From assembly GCA_016791475.1 (NCBI GenBank), contig JAEUWI010000055.1, positions 1 to 44,954 of the forward strand: DNA of 44,954 bases, written 5' to 3'. The translations under genes and the position numbers were made by a program. How positions within the stretch are numbered: position 1 is the first letter of the stretch; every line of letters begins with the position of its first letter. Shown here in pieces: positions 1 through 44,954 of the stretch. The notes beneath the pieces are model-generated. The model saw nothing but the letters and a program-made list of their open reading frames with translations, was not told the origin of the DNA and made no database searches. Source of the stretch: Candidatus Hydrogenedentota bacterium. Its GTDB lineage: Bacteria; Hydrogenedentota; Hydrogenedentia; Hydrogenedentales; JAEUWI01.

Positions 1-1
1 A

Positions 2-155
2 GCCCCATAAGCCCCATAAGCCCCATAAGCCCCATAAGACCCATAAGACCCATAAGACCCATAAGACCCATAAGCCCCATACGGACCCATACGACCCATA
101 CGACCCATACGACCCATACGCCCCATAAGCCCCATAAGCCCCATAAGCCCCATCA
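2..155. repeat. nonanucleotide tandem array 1 (GCCCCATAA family)
   Basis: About 17 head-to-tail copies of a 9-bp unit occur in homogeneous blocks: four GCCCCATAA, four GACCCATAA, one GCCCCATAC, four GACCCATAC, three GCCCCATAA and a final GCCCCATCA. One extra G at about 83 breaks the phase. The array begins at the window edge, so it may be longer. It lies upstream of the sialidase gene. Blocks of identical variants suggest expansion by slippage or unequal exchange. The same two variants recur at 4538-4609. Confidence 0.95.
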
Positions 156-182
156 ACACCCCACGTACGCTCAACCGCGCCG

Positions 183-212
183 TTGACTTGACCGCACCCA
201 ATCGGGTTTACT
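183..212 (+). promoter_or_regulatory. candidate promoter for the sialidase gene
   Basis: TTGACT (183-188) and TTTACT (207-212) are separated by 18 bp, a plausible sigma-70-type pair 56 bp before the GTG start. A 7-bp inverted repeat, GCACCCA (194-200) and TGGGTGC (212-218), overlaps the -10 and could be an operator. This is read from sequence only. Confidence 0.4.
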
Positions 213-267
213 GGGTGCTGGTCTTCATTCCCATGCAAGCAATCTCATCCCATCCGGAGGACGCGCC

Positions 268-1437
268 GTGCGCACTGCCAGTCTTTTCCTTTTCGCCCTT
301 GCGGTCCTTTTAATCGCTCCGGCGGCCCCCGCCGATACCAGCCACATCTTTCCGCTCCAGGACAAGCACGTTCACAGCAGTTCCATTGTGCAGTGCCCCA
401 ACGGCGATATTCTGGCCACGTGGTTCTACGGCACGGGAGAGCGAAGCGCCAACGACGTACGCGTGCAGGGCGCACGCCTGAAAAAAGGCGCCTCCGAATG
501 GAGTCCAGTCTTTGAAATGGCCGACACCCCCGACCTGCCGGACTGCAACCCCGTCCTCTTCATCGACGCCAATGAAAAACTCTGGCTTTTCTGGCTCGTC
601 GTACACACGAACCGCTGGGAGCGCGGGATCCTGAAGTACAAAACCAGCACCAACTACCAGGGCGAGGGCGCACCCGTGTGGGACTGGCAGGATATCATCC
701 TCCTCAAGCCGGGCAAGACCTTCGCCGACGACCTCAAGGCGGGCTTCGAAGCGATTGGCTATCCGGAGCATATGTGGGCCGAGTACGCCAAGGCCTATAC
801 CGATATGCTGGCGGAGAACGCAGCCGATCCGGTCAAGACCGACATCGGCTGGATGACCCGCACGCCCGTCCTCACGCTAAAGAGCGGACGTATCCTGATT
901 CCGCTCTATTCCGATGGTTTCAACGTCTCCCTCGCCGCCTATTCCGATGATCAAGGGGCGACCTGGGCCGCCAGCAAGCCCATCGTGGGCCTCGGCAACA
1001 TCCAGCCCGCCATCGTAGAGCGCGAAGACGGCACCCTCATGGCCTACATGCGCGACAACGGGGTGGAGCCCAAGCGCATCATCGAAGCCAGCTCCAAAGA
1101 CGGCGGCGAGACCTGGAGCATCGGCACCGACATGGAATTCAAGAACTCCGGCGGCAGCGTCTCCGCCTGCGCGGTCGGTGGGGGCCGCTGGGTCCTGGTC
1201 TACAACGACGCCGAGCAGGGCCGCCACAACCTCGCCATCTCCCTCTCGGAAGACGAAGGCAAAACCTGGACCGCCAAGAAGATGCTGGAAAACAGCGACA
1301 ACAAGGACTCCTCCTTCGGCTACCCCACCGTACTACGCGGCGCCGACGGCAACATCCACCTTTCCTACACGCTCAGCGTGCCCGGCGGAAAGACCATCAA
1401 GTACAGCACTTTTACCGTCGAGTCGATCAAGAACTGA
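268..1437 (+). CDS. secreted sialidase-family (BNR-repeat) glycosidase
   Basis: This 389-residue exported protein belongs to the sialidase/neuraminidase superfamily (six-bladed propeller), which releases sialic acid or related sugars from glycans. The GTG start is supported by GGAGG seven bases upstream. The first 22 residues form a signal peptide ending near APAAPADT. Three Asp-box motifs of the form S-x-D-x-G-x-T-W are visible: SDDQGATW, SKDGGETW and SEDEGKTW. An early R-containing strand near VRVQGARL and the NPVLF/LFWLV strands fit the BNR_2 type. The gene stands alone on the plus strand with its own candidate promoter. Planctomycete-like genomes carry many such genes, and substrates other than sialic acid are possible, so family is clearer than specificity. 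Confidence 0.85.
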   Translation: MRTASLFLFALAVLLIAPAAPADTSHIFPLQDKHVHSSSIVQCPNGDILATWFYGTGERSANDVRVQGARLKKGASEWSPVFEMADTPDLPDCNPVLFIDANEKLWLFWLVVHTNRWERGILKYKTSTNYQGEGAPVWDWQDIILLKPGKTFADDLKAGFEAIGYPEHMWAEYAKAYTDMLAENAADPVKTDIGWMTRTPVLTLKSGRILIPLYSDGFNVSLAAYSDDQGATWAASKPIVGLGNIQPAIVEREDGTLMAYMRDNGVEPKRIIEASSKDGGETWSIGTDMEFKNSGGSVSACAVGGGRWVLVYNDAEQGRHNLAISLSEDEGKTWTAKKMLENSDNKDSSFGYPTVLRGADGNIHLSYTLSVPGGKTIKYSTFTVESIKN

Positions 1438-1452
1438 GCAGGGACCGGACGA

Positions 1453-1568
1453 GGGGACTGACTCACCCGGCACACGTAGCCAATTCGAACACATGATTCA
1501 GGTCGAGGCGCTGGCCGTCCCCTGAATACCGCCTTTAAGTCATTGCCGCTTGGGTACGGCCAGTCCCC
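1453..1568. repeat. REP/MITE-like element bounded by GGGGACTG inverted ends
   Basis: GGGGACTG at 1453-1460 is repeated in inverse orientation as CAGTCCCC at 1561-1568. The next bases are also related: ACTCACCC on one side and, on the opposite strand, GCCGTACCC. The right end touches the stop codon of the DUF1854 gene. The 116-bp span carries no ORF and sits between convergent genes, so it could also act as a terminator. A weaker related motif, GGGACTGACGCGG, occurs at about 25120. Confidence 0.5.
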
Positions 1569-2074
1569 TAGTCCACAAACATCGCAATCTGCTTCCGACT
1601 CTGCTTGTCCAGCCCCTTCCAGTCGTGAATTACATACACATCGCCCGCCACATCGGTGATGAGCAGTCCACTCGGCGGGAGCAACTGGGGGTGGTCATCC
1701 ACTTTGGTCTGAAAACTGCGTGGCCCCTCGGCACAGGTCACCACCCAATGGCGGATTTCAAACTCCTTGCGCACCTGCGTGATCCGGATAATCTCGAAAG
1801 CGAAAGCCGCTTCGCGCAGGGCATGCCGCAACACCGCCCGAGTCTCGCCATCCACGTCGTCGAGCGAGGGGATGAGCGCCACTTCTTTATCGTCTTCGCC
1901 GCGCAGCGACACAAAGGTGCCCGGTGCGGTCCAGGGGAAGCACGTGCCGACGCGCACGATGCACTCGTGCCCCGCCCACGCCGCGCGATAGCGCCCGTCC
2001 TCCGCGCGTGTGACACGCAACTCCGAGAGGGTCACCGGTGCTTTGGGAATATCTATGTCTTCGTTTGCTGCCAT
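1568..2074 (-). CDS. DUF1854 family protein, ABC-exporter partner
   Basis: This 168-residue soluble protein matches the DUF1854 pattern: an N-terminal acidic segment, a GHECIVRVGTCFPWTAPG core, a conserved SLRGEDDKEVALI strand and a C-terminal GLLITDVAGDVYVIHDW segment. No catalytic residues are evident. It follows the ABC exporter gene with a 59-bp gap on the same strand, so the two are probably one transcript. In some beta-proteobacteria DUF1854 proteins pair with the same kind of exporter near cyanophycin genes. No cyanophycin gene is visible here, so a role in peptide or amino-acid-polymer export is only a hint from that association. It ends in the GGGGACTG inverted-repeat element. Confidence 0.75.
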   Translation of the reverse strand: MAANEDIDIPKAPVTLSELRVTRAEDGRYRAAWAGHECIVRVGTCFPWTAPGTFVSLRGEDDKEVALIPSLDDVDGETRAVLRHALREAAFAFEIIRITQVRKEFEIRHWVVTCAEGPRSFQTKVDDHPQLLPPSGLLITDVAGDVYVIHDWKGLDKQSRKQIAMFVD

Positions 2075-2133
2075 TTAGCCTGTCTCAAAAATTTCCTGCC
2101 GTCCCTGCAACCGTGTCAGGCGATCAGCCTTCG

Positions 2134-4407
2134 TCACGCAATATACATCTCGTGCAGTTCCTGCTGCATGCGCACCAGCCGCGTATACACACCCTCGGGA
2201 TTGTCCAACAGTTCCCCATGGGTGCCCTCCTCCACGATGCGCCCTTCGTCCACCACAAACAGGCGGTTGGCCCGGCGCAGCGTCGAGAGGCGGTGCGCGA
2301 TGGCAAACACCGTCCGTCCCTCCACCAACTTGTCCAGCGCCTCCTGAATCTTGTGTTCCGTCTCCGTGTCCACGCTGCTCGTCGCCTCATCCAGTATCAG
2401 GATGCGCGGATTGCACAGAATCGCGCGCGCGATGGACACGCGCTGGCGCTCGCCGCCCGAAAGCGTGTGTCCGCGTTCGCCGACCACGGTGTCGTAGCCC
2501 TGGGGCAATTGGCAGATGAAGTCGTGGGCGTTAGCCGTCCGCGCCGCCGAGACCACCGCCGCCAGATCGGCCTCCGGCATGCCATAGCGGATATTGTCCA
2601 GGATCGACCCGTGAAACAGATGGGGATCCTGCAACACAATGCCCAATTGCCTGCGGAAATGACCCAGATCGAGATCGCGCACATCCACGCCGTCAATGGC
2701 GATGCGGCCGTGGGTTACATCGTAGAAGCGGCTGATCAGATTCGTAATGGTCGATTTGCCGGCACCCGAAGGCCCCACCAGGCCGATCATCTCGCCCGGC
2801 TCCACCCGGAAGGAAACACCCTTGAGAATCGAACGAACCCCGTCATACCCGAAGCTCACCTGGTCGAATTCCACGCGGCCCAGCACCGGATCAAGCCGTA
2901 CCGCATCCTCTTTGTCGCGGATCTCCGGCTCCGTATCGAGAATCTCGAAGACCCGGTGGGCCGAGCTCGTCGCGCGATTTAAAATGAAGGTCATCCGACC
3001 CAGCACTTCAATCGGCTGCATGTACATGCCCATGTAGAGCGCGAAGGACACAAAAACGCCCACATTCAGCGGCGCGGCGGTGGGGGAGTAGCCCAGCAGC
3101 CGCGGCATGGCAAAGATCCACACCCCGAGGGTCATGCCCTGAACCGCCAGCCAGAGAAAGGGCCAGAAGCTGGTCCACGTGTGATGGATCTGGTTAAAGC
3201 TCTCGCAGGCGGCATCGTTGCGAAGATCGAAGCGGTTCCGCTCGCGCCCCTCCTGATTGAAGGCCTTCACCACGCGAACACCCGGAATGGCGTCCGCCAG
3301 CACCGCCGTCACCATGCTCCACCGCCGCCACGCCCGGATGAACAGCCCCTGCATCACGTTTCCGTAGTAGTAGAGCAAAAGCAGGATAAAGGGCAGCGGC
3401 AGGGTCATCACCAGGCCCAGCTTCCAATCGAGGGTGATAAGCATGGCGCTCAGCCCGCACAGCGTGAGCAGGGCAATGACAAAGTCGATGCTGCCCCAGG
3501 CCAGGAACTCCCAAAGCCGGTCCGTGTCGGAGCTGATGCGGCTGATGAGACTGCCGGTCTGCTTGGAAGAGTAAAAGCCCAGGCTCAACTTCTGCAGGTG
3601 GCTGTAAGCCTCCCGTCGCAGGTCACGCGCTATAAACTCGCCGAGCATCGCCATCGTCCGCATCCGCACCCAGAAGCCAAACTGGATTCCGCAATAGGTC
3701 AGCGCCAGCAGCACTATCGTCCATAGGGCCTCAGGCTTCATGTCAAGCGCGGCACGTTCCCCCGCCTGAACGGGACGCACGATGGAATCCAGAAGGTGGC
3801 CGGTGAGATAGGGGGGGACCAGCAGCAGTGCCGTAATCGCAAGCGCGGACAGGATACCTGCCGACACCCGTAACATATAGGGGCGCATGTAGCCCAGCAG
3901 CCGCCACAGCACCGATGTGCTGTCCTCCGAAATCGACGCCTGCGCTGTTTCGATCGGTTGCAACAGCCCGCGCTGATACAGCGCCTCCGCCGAACTCTCC
4001 GGTGCCGCGCCTTCGGGGTGTTCCAGAAGATACTTGATCCCCTCCATCGCGTGGCGCTGCCGATGGCTGTAGTGCAGGTGCGCCAGCGCCTCGCCACTTT
4101 CACGTCCGAGCAAAAACAACTGGCTGCAACTCAAGCCCGTTACCGTCTGCACCTCGCCAATCGCATCCCGCGCAATGTGGGTCGAAATGGAAAGAGCGTC
4201 CCCATCCGCCAGGTAGATGCTGGCGCGCGTAAGCACCACCCACGTTGGTCGTTGCGCAAGCGCCCCATCCAAATCGGCAAGACCATACAACACGACGGGA
4301 TCACCGGGTGATGCCGAAGTTATTTTCCGCACAATCGCATCGGGCAACGCCGCAGGCTGCCGGGTATAGTGTTGGATGCGCTCAGAACTCGTCGACTGCT
4401 TGATCAT
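2134..4407 (-). CDS. ABC exporter, fused permease and ATPase, with N-terminal PH-like domain
   Basis: This is a type IV (ABCB/MsbA-like) half-transporter of about 757 residues that exports an unknown substrate with ATP. About 160 N-terminal residues precede the membrane domain and are not part of the standard exporter; their strand pattern (WVVLTRASIYLADGD, then SQLFLLGRESGEALAHLHY) resembles a bacterial PH-like domain. Six membrane helices follow. The nucleotide-binding domain has Walker A GPSGAGKST, signature LSGGERQR, Walker B ILILDEATSS and the H-loop IAHRLST, all intact. The ATG at 4407 was preferred, but an in-frame GTG at 4446 is possible and neither has a good ribosome-binding site. 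It is cotranscribed with the DUF1854 gene downstream. Confidence 0.85.
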   Translation of the reverse strand: MIKQSTSSERIQHYTRQPAALPDAIVRKITSASPGDPVVLYGLADLDGALAQRPTWVVLTRASIYLADGDALSISTHIARDAIGEVQTVTGLSCSQLFLLGRESGEALAHLHYSHRQRHAMEGIKYLLEHPEGAAPESSAEALYQRGLLQPIETAQASISEDSTSVLWRLLGYMRPYMLRVSAGILSALAITALLLVPPYLTGHLLDSIVRPVQAGERAALDMKPEALWTIVLLALTYCGIQFGFWVRMRTMAMLGEFIARDLRREAYSHLQKLSLGFYSSKQTGSLISRISSDTDRLWEFLAWGSIDFVIALLTLCGLSAMLITLDWKLGLVMTLPLPFILLLLYYYGNVMQGLFIRAWRRWSMVTAVLADAIPGVRVVKAFNQEGRERNRFDLRNDAACESFNQIHHTWTSFWPFLWLAVQGMTLGVWIFAMPRLLGYSPTAAPLNVGVFVSFALYMGMYMQPIEVLGRMTFILNRATSSAHRVFEILDTEPEIRDKEDAVRLDPVLGRVEFDQVSFGYDGVRSILKGVSFRVEPGEMIGLVGPSGAGKSTITNLISRFYDVTHGRIAIDGVDVRDLDLGHFRRQLGIVLQDPHLFHGSILDNIRYGMPEADLAAVVSAARTANAHDFICQLPQGYDTVVGERGHTLSGGERQRVSIARAILCNPRILILDEATSSVDTETEHKIQEALDKLVEGRTVFAIAHRLSTLRRANRLFVVDEGRIVEEGTHGELLDNPEGVYTRLVRMQQELHEMYIA

Positions 4408-4456
4408 GTGATACTGCCCGTGATGCTGGATGTGGCTCTTCCTCACCTGAACGGCC

Positions 4457-4486
4457 AGTATGCATACATTTTCGACGCCAACGCAA
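4457..4486 (-). promoter_or_regulatory. candidate promoter for the ABC exporter / DUF1854 operon
   Basis: On the minus strand TTGCGT (complement of 4481-4486) and CATACT (complement of 4457-4462) are 18 bp apart. Transcription would start near 4449, just before the possible GTG start at 4446. Both hexamers deviate from consensus. Confidence 0.3.
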
Positions 4487-4537
4487 CGGCCCGTAGCCTG
4501 GAGCGATCATCCCATACGCCCGCCCGATAGCCCCCAG

Positions 4538-4609
4538 GCCCCATAAGCCCCATAAGCCCCATACGCCCCATAAGACCCATAAGACCCATAAGACCCATAA
4601 GACCCATAC
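4538..4609. repeat. nonanucleotide tandem array 2 (GCCCCATAA family)
   Basis: Eight exact-period 9-bp units: GCCCCATAA, GCCCCATAA, GCCCCATAC, GCCCCATAA, three GACCCATAA and GACCCATAC. They are the same variants as array 1, some 4.5 kb away. The array sits between the exporter operon promoter region and the terminator of the first cold-shock gene. Confidence 0.95.
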
Positions 4610-4629
4610 GGATACCCCGGCAAACAAAG

Positions 4630-4662
4630 AAAGCCGGGAGGATCCCGGATCCTCCCGGCTTT
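4630..4662 (-). terminator. rho-independent terminator of cold-shock gene 1
   Basis: A 16-bp perfect inverted repeat (4630-4645 and 4647-4662, core AAAGCCGGGAGGATCC) has a single central base. On the minus strand it is followed by the T-rich TCTTTGTTTG. It lies about 300 nt downstream of the cold-shock stop codon. Confidence 0.85.
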
Positions 4663-4960
4663 CGGGTAATCAGTGTTTCTCGCCAGCCGAGGCTGGTAGT
4701 AATTCGCCGGAGCTCGGCGTCTTCAAGTGCTCAATACTGCAACACTTTCGTTCGCAATGAGGACCTTCCCAAGGCCTCCGACGCTTGGGTCGACTTCCAC
4801 CAGTCGTTGCCAATCATCCGAGAGCGGGGCGGGGCCTCATTTTGTTTCGACGAGGGGTATTGCCAGGGTATTCAAACAGCAGGATTTACGTAGGCGTAAG
4901 CAGATTGCCTGATGTCCCACAAGATACACGGATTAAACTGTTGCGAAAAGGCTGGCGATA
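4663..4960 (-). other. long 3' region of cold-shock gene 1, homologous to that of gene 2
   Basis: The 298 bases between the cold-shock stop codon and its terminator are related to 5606-5911. Two blocks are nearly identical. Bases 4666-4695 match 5610-5639 at 28 of 30 positions. Bases 4916-4940 match 5868-5892 at 23 of 25. Shorter shared stretches lie between, such as CGTCGAAACA on the minus strand. No shared intact ORF survives, which argues for a noncoding 3' UTR or a processed small RNA. Confidence 0.6.
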
Positions 4961-5161
4961 TTACGCCGAGCGGACGGAGCGGGCTTCGTCGCCCTTGCGT
5001 CCCTGGCCGATTTCGTAATGGACCTTCTGGCCTTCCGTAAGCGTGCCTTCGGAAGGGTCGATGTTCGAAATGTGAACGAACAGATCGTCTCCGCCGTTGT
5101 CGGGGTGGATGAAGCCGAAACCTTTGGTCTCATTGAAGAATTTTACGGTACCGATGGGCAT
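4961..5161 (-). CDS. cold-shock protein (CspA family), copy 1
   Basis: This 66-residue single cold-shock domain protein binds single-stranded RNA/DNA and acts as an RNA chaperone. The start is ATG at 5161 in a context of AAAGGA eight bases upstream; a longer in-frame reading exists but would add non-homologous residues. RNP1 (KGFGFI) and RNP2 (LFVHIS) are intact, and length and C-terminal QGRKGDEA match the family. The protein differs from the neighbouring copy at a minority of positions, chiefly in the linker [12 protein letters not shown]. Its leader shares GTTACACAA and GCCTCC elements with copy 2, and a 298-nt 3' region precedes the terminator. The two copies form a tandem duplication of whole transcription units. 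Confidence 0.95.
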
Positions 5162-5252
5162 TGTGTTTCCTTTGATTCTGTGTTTTTTTGGAGGCATTGT
5201 GTAACGCACACAGGAGGCACTGGTGGAAGAGCGCCTCCGCGCCATTTAGAGA

Positions 5253-5261
5253 AGTATACCA
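5253..5261 (-). promoter_or_regulatory. extended -10 promoter of cold-shock gene 1
   Basis: On the minus strand the motif TGGTATACT is an extended -10 (TGn-TATACT). No clear -35 lies 17 bp upstream. Transcription would begin near 5246 and leave a leader of about 85 nt, typical of cold-shock mRNAs whose leaders control translation. Confidence 0.5.
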
Positions 5262-5416
5262 ATATCTCACGCAAAATACTACTACGTTAAATATTTGTTT
5301 ATTTGAGGCACCCGAACCACGAAAAGCATTCGCAATCCAGAAAGTGCGCAACACCACAAAGCCCCCTCCGGGCCTCATGGCTATCGTCTTTCCAAGGCCC
5401 GTCATGCATTCAGAGC

Positions 5417-5539
5417 CCCCAAATCCAAGTCCCCAAATCCAAGTCTCTTTAGTCCTTCAAGTTTCTTAGTCCCTTAAGTCCTTTAAGTCCCTTAAGTCCT
5501 TTAACTCCCTCAAGTCCTTTAAGTCCCTTAAGTCTTTTC
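5417..5539. repeat. nonanucleotide array 3 (AGTCCTTTA/AGTCCCTTA) with a 14-bp direct repeat
   Basis: Two exact copies of CCCCAAATCCAAGT (5417-5430, 5431-5444) precede about ten 9-bp units from 5451. The units alternate AGTCCCTTA and AGTCCTTTA, with ACTCCCTCA as a variant and one 8-bp unit. The array lies upstream of cold-shock gene 1 and beyond the terminator of gene 2. Alternation gives a higher-order 18-bp period like that of array 4. Confidence 0.9.
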
Positions 5540-5567
5540 AACCACCGCCACCCCCTTCCCCCCCCCC

Positions 5568-5605
5568 AAAAAAAAATCAGGAGAACCTCTTCGGTTCTCC
5601 TGATT
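5568..5605 (-). terminator. rho-independent terminator of cold-shock gene 2
   Basis: A 13-bp stem, AATCAGGAGAACC (5575-5587) with its complement at 5593-5605, encloses a 5-nt loop. On the minus strand it runs into nine T residues (complement of 5568-5576) and then a G-tract. This is a textbook intrinsic terminator. Confidence 0.93.
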
Positions 5606-5911
5606 CGATGTAATCGGTGTTTCTCGCCAGCGGAGGCTGATGGTTAATCGCCGAGAGCTTGACGTATGAAAGTGCCCAGTACTGCTACACTCTTATTCGT
5701 AAACCCACCTTATACCCTTGAAATCCAGGAACGCCGAAGACCTCCACCAGGCAATTTCGGGCGTCAACAGATTCGCGGGCATAGCGCGGTATTCTGTTTC
5801 GACGATGTGTACGTATCGGTTCCTGGCGCCGCTCCACCAGCGCGGAGAAGCCATCCATTCACCGTAGTCCACAAGATACACAGATTAAACTGGTTGGGAA
5901 GCGTTCCAGAA
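5606..5911 (-). other. long 3' region of cold-shock gene 2
   Basis: These 306 bases separate the second cold-shock stop codon from its terminator and are homologous to 4663-4960. A 62-codon GTG-initiated frame (5693-5881) exists only in this copy; the corresponding frame in copy 1 starts with the same VYLV but stops after 30 codons at VETK. This could be a decaying small gene or chance reading of a conserved RNA. Confidence 0.55.
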
Positions 5912-6112
5912 CTACGCGGAGCGCACTTCGCGGGCTTCAGGTCCCTTGCGACCCTGGCCGATCTCGTAAGAGACCTTCTGGCCTTCCTTCAGCAGTCCTT
6001 CGGACGGGGAAACATTGGAGATGTGGATGAACAGGTCATCTCCGCCGTCGTCCGGATTGATGAAACCAAAACCCTTTTGCTCATTGAAGAATTTTACGGT
6101 ACCTGTGGGCAT
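5912..6112 (-). CDS. cold-shock protein (CspA family), copy 2
   Basis: This 66-residue cold-shock domain protein binds nucleic acid as an RNA chaperone. ATG at 6112 follows AAAGGAAAAGAAA, a clear ribosome-binding site. RNP1 KGFGFI and RNP2 LFIHIS are present. It aligns end to end with copy 1 without gaps. The leader (complement of 6113 to about 6230) can fold through CAGTGG and CCACTG and contains GTTACACAA, also present before copy 1, so shared post-transcriptional control is likely. An intrinsic terminator lies 306 nt after the stop. Whether expression is cold-induced cannot be told from sequence. Confidence 0.95.
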   Translation of the reverse strand: MPTGTVKFFNEQKGFGFINPDDGGDDLFIHISNVSPSEGLLKEGQKVSYEIGQGRKGPEAREVRSA

Positions 6113-6279
6113 TTTCTTTTCCTTTAGATTCTAGTGTTATCTACTTGTGTAACAGAAAACCAGTGGCGGCGGTGGAGGCACACCACTGATCCAGGGAAAA
6201 AGTTTAGCAGGTTTTTCCCATAATTGCTACAACTTTTATCAGCCCCCGAGGGCCTCGAATTTCCCCGGCGCGACCGCCC

Positions 6280-7398
6280 TCAGCGCTCCGAAAGCGCGGG
6301 AACCGGACGCTCCGCGTGCCCCGTGTAGATGCTGATCGGGCGGAAGATGCGGTTGTGGCGCGCCTGCTCCATGATGTGGGCGCTCCAGCCCGTCACGCGC
6401 GCCGCCGCAAACAGAGGCGTATACACGTCTATCGGAAGATCCAGCAGGTAGTAAACCAACCCGCAGGGATAGTCCACATTCGGATATATCTTCTTCTGCT
6501 CCACCATCGGCTTCTTCACCGCATCGTAAATCGCCATCCAGTTCTCCTGGCCCTTCTGCACCGCAAGCTTGCGCAGTTTGTCTTCCAGAATCACCGCACG
6601 CACGTCGCCATCCCGGTAAACCCGGTGGCCAAAGCCCATCACCAGCTTCTTCTGCGCCAGCGCTTCCGCCACCCAGGCCGACGCCTCTTCCGGCGTCTTG
6701 AATTGCTTCAACATCTCCATCGCCGCCTCGTTCGCGCCGCCGTGCAGCGATCCCTTCAGCGCACCAATCGCCCCCGTGATGGCCGACACCATGTCGGACT
6801 TCGTGGAGATAATTACCCGGCCCGCGAAGGTGCTGGCGTTGAAATCATGCTCCGCATACAGCACCAGCGTCAAATCCACGAGCTCGGCCGACAGATCATC
6901 CGGCACTTCGCCATGGCACTGATACAGCAGTTGCGCCGCGTGGCTCAATCCCGGCTTCGGCGCAATCGGCTCTTTGCCGTTAAGCAGCCGGAAACGCGCC
7001 GCGATGATCCCCGCGATCTGCGCCGTCAGCCAAAGGCCCCGCTGCCGGTCCGCCGCCTCGTCGTCCCCCGATATCGGGTCAAAATGGCCCGTCAGCGACA
7101 CCATGCTGCGGAGCACATCCATCATGGAGTGCTTCGCCGGAATATCGCGAAGCGCGCGCAGCACCGGCTCGGGAAGGGGGCGGTACTCGTCCAGCGATTG
7201 CTTCAACGTGGCCAGTTCCGCCGCCGTGGGCAGTTCGCCGAAAAGAAGCAGGTGCGCCGTCTCCTCAAAACAAACCTTCTCCGCCAGGTCCTGGATCGTG
7301 TAACCCCGATAGAGCAGTTTTCCGTTCGTAACCACACCGATCGTGGTCTCGCCCGCGATGACCCCGGCCAATCCCGGGCTGTATGCCACTTCACTCAT
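6280..7398 (-). CDS. citrate synthase / 2-methylcitrate synthase
   Basis: This 372-residue cytosolic enzyme condenses acetyl-CoA (or propionyl-CoA) with oxaloacetate. Type I citrate synthase motifs are visible: SLHGGANEAAM near residue 218 with the first catalytic His, MGFGHRVYR near 251 with the second, and NVDYPCG near 306 carrying the catalytic Asp. Length fits the short archaeal/Gram-positive/PrpC type rather than the 430-residue Gram-negative hexameric type, so citrate versus methylcitrate preference is unresolved. The start MSEVAYSPG at 7398 follows AAGGAGAG; the longer frame to 7455 lacks homology. No prpB or prpD neighbour is present, which mildly favours the TCA-cycle role. Confidence 0.92.
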   Translation of the reverse strand: MSEVAYSPGLAGVIAGETTIGVVTNGKLLYRGYTIQDLAEKVCFEETAHLLLFGELPTAAELATLKQSLDEYRPLPEPVLRALRDIPAKHSMMDVLRSMVSLTGHFDPISGDDEAADRQRGLWLTAQIAGIIAARFRLLNGKEPIAPKPGLSHAAQLLYQCHGEVPDDLSAELVDLTLVLYAEHDFNASTFAGRVIISTKSDMVSAITGAIGALKGSLHGGANEAAMEMLKQFKTPEEASAWVAEALAQKKLVMGFGHRVYRDGDVRAVILEDKLRKLAVQKGQENWMAIYDAVKKPMVEQKKIYPNVDYPCGLVYYLLDLPIDVYTPLFAAARVTGWSAHIMEQARHNRIFRPISIYTGHAERPVPALSER

Positions 7399-7584
7399 GC
7401 ATGCTCTCCTTCCGCTGCTGCGGTTCTTTCCGCTACCTTGGACAGGGACAGGCAACGATCCGTTTCGACCGGAGCCATATTTTGAATCGCCGATGGGCCC
7501 TGACCTCCCAAGTCTACAGGCTGCCCTTTTTGAATAGGCAGTGTCAATGCTTTAGTCATTAAGAATTTCAATAGTCAATATGCA

Positions 7585-8724
7585 TCAGGGATGGGGTGCG
7601 GAAGCTTGCCCTCGATACTGCGGCGCCAATTCAGGGAAGGGTGCCCGACGGCACGTGGCCGGAGCCGACGTGCCGGCGAAATGGGCCGAAGCCGCTTCAA
7701 GAAGCACCGCGAAATCCTCGGTAAGTTGGTCGTGCCCGCCCTGTCGCACGTGAATCTGGTTATTCCCGCCCGCACCGAGATAATCGTAGACCGGCTGCGC
7801 CGCCTGCCACCCGTGCTGCGTGCCCTCGGGATTGGCCCACTGATCGCCGAAGGCGTCCGTCGAAAGTACCGGTCGGGGTGCGATGATCGCCCGCAGAAAA
7901 TGTTGATCAAACGGCAGGGTGCTCACGTTGTCGCCAAAACGCCCGAAATCCGCCTGAAACCAGCTCTTGAAGCGCGCGGGCTCCGTGATGAGCTTGAGCG
8001 TCTCTATGCCCTTCGGCGCATGGCGAAACACCGCCGCGCCGCCCGCGCCCGATCCGTTCGGCGCTACAAAGGCAAACCGCTCGTCCAGCGCACCCGCGAG
8101 CAGCGCCGCCTTGCCCGTCCGCGAATGCCCGGTGATCACCGTTCGCTTCGGGTCTATCTCGGGAAGGGTCACCAGATAATCCAGCGCGCGGCACGCGCCC
8201 CAGGCCCACACGGCGATGCTGCCCCAGTCGCACTCGGGATAGGCCAATTGCGCCGGGCCCGCTTCGTCGTAGCCTTCCGTGTCGGGATCAAGGCTGGTCT
8301 GGTCGAGGCAGGCAAAGGCAAAGCCCGCCCCATTCGCCGCCGGGGCATGCTCTCCGCCCAGACCAAAGCGCAAGATCAGCGGCATCGGCCCCGACGACCC
8401 TGAGGGAAGATAGAGATGCACCGTCGTGCTCAGGGATTGCTCCGGACCGAATTTAATCTTTACCGACTGAAACGTGGAAGCCCCCTCGAAATGCGTCCCC
8501 GACTCCAGCACCGCGTCCAGCGCCACATTCCCCGGCGCAGGGGGCACGTGGCCATACTCGTATTTCAAAAGCAGCTCCAGCATCTCCCCACGGCGCGCGG
8601 GCCATTCATCCGGCGACGCCACACGGCGTCCATCGAGGTACTGGAAGGGATCGGGAAGCTCCGTAGTAGCGGGGAGGGAATCGGGGCCGCCGATGAGGGC
8701 GAGTAGGCAGATGATAAGGTTCAT
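7585..8724 (-). CDS. secreted glucuronoyl esterase-like protein (CE15 type)
   Basis: This exported alpha/beta hydrolase of about 379 residues resembles carbohydrate esterase family 15, which cleaves esters between lignin alcohols and glucuronic acid on xylan. After a signal peptide (MNLIICLLALIGG) come LPDPFQYLDGRRV, the nucleophile motif GHSRTGKAALL (Ser near residue 196), an oxyanion-side SGAGG and the C-terminal His in GGHDQL near 329. The start at 8724 has GGAG twelve bases upstream and gives a good signal peptide; an ATG at 8784 would add 20 polar residues. The C-terminal tail after FAGTSAP is Pro/Arg-rich and not conserved in the family. It fits the polysaccharide-degrading character of the region, though substrate is inferred. 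Confidence 0.8.
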   Translation of the reverse strand: MNLIICLLALIGGPDSLPATTELPDPFQYLDGRRVASPDEWPARRGEMLELLLKYEYGHVPPAPGNVALDAVLESGTHFEGASTFQSVKIKFGPEQSLSTTVHLYLPSGSSGPMPLILRFGLGGEHAPAANGAGFAFACLDQTSLDPDTEGYDEAGPAQLAYPECDWGSIAVWAWGACRALDYLVTLPEIDPKRTVITGHSRTGKAALLAGALDERFAFVAPNGSGAGGAAVFRHAPKGIETLKLITEPARFKSWFQADFGRFGDNVSTLPFDQHFLRAIIAPRPVLSTDAFGDQWANPEGTQHGWQAAQPVYDYLGAGGNNQIHVRQGGHDQLTEDFAVLLEAASAHFAGTSAPATCRRAPFPELAPQYRGQASAPHP

Positions 8725-8785
8725 GCGTAGATTTGCTCCGAATGTTGATGACTCACACGTAGCCAGAGTGCCATTTATTCCCATC

Positions 8786-8813
8786 TTGCCGCCACCTTGC
8801 CGTAATGTATAAT
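8786..8813 (+). promoter_or_regulatory. promoter of the hicB-like gene
   Basis: TTGCCG (8786-8791) and a perfect TATAAT (8808-8813) are 16 bp apart, and the start codon lies about 30 nt after the predicted transcription start. The AT-rich stretch stands out against its surroundings. Confidence 0.6.
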
Positions 8814-8849
8814 TAAAAAGCGAAAATAGAATGCCCGGTCGAGGAGGTC

Positions 8850-9080
8850 ATGGAATGGAGAAGTCAAGTGCGGAATTACACGTTTGTTGTCGAGCGTTGC
8901 GCGGATACAAATCTCTTGGTGGGCTACGTGCCCGGTTTTCCCGGCGCGCATAGCCAGGGAGAAACAATGGAAGAGCTTCGTGAAAACATGCAGGAAGTGA
9001 TCTCAATGCTGCTGGAGGATGGGGAGCCCGCCCTTGAATCCGATTTCGCAGGCACGCAGACGGTGAGTGTGGGGCTTTAG
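8850..9080 (+). CDS. HicB-family antitoxin-like protein, no HicA partner
   Basis: This 76-residue protein has the HicB partial RNase-H-like fold: a strand pair YTFVVERCADTNLLVGYVPGFPGAHSQGET, then the helix MEELRENMQEVISMLLEDGE. HicB proteins neutralise the RNase HicA, normally encoded directly upstream. Here no HicA-like ORF lies on either side; upstream is only a 65-bp promoter region, and downstream is repeat-rich noncoding DNA. It lacks a C-terminal DNA-binding domain, so it cannot autoregulate in the usual way. AGGAGG lies just before the ATG. It may be a solo HicB, common in genomes, or the remnant of a lost pair. Confidence 0.8.
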   Translation: MEWRSQVRNYTFVVERCADTNLLVGYVPGFPGAHSQGETMEELRENMQEVISMLLEDGEPALESDFAGTQTVSVGL

Positions 9081-9172
9081 ATGCCGCTCCTTTCGACCTC
9101 TTACTTTGCCACGCAATTCGCGTTTAGTTGCGTTCATTCGCGGCTCGCAATCTCGTCCGCTTTATCTCCGAT

Positions 9173-9215
9173 GAATTTGCGCAAATTTGCGTAAATTTGC
9201 GGTTCAATTCCTGGG
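9173..9215. repeat. 10-bp repeat (AAATTTGCGN)3 ending in GGTTCAATTC
   Basis: GAATTTGCGC, AAATTTGCGT and AAATTTGCGG lie head to tail and lead into TTCAATTCC. The preceding 50 bp contain looser copies (TTCATTCGCGG). Related runs occur at 10786-10819 and 18555-18591. The repeat sits between the 3' ends of the convergent hicB-like and DUF1501 genes. Confidence 0.85.
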
Positions 9216-9241
9216 ACTGTTACCGCCAACGGCGCCCCACC

Positions 9242-10687
9242 CTACGCCAGAATGTCCCCAATTACATTCCCATGCACGTCCGTAAGCCTTCGGTCGATTC
9301 CGTTATGCCGCACCGTCAGCCGTCGGTGGTCAATGCCCAGCAGATGCAGCACCGTCGCGTGCAGATCATAGCCATACGTCACATTTTCCACCGCCTTGTA
9401 GGACCACTCATCGCTCGCGCCGTAGGTCACGCCCCCCTTGATACCGCCTCCCGCAAGCCACGACGTGAACGTGAAGGGATTGTGATCACGGCCCGCGCTA
9501 CCCTGGCTGCATGGCATGCGACCAAACTCCGTGGTCCAGATTACGATCGTATCGTCCAGCATGCCCCGTGACTTCAGATCCTTCAACAGACCGGCCGCGG
9601 GCTTGTCCATACTCGCCGCCATCTCGCCATGATCCTTGTGCAAATCTTCGTGGGAATCCCAGTTGCGGCGGGGGAAAGCATTGTCCGCGCCACTCCACAC
9701 CTGGACAAAACGAACACCCCGCTCCAGCATCCGCCGCGCCACCAGACAATTCCGGCCAAAGTCCTCCGTCACGGGACTGTCCATGCCATAAAGCGTCTTG
9801 GTCGCATCCGTCTCGCCCGTCAGGTCCAGCACCTCCGGCGCCGTCACCTGAAGTCGCGCGGCCAATTCATAGCTCTCGATTCGCGCGTCCAGCCGCGAGT
9901 CCCCCTCGCGCTCCGCCAGGTGCATGCGATTCAGCTTCTCCAGGACGTCCAATCCTTCCGCATCGCTCTGCGGCGTGACGTATTCGCCACTCGGCGGAAA
10001 AAGATCCGCAATGGGATTCGCCTTGGCGGGCTGGATGAGCGTTCCCTGAAAGTTCGAAGGAAGAAAACCCGCGCCCCAGTTCTTCGGGCCGCCCGGACCA
10101 AAGCCCCGCGCGTCTGGCAACACCACAAACGTAGGGAGGTTGTCCGTCTCGCTGCCGAGACCATACGTTACCCAGGAGCCCATGCTTGGAAATCCGGGCA
10201 AGAGGTAACCCGTCGTCTGCATAAAGGTGGCCGGGCCATGCACATTCGACTTTGCCACCATCGCGGGGAGAAAGGCCATGTCATCCGCGCAGGTCGCCAA
10301 ATGGGGCACCAGATCGCTGATCCACTTCCCGCACTCGCCCCGTTGCTTCCACCCCCACGGCGAAGGCATCACCACGCCCGCATCGCTCTGAAACAACTCC
10401 ACCTTGCCACCGGGCTCGAAAGGCTGACCAGCCCGCTTGATCAACTCGGGCTTATAATCAAAAGTGTCGCACTGGCTCGCCGCGCCCGACATGAAAAGCT
10501 GGATCACGCGCTTCGCTTTTGGCGCATGATGCAGCCCCAGCGGCAACCCGGGCGCGGGGCTGGCAAAAGCCCCATCCCGCGCAAGCAAATGGGCCAGGGC
10601 AATACCGCCCAGACCACCGCCGGATTTCCAAAGGAACTCGCGGCGCGAAAGGGAGCGGGGAAAATACTCCTTAGACAAGTTTTTCAT
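9242..10687 (-). CDS. Tat-exported DUF1501 protein
   Basis: This 481-residue exported protein of the DUF1501 family is related to the sulfatase/alkaline phosphatase fold and is always numerous in Planctomycetes-type bacteria. The twin-arginine signal SRREFLWKSGGGLGGIAL sits at residues 13-30. DUF1501 landmarks follow: KRVIQLFMSGAASQCDTFDYKPEL, a G-rich substrate-side segment, TIVIWTTEFGRMPCSQG, GRDHNPFTFTSWLAGGGIKGG and the C-terminal DLHATVLHLLGIDH. The ATG at 10687 has GGA six bases upstream. Its usual partner, a PSCyt1/DUF1549/DUF1553 protein, is encoded upstream on the same strand, but here a repeat-bounded GxxExxY gene separates them. The activity is unproven in the family; sulfated-polysaccharide processing is the common guess. 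Confidence 0.88.
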   Translation of the reverse strand: MKNLSKEYFPRSLSRREFLWKSGGGLGGIALAHLLARDGAFASPAPGLPLGLHHAPKAKRVIQLFMSGAASQCDTFDYKPELIKRAGQPFEPGGKVELFQSDAGVVMPSPWGWKQRGECGKWISDLVPHLATCADDMAFLPAMVAKSNVHGPATFMQTTGYLLPGFPSMGSWVTYGLGSETDNLPTFVVLPDARGFGPGGPKNWGAGFLPSNFQGTLIQPAKANPIADLFPPSGEYVTPQSDAEGLDVLEKLNRMHLAEREGDSRLDARIESYELAARLQVTAPEVLDLTGETDATKTLYGMDSPVTEDFGRNCLVARRMLERGVRFVQVWSGADNAFPRRNWDSHEDLHKDHGEMAASMDKPAAGLLKDLKSRGMLDDTIVIWTTEFGRMPCSQGSAGRDHNPFTFTSWLAGGGIKGGVTYGASDEWSYKAVENVTYGYDLHATVLHLLGIDHRRLTVRHNGIDRRLTDVHGNVIGDILA

Positions 10688-10785
10688 TCTGCATCCAACC
10701 CGCGCCGTAAGGCGCAAACGATTGATTCACCACGAAGGCACGAAGAGCACGAAGAAGAAAAAGTAAAAAGGTAACACTATCTTAT

Positions 10786-10819
10786 TCGAGTTCATTCGTG
10801 TCCATTCGTGGTTCAATTC
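10786..10819. repeat. 10-bp repeat (TTCATTCGTG) ending in GGTTCAATTC
   Basis: TTCATTCGTG and TCCATTCGTG lie in tandem followed by GTTCAATTC. The layout matches the AAATTTGCGG repeats at 9173 and 18555, with TTCGTGG in place of TTTGCGG. It lies just beyond the 3' end of the GxxExxY gene. Confidence 0.75.
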
Positions 10820-10853
10820 TTTCCAATAGCTTTGGCGCATGTTGTCCACTTCG

Positions 10854-11225
10854 CTACAACACCATCCGCTTTATGCCATCTTTCAAACGCACTTCATTGA
10901 AATTCAATAAGAGGCCAACAGATTTGTTCGCAAGCTTCATGTAGGTCAGCAACTGGGCTTCAAAGATAGGAACGAGTTCCGCTACGCTCTTCAACTCCAG
11001 CACCAGCGACTCTTCGACAAGGAGGTCTATGCGATATCCACATTCCACATCCAGGCCCTTGTACATCACCTTCACCGGCGCCTCAATTCGATGGGGAATT
11101 CCCTGCAACGTCAGCTCATGGGACAAGCAAGCCCTGTAGGTGGATTCCAGGAGTCCGGGACCCAGTTCTTTGTGAACTTCGATCGCACAGCCGATAACTC
11201 GATTGGATAGTGTGTCAAACTGCAC
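10854..11225 (-). CDS. GxxExxY protein (PD-(D/E)XK-like)
   Basis: This 123-residue protein carries the naming motif GLLESTY and belongs to the GxxExxY family, which maps to a PD-(D/E)XK nuclease-like Pfam family. The nuclease-type core is recognisable: E14 near the N-terminal helix, then RIDLLVEESLVLELKSV with D and E-x-K spacing, and a closing QLLTYMKLANKSVGLLLNF helix-strand. It starts with GTG at 11225, with AAAGG nine bases upstream. The function is unknown; these genes occur in many copies in some genomes. This copy is enclosed by inverted CACGAAG repeats and splits a conserved gene pair, so it looks inserted. Codon use is less GC-biased than its neighbours. Confidence 0.88.
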   Translation of the reverse strand: MQFDTLSNRVIGCAIEVHKELGPGLLESTYRACLSHELTLQGIPHRIEAPVKVMYKGLDVECGYRIDLLVEESLVLELKSVAELVPIFEAQLLTYMKLANKSVGLLLNFNEVRLKDGIKRMVL

Positions 11226-11303
11226 GGTATTACCCTTTCCTCTTGTTGCCTTCTTTCTCTTCCCTTCGTGAACTTCGTGCTCTTCGTGGTGAAAAACTCC
11301 CTC

Positions 11304-14282
11304 TCAATCCACAAACATAAACTCATTGCTATTCAATATCACCCGACACGCCGCCGCCATGCCATTCTTCTCCGCATAAGGCGCCAGCGCCACCAGCTCC
11401 TCCGCACTCGGTCCACGGTTCAGGGCGATCCGGTAGGCCGCCTCAACCTGCGCCGAAACCGTCGCGCCACCCTGCGCCACCCGCTCCGCAAAATACGCCG
11501 CTTGCCGCACCGTGACGGGATTATTCAGCATCGAAAGCGCCTGAATCGCCGTCAGGGTCTGGTTGCGCACCGGCACACTCTGCGAAGGATCCGCGCAGTC
11601 CATGTTCGTCATGAAGGGATCCGGCACGCTGCGCACCACAAAACGATAAATCGATCGCCGGAAGCCCGAGGGATCCGCCGGGTCGAACTCCGCATACTTG
11701 TAGCGCGGGGAGTGGTCGTCCTCGAAGACAAAGAAGTTCACGCCCGGCCCGCCCATGCTCAGGTCGAGCTTGCCGCTCACCGCCAGCGTCGCATCGCGCA
11801 GCGCTTCGGCCTCCAGTTGACGACGGTTCATGCGCCACAAAAACTGATTGCCGCCATCCAACGATTCGAAAGTCGGATTGGACGCGGAAGACTGTCGATA
11901 CGTCGCGCTGGTCACGATCTGGCGATGAAGCCATTTCAGCGATTGGCCATTTTTCAGAAATTCCGCCGCAAGCCAGTCCAGCAATTCGGGATGGGTCGGT
12001 GGCGCGCCCATGCGGCCAAAATCGTTCGGCGTGGAGACAATTCCCTGACCAAAGTGATAGTGCCACACACGGTTGACGATGGAACGCCACGGCAGCGGAT
12101 TGCGTTCATCGGTCAGCCAATGGGCCAGCGCCGCGCGCCGTTCGGATTCGTCGCCCGACACCCCAAAGCGACTTTCAAGACCCGCAATACAGCCCACCGT
12201 GCCGGGGCCCACTTCCGGTCCCGGCGTCTTTTCGCTGCCCCGAATCAGCAGGTGGATCGGGCGCACCGCTTCCGGTGGGGCAAAATTGCCATTCCGGGCA
12301 TAGCGACTCGTACCAGCAAAGACCTTGCGCGGCTCGGGCAAGGCATCCCACGCAGCAGTGGCCTCCGCCAGCGCATGTTGATTCTCTTCATAGCCCGCGC
12401 GGTCGCCCTCCGGCAAAAGGCCGAGCGTGATCGTCTCCCGTTCCGCCTTCAGCGTGGCCACCGCGCGCTCGATCGCGGCAATGGTCGCCGCTTCGGGTCG
12501 CTCCACTCCGGGTGCTTCCAGGCGCTGGTGGCTGTCATAACCATCCACAAGATAGGCGGTGTTCCAGCGGCCGCCATCGATGCTGTCCAGCGCCGACACC
12601 CCCTTTCCCGATGCGACATTCGCGCCGCCGCTGTAGATCTCCAATTCCGCCAGCGCAAAAACATAGTCCTCCAGACGCTTGAAGAGCCGCGTCGCCGTCA
12701 CGCGCACATAGCGCCCCGACACACCCTTTCCGTCCAGCTCCACCGCATGGTCCGTGCGAAAGCCATGCTCTGTTTCCGTGTAGTCCGCAATCACCACCGG
12801 CGAAGTAAACGCACCATCCTCCGAAGCCTCCACCTTGAAGCGCAGCGGAAAGCCGAAGCCCGGTGTATCCGTGAAGTCCACTGGCCGCGCGGGAACCAGA
12901 CGTATCTTCTCCAGCGGCATGGAAGCGCCCAAATCGACCTGTACCCACTTGGTTTCATCGGCGCGTGTTTCAATCGCGCTGTGATAGCCGTTCGTCGGAC
13001 TGTCCTTTCGCGACAATTCCTCCAGGCGCGTCTCAAGCGGCTTCAGCGCCTCATTCACAGCAACAAGATCGGGGGAAGTCAGCGCCTTAAGTTGCGCCTT
13101 GAACCGTTCATCAGCGCGAAGCAGTCCATCCCGAACTTTTGCAATCTCGAGACGCTTTCGATGCACTGCGGGGTCATCGTCAAAATCGCGATCCGCCCGA
13201 TCGATGCCCGCGAATACCGCCTGGAGGCTGTAATAGTCTTCCTGGCTGATCGGGTCGAACTTGTGATCGTGGCAACGCGCGCAACCCGCCGTCAGACTCG
13301 ACACCGACGCCATCACCGTGCTCACGATATCGTCCCGATCCAGGTTGCGCGTGATCGCCTTGTCTATCGTGCCCTCGCGCAATTCCACATGCCCCACAAA
13401 GTCCCAGGGCCCCGCCGCGAGAAAGCCCAGCGCCACCGTTGCCTGTGGGTCATCGGGATAAAGCGCGTCCCCCGCGATCTGCTCTTGAATAAAGCGACCA
13501 TAGGGCTTGTCCCCGTTCAGCGCATTAATCACGTAATCCCGATAGGGCCACGCGTTTTCCCGTCGCTTGTCTTTGTCATAGCCATGGGTGTCGCCATAAT
13601 GGGCGACGTCGAGCCAGTGTCGCGCCCACCGCTCGCCATAGCGCGGCGATGCCAGCATCACGTCCACCAGCCGCTCCCAGGCATCCGGTCGTGCGTCGCG
13701 GATAAACGCATCCACTTCCTCCGGTGTGGGGGGGAGGCCCAGCAGATCGAAAGAAAGTCGCCGGATGAGGGTGCGCCGATCCGCCTCGGGCGAAGGCGTC
13801 AGGCCCCTTTCCACCTGCGCCGCGCGAATGAACTGATCGATGGGATTTCGGCTCCAGGTGTCCCCTTCAATGGCCGGCGGCGCACTTTCCTGCAAGGGTT
13901 CAAAAGCCCAGTGTCCCGTCCACGGCGCGCCCTCCTCAATCCACCGGATGAGGGTCTGCTTCTCTTCCTCGCTGAGGGGCTTAGGGGCGTCGGCGGGTGG
14001 CATCACCTCCTCCGCGTCCGTCGTGGTGACGCGGTGGAACAATGTACTCTTCGCCGTGTCGCCCGGCACAACCGCGATATTGCCCGACTTCAGCGGCCCA
14101 AACAGCCCCTCTTTCTGATCGAGGCGCAACCCCGCCTTACGGTGTTCCGCGTCAGGACCGTGGCAGGTGAAGCACTTCGACGCGAGAACAGGCAGCACAT
14201 CGCGGGAATAATGCACCGGAGCATCGGCCGCGAATGCGGAAGCAACGCCAAAGAGGACGACAACCATGAAAGCCCGAAACAT
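11304..14282 (-). CDS. exported PSCyt1-DUF1549-discoidin-DUF1553 protein
   Basis: This 992-residue secreted multidomain protein is typical of Planctomycetes-type bacteria. A signal peptide (MFRAFMVVVLFGVASAFA) is followed by a cytochrome-c-like PSCyt1 domain with haem motif CFTCH at residues 37-41 and a candidate Met ligand in EVMPPADAP. DUF1549 spans about 140-340, with a second haem-like motif CARCHDHKFDP. A discoidin (F5/8C) fold of about 110 residues (WVQVDLGASMPLEKIRLV to ALAELEIYSG) is inserted near 440-550. DUF1553 begins near 700 (ALAHWLTDERNPLPWRSIVN). Such proteins pair with DUF1501 proteins and are thought to act on polysaccharides by oxidation or hydrolysis, which remains unproven. 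The discoidin insert probably binds carbohydrate. Confidence 0.9.
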   Translation of the reverse strand: MFRAFMVVVLFGVASAFAADAPVHYSRDVLPVLASKCFTCHGPDAEHRKAGLRLDQKEGLFGPLKSGNIAVVPGDTAKSTLFHRVTTTDAEEVMPPADAPKPLSEEEKQTLIRWIEEGAPWTGHWAFEPLQESAPPAIEGDTWSRNPIDQFIRAAQVERGLTPSPEADRRTLIRRLSFDLLGLPPTPEEVDAFIRDARPDAWERLVDVMLASPRYGERWARHWLDVAHYGDTHGYDKDKRRENAWPYRDYVINALNGDKPYGRFIQEQIAGDALYPDDPQATVALGFLAAGPWDFVGHVELREGTIDKAITRNLDRDDIVSTVMASVSSLTAGCARCHDHKFDPISQEDYYSLQAVFAGIDRADRDFDDDPAVHRKRLEIAKVRDGLLRADERFKAQLKALTSPDLVAVNEALKPLETRLEELSRKDSPTNGYHSAIETRADETKWVQVDLGASMPLEKIRLVPARPVDFTDTPGFGFPLRFKVEASEDGAFTSPVVIADYTETEHGFRTDHAVELDGKGVSGRYVRVTATRLFKRLEDYVFALAELEIYSGGANVASGKGVSALDSIDGGRWNTAYLVDGYDSHQRLEAPGVERPEAATIAAIERAVATLKAERETITLGLLPEGDRAGYEENQHALAEATAAWDALPEPRKVFAGTSRYARNGNFAPPEAVRPIHLLIRGSEKTPGPEVGPGTVGCIAGLESRFGVSGDESERRAALAHWLTDERNPLPWRSIVNRVWHYHFGQGIVSTPNDFGRMGAPPTHPELLDWLAAEFLKNGQSLKWLHRQIVTSATYRQSSASNPTFESLDGGNQFLWRMNRRQLEAEALRDATLAVSGKLDLSMGGPGVNFFVFEDDHSPRYKYAEFDPADPSGFRRSIYRFVVRSVPDPFMTNMDCADPSQSVPVRNQTLTAIQALSMLNNPVTVRQAAYFAERVAQGGATVSAQVEAAYRIALNRGPSAEELVALAPYAEKNGMAAACRVILNSNEFMFVD

Positions 14283-14511
14283 GCAGGCAAAGTCTCCAAT
14301 AGAAAAAAGTCAATACCACAGCGTGGATAAACTATAGACCACCGCCCCCGCGCAATCAACGCGTCGGACCAAAGCCGTCGCGCCATCCGAGGTCAGTTTT
14401 CAGCCTAGTTTTACGCGCGGGTTTAATTGGACATGAACCTCGTCAAGAACTTACACTGCGGGTCTTGTCGAGTTTTAATTGAATTTACCGCTCGACGTGG
14501 GAGCAATGACA
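14283..14511. promoter_or_regulatory. divergent intergenic region between the PSCyt1 and GH42-like genes
   Basis: This 229-bp region must hold promoters for both directions. Toward the plus strand TTGGAC (about 14428) and TTACAC are 18 bp apart, a weak candidate. The inverted repeat GTCGAG (14467-14472) and CTCGAC (14491-14496) lies just before the plus-strand start and may be an operator. No ORF of note is present. Confidence 0.3.
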
Positions 14512-17500
14512 ATGGGAAAAAGTTCAATCGACTTTCGGGTGACCTCCAGGCTGCTTGCCGCGATGCGCTGTCTGGCCGCGGGGATCTGCATCACCCTCTG
14601 CGCCACCCTCCGAGCCGATGTCCCATCAGGCCCCGAGCTCCTTGAAGCCGAACACGCCCTCTCCATGGAGTTCGAAACGCCCCACACGAAATGGGCCAAG
14701 CCCTACGCCCAGGGCCCCACGCGCGTCCTCTTCTTCGCCCCCTGGTACCAGGGCAGCACCGAAGGCCGCGAGATTATCGAACTCATGCAGCGCTTCGACC
14801 TGGAGGCCGACGCCGCCTACTTCGCCCCCGGACCCAAGCGCCTCGTGGGCGATGGAAACCCGCGCTGGTATGGCGACCCCGAACTGGCGACGAAGCGTGT
14901 CCTGCGCCTGATGGAAAAGCCCTACGATGTCTTCTTCCTGAATCAAGTTCCGCTCTCGGGATTGCCGGATGCCGTCCAGACAGCAATCAAGTCCGCAGTG
15001 CAAGCCGGCGCGGGGTTGATTTATGTGGGCAAGGATGAGAACTGGGGTCAGGAAGTCTTCACAGCGTCGGAGTCCATGCCCGAAGCTATCAAGGTTACAA
15101 AAGCATTCACCGCCGGGGAGGGGCGAATCCTTCATCTGCCCTTGCGCGACAAACTCTCCTATACCCTCGACTGGGAAGTGCAACTCGACTACCAGATGGC
15201 CGATCAGGGCCGGGCGCTCCTCTGGGCCGCGAAGAAAGAGCCGAAGGCGCGCGTCTTCATCAAGGCCGATCCCGATCCACGCAAGACGACCATCACCTGG
15301 TCCGGTGTGGAGCAGGGCGCGAAAGTCTACGCTACCGTGCGCAGCGCTACGAACAATCGCTTTACCATGTTTGAGAAAGAAGTCGGCGAATCGGGCGAAG
15401 CTTTTCTCGACCAGATGCTCGCCCCCGCGGGCGAGTATCATATCGATGGGTTCATCCGCACCGAAAACGGTGTCGAAGATTGGGCCTCAATTTCCGTGCG
15501 TGCGTCTCAGGAGAAGTTGCTCGGCGAACTTGCTTTGGTGAAAGACTGGTTCGAGATCGGTGAGACTCTTGAAGCCACTATCCCGATTCCGACCGTCGAA
15601 ACGTACAAGCTCCACTTCGATGTCGTGGACAAGGATGGGCGGGTCCTGCAGCGGCACGACGCCATCCCGAAAGACGGTGTCGCGTCGTTCTCTTCTCAGA
15701 TTCCCGACTGGTTCCCCATGCTGGTTCGCGTCGAAGCGGTATTGACCGAGGGAAGCTCGAAGCTGGATACCGCCTCGTCCTATGTCCGCATCGTCCAGCG
15801 CAAGCGCGATCAGTTTCATTTCATGATGTGGAACACGCCCACCGCCGATCTCGCGCCCTACGGCGTGGAAAGCCTCGCGCGCCACGGCGTCACATCCATC
15901 CTCCAGGGCGGCGATCCGCCCCTGTCTTTTTCCGCAAGCGAGCTGGCCTACGTGCCCTATGCCGCGAGCTTCCGCGCCAGCAGCCACACCGTCACCGCCA
16001 TGCTCGATGAACAGGGCATCCTGAAGGGCGGTTGCGTGCATGATGAAGAGGCCATGAACAAACTCGTTCGTGAAACCGTCGAACGCCACCGGAAATCTCG
16101 GGAACACGGCATCTTCGTCTACTCCCTGGGCGATGAAAACGCGGTGCGCGCCTCCTGTCTCGGTCCCCACTGCATCAAGGCCTATCGCGAATATCTGAAA
16201 GAGGTCTATGGCGACATCGATGCCCTCAACGCATCGTGGGGCGAGAAGTACACCACCTTTGACGACGTGAATCTGTTCACGGAAGGGCCGCTCCCGGCCC
16301 CCGACGCCCCCGAATGGTTTAGAGATTTCTACAAGCAGCGCTTTCAGAAGGACATCACCGACGACGAGATTAAGTTCGGTGAGGCCCAGGTCGGACTCGG
16401 CGACATCAACGACGAGATCCGCGCCCTGCAGGACGAAAACTATGCCCGCTGGTATGATCGCCAGGCCTTCCAGAATTGGAGCTACGTAAAATGGTGCAAG
16501 CGATTCCTCGTCGCCTTCAAGGAACTCGACCCCCAGGCCCTCACCGGCTTTGAAGGCACCGACAGCTTCTCTCTTCGCCGCCACACCACGCGCTCGCGCC
16601 AGGGCGGCGACTTGGACCTCTTCATGCGGGAGATGGAATATTTCGGACCCTACCACGGTCCGGCCAATGAGGTGGTGCGCTCCTTGGCGAAGCCCAATTT
16701 CCCCACCGGCAACTGGATCGGCTACAGCATGGATCCCGACGAAGAACTGGGCTACTACTGGGGCCAGATCACCAACAACATGAACACCATCCAGTGGTGG
16801 CGCTGGGACAACATCGGCGAAGGCTACCACGGCTATCTCCTGCCCAGCCTTGCGCCCTCGCCCACGGCCCGCCCGCTCATCGAAGATACCCAGGTCGTGC
16901 GCGACGGCCTCGGCGATCTGCTGATGAAATACCCCATGGAAAAAGACGGCATCGCCATGCTCTACAGCATGCCCTCCACCCACATCGCCCACTTCGACGG
17001 CAACGAAACCTACGGGCTGTACAACCGCGACCACGACCGATGGCACGAGGCCATCCACAATGCCGGGCTCCAGTTCGACTATGTCACCGACCGCCAGTTG
17101 CGCCTCGGCGAGTTCGACGCATCAAAGTACAGAGTGCTCATTCTCCCCCTCGCTTTCGCCATAGGCGAGCGGGAGGCCTCCGTCATTCGCGACTTCGTAC
17201 AACAGGGCGGAACCCTCATTGCCGATGTCCGTCCCGGACTCTACAATGATCGCTGCAAGCCCTACGAGTCCGGCGGCATCCTCGACGATGTCTTCGGCGT
17301 GAAGCGCGGGCCGAAGCAGAAAGCCGCCGATCTCGACCGCATGCGGATCGATGGAACCCTGAACGGACGCAAGGTGTACATGGAGTGGGGGAACTGGTAC
17401 GGCAGGGACGTCTATCCCCAGATGTACGCCGACCCCTCCGTGGAATTGACCACGGGCGAGGCCCTCGGCTGGACCTTTCCCATCCACTTCCACCACGGGC

Positions 17501-18255
17501 TGAAGTACCCCGCCGCCATTCAAAACAACTTCGGCCAGGGGAAGGCCCTGCTCTTCAACTTCGCCATTTATCCCGCGCCCTTCGACGAATTCCTGCGGCA
17601 GGCCCTCGCGGCCTCGGGCGTCGAAGCGGCCATACAGGTGCGGGAAGTCGCCACCACGGCCGAGACGCAGGAAGTGGCTCGATTGCTCGATGAGGGCGAA
17701 CAGGTCCCGGCGGGATCAGGCGGCCCGGCGGTGCTCGATGGGGAAGAGGGAGCCCACCCGGAAGGCGTGGAACTCACGCGCTGGAAGAACGGCGACGTGG
17801 AGCTAATTGCGCTGCTTGGCCCTGAATCAAAAGAACTCCACGTCACCCTTCCGGAGCCCCGTCACGTCATTGACATCAAGTCGAAAAAATCCTTCGGCAG
17901 TGTTTCGGAATTCCCCGTAGCACTTGTCAAAGCCCGCGCGAGTTTCTTCGCCCTCCTTCCGGATGCGCCGCAGCCACCCGAAATCGACCTCGGCAGTGCC
18001 GACGCGGCGCCCGGCGAAGTCCTGACCCCGACCATTGCGGTGCCCGGCCCCAGCGGCCCGCGCGCACTGAAACTCCATCTCAACGGTCCCAATGACAACC
18101 AGGCAAACTGGCTCGCGGATCACGTAGTCATCGAAAGTGGCCAGGGGAAAGTCACCATCCCCTTTGCGTTGAACGACCCCAGGGGCCAATGGACCCTTCA
18201 CGCCGAAGACATCCTGACCGGCGCCAGCATAGCCGCAACGATTACCGTCAAATAG
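14512..18255 (+). CDS. giant exported GH42-like beta-galactosidase-fold protein
   Basis: This 1,247-residue protein resembles beta-galactosidase-type (GH42-like) glycosidases with added beta-sandwich domains. A signal segment (LLAAMRCLAAGICITLCATLRA) is followed by a Rossmann-like N-terminal domain (VLFFAPWYQG to GLIYVGKDENWG), sandwich domains, a TIM-barrel region with IFVYSLGDENAVRASCLG (candidate acid/base Glu) and TGFEGTDSFS (candidate nucleophile Glu), then NTIQWWRWDN. A trimerisation-like GATase fold (VLILPLAFAIGEREASVIRD to GGTLIADVRPGLY) comes next, and C-terminal sandwich domains finish the protein. The start at 14512 follows GGGAG eight bases upstream; TTG at 14479 and ATG at 14506 are alternatives. 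The enzyme class is inferred from this layout, and the substrate is unknown. It stands alone, divergent from the PSCyt1 gene. Confidence 0.8.
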   Translation: MGKSSIDFRVTSRLLAAMRCLAAGICITLCATLRADVPSGPELLEAEHALSMEFETPHTKWAKPYAQGPTRVLFFAPWYQGSTEGREIIELMQRFDLEADAAYFAPGPKRLVGDGNPRWYGDPELATKRVLRLMEKPYDVFFLNQVPLSGLPDAVQTAIKSAVQAGAGLIYVGKDENWGQEVFTASESMPEAIKVTKAFTAGEGRILHLPLRDKLSYTLDWEVQLDYQMADQGRALLWAAKKEPKARVFIKADPDPRKTTITWSGVEQGAKVYATVRSATNNRFTMFEKEVGESGEAFLDQMLAPAGEYHIDGFIRTENGVEDWASISVRASQEKLLGELALVKDWFEIGETLEATIPIPTVETYKLHFDVVDKDGRVLQRHDAIPKDGVASFSSQIPDWFPMLVRVEAVLTEGSSKLDTASSYVRIVQRKRDQFHFMMWNTPTADLAPYGVESLARHGVTSILQGGDPPLSFSASELAYVPYAASFRASSHTVTAMLDEQGILKGGCVHDEEAMNKLVRETVERHRKSREHGIFVYSLGDENAVRASCLGPHCIKAYREYLKEVYGDIDALNASWGEKYTTFDDVNLFTEGPLPAPDAPEWFRDFYKQRFQKDITDDEIKFGEAQVGLGDINDEIRALQDENYARWYDRQAFQNWSYVKWCKRFLVAFKELDPQALTGFEGTDSFSLRRHTTRSRQGGDLDLFMREMEYFGPYHGPANEVVRSLAKPNFPTGNWIGYSMDPDEELGYYWGQITNNMNTIQWWRWDNIGEGYHGYLLPSLAPSPTARPLIEDTQVVRDGLGDLLMKYPMEKDGIAMLYSMPSTHIAHFDGNETYGLYNRDHDRWHEAIHNAGLQFDYVTDRQLRLGEFDASKYRVLILPLAFAIGEREASVIRDFVQQGGTLIADVRPGLYNDRCKPYESGGILDDVFGVKRGPKQKAADLDRMRIDGTLNGRKVYMEWGNWYGRDVYPQMYADPSVELTTGEALGWTFPIHFHHGLKYPAAIQNNFGQGKALLFNFAIYPAPFDEFLRQALAASGVEAAIQVREVATTAETQEVARLLDEGEQVPAGSGGPAVLDGEEGAHPEGVELTRWKNGDVELIALLGPESKELHVTLPEPRHVIDIKSKKSFGSVSEFPVALVKARASFFALLPDAPQPPEIDLGSADAAPGEVLTPTIAVPGPSGPRALKLHLNGPNDNQANWLADHVVIESGQGKVTIPFALNDPRGQWTLHAEDILTGASIAATITVK

Positions 18256-18353
18256 AGATGAAGAGCGCAGCAAGAAATCGGCCTGCGCGATGTTGAATTT
18301 GCACGATCAGGCAGGTCGCTCAACCCGGCGAAAGGTAATGTAAGTGTCGACTT

Positions 18354-18420
18354 AACCTCAAAGGATATCAAAGATGACGAAGATCAACCTACGATCGTTC
18401 TATTTGAGTCCTTTGAGGTT
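18354..18420. repeat. 12-bp inverted repeat AACCTCAAAGGA
   Basis: AACCTCAAAGGA (18354-18365) and its exact complement TCCTTTGAGGTT (18409-18420) enclose 43 bases. Located between convergent genes it could form a terminator-like stem or be the ends of a miniature element. Confidence 0.6.
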
Positions 18421-18554
18421 GTTGTGCTTATCTATCCCAATATGCCAAGCCCCCGTGGCCGTTGAAAAGCCAACGTCAAGCACTGCATCCTGCATTCAAA
18501 CTGGTCCAGATTCGCGTTCACTTGCCGTTCAAATCTCTCCCACCTGCTCAGCAT

Positions 18555-20614
<2,060 letters not shown>

Positions 20615-20712
20615 TGAATTTACCATACATCTGCGCCAAAATGGCCGTCCGTTGCGCCACAGGCGCAGTGAACCTGCCAGTTTCGCGACTCATGAAAGAC
20701 CCTTGCGCCACC

Positions 20713-21183
20713 ATGCAAAGCTCCTGGACCGTAGAAGAAATCGCCGAGGCCCTCGGTACCGCCCGACGCACCATCCAGCACCACATCGCCCAGGGGCGAT
20801 TCGGTGATGTCGACAAAAAAGGTCGGGAGTACTTCCTGGTTAAAGACAACCTCGTGGCCTATCTCGGCGAGGGCCGTGCCAATGAACTGGTGCTCTATCC
20901 CGCGGCCTACGCCCTCAGCAGTCACAGCGGACGCGGCGTGACCTGCGCCACCTGGGCCGCCATCCTCGCCGCCCGCGATCTCTTCAACCTCGTAAACGCC
21001 GCCTACTGGATTGACGACCTCCGCCGCGATGGCCATGGCGATCCCGTGGGCTTTTCAATGGAAATCGTGAAATTCCTCAACAGCAGAAAAACGGCCAAAG
21101 ACCCCGCCGCCCTCGACAGCGATCCCCTCTACGACCAAACCCCAGCCATCCTCCGCCGCATTGTACAAGCCTCGAAGGTGTGA
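20713..21183 (+). CDS. helix-turn-helix domain protein of unknown role
   Basis: This protein of about 156 residues has an N-terminal excisionase/MerR-type helix-turn-helix: SSWTVEEIAEALGTARRTIQHHIAQGRFGD, then a wing-like REYFLVKDNLVAYL. The remaining 100 residues form an uncharacterised alpha-helical domain (ATWAAILAARDLFNLVNAAYWIDDL, GFSMEIVKFLNSRK). It is probably a DNA-binding regulator; no partner gene is adjacent and no family beyond the HTH was recognised. The ATG at 20713 places the HTH at the very N-terminus. An upstream ATG at 20692 or the frame to 20614 is possible, and none has a convincing ribosome-binding site. Confidence 0.7.
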   Translation: MQSSWTVEEIAEALGTARRTIQHHIAQGRFGDVDKKGREYFLVKDNLVAYLGEGRANELVLYPAAYALSSHSGRGVTCATWAAILAARDLFNLVNAAYWIDDLRRDGHGDPVGFSMEIVKFLNSRKTAKDPAALDSDPLYDQTPAILRRIVQASKV

Positions 21184-21205
21184 AGTAATGCGGCGGGCTG
21201 GGAGC

Positions 21206-21223
21206 GCCGGCATCCCTGCCGGC
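21206..21223. repeat. REP-like palindrome GCCGGCA/TGCCGGC
   Basis: A 7-bp stem, GCCGGCA (21206-21212) and TGCCGGC (21217-21223), has a 4-nt loop within the context GGGAGC(GCCGGC). It lies between two convergent genes where it may act as a bidirectional terminator. The GGGAGCGCCGGC form resembles interspersed palindromes common in related genomes. Confidence 0.55.
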
Positions 21224-21275
21224 AGAATGTGTGCAGTGCCCCGCCTTGAACCAGGCAAACCCAGTCAGTGGCAGA

Positions 21276-22412
21276 TCACCCCAGCAACCCCTCGAGCGCC
21301 CCAATCACGCAATCCTGCATTTCATCCCTAAGCTCCGAATAAATCGGCAGCGCGAGCGTTTCCTTCGCGGCCAGCTCGGCGTGGGGGAACTGCCCCTCCC
21401 GATACCCCAGATACTGGAAGCACTCCTGCAGGTGAAAGGGAATCGGGTAATAGATATCGCACCCGATGTCCTTCGCCGTCAGGTGCGCCTTGGCTTCGTC
21501 ACGCCGACCCGGAATCCGCACGATATACTGATTGTAGATATGGTGCTCCCGTCCGTAGGCCAGCGCCGGAAGCCCGATGGCCCCGGTCGAGAAATGACCG
21601 TCATAATACGCGCCGTTCGCCCGGCGCATCCCGTGCCAGGTTTCCAGATGCTTCAGCTTCACGCGCAACACCGCCGCCTGCAACGCGTCGATCCGAAAGT
21701 TGCCGCCGATGAGCGAATGGTAGTACTTCGGCTCCATCCCGTGGTTGCGGAGTCGCCGCAATTTGTCCGCAAGCGCCGCATCATTCGTCACCACCATGCC
21801 CCCGTCGCCCAGGCAGCCCAGGTTCTTACTCGGGAAAAAGGAATAACAGCCCATCGCTCCCATCGAACCCGCCTTCTGCACGCCCTCCTTCCCCGGATAG
21901 GTCGAGCCAATCGCCTGAGCGCCGTCCTCAATCACCGGCACATCATACTGCCGGCCAATAGCCAGAATCGGGTCCATGTCCGCGCATTGACCGTACAGGT
22001 GCACCGGGATAATCGCCTTCACGCGCTCTGCGGCGTCGGGATTCTCCGCAAACCAGTTCGCCAGCGCCGCAGGATCGATGTTGTACGTCTTCGGATCGAT
22101 GTCCACGAAGACCGGCGTGGCGTTCAATCGCGCCACCACGCCCGCCGTCGCAAAGAATGAATAGGGCGAAGTCACCACCAGATCCCCAGGCCCCACATGC
22201 AGCGCCATCAACGCCATCAGCAGCGCATCCGTGCCCGAAGTCACCCCGATGGCATGTTCCACCCCGCAATACGCCGCGATCTCCGCCTCCAGCCCGTCCA
22301 CTTCCGGCCCCATGACATAGCGCGTCGAATCGATAACATCCAGGACAGCCTGCTTCAGCTCGGCTTCAATCGGGGCAAGCTGCGCTTTCAGGTCGAGCAG
22401 GGGAACATGCAT
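21276..22412 (-). CDS. DegT/DnrJ/EryC1/StrS-family PLP aminotransferase
   Basis: This 378-residue cytosolic enzyme transfers an amino group to a keto-sugar nucleotide, usually for lipopolysaccharide, capsule or glycan synthesis. MHVPLLDLKAQLAPIE is the typical N-terminus, followed by EHAIGVTSGTDALLMAL, VDIDPKTYNID, VPVIEDGAQAIGSTY and the PLP-lysine motif SFFPSKNLGCLGDGG. The tail NFRIDALQAAVLRVKLKHLE and a C-terminal YPIPFHLQECFQYLGY complete the family. The ATG at 22412 follows GGAG; the frame to 22517 is non-homologous. No other nucleotide-sugar genes are adjacent, so the product sugar (for example a 3- or 4-amino sugar) is unknown. Confidence 0.93.
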   Translation of the reverse strand: MHVPLLDLKAQLAPIEAELKQAVLDVIDSTRYVMGPEVDGLEAEIAAYCGVEHAIGVTSGTDALLMALMALHVGPGDLVVTSPYSFFATAGVVARLNATPVFVDIDPKTYNIDPAALANWFAENPDAAERVKAIIPVHLYGQCADMDPILAIGRQYDVPVIEDGAQAIGSTYPGKEGVQKAGSMGAMGCYSFFPSKNLGCLGDGGMVVTNDAALADKLRRLRNHGMEPKYYHSLIGGNFRIDALQAAVLRVKLKHLETWHGMRRANGAYYDGHFSTGAIGLPALAYGREHHIYNQYIVRIPGRRDEAKAHLTAKDIGCDIYYPIPFHLQECFQYLGYREGQFPHAELAAKETLALPIYSELRDEMQDCVIGALEGLLG

Positions 22413-22534
22413 GGAAACTCTCCGCGACAGGCACACAAAGGGCCAAGGGTAGGGGTAGTGAAAAGCGCCGGACCCCAGCGCACGAAGATCATAGCACGCC
22501 CAACCCGCCCCGCGCACGACTCACTTAGCGCTCA

Positions 22535-22570
22535 TATCGGTCCTATCCGTCGTATTGGTCCTATCAGTCC
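22535..22570. repeat. nonanucleotide array 6 (TATCNGTCC)4
   Basis: TATCGGTCC, TATCCGTCG, TATTGGTCC and TATCAGTCC are four consecutive 9-bp units in the divergent promoter region between the aminotransferase and the 64-aa gene. Rotated, the unit is GTCCTATCN, close to GTCTTATGG (complement of array 1) and GTCCTTTCA (array 4). Confidence 0.8.
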
Positions 22571-22649
22571 GCTACCCCTCAGGCACTTGGCCCGCCCTGC
22601 CGCTATAGCCTATACTGGCAGGTATTCAGTCATTCGAAAAGGAAGCGCC

Positions 22650-22844
22650 ATGCCCCGCGAGGGAATGCACATCATCGACGCTCGACGTCTCAACGCCATG
22701 CAGGCCGTCTGTGACACCGCCCGCATCTGGAGCCGTTCCCAGGGCGACGACAGGGTCCGCGCCGAGCAATCCCTGTTGAAGGCCCTCGCCGCCTGGGAAA
22801 CCCATCAGGCCCAACCAGACGTCGCCAGTGAGGACGAGGCATGA
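22650..22844 (+). CDS. 64-aa hypothetical protein coupled to the CHAD gene
   Basis: This small acidic/alanine-rich protein is not recognised. It is predicted mostly helical: LNAMQAVCDTARIWSR and RAEQSLLKALAAWETHQ could pair as a helical hairpin, with a disordered acidic tail VASEDEA. AAGGA seven bases before the ATG is a good ribosome-binding site. Its stop codon overlaps the CHAD start as ATGA (22841-22844), so translation is probably coupled. It may be a CHAD partner or regulator, inferred only from position. Confidence 0.65.
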   Translation: MPREGMHIIDARRLNAMQAVCDTARIWSRSQGDDRVRAEQSLLKALAAWETHQAQPDVASEDEA

Positions 22845-23770
22845 GCAAGCACACCGCCTGTCCTCGGGGCCAAGAGCAGGCCCAGGCCGTCGTTCAGACC
22901 CAGGCCGACATCATCATGGCTAAGGTCGAAGGGGTAGACAACCTCGACGGCGCCGCCATACACGACATGCGCGTGGCTTCCCGCCGCCTGCGCATGGCTC
23001 TCGACATCTACCAGCCTTATTTGTCGCCGAAGCCGCGCAAGGCCCTCCGCAAGCTCGCCCGGAGCATCACCCGCGACCTGGGCACCCGACGCGAGCTCGA
23101 CGTCATGGCGATCATGTTGCGCGAGCACCGCGAAGAGACCCACGGCGTTTGGCGGCGCTTCATGGACCACGCCATCACCATAATCGACACACGTCGGGAC
23201 GATCAGGCGAACTATTGCCGCGAAGCGGCTAAGCTCGCGGCGGGCGATCATTTCTCGGAAGCCTTGGCCGCGCTTCTAGCCGAAATTAAGACCGACGGCA
23301 TCTGCATCCTCGATCTCGCCCAGGCCGGAATCCTCGGCACCCTGACCGAGGCGCGCGTCGCGCGTAAGGAATGGCGGCGCTCGGAAGATCCGGAAGCCCT
23401 CCACCTCGTGCGTATCGCCCTGAAACATTTGCGCTACGCCTGCGAGTTTCATGCGCCCCTCTATGGCGACGCCATGACTACCCATATCGAGCACGTCAAA
23501 GCGGCCCAGGAAATCCTCGGCGAGTGGAACGAATGCCGCCTTTTGGAAGACATGGTGCTTGCCCTCGGCGGCGCGGTCGATTACAGCCTCGCCCAGGGCG
23601 CGCCCCTCGTGGCCGAAGCTTACGGAAACCACGCGACCGAACTGGCCGAGCAGTTCGGCCCAATTGGAAAAGCGCTCCTGGGGAAGGAAGCGCGAATAGC
23701 GTTCGAATCGATGACCACCGCCCCCCAGGCTCCCTGCTGCAAATCCGCCATTGGAGAAGATGCCCCATGA
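22841..23770 (+). CDS. CHAD domain protein (polyphosphate-binding type)
   Basis: This 309-residue helical protein has the CHAD domain. Its first conserved helix reads AAIHDMRVASRRLRMALDIY and is followed by RKLARSITRDLGTRRELDVM; the second half carries ALHLVRIALKHLRYACEF and QEILGEWNECRLL. CHAD domains form two four-helix bundles with a basic surface, shown in other bacteria to bind inorganic polyphosphate and to target granules. No CYTH triphosphatase domain is fused and no ppk is in the window. It is the middle gene of an operon with 4-bp ATGA overlaps on both sides. The direct coupling to an exported protein is unusual. Confidence 0.88.
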   Translation: MSKHTACPRGQEQAQAVVQTQADIIMAKVEGVDNLDGAAIHDMRVASRRLRMALDIYQPYLSPKPRKALRKLARSITRDLGTRRELDVMAIMLREHREETHGVWRRFMDHAITIIDTRRDDQANYCREAAKLAAGDHFSEALAALLAEIKTDGICILDLAQAGILGTLTEARVARKEWRRSEDPEALHLVRIALKHLRYACEFHAPLYGDAMTTHIEHVKAAQEILGEWNECRLLEDMVLALGGAVDYSLAQGAPLVAEAYGNHATELAEQFGPIGKALLGKEARIAFESMTTAPQAPCCKSAIGEDAP

Positions 23771-25107
23771 AGTGCGCCATCACCGCCCTCGCTCTCGTCA
23801 TCAGTGCCCTCCGCGTGCCGGCGGCCGATTTGCCCCTCCGTTTCTGGGACGCATCCGACATCGAAGCGCCCTTCGGCAAGATCGTCTTCGGCGCCGAGCA
23901 ACTAGAGAACGAAGGCCGCGCCACCGGCTTCCCAGACATGCAGTACGGCTGTGAAGTTCCCGGGCCCGATGGTGCAGCCTGGATCTATGGCTGGCGCATG
24001 CGCAACTGGGACGACCGCGCCCATCGGGTCATCCAGATCGTCCGATGCGGCACCCGTGACGGTCGCACCTTCGAAGGGGAGGAAGTCGTCTTCGAATACG
24101 AGCGCAGCGAGTGGCAGGGCTTCGCAAACTTTGTCTACCGGCCCACCGACGGCGCCATTTTCCTCTTCTCCTGGGCCGAATGGCCCGGCAAACTTCACGT
24201 TTTCCGAAGCGACAACGGCACGGACTGGAAGCTGATCTCGGACAACGCCCTCCAGGGCCACGACGCCTCCTGCTTCTTCTGGCACGCCCCCACGGGCCAA
24301 CTCGTAAACATCCAGACCATCGTGCAACCTTACCCGAAGCGCTATCCGGATAACATCGGCGAACGCCGCCGAGTCTTGTCCTTCCTCCGCTCGGGCGATG
24401 GCGTCACCTGGGAATCGTTCACCCCCGAATTCCTCGGCGGCGCCACCCTCTGGACGCCCGATGCCCACGACCCCGCCGATCTCGAGTTCTACCGTGTCGT
24501 GGTCACCCCCTTGCAGGGCCGCTTCGCCCTCCTCCTCAATGACTACATGCCCCCGCCCTCCGAAGCCAACTCACGCCGCGCCCTCACCAAGCACGGCCCG
24601 CCCTACATGAGCGAGTGGGCCATCAGCCGCGACGGACTCAACTGGAAGCGACCCTTCCGCGACACCAACGCCTTCGAGCAGCAGTTCTGGCTCGCCCTCC
24701 AGGGCCCCCTCTTCCGCGAAGGTCGCCTCCGCTATTACAAGCCCGACGGCAGCATCGCCAGTCTGCCCGACGACCGTGTGTTCTACACCACCTGTCGCGC
24801 CAACGGCGAATTCTCCACGCCCCCCTTCACAATGCCTGCGGCTGGCCTCACCCTCAATGCGTACGCGGGCTATCGACCGGCCGAAGGCGCCACCGGACAG
24901 GCCTACATCATGGCGGAGCTGAAAGACGCCACTGGAATGCTCATCCCCGGCTACGAGCGCGACAAATGCCTCTACGAAAACACCGAAGGCCGCGCCCTCC
25001 CCATGGCCTGGGACGGGAAAAATGGGGGAGACCTCACCGGACAAAGCGTGCAACTCCGCTTCTTCCTCCGGGATGCAAGAATCTACGGCGTGAACGCAGC
25101 AAAATAG
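23767..25107 (+). CDS. secreted propeller-like protein (glycosidase-like), coupled to CHAD
   Basis: This 446-residue exported protein begins MKCAITALALVISALRVPAA (signal peptide). The body resembles a beta-propeller of the GH32/43 or sialidase kind: repeated strands with aromatic turns such as DGAAWIYGWRMRNWDD, LHVFRSDNGTDWKLIS and YMSEWAISRDGLNWKR. The last two resemble Asp-box-like SxDGxxW motifs. A C-terminal sandwich follows (LTLNAYAGYRP to QLRFFLRDARIYGVN), of the kind found behind such propellers. No catalytic residues can be assigned. Its ATG overlaps the CHAD stop codon (ATGA at 23767-23770), fixing the start. A carbohydrate-active role is likely but unproven. Confidence 0.7.
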   Translation: MKCAITALALVISALRVPAADLPLRFWDASDIEAPFGKIVFGAEQLENEGRATGFPDMQYGCEVPGPDGAAWIYGWRMRNWDDRAHRVIQIVRCGTRDGRTFEGEEVVFEYERSEWQGFANFVYRPTDGAIFLFSWAEWPGKLHVFRSDNGTDWKLISDNALQGHDASCFFWHAPTGQLVNIQTIVQPYPKRYPDNIGERRRVLSFLRSGDGVTWESFTPEFLGGATLWTPDAHDPADLEFYRVVVTPLQGRFALLLNDYMPPPSEANSRRALTKHGPPYMSEWAISRDGLNWKRPFRDTNAFEQQFWLALQGPLFREGRLRYYKPDGSIASLPDDRVFYTTCRANGEFSTPPFTMPAAGLTLNAYAGYRPAEGATGQAYIMAELKDATGMLIPGYERDKCLYENTEGRALPMAWDGKNGGDLTGQSVQLRFFLRDARIYGVNAAK

Positions 25108-25280
25108 CGCGACACCGCAGGGACTGACGCGGACCCACGCGCCACGCCACGACACCTCACGTCGAATGTACACGGCCCCTACCCGAGCCAAGGGGGCCTG
25201 TAACGTCCGTGGCTGTCCCGTCGCGGCCCGAGCGCACTCCGCACGATCAAAGCACTCCTGTTCCGGGGACACGAACTGGC
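25108..25280. other. convergent intergenic region with GGGAC inverted repeat and GGCCCC hairpin
   Basis: There is no gene here. GGGACTGACGCGGAC near 25120 and GTCCGTGGCTGTCCC near 25205 form an imperfect inverted pair related to the GGGGACTG element at 1453. Between them GGCCCC and GGGGGCC (about 25171-25197) can form a short stem that could terminate one or both convergent genes. Confidence 0.4.
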
Positions 25281-26507
25281 TCAGGCCACACCCGGCCGGT
25301 GCCGCGCCAGGTACGCCTCAATCTGCCGCACCAGCCTGTCCGCCTCCGCCTTGTCGCGAATTCCCTTCAGCACCAACCGCACGCCCGACTCCGTATGCAC
25401 CCGGATCGCATAGTACAGCGTCTTCCCGGAACGCCCATCAACCTGCGCATCCACCAGCACGATTTCGCCCAGGGGAGTTGCCTTTCGACGGAGGAAGCCC
25501 AGCATCGAAGAAATTTCGGTAAGCGATGTGGGGGAGAGGCAAACGTGGCTTCGGCCAAACCAGAGGCGCAGCGTGGTATGCACGAGCGGAATGGCAAAAA
25601 CTGCGAAAACGATCACCACGAAGATCGGCGTCGAGGTCGAGGTGTAAAGATAGACCGGCAGCGCGGTAGGAACAACGGTGGCAATGGCGAATACAAGCGC
25701 GACGAGAATTCTAAGCGGAGTGTCCACATAGTGAAACTCAATCCCATCGCCCCATTCCTTTACCTGAATCGTCTGTGGGTACGCCACCGGCACTTCCGGC
25801 GCGAGGCTTTCAACACGCGATATCGCCTGCTCCCCAGCAAACTGGAAAATAGGAACAATGTACATCGCCGAGAGATTGATACCCGCCGATTTCCCGCTGA
25901 CGGCAAGTTCCCACTGAACCCGGTCAGGCTTCATCTCCGCCGTCGACGCCTCGCACGTGGATGGTATGGCGAAATCCACCGGAATAAGTGCGCAGCCTTG
26001 GGCGTCCATCCCTATCGAAGCCGCGGGGATCGTCTGCGCTTCACGCCACAGCTCGGTCCGCATGCCGTGGCCCGTGTCCGTGCCGCTCTCGGGACTATAG
26101 TAATAGCAGGTAAGGCGCGTCTCGATGGAGTCGATCTCCGTCGGCGCGACAGGGGTCCTGATAGTTGCGACCAGGCGTCCGCCAATGGCCCCGGGAATCG
26201 TCTGGAGTTCGCACACCATGTCCCGCCATTTCCACCAGCGGAGGGTGCTGAAAATAGTCGGCAACACTACCACAATTGCCATGAATATGGTCCCACCGAA
26301 CAGGAAGGTGGATTGGTCGTCCTTCGCCAAGTCTTTCCAATTGACCGCGACAAAAAATCCAACACAACTCAGGAAAGCACTGAACACCCACTGGAATGCA
26401 AGGCGGGCCGGCCGCTGACATCGCAGGACGCCCCCATCCCAATCTTCCCGCCAGCGCCATGGCTCATCGGGATGTCGCCCCTTTCGCCGCTCGACTTCTC
26501 GATCCAT
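25281..26507 (-). CDS. uncharacterised membrane protein, four predicted helices
   Basis: This 408-residue protein was not assigned to a family. Two helices near the N-terminus (LAFQWVFSAFLSCVGFFVAV, FLFGGTIFMAIVVVLPTIF) are followed by about 170 residues of predicted beta-rich soluble domain (RLVATIRTPVAPTEIDSIETRL to ISRVESLAPEVPV). Two more helices follow (LRILVALVFAIATVVPTALP, IFVVIVFAVFAIPLVHTTL). A C-terminal domain (PLGEIVLVDAQVDGRSGKTLYYAIRV, GIRDKAEADRLVRQIEAYL) resembles membrane-protein PH-like or DUF3592-type regions that report membrane-embedded signals. It is 26 bp downstream of the SHOCT protein gene on the same strand, likely an operon. Confidence 0.7.
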   Translation of the reverse strand: MDREVERRKGRHPDEPWRWREDWDGGVLRCQRPARLAFQWVFSAFLSCVGFFVAVNWKDLAKDDQSTFLFGGTIFMAIVVVLPTIFSTLRWWKWRDMVCELQTIPGAIGGRLVATIRTPVAPTEIDSIETRLTCYYYSPESGTDTGHGMRTELWREAQTIPAASIGMDAQGCALIPVDFAIPSTCEASTAEMKPDRVQWELAVSGKSAGINLSAMYIVPIFQFAGEQAISRVESLAPEVPVAYPQTIQVKEWGDGIEFHYVDTPLRILVALVFAIATVVPTALPVYLYTSTSTPIFVVIVFAVFAIPLVHTTLRLWFGRSHVCLSPTSLTEISSMLGFLRRKATPLGEIVLVDAQVDGRSGKTLYYAIRVHTESGVRLVLKGIRDKAEADRLVRQIEAYLARHRPGVA

Positions 26508-26533
26508 CTCACAATCTTTCCAGCCCGCGACCT

Positions 26534-27007
26534 TCAGTTCCGCTCCAGCACCTCGGCCTTCTCCCGCGCATATTCTTCGTCCGAGAGAATCCCCTCCTGA
26601 TGCAGCGCGTGAAGCTCGCGCAACCGCTCCCCAAAGTCCGCGCGCTTCCCCGCCGGCGTGCCCACCACAATTCCCGCCTCGTCCAAGCCGTCTTTCATCA
26701 TGCCCCCGGCCATGCGCGCCCAGGGCTCCAGGTCTTCTCGCGCCCGTTCCGGATCGAGCACCACACCGGAGCCCGCCAGGCCAGCACGGCCAATCCCAGC
26801 CAGGGCGCCACCCGCTATCATCAGGGCCATGCCGCCAAAGGCCCGCATGGCAAACGACTGGGCACGGCCCACAAAATTATCGAAGCGGCCAAAATCCATT
26901 GCGAACGTTACGAATACGGAACCAAAAGTGAGCATGCCCACCACGACCAACACCTGCCCGACCATGTAAATGGAGCGCCTGCCTTCGGAAACATTTCTCT
27001 TTGCCAT
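26534..27007 (-). CDS. membrane protein with C-terminal SHOCT domain
   Basis: This 157-residue protein has two hydrophobic segments (VGQVLVVVGMLTFGSVFVTF and GGMALMIAGGALAGIG) followed by a linker and a C-terminal SHOCT motif, RLRELHALHQEGILSDEEYAREKAEVL. SHOCT is a short helical module that mediates oligomerisation in many membrane proteins. The ATG at 27007 follows GGGGATCAAA; the upstream frame is not conserved. It precedes the four-helix membrane protein gene with 26 bp between. The function is unknown. Confidence 0.8.
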   Translation of the reverse strand: MAKRNVSEGRRSIYMVGQVLVVVGMLTFGSVFVTFAMDFGRFDNFVGRAQSFAMRAFGGMALMIAGGALAGIGRAGLAGSGVVLDPERAREDLEPWARMAGGMMKDGLDEAGIVVGTPAGKRADFGERLRELHALHQEGILSDEEYAREKAEVLERN

Positions 27008-27098
27008 TTTGATCCCCTGTTTGCGCCAAAATCTGGCCTTTCGATTGCACCTCAACTACCGCCAACCGCCCCAATCTATTCGCGCGGCGCACCCGCCC

Positions 27099-27878
27099 TC
27101 AATGGGTCAGCGCATACACAATAATATTTACGCCCATTTTCCGGCAGATCGTCTTGTCCGCGTGAACCGTCCGGTTCGTGAATTCCCACCGCCAGCCGCA
27201 GTGCAGATCCACCGAGGTCAACAGCACCGCAAGACGCTTGTCGATGAAAAGACCCATGTCCGAAGAACGATCCCCCTGGACCCACGGCGCGCCATCCGGC
27301 ATGTCGTACACACAGTGATAGATCTCATGGTCCTTCGGCACCGGAACCATCTCCATATCCGGAAAGACCTTCTTGAACTCCCGAAGGAAGCACTTGTAAA
27401 ACGCGTTCGGGTTGTCCTTGGCGATACAGTCATCCACATACCAGAACCCGCCCCGCTTGATATACTCGCGCAGCGTCGCCGCCTCCGGTTCGTTGAATTC
27501 GAACATCCCGCTGCCCGTCATGAAGATAAAGGGACGGCTGAAGGCCACCGAAGGCGCATCCGGATGGAAATAGGCCTGTCGCAGGTCTTCTATCGAGATG
27601 GATCGCTCGTAAAACGTCTTCTCGGACAGCTTGATGTTCGTCGTCTCCCGAACAAAACGAAGCAGATCCTCGTCCTTGTCGATTCCGCAGTCCCACTCGT
27701 CCTGCGTCGTGTTGATGGTGCGAAACTGAAGCCGGGAAAACACAAACACGCTCGGATCCTCGTCTTCCGTCGTGTTGCGCGTGCGCCGACCCTGGGCAAG
27801 CGCCGTGGGGGCGAGGGCAAGCAGGCTCCCCGCCGCAATCGTCTGCAGAAACTGCCGTCTGTGCTTTTCGTCGTTCAC
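27099..27878 (-). CDS. Tat-exported DUF4159 protein
   Basis: This 259-residue exported protein has a twin-arginine-like signal at its N-terminus (HRRQFLQTIAAGSLLALAPTALA). The DUF4159 domain follows: VFVFSRLQFRTIN, EDLLRFVRETTNIKL, RPFIFMTGSG, the conserved LREYIKRGGFWYVDDC and the closing DLHCGWRWEFTN. DUF4159 resembles GATase-1/LynF-like folds and occurs in operons with MoxR, DUF58 and von Willebrand genes in related bacteria. None of those is adjacent here. GTG at 27878 with GAGGG seven bases upstream is preferred; the frame to 27950 lacks a signal at its start. The function is unproven. Confidence 0.83.
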   Translation of the reverse strand: MNDEKHRRQFLQTIAAGSLLALAPTALAQGRRTRNTTEDEDPSVFVFSRLQFRTINTTQDEWDCGIDKDEDLLRFVRETTNIKLSEKTFYERSISIEDLRQAYFHPDAPSVAFSRPFIFMTGSGMFEFNEPEAATLREYIKRGGFWYVDDCIAKDNPNAFYKCFLREFKKVFPDMEMVPVPKDHEIYHCVYDMPDGAPWVQGDRSSDMGLFIDKRLAVLLTSVDLHCGWRWEFTNRTVHADKTICRKMGVNIIVYALTH

Positions 27879-27982
27879 CCTAATGCCCTCTCGTAACAAG
27901 GGAGTGTAGCCCCCTGCGGATAGACGCCGCAAGTGCCGGTTCTGGGACACAATTTCGCACCAGACACCCGAATTTCAAACAA

Positions 27983-28018
27983 TTAGGTGTTGACCTAAGT
28001 ATTCTCTTCTGCTATAAT
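27983..28018 (+). promoter_or_regulatory. promoter and candidate ArsR operator for the arsR-SRPBCC operon
   Basis: TTGACC (27990-27995) and TATAAT (28013-28018) are exactly 17 bp apart. The perfect inverted repeat TTAGGT-GTTG-ACCTAA (27983-27998) overlaps the -35 hexamer. An ArsR-family dimer bound there would block RNA polymerase, so the operon is probably autorepressed. The AT-rich context is unlike the neighbours. Confidence 0.8.
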
Positions 28019-28068
28019 CCAATCCGCAGCAGTGAGAACCCCACCCGGGCCATCACAAGGAGTAAATC

Positions 28069-28407
28069 ATGTCCCTCGTCGCCGAGCCCATCGACGCCGT
28101 GTTCAAGGCCCTGTCGGACCCCACGCGCCGCCGCGTCCTGGAGCGATTGAGCCTCAGTTCGGCCTCCGTCAGCGAACTGGCCGAGCCTTTCGACATGGCC
28201 CTGCCTTCCTTCGTGCAGCACCTGCGGGTCCTCGAAGACAGCGGACTGGTGAGCTCCAGAAAAACGGGCCGCGTTCGGACCTACAAACTCGACGCCGCAA
28301 AACTGCACACCGTCGAAGACTGGCTCGCCCGGCAGCGCTCGCTCTGGGAACGCCGTTTGGATCAATTGGACGAATACCTTCTCAAACTCAAGGAGCAGCA
28401 GCAATGA
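28069..28407 (+). CDS. ArsR-family repressor (SRPBCC-linked type)
   Basis: This 112-residue winged-helix regulator reads DAVFKALSDPTRRRVLERLSL then SVSELAEPFDMALPSFVQHLRVLEDSGLVSSRKTGRVRTYKL, the classic ArsR HTH and wing. No metal-binding Cys pair (CVC type) is present. It therefore belongs to the subgroup that precedes a SRPBCC/AHSA1 protein and probably senses something other than arsenic. AAGGAG lies six bases before the ATG. Its stop codon overlaps the next start as ATGA. A near-consensus promoter with an overlapping inverted repeat predicts autorepression. Confidence 0.93.
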   Translation: MSLVAEPIDAVFKALSDPTRRRVLERLSLSSASVSELAEPFDMALPSFVQHLRVLEDSGLVSSRKTGRVRTYKLDAAKLHTVEDWLARQRSLWERRLDQLDEYLLKLKEQQQ

Positions 28408-28883
28408 GGATTCCCTATGCCTTCGACCCCGCCCTCGACCTCAAACTCGAGCGTGTCATCGATGTCCCCGTGGAACTTGTCTGGAAAGCCTGGACCGAGC
28501 CGGAGCACCTCAAGGTCTGGTTTTGCCCAAAACCCTGGGGCGTAAGCGACTGCGAGATCGACCTCCGCCCCGGCGGCATCTTCCGCACCACCATGCTCTC
28601 CCCCGAAGGTCAGGAATTCCCCAACATGGGCTGCTATCTCGAAGTCGTGCCCATGGAGCGCCTCGTCTTCACCGACGCCCTCCTGCCCGGCTACCGCCCC
28701 GCAGAGAAGTCCTTCATGACCGGCGTCGTCACCATGCAACCCGAAGGCGCCGGAACCCGCTACATCGCCATGGCGCTCCACAACAGCCTTGAAGTCAAAA
28801 AGCAGCACGAAGACATGGGCTTCCACGACGGCTGGGCCACCGCGCTGGATCAGCTCGTGGAGCACGCGAAGACGCTGGGCTGA
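28404..28883 (+). CDS. SRPBCC/AHSA1-like ligand-binding protein
   Basis: This 159-residue protein has the helix-grip (START-like) fold: LKLERVIDVPVELVWKAWTEPEHLKVWFCPKPWGV at the N-terminus, GGIFRTTMLSPEGQEFPNMGCYLEVVPMERLVFTDAL in the middle, and the terminal helix HDGWATALDQLVEHAKTL. Family members bind hydrophobic ligands in a deep cavity. It is translationally coupled to arsR (ATGA overlap, AAGGAG inside the arsR end), so its ligand may be the inducer; this is inference. An inverted nonamer repeat follows its stop codon. Confidence 0.92.
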   Translation: MRIPYAFDPALDLKLERVIDVPVELVWKAWTEPEHLKVWFCPKPWGVSDCEIDLRPGGIFRTTMLSPEGQEFPNMGCYLEVVPMERLVFTDALLPGYRPAEKSFMTGVVTMQPEGAGTRYIAMALHNSLEVKKQHEDMGFHDGWATALDQLVEHAKTLG

Positions 28884-28911
28884 TACCGTCAAACTTACCC
28901 AATGCCACGTT

Positions 28912-28982
28912 ACAGGGACGGCAGTGACAACAGCGACGACTGGTCTAAGAGGCCTGCCGTCCCTGTCGTCCCTGCCGTCCCT
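28912..28982. repeat. nonanucleotide array 7, arranged as an inverted pair
   Basis: Three 9-bp units GCCGTCCCT, GTCGTCCCT and GCCGTCCCT occupy 28956-28982. The segment ACAGGGACGGCAG (28912-28924) is the exact complement of 28954-28966, giving a 13-bp stem with a 29-nt loop. Between them GCAGTGACA and ACAGCGACG continue a 9-bp rhythm in the opposite orientation. Lying after the SRPBCC stop codon, it could terminate that operon. Confidence 0.75.
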
Positions 28983-29036
28983 GCAATCGGAGGCATAACC
29001 ACGGGGGCCACCGCTCGCTGCTTCGGTTGAAGTATT

Positions 29037-29064
29037 TTGCGGCTCCGCCTCCATGGTGTAAACT
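29037..29064 (+). promoter_or_regulatory. candidate promoter of the antitoxin/PIN pair
   Basis: TTGCGG (29037-29042) and TAAACT (29059-29064) are 16 bp apart, with the antitoxin start 33 bp further. It is a moderate match to the sigma-70 pattern. Confidence 0.4.
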
Positions 29065-29097
29065 TAAGCAACGCAACTCAATTGCATGGAGATGCCC

Positions 29098-29331
29098 ATG
29101 ACGCAGTGGACCCTTGCCATACCAGACGACACGGACCGCCGAGTGCAGCGTTACCTCGCACATGAGCACGGTTCCGCAGACCTCGCTGACTTTGTGGATC
29201 AGGCGGTGCGCGCGGAGCTTCTGCGGCGTACCGTGCGGGCTATTCAGGATAGAAACGCCGACCTGAGCCCCGAGGAGGCGGACGCTTTGGCCGAAGAAGC
29301 GGTGAAATGGGCGCGTGAGAATCCTTCTTGA
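29098..29331 (+). CDS. antitoxin of a PIN-domain toxin-antitoxin pair
   Basis: This 77-residue protein reads MTQWTLAIPDDTDRRVQRYLAHEHGS at its start, then DFVDQAVRAELLRRTVRAIQDRNADL and an acidic C-terminal helix [20 protein letters not shown] strand followed by two helices suggests a ribbon-helix-helix type DNA-binding antitoxin whose C-terminal part embraces the toxin. It overlaps the PIN gene by 17 bp, typical of coupled TA pairs. The ATG at 29098 has GGAG six bases upstream; ATGs at 29086 and 29092 are alternatives. Autorepression is likely by analogy. Confidence 0.78.
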   Translation: MTQWTLAIPDDTDRRVQRYLAHEHGSADLADFVDQAVRAELLRRTVRAIQDRNADLSPEEADALAEEAVKWARENPS

Positions 29332-29737
29332 TACGAACGTGCTCGTTTCGGGCCTGCTGGGAAGAGAGGGCCATTCGGGTCGACTACTTCAGCTCTGGCT
29401 TGACGATGCCTTCGAGCTCGTTTCTTCAAGACACCAGTTATCGGAACTTAGGCGGGTAACGGGCTATACACGGATAAAGGGGCGTATCGATTCGGCAGAG
29501 GTAGCGGACCTGCTGGATCTCATGCTGTCAAAGTCTCTGCTTGTGGAAATCGTTCAAGTTCCAATGGTGTCGGCGGACCCGGATGACAACCTCATCCTGG
29601 CAGCCGCAATCGCTGGAAATGCAAACCTTATCGTGTCGGGCGACAAAGGCCATATGGTGGTGCTTGGCCATGTGGAAGATATTCCAATTGTCACCCCACG
29701 GGAAGCGTTTGCTCGTCTCTCAGCAAACGATTCGTAA
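29315..29737 (+). CDS. PIN-domain ribonuclease toxin
   Basis: This 140-residue PIN-family toxin is probably an RNase that cleaves cellular RNA. The Mg-binding acidic residues are in place: D6 in [11 protein letters not shown]44 in QLSELRRV, the [13 protein letters not shown] cluster (D88, D90-D91) and D110 in IVSGDKGH. It starts with GTG at 29315 inside the antitoxin gene, which fixes the start and couples translation. The family is the 'putative toxin component, PIN family' (COG1569-like). The active-site residues are intact, so the toxin should be functional. Confidence 0.9.
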
Positions 29738-29793
29738 AACTTGTCAAAGGCAAGTGCCAAACCGGCATACATGAATCATTGCGGAAACAAACT

Positions 29794-30576
29794 ATGCGGC
29801 TCCAGACATCCTGTCTCCTCGAATTCCACGCAGTCACGGAAACCCCCTTCCTCCTCATGCTTCGCCCCCAGAGTGGCGACCACCAATCCGTGTTCCGTGA
29901 GGAATTTACCCGTACCCCCGAAGTCCCCATGTCAGAATTCACCGACCCCTTTGGCAACCTCTGCCAGCGACTTGTGGCCCCGCCGGGCCCCTTCACCATC
30001 CGCGCCACTGCGGAAGTGGAAACAGCCGACGCCTCCGACACCGCGCCCGGTGCGTGGTTCAACCCCGTGCAGGAATTGCCCGAAGCGACCCTGCCTTTCC
30101 TCCTGCCCAGCCGCTACTGCGAGTCCGACCGCTTCGGGGAAATGGCCGCCGCCATCACCGTCGGCTGGGCCCCGGGCTACGACCAGTGCGCCGCCATCGT
30201 GAACTACATCCGTGCCACTATCCAATATGCCCCCGGCTGCGGACAGGAGATCATCAGCGCCACCGAGGTCAACCAGCGCACCCACGCCGTCTGCCGCGAC
30301 ATGACCCACCTCGGCATAGCCCTCTGCCGCGCCCTCTCCATCCCCGCCCGCATGGTCGTCGGTTACCTCGACGGCCTCCAACCCATGGATCTCCACGCCT
30401 GGTTCGAGGCTTTTATTGGAGGCCGCTGGTACACCTTCGACCCCACCCAGCAAGACCTCCAGGGCGCCCGCGTCGCCATCGCCTACGGACGCGACGCCGC
30501 CGATGTGGCGATCTACACCCAGTTCGGCGACCCCGTGCCGCTGTTGCGGATGGAAGTGAACGTCGAGCGGCTGTAG
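29794..30576 (+). CDS. transglutaminase-like protease-fold protein
   Basis: This 260-residue cytosolic protein has a bacterial transglutaminase N-terminal domain ([18 protein letters not shown]) and a core with a Cys-His-Asp triad: C167 in [12 protein letters not shown]201 in DLHAWFEAF and D216 in YTFDPTQ. The spacing matches the transglutaminase-like superfamily, whose bacterial members are often proteases or amidases. There is no signal peptide. The ATG at 29794 has GGAAAC seven bases upstream; the upstream TTG is unlikely. It follows the PIN gene by 56 bp on the same strand, but a functional link is doubtful. A REP-like palindrome follows it. Confidence 0.9.
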
Positions 30577-30586
30577 AGCACACTCG

Positions 30587-30630
30587 TTCCCACGGTCCTC
30601 CGTGGGAATGCATATCGTTCCGCTCTGCGG
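30587..30630. repeat. REP-like double hairpin (TTCCCACGG/CCGTGGGAA)
   Basis: A 9-bp stem, TTCCCACGG (30587-30595) and CCGTGGGAA (30600-30608), has a TCCT loop. A second small hairpin CCGC-TCT-GCGG follows at 30620-30630. The context CTCGTTCCCACG...CGTGGGAATGCATA resembles a palindromic family found dispersed across many bacterial phyla. It lies between convergent genes and may double as a terminator. Confidence 0.7.
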
Positions 30631-30662
30631 CATAGACTTCGCGTAACAAGCGGGAGGCCATT

Positions 30663-31538
30663 TCAGGGCCTACCGTCGAGCGCAGTCTCCGATTCAATTG
30701 TCAAATAGTGGAGGTAAACTCGCCAGGCGTCGACCGCAGCCGCTCGTTCCCGTTCGGACCCGCCGTTCTGGAGCGTACCGAAGGATTCGCCCGTGATGCG
30801 ACTCAATAGGATTGACATCACGTCGACCACGCATTGCGGTGCGTAGTGCGCGATGCCTTCCCAGTGCCCGGCCGGCATCGACACGGTGATTTGCTTTACG
30901 GTCAGGGAGCGCCGGTCGTCCATCAGGTGGATCATCGCGGGCACCGATTCCTTTCCCAAAGACTGTAGCTCGCTGAGTGCTTCTTCCGCCCGCTCCGGGT
31001 GGGTCAAGGAATCGACCAGCTTCCGGACCCGCCGAAATTCGGTGTCCTTTATTGCCGGGGGTTGATAGTTCTTGAGGATTGCCTCCTGGGCGCTCACTTC
31101 CGCTTCAATCGCGGCCCAGGCTTCCGGCGAAGATGCCTGGAGTGCCTTCGGTGTGCGCAAAAAGAAGTGGCCTGGCCCGGCTTCATCGAACTGGGTAAGA
31201 AAGAGTATCGCCTCCTGTCCATCGAGGTTTTCAATCGTACCCACGGTCGGTCCATTGGAGTTCGGCTCGGTCCACCATTGTATGGAAACAGACGCCGATT
31301 GAGTCGGACGCTTCAACACCCGCGTTGTGCCCACCGTGATATTCACATATCGCCCTTCGCCCGCGGCGGCGGCTGCCTGGATTTCAGCGACGGGGACTAT
31401 CAGGCGTCCCCCAACAATCGTGTGCGCTTGGGCAACCAGACGCCACAAGTCGTCGTTCTGTGTGGACTCCGCTTCCGAGGCCAAGGTCGAACAAAACGCA
31501 ATGCCAGCGATTAGATATGCCATATGAGAGAATTTCAT
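30663..31538 (-). CDS. exported hypothetical protein, possible HEAT-like C-terminus
   Basis: This 291-residue exported protein has no recognised function. A signal peptide (MAYLIAGIAFCSTLASEAES) is followed by a beta-rich domain: HTIVGGRLIVPVAEIQAA, GRYVNITVGTTRVLKRP and AILFLTQFDEAG, a pattern seen in proteins annotated as stress- or cost-type lipoprotein-like sensors. The second half is helical, with SLTHPERAEEALSELQSLGKESVPAMIHLMDD resembling one or two HEAT repeats. GGAGG six bases before the ATG supports the start. It lies downstream of the cysA terminator and is therefore transcribed separately. Confidence 0.7.
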   Translation of the reverse strand: MKFSHMAYLIAGIAFCSTLASEAESTQNDDLWRLVAQAHTIVGGRLIVPVAEIQAAAAAGEGRYVNITVGTTRVLKRPTQSASVSIQWWTEPNSNGPTVGTIENLDGQEAILFLTQFDEAGPGHFFLRTPKALQASSPEAWAAIEAEVSAQEAILKNYQPPAIKDTEFRRVRKLVDSLTHPERAEEALSELQSLGKESVPAMIHLMDDRRSLTVKQITVSMPAGHWEGIAHYAPQCVVDVMSILLSRITGESFGTLQNGGSERERAAAVDAWRVYLHYLTIESETALDGRP

Positions 31539-31683
31539 GGTGCGCCTCCAGTTTCTGCCGAATTACTTTTCTGTTCTTAGTCAATCTTTCCATACTGTAG
31601 CGATATCTTGCTGCGGAAGCAACGCCACACTCTGAATCTGCGGACCAGACATTCCCGCGCTGCGGCCTGAAAGCTGCATGAGC

Positions 31684-31746
31684 GAAAAAGCAGCCCGCCC
31701 TTTGAGTAAGGGCTCCAAAGTGAATGGAGTCAAACCCAAAGGGCGG
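31684..31746 (-). terminator. rho-independent terminator of the sulfate operon
   Basis: On the minus strand CCGCCCTTTG (complement of 31737-31746) pairs with CAAAGGGCGG (complement of 31695-31704), followed by GCTGCTTTTT. A second small hairpin (GACTCC and GGAGCC) lies within the 32-nt loop. It begins 32 bp after the cysA stop codon and ends the eight-gene operon. Confidence 0.8.
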
Positions 31747-31778
31747 CGAGAAGGTATCTGAGGTAAATAGATCGAGCG

Positions 31779-32846
31779 TCAAGCCCCCGAAAACACCCGT
31801 ATGTGCCGCGGTCGCACATAGACCGTGCTGCCCACCTCGATGCGCATCGTGCCGAAGCGTTCCTGCGATACCTCCGCCGCCAATTCCTGGCCGTCACTCG
31901 TCTTCAGTTCCACCCGCACCAGCGACCCCGCCGACTGCACGCGCACCACCGACGCCTCCAGCGAAGAATCGCCTTCCTTTTTGGTGTCTATAGTCAGATC
32001 ATGGGGCCGAACAAACACCCGCGCATCGCCAACGACCTGCTGACGCGCTTCGGGGTAGGGCAGCGCCATTGAACCAAACTGCACCGTGCCGGAATCCACG
32101 CGACCGTGGAAGTCGTTGGTTTCGCCCAGAAAGCGCATCACGAATTCGGTTTTCGGGTGGTGGAACACCTCGTCGGGCGTGCCTACCTGTTCGATCCTTC
32201 CGCCATTCATCACAACGATCCGATCCGCCACTTCCAGGGCCTCGTCCTGATCGTGGGTCACGAATACACTGGTTACGTGGATCTCGTCGTGCAGACGACG
32301 CAGCCAGGCCCGAAGTTCCTTGCGCACTTTCGCATCCAGCGCGCCGAAGGGTTCATCCAGCAGGAGCACGCTGGGCTCGACGGCCAGAGCGCGGGCCAGG
32401 GCCACACGCTGCCGTTGCCCGCCGGAGAGCTGGTGCGGATAGCGCCTGGCCAGTCCGTCGAGCTGCACGAGCTGGAGCAATTCATGTACGCGCGCTTCGA
32501 TTGCCGCCTTTGCCGGCCGTGTCGCCCGTGGACGCACGCGAAGCCCAAACGCGACATTTTCAAAGATCGTCATGTGGCGGAACAGCGCGTAATGTTGGAA
32601 TACAAAGCCCACGCGGCGCTTGCCCACCGAAACCCGGGCCACATCTTCCTCGTGAAACAGGATCTTGGTCTCGGGATTCGGGTCCGGAATCTCCAGGCCC
32701 GCGATAATCCGCAGCAGCGTTGTCTTGCCGGATCCGGAGGGCCCCAGCAGGGCCACCAGCTCGCCCGTATTTACCGTCAGGGATACATCGTTCAGCGCTC
32801 GAAATGTGCCGAAGGTTTTGGTGACATTTTGAACTTCAATACTCAT
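31779..32846 (-). CDS. cysA: sulfate/thiosulfate ABC transporter ATPase CysA
   Basis: This 355-residue ATPase powers sulfate or thiosulfate import with CysT and CysW. Walker [11 protein letters not shown]-loop [12 protein letters not shown], signature LSGGQRQR, Walker [12 protein letters not shown] and H-loop [15 protein letters not shown] are intact. A C-terminal regulatory (TOBE) region follows ([12 protein letters not shown] to [13 protein letters not shown]). The ATG at 32846 follows AGGAG eight bases upstream; an adjacent TTG at 32849 is the only alternative. It is the last gene of the operon, 30 bp after cysW, with an intrinsic terminator beyond. Confidence 0.96.
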
Positions 32847-32876
32847 CAATCAAACTCCTGTGCGAATGGGGCGCAC

Positions 32877-33743
32877 TTACGATGCGGACTTGCTGCCCTC
32901 GTGGGCCAGCCGTTCTACGATGGCCTTCAGCACGAGCGTCACCAGCGCCAGCAGGGCCAGCACGGACGCCGCCGCAAAGGCCGCGACGAAGTTGTATTCG
33001 TTGTACAGAATCTCCACGTGGAGCGGTAGGGTATTGGTCTTGCCCCGGATGTGACCGGAGACCACCGACACCGCGCCGAACTCGCCCATGGCTCGGGCGT
33101 TGCACAGGATGACGCCGTAGAGCAGGGCCCACTTCACGTTGGGCACCGTGACCCGCCAGAAGGTCTGCCAGCCCGACGCGCCCAGCGAAAGCGCCGCCTG
33201 CTCGTTTTCCGTGCCCTGCTCCTGCATGATGGGGATCAGCTCCCGCGCCACAAAGGGAAAGGTCACAAACATCGTCGCCAGCACAATCCCCGGCACCGCA
33301 AAAATTATCTTGATGTCGTGCTCGCTCAGCCACGGGCCAAGCCAGCCCTGAAGCCCGAAGAGCAACACGTAAATCAGGCCGGAAATCACCGGAGAAACCG
33401 CATAGGGCAAGTCGATCAGCGTAATCAGGACGCTCCGACCCCAGAACTGAAACTTGGCCAGCGCCCAGCTCGCGGCCAGGCCAAAGACAAGGTTCGACGG
33501 CACGGAAATGCCCGTCACCAGCAGCGTCAGTTTGATGGCCGACAGGGCCGCCGGATCGTTGAAGCTCTTGAAATAGGCCCCGATACCCTTGCGCAGCGCT
33601 TCCGTGAAGATGGCCGCCAGCGGCACAAAGAGGAAAAAGGCCAGGAACAGCACGGTAATCGTTATAAGAAGAACGCGGAGCCACCGCGGCTCGGTAATGG
33701 CCGCCTGGGGCTTGGGAAAGCGCTGAGAGGCTGCGGTCGCCAT
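32877..33743 (-). CDS. cysW: sulfate ABC transporter permease CysW
   Basis: This 288-residue inner-membrane permease has six helices, beginning [22 protein letters not shown]. The ABC-coupling EAA loop lies in [22 protein letters not shown], and the sulfate-permease motif [19 protein letters not shown] is typical of CysW. Its ATG overlaps the cysT stop as TAATG (33741-33745) and is preceded by GGAGG, so translation is coupled. It partners with CysT to form the channel. Confidence 0.96.
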
Positions 33744-34585
33744 TATGCGTGTCCTCCCTGATAGTTGCGAACGCTCCACCACTGGAGCAGGTTAATGAGC
33801 AGCAGCAACACGAAGGACACCAGCAGCATTACCACGGCAATCGCCGTGGCGCCCGCGTAGTCAAACTGCTCCAGCTTTGTAATGATCAGCAGGCTGGTGA
33901 TCTCCGTCTTCATGGGCATGTTGCCGGAGATGAACACCACCGAGCCGTATTCGCCGATGGCCCGCGCGAAGGCCAGCGCAAAGCCCGTCAAGAGTGGCGG
34001 TACGAGTGGGGGAAGGAGCACGCGGAAAAACGTCTTGAAGCGCGTCGCGCCCAGACTGGCGGCGGCTTCCTCCAGCTCCTTGTTCAAATCTTCCATCGCC
34101 GGCTGGAGGGTGCGGACGACGAAGGGCAATCCAATGAAGGTAAGGGCAATGCCCACGCCCAGAGGCGAGTAGGCGGCTTTGATACCCAGCGGCTCCAGCA
34201 ACTGGCCTATCCAGCCGTTCTTGGAGTAGATGGCCGTGAGCGCAATCCCCGAAACCGCCGTGGGCAGGGCGAATGGCAGGTCCACCGCCGCGTCCACAAT
34301 GCGCTTTCCGGGAAAGGTGTAGCGCACCAGCACCCACGCCGTGACAAACCCGAAAACGGTGTTTACCAGCGCCGCGGCGAATGACGCGCCGAAGGTCAGC
34401 TTGTACGATGCCAGCACGCGGGCCGACGTGACCGCGGCCCAGAATTCGCTCACGCCCATGGTGGCGGTCTTCGCGAAAAGCGCCGAAAGGGGAATCAGCA
34501 CGATCAGGCTCATGTACAGGAGGGTAAAGCCCAGGGTCAACCCGAAGCCGGGCAACACCGTGTGGGACTTGAGCAACTTAAACAA
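33743..34585 (-). CDS. cysT: sulfate ABC transporter permease CysT, TTG start
   Basis: This 280-residue inner-membrane permease has helices such as [24 protein letters not shown] and a coupling loop in [23 protein letters not shown]. The conserved [29 protein letters not shown] is a CysT hallmark. The start codon is TTG, with GGAG seven bases before it; the next Met would remove the first membrane helix. The weak start codon and the hairpin just upstream both suggest lower expression than Sbp. It overlaps cysW by one base. Confidence 0.95.
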
Positions 34586-34605
34586 GATTTCTCTCCTCGT
34601 GGGGT

Positions 34606-34641
34606 GGGCCCGAAGGCGCGTGGTGCATCGCCTTCGGGCCC
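34606..34641 (-). promoter_or_regulatory. intercistronic 13-bp hairpin between sbp and cysT
   Basis: GGGCCCGAAGGCG (34606-34618) and its exact complement (34629-34641) enclose a 10-nt loop. On the transcribed strand no T-tract follows. Such stems after binding-protein genes stabilise the upstream mRNA or attenuate transcription, so Sbp is made in excess over the permeases; this role is inferred. Confidence 0.75.
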
Positions 34642-34662
34642 GTCGACCGTTTCAATCGGGAA

Positions 34663-35745
34663 TCAATTCCCCGGTGCATAGATGGCGTCAAAGATGCCGC
34701 CGTCGTTGAAGTGCTTTTCCTGCGCCACGTCCCAGCCGCCGAACACGCCGTCGATCGTCACCAGGTCCAGTTCTTTGAAGCGGGCAAGATCCTTGGGATC
34801 CGCGTGCTTCGGTTCGATCGGGCGATAGAAGTGCTTCGCGGCAAGGCGCTGGCCAACGGGGGAGTACAAGTACTTCAGGTAAGCCTCCGCAACCTTCTCC
34901 GTGCCCTTCTTCTTCGCGTTCTTGTCCACCACCGTCACGGGCGGCTCCGCCAGAATGCTCAGCGACGGATACACGATTTCAAACTTGTCCGGTCCCAGTT
35001 CCTCGATCGACAGGAAAGCCTCGTTCTCCCACGCCAGAAGTACGTCGCCAATCTCCCGCTGCACAAACGTCGTGGTGCTGCCACGGGCGCCGGAGTCCAG
35101 CACCGGCACGTGGGAAAAGAGCGTCTTAACGAAGGCCTGCGCCTTCGCGTCCGCCGCCTTCACCTTTTCCGCCTGCTTGGGGTCCTTCAGCACGGCCAGA
35201 TCGCCCAGTTCCTTTTTCAGCGCGTACGCCCAGGCCGCCAGGTAGTTCCAGCGCGCGCCACCCGACGTTTTCGGATTCGGCGTGATCACTTCCACGCCCT
35301 CCTTCACCAGATCGCCCCAGTCCTTGATGCCCTTCGGGTTGCCCTTGCGCACCAGGAATACAATCGTGCTGGTATAGGGGGAGCTGTTGTGGGGCAGCCG
35401 TGTCTGCCAATCCTCGCCGAAAAGCTTGGCTTCCCGGGCGATGGCGCTGATGTCATAGGCCAGGGCCAGCGTCACCACATCGGCTTCCAGCCCGTCGATA
35501 ACCGCCCGCGCCTGCTTGCCCGCGCCGCCATGGGACTGCTGGACGGTAACGTTGTCGCCCGTCTTTTCCTTCCAATACGCCGCGAAGGCTTCGTTGTACT
35601 CCACGTAGAGCTCCCGCGTCGGATCGTAAGACACGTTGAGCAGTTCGATATCCGCGGCCTGGGCGCCGCCGGCCGCGATGCCCGCCAGCGCAAGCGCCAC
35701 GCCCGCATTGCGCAGGGCTTGTTTAAGGTTCAGGGTTAGTTTCAT
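34663..35745 (-). CDS. sbp: sulfate-binding periplasmic protein Sbp
   Basis: This 360-residue periplasmic binding protein carries the signal peptide [20 protein letters not shown], cleaved after AQAA. The mature N-terminus [19 protein letters not shown] is the Sbp/CysP signature. [45 protein letters not shown] and [12 protein letters not shown] are typical of the sulfate-binding type. The ATG at 35745 follows AGGAG eight bases upstream. It lies between cysK and cysT in a sulfur operon. A strong hairpin follows its stop codon. Sulfate versus thiosulfate preference cannot be told from sequence. Confidence 0.96.
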
Positions 35746-35801
35746 GGTGTGTACTCCTTTGGTCGTTTCTGTTGTTTTTTCGATAGCGCGTTGCGCGAAT
35801 T

Positions 35802-35855
35802 TCTGGGTCTTCTGGGTCTTATGGGCCGAATAGGCAGATGGGTCAAATAGGCGGG
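35802..35855. repeat. nonanucleotide array 8 (TCTGGGTCT/TATGGGCCG)
   Basis: TCTGGGTCT, TCTGGGTCT, TATGGGCCG, AATAGGCAG, ATGGGTCAA and ATAGGCGGG follow with one slip of one base. The third junction, GTCTTATGGGCC, is the complement of the unit of arrays 1 and 2, which links all arrays into one family. It lies inside the operon, between cysK and sbp. Confidence 0.75.
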
Positions 35856-35859
35856 TTCT

Positions 35860-35880
35860 CACCCTTCACCCTTCATCCTT
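35860..35880. repeat. heptanucleotide array (CACCCTT)3
   Basis: CACCCTT, CACCCTT and CATCCTT directly precede the cysK stop codon. This is a different period from the adjoining nonamer array; on the transcribed strand it reads AAGGATGAAGGGTGAAGGGTG. Confidence 0.75.
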
Positions 35881-35881
35881 C

Positions 35882-36874
35882 CTACAGTCCCGCCCCGATC
35901 TCATAGGCCTGCTGGAGCAGGCTCTTCACATCGGTGTGCTCGTAGGCGTCCGAATAGAGGGGCGTCGACAGGTACCGCTCGCCCGCGCTGCACGCGAAGG
36001 TCACGATGGTCTTGCCCTCATACTCAGGACGCTGCGCAACCCGCACCGCGGCACACACATTCGCACCCGTACTGATTCCCCCCAGGATCCCCTGAGAAGA
36101 AGCCAGAATTCGCGACCAGCCCGCCGCATCATCGCTGGTGACGGTTTCCACCGCGTTCAACAGCGACACATCCAGCGTTTCCGGAACGAACCCTGCGCCG
36201 ATGCCCTGAATCCGGTGCGGACCGGGCTTGCCGCCGGAAAGTATCGGCGACTCCCTGGGCTCCACCGCAATGGCAAGCACACCCGGATTCTGGCCTCGAA
36301 GATAGCGGGTCGTTCCCGTGATGGTGCCCCCTGTGCCGACACCCGCCACGACCACATCGACCGTGCCTTCGGACGCCCGCCAGATTTCCGGACCCGTTGT
36401 GCGTTCATGCACCGCCGGGTTCGCCGGGTTGCTGAACTGGCCCGGTGTCCAGGCGTGCGGCGTGTAGCGCGAAAGCTCTCGGGCCCGCTCGATCGCGCCG
36501 CCCATGCCCTTGTGGCTCGGCGTCAGCTCCAGGCTGGCGCCCAGTGCGCGCAGCATGTGGCGACGCTCGATGCTCATCGTCTCCGGCATCGTCAGCGTCA
36601 GCCGGTAGCCCCGTGCAGCGGCAATAAAGGCAAGCGCGATGCCGGTATTGCCGCTGGTGGGCTCAATGATATGCGTATCCGGTGTAAGGAGTCCCTCGGC
36701 CTCGCCCGCTTCAATCATCGCGCGCCCGATGCGGTCCTTCACGCTGCTCAGCGGGTTGAAGAACTCCAGTTTAAGAAGGACCCGCGCCCGGCGCTCGCGC
36801 GCGGGAATAAGCGCGCTCACATCCACCAGCGGTGTCTCGAAAACTGTATCCACGATGCTCTTCTTGACCGACAT
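35882..36874 (-). CDS. cysK: cysteine synthase (O-acetylserine sulfhydrylase)
   Basis: This 330-residue PLP enzyme makes cysteine from O-acetylserine and sulfide. The PLP lysine is K46 in LSSVKDRIG, the acetylserine loop is TSGNTG at 73-78, and the phosphate-binding loop is VGVGTGGTITG. The active-site SGGKPGPHRIQGIGAGFVP follows. The ATG at 36874 has AGGAG eight bases upstream. It sits 22 bp after the 55-codon gene and before sbp. CysK in a sulfate-uptake operon lets imported sulfur be fixed without the sulfite reductase genes, which are not in this window. Confidence 0.95.
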   Translation of the reverse strand: MSVKKSIVDTVFETPLVDVSALIPARERRARVLLKLEFFNPLSSVKDRIGRAMIEAGEAEGLLTPDTHIIEPTSGNTGIALAFIAAARGYRLTLTMPETMSIERRHMLRALGASLELTPSHKGMGGAIERARELSRYTPHAWTPGQFSNPANPAVHERTTGPEIWRASEGTVDVVVAGVGTGGTITGTTRYLRGQNPGVLAIAVEPRESPILSGGKPGPHRIQGIGAGFVPETLDVSLLNAVETVTSDDAAGWSRILASSQGILGGISTGANVCAAVRVAQRPEYEGKTIVTFACSAGERYLSTPLYSDAYEHTDVKSLLQQAYEIGAGL

Positions 36875-36896
36875 GTCAGGGACTCCTTGAATCAGA

Positions 36897-37064
36897 CTAC
36901 TTGTTCTGCTCTTCCTGGAGGCCCAGGAGGATGCCGATGCTCTCGCCAAACACCCCGAGGGCCGCCGCAAAGGCGCCGAACACGGCCACCTTCTGCTGGG
37001 TCTCGATCAGGGAAGCCTGGGCGGGGGCGGAAAGGATGCGGCTGGAGGTCTTGATGTGTTTCAT
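36897..37064 (-). CDS. 55-aa uncharacterised protein in the sulfur operon
   Basis: This small gene is too short for ordinary ORF thresholds but well supported. ATG at 37064 follows AAGGA eight bases upstream, codons are GC-rich at the third position, and the gene fits the operon with a 22-bp gap to cysK. The protein starts MKHIKTSSRILSAPAQ, a basic N-terminus. It continues with the hydrophobic run KVAVFGAFAAALGVFGESIG and ends EEQNK. The run is long enough for one membrane helix or an amphipathic helix. No family was recognised. A role in regulating the transporter or CysK is possible but inferred only from position. Confidence 0.72.
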   Translation of the reverse strand: MKHIKTSSRILSAPAQASLIETQQKVAVFGAFAAALGVFGESIGILLGLQEEQNK

Positions 37065-37124
37065 GTGAATATTCCTTCTGTCTTCGGTTGTTGATTGAAA
37101 GTTGTTTATCGTAGTCAGGCGACT

Positions 37125-37139
37125 CGGGACATGGTCCCG
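37125..37139. promoter_or_regulatory. short hairpin between porin and 55-aa genes
   Basis: CGGGAC and GTCCCG enclose a 3-nt loop, 7 bp after the porin stop codon. It is a small intercistronic stem that may limit read-through or protect the porin mRNA. Confidence 0.45.
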
Positions 37140-37145
37140 GCCCCC

Positions 37146-38600
37146 TTAGAATTCAAACTGAAAGCGGGTCTGCACCACGTCGAAATCGCCTTCATACAAG
37201 TCGTGGTCAATCTCGTTGTGAATGTAGTTTGTGGAGACCTTGACGTTCTGGTTCAGGAACCAGTTCACGCCCAGCGTCAGGCTGCTGTGTTCGCCGCCCC
37301 GCACCGGACCATCGCTGATGTCCACGGCTCCGTAACGCGCGGCCACTTCCCAGGCGCCCCAACCGCGCTCTTCACCGCGCAACGTGAAGGGATGCTTCAC
37401 CACGGGGTTCTCGATGCGTGCACTGTCGTGGCGGTAGACGCGATTCTCGCCGGTCAGGAAGTAACCCGCCTGGACGTAGTACCCGTCGAAGCTGAGGTCG
37501 CCGCCGAGTCTGGTCTCCACGTCCGAGCGAACGTATTCACTCTGGAATGTAAGCGGCCCAAAGATGCCGGCGAGTTCCAGGCCATACAGATTGATGTCGT
37601 CCGCATGGGTATCGCGGAAACGGAAACCTGCCGGAAACGCGTCCGGATTCACATAACGGAACAGAGAAACGCGGCTTTCGGGTCGCACGCCATAGTTCAC
37701 CACAGCCCCATCGGGATTGCGGTGGCTGAAGGCCGCGCCCAGGTGCAGCAATTGCCGGCCCTTTTCCGCGTAATACGGCAGACCCGTCACACGGCCCGTG
37801 ATCTGGTACCCCTGATCCTCGTCGGAGTCGTTGCTGCTCGGCCAGTCATCCGTCTCCTTGAACGCGCCAAGGGCCCAGGTCAACCGTTCCGCCTTGGGCT
37901 CGCCCAGCAGCGCATCGCTGAGCTGGATGCCCGCGTTGCGCGAAGGCACGAACACGTCCAGCAACGGATTTTCCAGGAACTGCCACGCCGTGATCGCATT
38001 GATCTCGTCCAGGCTGAAAGGTTCCTTGAAATGACCCACCTTCACATCAAAGGCGCGGTCGCCGCCGTAGGGAACTCCGTTGTACTGGAACCAGACATCG
38101 CGAAACTTCGGCGTGTCCTCGCCGTTCTGTCCCGCGAAGTCGAACTCCGCCGTGTACGTGAAATCTTCCCACGCCTTGCCCTGAAGCTGGATGCGCGCAA
38201 AGCGGAAGTCCGTTCCGTCCTGCTCGTCGCCGAGAGCGCCCTTGAGTTCGCGGTCCTGATTGAACCAGGCCCAGTCGTGTCCCAGTCGCACCCGTATGCG
38301 GCTCTCAAAAGCGCCGTCATCGGACTTTATCCGAAGTCCCTCGCCATTCAAACTCACCACCGGCTGTTTGTCCTTCACGCTCTCCGCCTTCGCCTGTACC
38401 GCATCGACCTTCTCCACGATGCTGTCCTGGTCCGCCGCGTAGCGCGCCTCAAACTGGTTCAACTGCCGCGTCAGCGTTTCCACCTGCTCCCGCAGCGCGG
38501 CCACTTCTTCCGGCGTCGGGGTTCCCGGTGGCTGGCCCCAGGCCGTCGTGGCGATGCCCGCCGCGGCCAGGGACAAGCCCCACCAATTCCTCGTTCTCAT
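37146..38600 (-). CDS. outer-membrane porin, OprP/OprO-like, with N-terminal coiled coil
   Basis: This outer-membrane protein of about 484 residues resembles the phosphate-selective porin O/P family. A signal peptide (MRTRNWWGLSLAAAGIATTAWG) is followed by a coiled-coil segment EEVAALREQVETLTRQLNQF, which trimerises and may tether to peptidoglycan. The 16-strand barrel follows, with alternating aromatic strands, RLGHDWAWFNQ, FRFARIQLQGKAWEDFTYTAEFDF and the terminal Phe in TRFQFEF. The ATG at 38600 follows AAGGAG; an ATG at 38618 lies inside that site. Its place in a sulfur operon suggests an anion (sulfate or organosulfonate) route; the family name does not prove phosphate selectivity. Confidence 0.85.
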   Translation of the reverse strand: MRTRNWWGLSLAAAGIATTAWGQPPGTPTPEEVAALREQVETLTRQLNQFEARYAADQDSIVEKVDAVQAKAESVKDKQPVVSLNGEGLRIKSDDGAFESRIRVRLGHDWAWFNQDRELKGALGDEQDGTDFRFARIQLQGKAWEDFTYTAEFDFAGQNGEDTPKFRDVWFQYNGVPYGGDRAFDVKVGHFKEPFSLDEINAITAWQFLENPLLDVFVPSRNAGIQLSDALLGEPKAERLTWALGAFKETDDWPSSNDSDEDQGYQITGRVTGLPYYAEKGRQLLHLGAAFSHRNPDGAVVNYGVRPESRVSLFRYVNPDAFPAGFRFRDTHADDINLYGLELAGIFGPLTFQSEYVRSDVETRLGGDLSFDGYYVQAGYFLTGENRVYRHDSARIENPVVKHPFTLRGEERGWGAWEVAARYGAVDISDGPVRGGEHSSLTLGVNWFLNQNVKVSTNYIHNEIDHDLYEGDFDVVQTRFQFEF

Positions 38601-38722
38601 GATTCGTCTCTCCTTCATTTCCCAAGACTCGGAACTCCGGAATATCCGGTAAATCTGCTGCCCGTTCTCTGCAGTGGATGTTTCAAAATGCCTCCGCCGA
38701 TGCGGTGGGCGGGGTGGTATGC

Positions 38723-38917
38723 TCAGTGGCCCCCGGTGGCCAGTCGGATTCGCTCGCGCTTGTCAATCATCACCACGCGCCCGTCGTGGACCGTCACTTC
38801 CACAGACCCATAGCGCAGGCTGCCGATGGCCACCAGAATCGCCTCGGTGATGGACGGGTCGATGCGCTGGGATGCCTCAGGCCCCGGTTTTTTCTCCTGG
38901 CTTACTTCGCTGCTCAT
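38723..38917 (-). CDS. oscA: OscA/YezD-like small protein (DUF2292)
   Basis: This 64-residue protein carries the DUF2292 core ILVAIGSLRYGSVEVTVHDG followed by RVVMIDKRERIR. OscA of Pseudomonas is a member of this family, is cotranscribed with sbp and is needed for sulfur supply under chromate stress or on organosulfur sources. Here the gene heads the operon containing sbp and cysTWA, matching that association. The ATG at 38917 has GAGG four bases upstream; the longer frame to 39034 runs across the sigma-54 promoter and is rejected. Its molecular activity is unknown. Confidence 0.85.
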   Translation of the reverse strand: MSSEVSQEKKPGPEASQRIDPSITEAILVAIGSLRYGSVEVTVHDGRVVMIDKRERIRLATGGH

Positions 38918-39002
38918 ATTTCCTCGATTCTCATGGGGTGTTTTACGGGTCCCGATCAGGGCGATCGCCATAGGTTGACCGTCCTGAAAGGGATGCCTGT
39001 AG

Positions 39003-39018
39003 AGCAGCCAGCGTGCCA
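39003..39018 (-). promoter_or_regulatory. sigma-54 (RpoN) promoter of the sulfur operon
   Basis: On the minus strand TGGCACG-CTGG-CTGCT matches the -24/-12 consensus TGGCACG-N4-TTGCA, with perfect GG-N10-GC spacing and one mismatch in the -12 half. The predicted start near 38991 leaves a 74-nt leader before oscA. The adjacent divergent gene encodes a sigma-54 activator. Confidence 0.85.
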
Positions 39019-39107
39019 GTTTCGAGATGGCCACCTGGCGGCGGGCGGCGTCGTTCGGTGTTGTTTGTTTAAGTCTTTGCTATCAGATGGCTTACGTGAG
39101 TGTGCTC

Positions 39108-39186
39108 GATGGGTTAAGGCTGGTATCCGTCATACTTGATGGCAACGGAGCCGAATTGTGAGCCAGCAGATTCGAGATAACCCATC
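39108..39186. promoter_or_regulatory. candidate enhancer sites: GATGGGTTA inverted repeat
   Basis: GATGGGTTA (39108-39116) is exactly repeated in inverse as TAACCCATC (39178-39186), 61 bp apart. A third partial copy, CTTGATGG, lies at 39135-39142. The sites fall about 117-195 bp upstream of the predicted sigma-54 start, a normal enhancer distance. They are also next to the regulator's own promoter, allowing autoregulation. Confidence 0.55.
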
Positions 39187-39248
39187 AAGATCCAGCAAAT
39201 ATGCCGGGTAAAAATAACAGGCATTCGCATTGTCCAGTACATTTGCGG

Positions 39249-39254
39249 TATACT
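39249..39254 (+). promoter_or_regulatory. -10 element implying a leaderless regulator mRNA
   Basis: TATACT ends six bases before the ATG at 39261, so transcription would start at or next to the A of the start codon. No Shine-Dalgarno precedes that ATG, which fits a leaderless message. The -35 is poor (TTGTCC only 13 bp upstream). Confidence 0.4.
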
Positions 39255-39260
39255 CCCGCC

Positions 39261-40805
39261 ATGAAAAGACACCACGAACTCCTGCTCTCCGTGTGGCGCG
39301 AAGCCTGCCGCCATATCGAACTTGATGAATCACTCGCCCGGATCGCCCCCTTGCTCGCCGATCCCATGGCGCTCCATGGCATGCAGCTATTCCATGTGGA
39401 CCCCGATCTCAAGCGCGTCGAGCGCCTCGGGGCCGTGCTCGAAGACGACGAGGCTACCCTGCCCGCGCCCGCCCTCGATGCGCGGCGCGTTGCCACCCTT
39501 GCCCGTTGGTGCAAGACAGGCACCCCCGTCGCCTTCAATGCCGCCGCTCCCGTACCCGCCATTCCCTTGGAGTTGTGCGATGCACTCAGCAATCAGATCC
39601 TCGCCTTGCCGCTCCGCTCCGAGCACGATACCCTTGGCGTACTCATGCTGGGTGCCCAACCGGGCCACCGCTTTGGCGATGCCGATGCGCGCCTCGCGGA
39701 GTTACTCTGCGAGCCCCTGGCCGTCGCACTGGAAAATGATCGGCGCCTCAATGAGCTTATCGCGCTGCGCGAGGCCGCTGAAGCCGACAAGATCAAGCTG
39801 CTCCATCGCCTCGGCCGAGAGGCCTTGACCAACGAGATCATCGGCGCCAAAGGCGGGTTGCGCTCCGTACTCGAGCGGGCCGCCCTCGTGTCCCGCTCCG
39901 AGGTGCCCGTGCTGATTTTCGGCGAGACCGGCGCCGGCAAAGAAGTCGTCGCCCGCGCCATTCACGACAGCTCTCCCCGGGCCAACGGCCCCTTCATCCG
40001 CGTGAACTGCGGTGCAATCCCCCATGAATTGATCGACTCCGAGCTCTTCGGCCACGAGAAAGGCAGCTTCACCGGCGCCACCGGTTCAAGGCGCGGCTGG
40101 TTCGAACGCGCCGACGGCGGCACGCTGTTCCTCGATGAAATCGGCGAGCTTTCCGCCGCCGCACAGGTCCGCCTCCTCCGCGTCGTGCAGGAGGGTGTCT
40201 TCGAGCGCGTGGGGGGGGAGCAGTCGCTCCATGTGAACGTGCGCATCGTCGCCGCCACCCACCGCGACCTCGCCATGATGGTCCGGGAACACAGCTTTCG
40301 CGAAGACCTCTGGTATCGCATCGCCGTCTTCCCCATCATGCTGCCACCCCTCCGCGAGCGCCTGGAAGATATCCCCGAACTGGCGGCCCACTTTGCGGAC
40401 CGGGCCGCGCGCCGCTTCGGACTTCGGCCCCAGACGCCCACCGAGGCCGATCTGGCCCTCCTCGCGGCCTATTCGTGGCCCGGCAACGTCCGCGAGTTTG
40501 CCTCGGTGCTGGATCGCGCCGCCCTCCTGGGAGATGGCGCAAGGCTGGAAGTCGCCGCCGCCCTCGGCATCGCGCCCGTGGGCCAGCGCGCCTCTGGCCA
40601 GGCCGTGGCGCCAGATATCGCCGAGACTGGCCCCATCGTCACCCTCGACGAAGCTATGAAACGACACATCGAACGCGCCCTCGCCCACACCGGCGGAAAG
40701 ATTGAGGGCAAGGGCGGCGTCGCCGACCTCCTCGACATCAACCCCCACACCCTGCGCGCCCGCATGCGCAAACTCCGCGTCGAGTGGAACAGCTTTCGGA
40801 AGTAA
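39261..40805 (+). CDS. sigma-54 enhancer-binding regulator (GAF-AAA-Fis)
   Basis: This 514-residue activator has three domains. The N-terminal GAF-like sensor spans about residues 1-170 (ELLLSVWREACRHIELDESL, ILALPLRSEHDTLGVLMLG). The AAA+ domain has Walker A FGETGAGKEV, a sigma-54-contact loop GSFTGA (Ser replacing Ala of GAFTGA), Walker B GGTLFLDEIGEL and arginine-finger region FREDLWYRI. The C-terminal Fis-type HTH reads GGVADLLDINPHTLRARMRKL. It should hydrolyse ATP to open the sigma-54 promoter of the divergent sulfur operon. Its signal is unknown; sulfur starvation is inferred from the target. The longer frame to 39201 is less likely. Confidence 0.92.
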   Translation: MKRHHELLLSVWREACRHIELDESLARIAPLLADPMALHGMQLFHVDPDLKRVERLGAVLEDDEATLPAPALDARRVATLARWCKTGTPVAFNAAAPVPAIPLELCDALSNQILALPLRSEHDTLGVLMLGAQPGHRFGDADARLAELLCEPLAVALENDRRLNELIALREAAEADKIKLLHRLGREALTNEIIGAKGGLRSVLERAALVSRSEVPVLIFGETGAGKEVVARAIHDSSPRANGPFIRVNCGAIPHELIDSELFGHEKGSFTGATGSRRGWFERADGGTLFLDEIGELSAAAQVRLLRVVQEGVFERVGGEQSLHVNVRIVAATHRDLAMMVREHSFREDLWYRIAVFPIMLPPLRERLEDIPELAAHFADRAARRFGLRPQTPTEADLALLAAYSWPGNVREFASVLDRAALLGDGARLEVAAALGIAPVGQRASGQAVAPDIAETGPIVTLDEAMKRHIERALAHTGGKIEGKGGVADLLDINPHTLRARMRKLRVEWNSFRK

Positions 40806-41067
40806 GCCGGATTCGCCCCGGATACCGGTGAACTTGGTCTCAGATCACCGCGCCCATAGCGTCGCGGAGGCCCATCCATAAATCAGGCGGGTCGCTCGCG
40901 GCCCTGACTGCGCCCATCGGGGTGCGTCAATCGGCGTGGCCTGCCCAGTTCCTTCAACCGACGAAAAGACGCGCCTTGCCCTGACCGGGAGTTTTATACA
41001 ATACTCTTGGTACCAGTTTACTGTCCCGTGCAGCGCGGACCTCCACACAGCCGAAACCAGGATTGTT
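40806..41067. other. 262-bp intergenic region before the GEVED protein
   Basis: No ORF, array or strong hairpin is seen. TTTTATACAATACTCTTGG at about 40991-41009 contains -10-like hexamers, with TTGCCC at about 40977, which could form a weak promoter for the next gene. Confidence 0.4.
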
Positions 41068-44000
41068 ATGAGCGCCTCCAGACTACTTCGTCGAACACCT
41101 GCAGCTATTGGACTGCTTCTGCTCCTGATTTCGATTGCCGTCGATTCGACTTCTGCGACGGAAATGGTTTCGATTCCAGCCAGTCAGGACAACACCCTGT
41201 TCGAGAGCAGCGCGGGCAGCCTCAGCAATGGAGCGGGCGAAACCCTCTACGCGGGGAGGACCACAGGCTCTGAGCCAATCCGGCGAGGGCTGGTTCAGTT
41301 CGATATAGCGGGAAACATCCCCCAGGGCGCGACGATCGTCTCGGTATCCCTGAAGCTGCGCCTTGTCAGTAACCCCAGCGGCACGTCGAATACCGTATCG
41401 CTGAGCAAGGTTCTCGCCGGCTGGGGCGAATCGAGTTCCAAAGAAATCATCACCAACGGATCGGGAGCAATTGCCGAATCGGGAGATGCCACGTGGATAC
41501 ACCGAAGCTACAACGCCACGTCGTGGAATGCGGCGGGGGGCGACTACTCGGGCGTGACAAGCGCCTCAACCGACGTAAGTTTTCTTGGGGATTTCACCTG
41601 GTCTTCCAGCCAAATGGTGCAGGATGTACAGGACTGGCTCGACCACGGAGATAACTTTGGCTGGATACTGATGGGGGATGAAGTCACGATAGGCTTCCCC
41701 TTCAATGTTGGTACACTCAAGGGCTTCGCCAGTCGTGAAAACGACACCCAGAGCACTCGCCCTGAACTCACGGTCGGCTATGACCTGAAGCAGGACTACG
41801 GCGACGCGCCCGCCTCGTACTCGACCTACAGTGCAAACTCGGGAGCGTCCCACATTCAATCCTCGGCACGCTTTCTGGGCACCGCCGTAGACGACGAGCC
41901 TGATGGTCAACCTGATGCCGAAGCCCTGGGTGATGATAAAATTAACATCGACGATGAAGACGGTGTGACCTTCACCGAGGCCATTTCGGCGGGATCCCTG
42001 GCCAGCCTGAGCGTGACGGCCTCCGCGGCAGGTTACTTGAACGCCTGGATTGACTTTGACGGGAACGGAAACTGGAGCGGGGTCGACGAACAGATATTCA
42101 CCGACATGGAGCTTGTCGCTGGCGCCAATGAACTCGGGTTCTCTGTGCCCGCGACGGCAACCGCCACGAGTACCTTTGCCCGATTCCGCTTCAGTGGTGA
42201 TGCGGCTCTCAGCTATTCGGGCAGGGCCAATGACGGGGAAGTGGAAGACTACGCCGTCAACGTGGCCATTTATGATTTCGGCGACGCACCCGATCCAACC
42301 TTTCCCACCACACTGGCCAGTAGCGGTGCGAACCATGGGGCGGGGTCCGGACCCATCCTGGGAAATCTTATTGACTACGAGATGGACGGACAGCCGAGTG
42401 CCCTGGCCAACAACGATGACAATAACGGTACGGTAGACGATGATGACGGTGTCGTATTTGCTTCCGAAGTAGTGCTGGGCGAGTCCTCCACCGTAACGGT
42501 GACCGCAAGTGCCGCCGGAGGCTATCTCCAGGGCTGGATCGACGCAAACGGCGACGGAGACTGGGATGACATGGACGAGCAAGTCTTTTCCAATGTCGCC
42601 CTGGCAGAGGGTCCGAACACATTGTCATTTACGTTGAATGCCCTTCCGCCCGAGGGCACGAACGCGGTAATCGCCCGCTTCCGGATAAGCACCAGCGCCA
42701 CCCTGGGCTACGACGGGCCCGCCCCGGATGGGGAAGTGGAAGACTACAGTGTGACGGTGAAACGGCTCGACTTTGGCGATGCCCCCGATCCCCTCTTTCC
42801 CACCCTTCGCAGTTCCGATGGCGCGCGCCACTACCTCGATGGTCTCACCTATCTGGGCAACGGCGTAAGCGGTGAACTGGATGGGGAGCCCGGCGCGGAA
42901 GCCAATGGAGACGATGATGACGGCATCCACATACAGGGCGCGATAAAGCCGGGATCGGAGGGTAAGATCATGGCCATTGCTTCGCGATCAGGGGCACTGT
43001 TGAGTTGCTGGATCGATCTTAACAATGACGGCGACTGGGCCGACACGGGAGAAGAAATTTTTATCGGGAACGACCTAATGGGGTCGGGCGTCAACGAGAT
43101 CCCCCTTAACATAGACCCCGATGCGGAAGTCGTCGAGCGCGGTGTGGCGCGGTTTCGCTATTCCACCGTGGCGGTAGCCAGCCCTTCCGGACTGGCGCCG
43201 GATGGCGAGGTCGAAGATTACCTGCTCGAGTTCTTACCCGATACCGACTACGGCGACGCGCCCGCTCAATACGGAACGTTGAAGAGTGTGGATGGCGCAC
43301 GACACATTCTGCGCGCGGGCCCTGTTCTGGGAAGCACCGTCGATGCGGAAACAGACGGGCAACCCACAAGCAGCGCCGATGAAGACGATCTGAATGGCGA
43401 CGATGACGAGGACGGCATTGAGCTGCCGGAAGCGCTCATTGTGGGTTGGGGACTTACCAACTTTCGTTACACGGTAAGCGAACGGCCTGCCTACCTGAGC
43501 GCCTGGATCGACTACAACGGCGATGGCGACTGGAACGACCCTGATGAGGCTCCTGTTTCTGCCCTTTCATTGCCTTTTCCGGCCGCATCCTTCGCATTCA
43601 ACCCGTTCAACGGCGCGCTGGCCGCCGCGGCATTTTCAACGTGTCACCTTCGTTTCCGTGTGGACAATCAACCCGTGCTCTCTGCCACGGGCCTGGTTGA
43701 AGGGGGCGAAGTGGAAGACTACGCCATCCCCATTCGCGGGGGCGACTATGGCGATGCCCCCGCGAGCTACGGCACCCTGCGGCAAAACAACGGCGCAGTC
43801 CATGGCGTGGATGGAATTACCTATATGGGCAGTAGCATCGACGCCGATTCCGATGGCCAGCCGAGCCAGGGCGCGGATGGCGATGACAACAACAGCGCAA
43901 AAGAATTCGAGGTCGATTTCGACAACGGCGTTGTGTTTACCAGCCCGATGATCGCCGGCGCAACCGCCACCATGGATGTGACCGTGTCGGTCGACGGCTA

Positions 44001-44954
44001 TCTTACCGCCTTTTTCGACTTCAATCTCGACGGCACCTTTGATTTTGGCAGTGAGCGATACCTGAACGCCGTTGCCGTAACTGCGGGGGTGAATCATCTC
44101 TCCTTTGAATTGCCTGTGACGATTGAATCGAATATTGACACCTATGCCCGCTTCCGCTTCAGTACGATCCCCGTTTCCGACGCCATCCTGAATGTGCCCA
44201 ATGGAGAGGTGGAGGACTACAAAATCGACGTACAGGGTACCCCCTTGCCGGACTGCGCCGGTGCAACCGTGTCAGACAATTTGGGGTCGGAGACGGGCAC
44301 GAGTATTCTCATGAATTATGTCGACCCGCAGGCGGGCGGCAAGGGTGGAAATTTGACCTTTACGGTGCCCCACCCTGCCAATGTAGATCGACTCCACATC
44401 AGCGGGAATGACGGCCTGGATATGCACGTACCGGCTACGGGAACCTCCAGCACATTCGCCTTGATCACATCGGACAACTTCTCACCTTCGGCGCAGCAAG
44501 ATTCGATAGTCTATGAGATCCACTATGAATGGCAACACCCGCTGGACGGAACATACGCTGAAAGTTCCCCGTGTACCCTCACGGTGGCCTGGGCGCCTCC
44601 CGCCTGTACGATTCAGGTGTCGCCAGATCCGCCTCAGACGGGTACGGCGGCGCAACTCATCGTCAGCCTGACCAACGCTCGATATCAGCAGGCCGAGCAA
44701 CGTCTCGCACGACTCACATCCACTGCGGGCGATGGAACACTCGATGTCAATCTGGATGCGTCCTCGCCCAAGGGACCGGCGCCGTCGCAAGTGCAGGCCT
44801 ATTACATTATTGTGTCGTGGGGAACGGTAAATGATGGTACGTACACGGTGACCGCCGAGGGTCCTGGATCGGGTGCTGCCGTCTGCACAAGCTCCCTGGA
44901 TGTTGTCGGGGCTGCCGGCGAGGGCGAGGGCGAAGGTGAAGGTGAAGGTGAAGG
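41068..44954 (+). CDS. surface protein with DNRLRE-like domain and five GEVED repeats (3' truncated by window)
   Basis: At least 1,295 codons are open to the window end. The ATG at 41068 has AGGA five bases upstream. A signal peptide (LLRRTPAAIGLLLLLISIAV) is followed by a DNRLRE/CBM96-like domain at about 30-235 (PASQDNTLFESSAGSLSNGA, then RGLVQFDIAGNIPQGATIVS). Five GEVED domains of about 150 residues follow, each opening with a YGDAP/FGDAP motif (near 242, 401, 567, 727, 892). Each contains a Ca-type strand such as WIDFDGNGNW and closes with GEVEDY (near 390, 554, 712, 880, 1045). Two cysteine-bearing Ig-like segments precede the Gly-Glu tail. It is probably a secreted or surface adhesin; the cell-surface anchor would lie beyond the window. 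Confidence 0.88.
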   Translation, partial: MSASRLLRRTPAAIGLLLLLISIAVDSTSATEMVSIPASQDNTLFESSAGSLSNGAGETLYAGRTTGSEPIRRGLVQFDIAGNIPQGATIVSVSLKLRLVSNPSGTSNTVSLSKVLAGWGESSSKEIITNGSGAIAESGDATWIHRSYNATSWNAAGGDYSGVTSASTDVSFLGDFTWSSSQMVQDVQDWLDHGDNFGWILMGDEVTIGFPFNVGTLKGFASRENDTQSTRPELTVGYDLKQDYGDAPASYSTYSANSGASHIQSSARFLGTAVDDEPDGQPDAEALGDDKINIDDEDGVTFTEAISAGSLASLSVTASAAGYLNAWIDFDGNGNWSGVDEQIFTDMELVAGANELGFSVPATATATSTFARFRFSGDAALSYSGRANDGEVEDYAVNVAIYDFGDAPDPTFPTTLASSGANHGAGSGPILGNLIDYEMDGQPSALANNDDNNGTVDDDDGVVFASEVVLGESSTVTVTASAAGGYLQGWIDANGDGDWDDMDEQVFSNVALAEGPNTLSFTLNALPPEGTNAVIARFRISTSATLGYDGPAPDGEVEDYSVTVKRLDFGDAPDPLFPTLRSSDGARHYLDGLTYLGNGVSGELDGEPGAEANGDDDDGIHIQGAIKPGSEGKIMAIASRSGALLSCWIDLNNDGDWADTGEEIFIGNDLMGSGVNEIPLNIDPDAEVVERGVARFRYSTVAVASPSGLAPDGEVEDYLLEFLPDTDYGDAPAQYGTLKSVDGARHILRAGPVLGSTVDAETDGQPTSSADEDDLNGDDDEDGIELPEALIVGWGLTNFRYTVSERPAYLSAWIDYNGDGDWNDPDEAPVSALSLPFPAASFAFNPFNGALAAAAFSTCHLRFRVDNQPVLSATGLVEGGEVEDYAIPIRGGDYGDAPASYGTLRQNNGAVHGVDGITYMGSSIDADSDGQPSQGADGDDNNSAKEFEVDFDNGVVFTSPMIAGATATMDVTVSVDGYLTAFFDFNLDGTFDFGSERYLNAVAVTAGVNHLSFELPVTIESNIDTYARFRFSTIPVSDAILNVPNGEVEDYKIDVQGTPLPDCAGATVSDNLGSETGTSILMNYVDPQAGGKGGNLTFTVPHPANVDRLHISGNDGLDMHVPATGTSSTFALITSDNFSPSAQQDSIVYEIHYEWQHPLDGTYAESSPCTLTVAWAPPACTIQVSPDPPQTGTAAQLIVSLTNARYQQAEQRLARLTSTAGDGTLDVNLDASSPKGPAPSQVQAYYIIVSWGTVNDGTYTVTAEGPGSGAAVCTSSLDVVGAAGEGEGEGEGEGE
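44917..44954 (+). repeat. hexanucleotide repeat encoding (Gly-Glu)n
   Basis: GGCGAG and GGTGAA hexamers run in frame to the end of the window and encode at least six Gly-Glu pairs. The change from GGCGAG to GGTGAA shows local slippage. Such linkers separate surface domains from a C-terminal module in related genomes. Confidence 0.9.

Follow-up and report, generated by a model that had tools for sequence, protein, structure and literature searches.

A Conserved Porin-Linked Micropeptide Gene with a Leader-like N-Terminus in Candidatus Hydrogenedentota

Introduction

Tiny proteins with a hydrophobic helix, such as AcrZ, KdpF, and MgtS, are found beside transport genes. QhpC is the gamma subunit of quinohemoprotein amine dehydrogenase, and QhpD is the radical-SAM enzyme of this system. 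The leader of QhpC is required for the binding of QhpD (PMC7876137), and the leader of CteA is bound as a beta strand by the RRE of CteB (PMC8326336). In the selidamide systems, GNAT enzymes are encoded alongside RiPP precursors and transporters (PMC9505594).

In this report, we describe a 55-codon open reading frame from a Candidatus Hydrogenedentota bacterium (assembly GCA_016791475.1, contig JAEUWI010000055.1). The window is the entire stretch of 44,954 nucleotides that was analyzed. A first-pass annotation, made from these letters, had called the reading frame an overlooked gene within a sulfur operon and had likened its product to the small membrane regulators of transporters.

Results

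The micropeptide gene starts with the ATG at position 37064, ends with the TAG at 36897–36899, and encodes a product of 55 residues, MKHIKTSSRILSAPAQASLIETQQKVAVFGAFAAALGVFGESIGILLGLQEEQNK. The clear ribosome-binding site of the first-pass annotation was located (Table 1), and such a site precedes nearly every homologous copy. The GC contents of the three codon positions are 0.62/0.40/0.89; the third-position value, which agrees with the GC-rich wobble codons described earlier, compares with 0.78 for the porin gene and 0.77 for cysK. The spacing to the ATG of cysK is 22 nt, as had been reported, and 81 nt separate the stop codon of the porin gene from the micropeptide gene. An overlapping reading frame is present on the plus strand at 36901–37068, and conservation is confined to the minus frame. 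This frame is kept, uninterrupted by stops, at about 24 other loci of Ca. Hydrogenedentota. The differences between close pairs of homologues fall mainly at third positions (dN of 0.16–0.25, dS from 1.1 to saturation), and the resulting dN/dS of about 0.07–0.2 indicates purifying selection. The homologue search and the substitution analysis had both been proposed as checks of the gene, and its coordinates were found to be exact. No family was matched by the 55-mer at E ≤ 1 in Pfam and NCBIfam, and no convincing match was obtained in PHROGs, which agrees with the earlier remark that the product belongs to no recognized family; a literature search, which was not exhaustive, found no description of these peptides. 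Since the frame, the ribosome-binding site, and purifying selection are conserved across genera, it is well supported that this is a real and selected coding gene that was overlooked in annotation.

Table 1. Features of the micropeptide gene and the surrounding operon (window coordinates)
Feature	Coordinates	Strand	Evidence
55-codon micropeptide gene (porin-linked MKH-leader peptide)	36897..37064	-	ORF, RBS, GC3, porin-side homologues, purifying selection
Ribosome-binding site AGAAGGAA	37072-37079	-	sequence; 7 nt ahead of micropeptide ATG
Leader-like N-terminus, residues 1-17 MKHIKTSSRILSAPAQA	37014..37064	-	position-specific score 13.1; pLDDT 54-66
Core, residues 18-55, SLI/SLL..QQK motif	36900..37013	-	alignments A1 and A2; AlphaFold2 helix
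Porin_O_P outer-membrane porin, conserved partner, upstream of micropeptide	37146..38600	-	PF07396, E=1e-51
cysK, cysteine synthase A, local insertion	35882..36874	-	TIGR01139, E=5.6e-122
sbp, sulfate ABC transporter substrate-binding protein	34663..35739	-	NF008022, E=3.8e-148
cysT, cysW, cysA (permeases and ATPase)	31779..34585	-	BPD_transp_1, ABC_tran + CysA_C_terminal; synteny
DUF2292/OscA-like small protein, operon head	38723..39034	-	PF10055, E=1.4e-15

The assignment of the gene to a sulfur operon holds for the window, but cysK is not a conserved neighbor and the porin is. In most neighborhoods of the relatives the gene order is porin, peptide, sbp, cysT, cysW, and cysA, and the insertion of cysK was seen solely in the window among the relatives compared. 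The sulfate operon (window 31779–35739) is missing from six other genomes of the same family, and the orthologues were therefore compared beyond the window's own genus and family. The absence of the operon from these six genomes, together with the insertion of cysK, points to acquisition by transfer or to repeated losses. The leading gene of the operon encodes the DUF2292 protein, which resembles the sulfur-starvation protein OscA (NF033785, E=6.5e-10, below the cutoff of the model) and is conserved ahead of the porin in several relatives. Beside the operon, on the plus strand (39201–40805), lies the divergent gene of a sigma-54 activator that has a GAF domain; homologues of this activator were found near the same operon at two other loci (L031 and L038), and it may thus regulate the operon.

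Protein searches of the relatives returned homologues of the micropeptide at 33–50% identity, and a profile built from 11 of these (alignment A1) gave matches down to E=1e-24 in other genera. Homologues were found in Ca. Hydrogenedentota only, with or without the sulfate operon, and the weaker profile matches that lack this operon again adjoin Porin_O_P or Porin_5 genes. A survey that took as its starting point the 45 Porin_O_P genes of 68 Hydrogenedentota genomes revealed a linked peptide at 22 of them, by a hand tally over the individual porin-locus results; about half of these genes are without one. The peptide is usually located 20–132 nt downstream of the porin; it precedes the porin in genomes G027 and G034, and the porin of G008 carries a tandem pair. 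Two divergent copies (G021 and G046) were added by the survey. The second Porin_O_P gene of the window's own genome (L177, G000:C14) has no linked peptide. No linked peptide was found at some 70 porin loci examined in other phyla; a locus labeled Nitrospiraceae (L097) belongs to genome G068, which shares matches with the Hydrogenedentota genome G054.

The conserved frame, the purifying selection, and the position beside a porin place the micropeptide in a Porin_O_P-linked coding family. Since many homologues adjoin Porin_O_P genes without any sulfate operon, it is well supported that the conserved genomic partner is the porin. Two other candidates were rejected: cysK, which is lacking between the peptide and sbp in relatives, and sulfate uptake as a general partner, given the copies beside porins without a sulfate operon.

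The basic, hydrophobic, and acidic segments that had been described earlier are all present in the product: it begins with basic residues, continues with a hydrophobic helix, and ends in an acidic tail. The net charge is +3 over residues 1–20 and –2 thereafter. AlphaFold2 predicts residues 1–18 to be disordered (pLDDT 54–66) and residues 19–54 to form a single helix (pLDDT about 90), which is the default outcome for short peptides. The best 19-residue Kyte-Doolittle mean is 1.86, which is borderline for a transmembrane segment, and the homologue in G025 is less hydrophobic (1.20). No invariant Cys, Ser, or Lys marks a modification site in the core.

The basic N-terminus appears to be more than the flank of a membrane anchor. 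Residues 1–17 fit the leader-like motif MxH[ILV][KR]x[IV][ST]…PxxA of 31–70-residue peptides that are clustered with RiPP-type genes, and residues 1–8 reappear at the front of other small reading frames. A start-site pattern composed of a ribosome-binding site and ATGAARCAYNTNMR gave 280 matches in the 68 genomes versus 20 for the reversed control; the sampled matches were mostly peptides of 31–70 residues with the front MKH[ILV][KR]x[IV][ST]…P.[KR]A. These peptides bear one of several conserved C-terminal types, namely WRAW.DFR..KKNE, GLCTNIT.DLQARFCF, VPLFQNKDPQNP, GQIL.., and SLL..QQK, the last being the type found next to porins. The same pattern gave 29 matches in 49 genomes of other phyla (a count that leaves out G068), mostly in longer proteins, several of which are QhpC. 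Leader peptides are dispersed through the genomes, and many lie far from the cluster described below. In the window's genome, leader-type small reading frames (L079, L081, and L084) are located away from both porins and the cluster. A further leader-type peptide (L072, G004:C661, about 4250–4430) has a Cys-containing core ending in GSGSGG and adjoins a gene for a protein with a Golvesin_C domain.

A scoring matrix was constructed from 59 cluster peptides, with 205 ordinary gene starts as the background. The window reading frame scored 13.1, a value reached by none of the 205 ordinary starts (maximum of 2.7), and all 19 porin-linked peptides outscored the best of them. The leader is short. The cluster peptides had been gathered partly by the leader pattern; the score thus measures the fit to the motif and not its origin. 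His3 is invariant across the porin-linked family, and the PxxA element is common to the porin-linked and cluster peptides. The leader is probably common to the porin-linked peptide and the phylum-wide superfamily, as judged from these alignments and scores. In its small size, its leader held in common with other peptides, and its separate core, the micropeptide agrees with what is expected of a RiPP precursor.

The cluster has the gene order of tandem leader peptides, GNAT, GNAT, CPBP, ABC ATPase, ABC permease, and, last, a protein of about 600 residues. The two GNATs are acyltransferases, the protease is a CPBP/Rce1-like (CAAX-type) membrane protease, and the ABC proteins form an exporter. 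The cluster peptides directly adjoin the RRE/GNAT/ABC genes in many genera. The window's genome has a complete cluster (L250, G000:C81:10000–26402, at 1243–8510) with six tandem leader peptides, three of which have GTG starts and one of which is without a clear MKH start. The N-terminal region of the 600-residue protein aligns with the leader-binding RRE of CteB, and the protein further carries a SPASM-like CxxCWAxxLCGGG motif and ends in a GNAT domain. The link to CteB (5WGG) comes from a PDB profile search, with E=1.2e-41 across RRE to SPASM; no Pfam PqqD or radical-SAM match was obtained. The conserved radical-SAM CxxxCxxC is missing from the alignment of this protein (A4), and the protein is thus not a SCIFF/CteB radical-SAM maturase, although the RRE and SPASM regions align.

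The 600-residue protein is present in 62 of the 68 Hydrogenedentota genomes. No linked peptide was found at the five porins of genomes without it (G009, G028, G032, and G035), compared with 22 of the 40 porins in genomes with it (one-sided p=0.03, not corrected for phylogeny); this co-absence comes from a single family (f4) that has few porins. The genomes are draft MAGs, and absences from them are therefore weak evidence. Genome G009 still has other leader peptides, and for this reason its lack of the 600-residue protein may be an assembly gap.

Discussion

We propose, with a probability of about one-half, that the 55-codon gene encodes a RiPP-like precursor micropeptide that is co-expressed with a Porin_O_P porin, and that the helical portion of this peptide works in the envelope together with the porin. 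We infer its modification and function from sequence and gene context. The leader would be bound by the RRE of the 600-residue protein, or by the stand-alone GNATs, in trans. The micropeptide may then receive an acyl or acetyl group, be cut near the conserved PAxA site (PAQA/S), and be exported. The helical SLL..QQK part would subsequently be membrane-associated or periplasmic and work with the neighboring porin, for example as an aid to porin assembly or in porin gating under scarcity of sulfate or phosphate. Neither a modification gene nor an RRE gene was found beside the porin-linked copies, which thus lack the adjacency expected of RiPP precursors, and modification in trans is assumed for this reason. 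More tentatively, and with less confidence than for the peptide itself, we suggest that the phylum has an undescribed RiPP-like system in which the pseudo-radical-SAM/GNAT protein and the GNATs modify dispersed precursors in trans, some of these being porin partner peptides and not secreted antibiotics.

The main rival to this proposal is that the micropeptide stays unmodified and acts as a small protein of the membrane or periplasm, bound to the porin or to the sulfate ABC transporter in the manner of AcrZ or KdpF, with a plain basic flank that only looks like a leader. The predicted single helix, the change in charge from +3 to –2, the best hydrophobic window, and the conservation beside porins are all consistent with such a protein, and the micropeptide, with its borderline hydrophobicity, may be a small membrane regulator of transporters, the kind of protein to which the first-pass annotation likened it. 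However, the invariance of His3, the scores of residues 1–8 far above those of ordinary gene starts, the presence of the PxxA element in cluster peptides, and homologues as weakly hydrophobic as that of G025 argue against it, and we regard it as somewhat unlikely.

A clearly lower likelihood is given to the motif being a targeting or stability signal for a partner other than the RRE and GNAT proteins, such as an envelope chaperone or protease. The dispersal of leader peptides through the genomes, many of them at a distance from the cluster, would fit this explanation, as would an RRE-containing protein that has no radical-SAM cysteines and whose catalysis is therefore uncertain; against it stand the direct adjacency of the cluster peptides to the RRE/GNAT/ABC genes and the fact that RRE domains typically bind leaders (PMC8326336). 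Finally, a short reading frame with no database match and a second frame on the opposite strand could be a spurious product of the gap between the porin and cysK, or a regulatory upstream reading frame without a functional product. This is contradicted by the conserved frame, the ribosome-binding site, and the purifying selection across genera, and is highly improbable.

Several conserved families of tiny genes, in hundreds of copies, are thus found throughout one phylum; they lie outside the curated families searched and have a common leader-like N-terminus. Their clusters include a radical-SAM-like protein from which the cluster cysteines have been lost and to which an acyltransferase domain has been added. 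Should the cluster system process the porin-linked branch, RiPP-type modification would serve outer-membrane nutrient uptake, beyond chemical warfare and signaling.

The micropeptide shares with AcrZ, KdpF, and MgtS its tiny size, a hydrophobic helix, and a location near transport genes. It differs from them in having no sequence link, an outer-membrane porin as the conserved neighbor, and a leader motif. The resemblance to the selidamides, which are GNAT-acylated RiPP lipopeptides, is in the GNATs encoded with precursors and transporters; however, the selidamide precursors belong to the NHLP proteusins and carry other leaders, and acylation of the Hydrogenedentota peptides is putative. The SCIFF/CteB (ranthipeptide) system likewise has a short precursor with an N-terminal leader, and the 600-residue partner aligns with CteB over the RRE, barrel, and SPASM regions. 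In contrast to CteB, this partner has a C-terminal GNAT domain in addition to the loss of CxxxCxxC, and a Cys-rich core is missing from the porin-linked peptide.

QhpC, an enzyme subunit with Cys cross-links, has about 110 residues, whereas the Hydrogenedentota peptides have 31–70 residues and no such core; the 55-mer has no NCBIfam match, and true QhpC matches NF037958. QhpC precursors of Binatia (L270, L271, L286–L290, and L295) start with MKHLKAANxKA, and a qhpD-like gene was observed just upstream at L297. This start resembles the MKH[IL][KR]...KA leader of Hydrogenedentota, and the two systems have in common the logic of a leader combined with ABC export (PMC7876137). In the 49 genomes of other phyla, the sole match to the 600-residue RRE/SPASM protein, which is a weak one, sits just upstream of qhpC.
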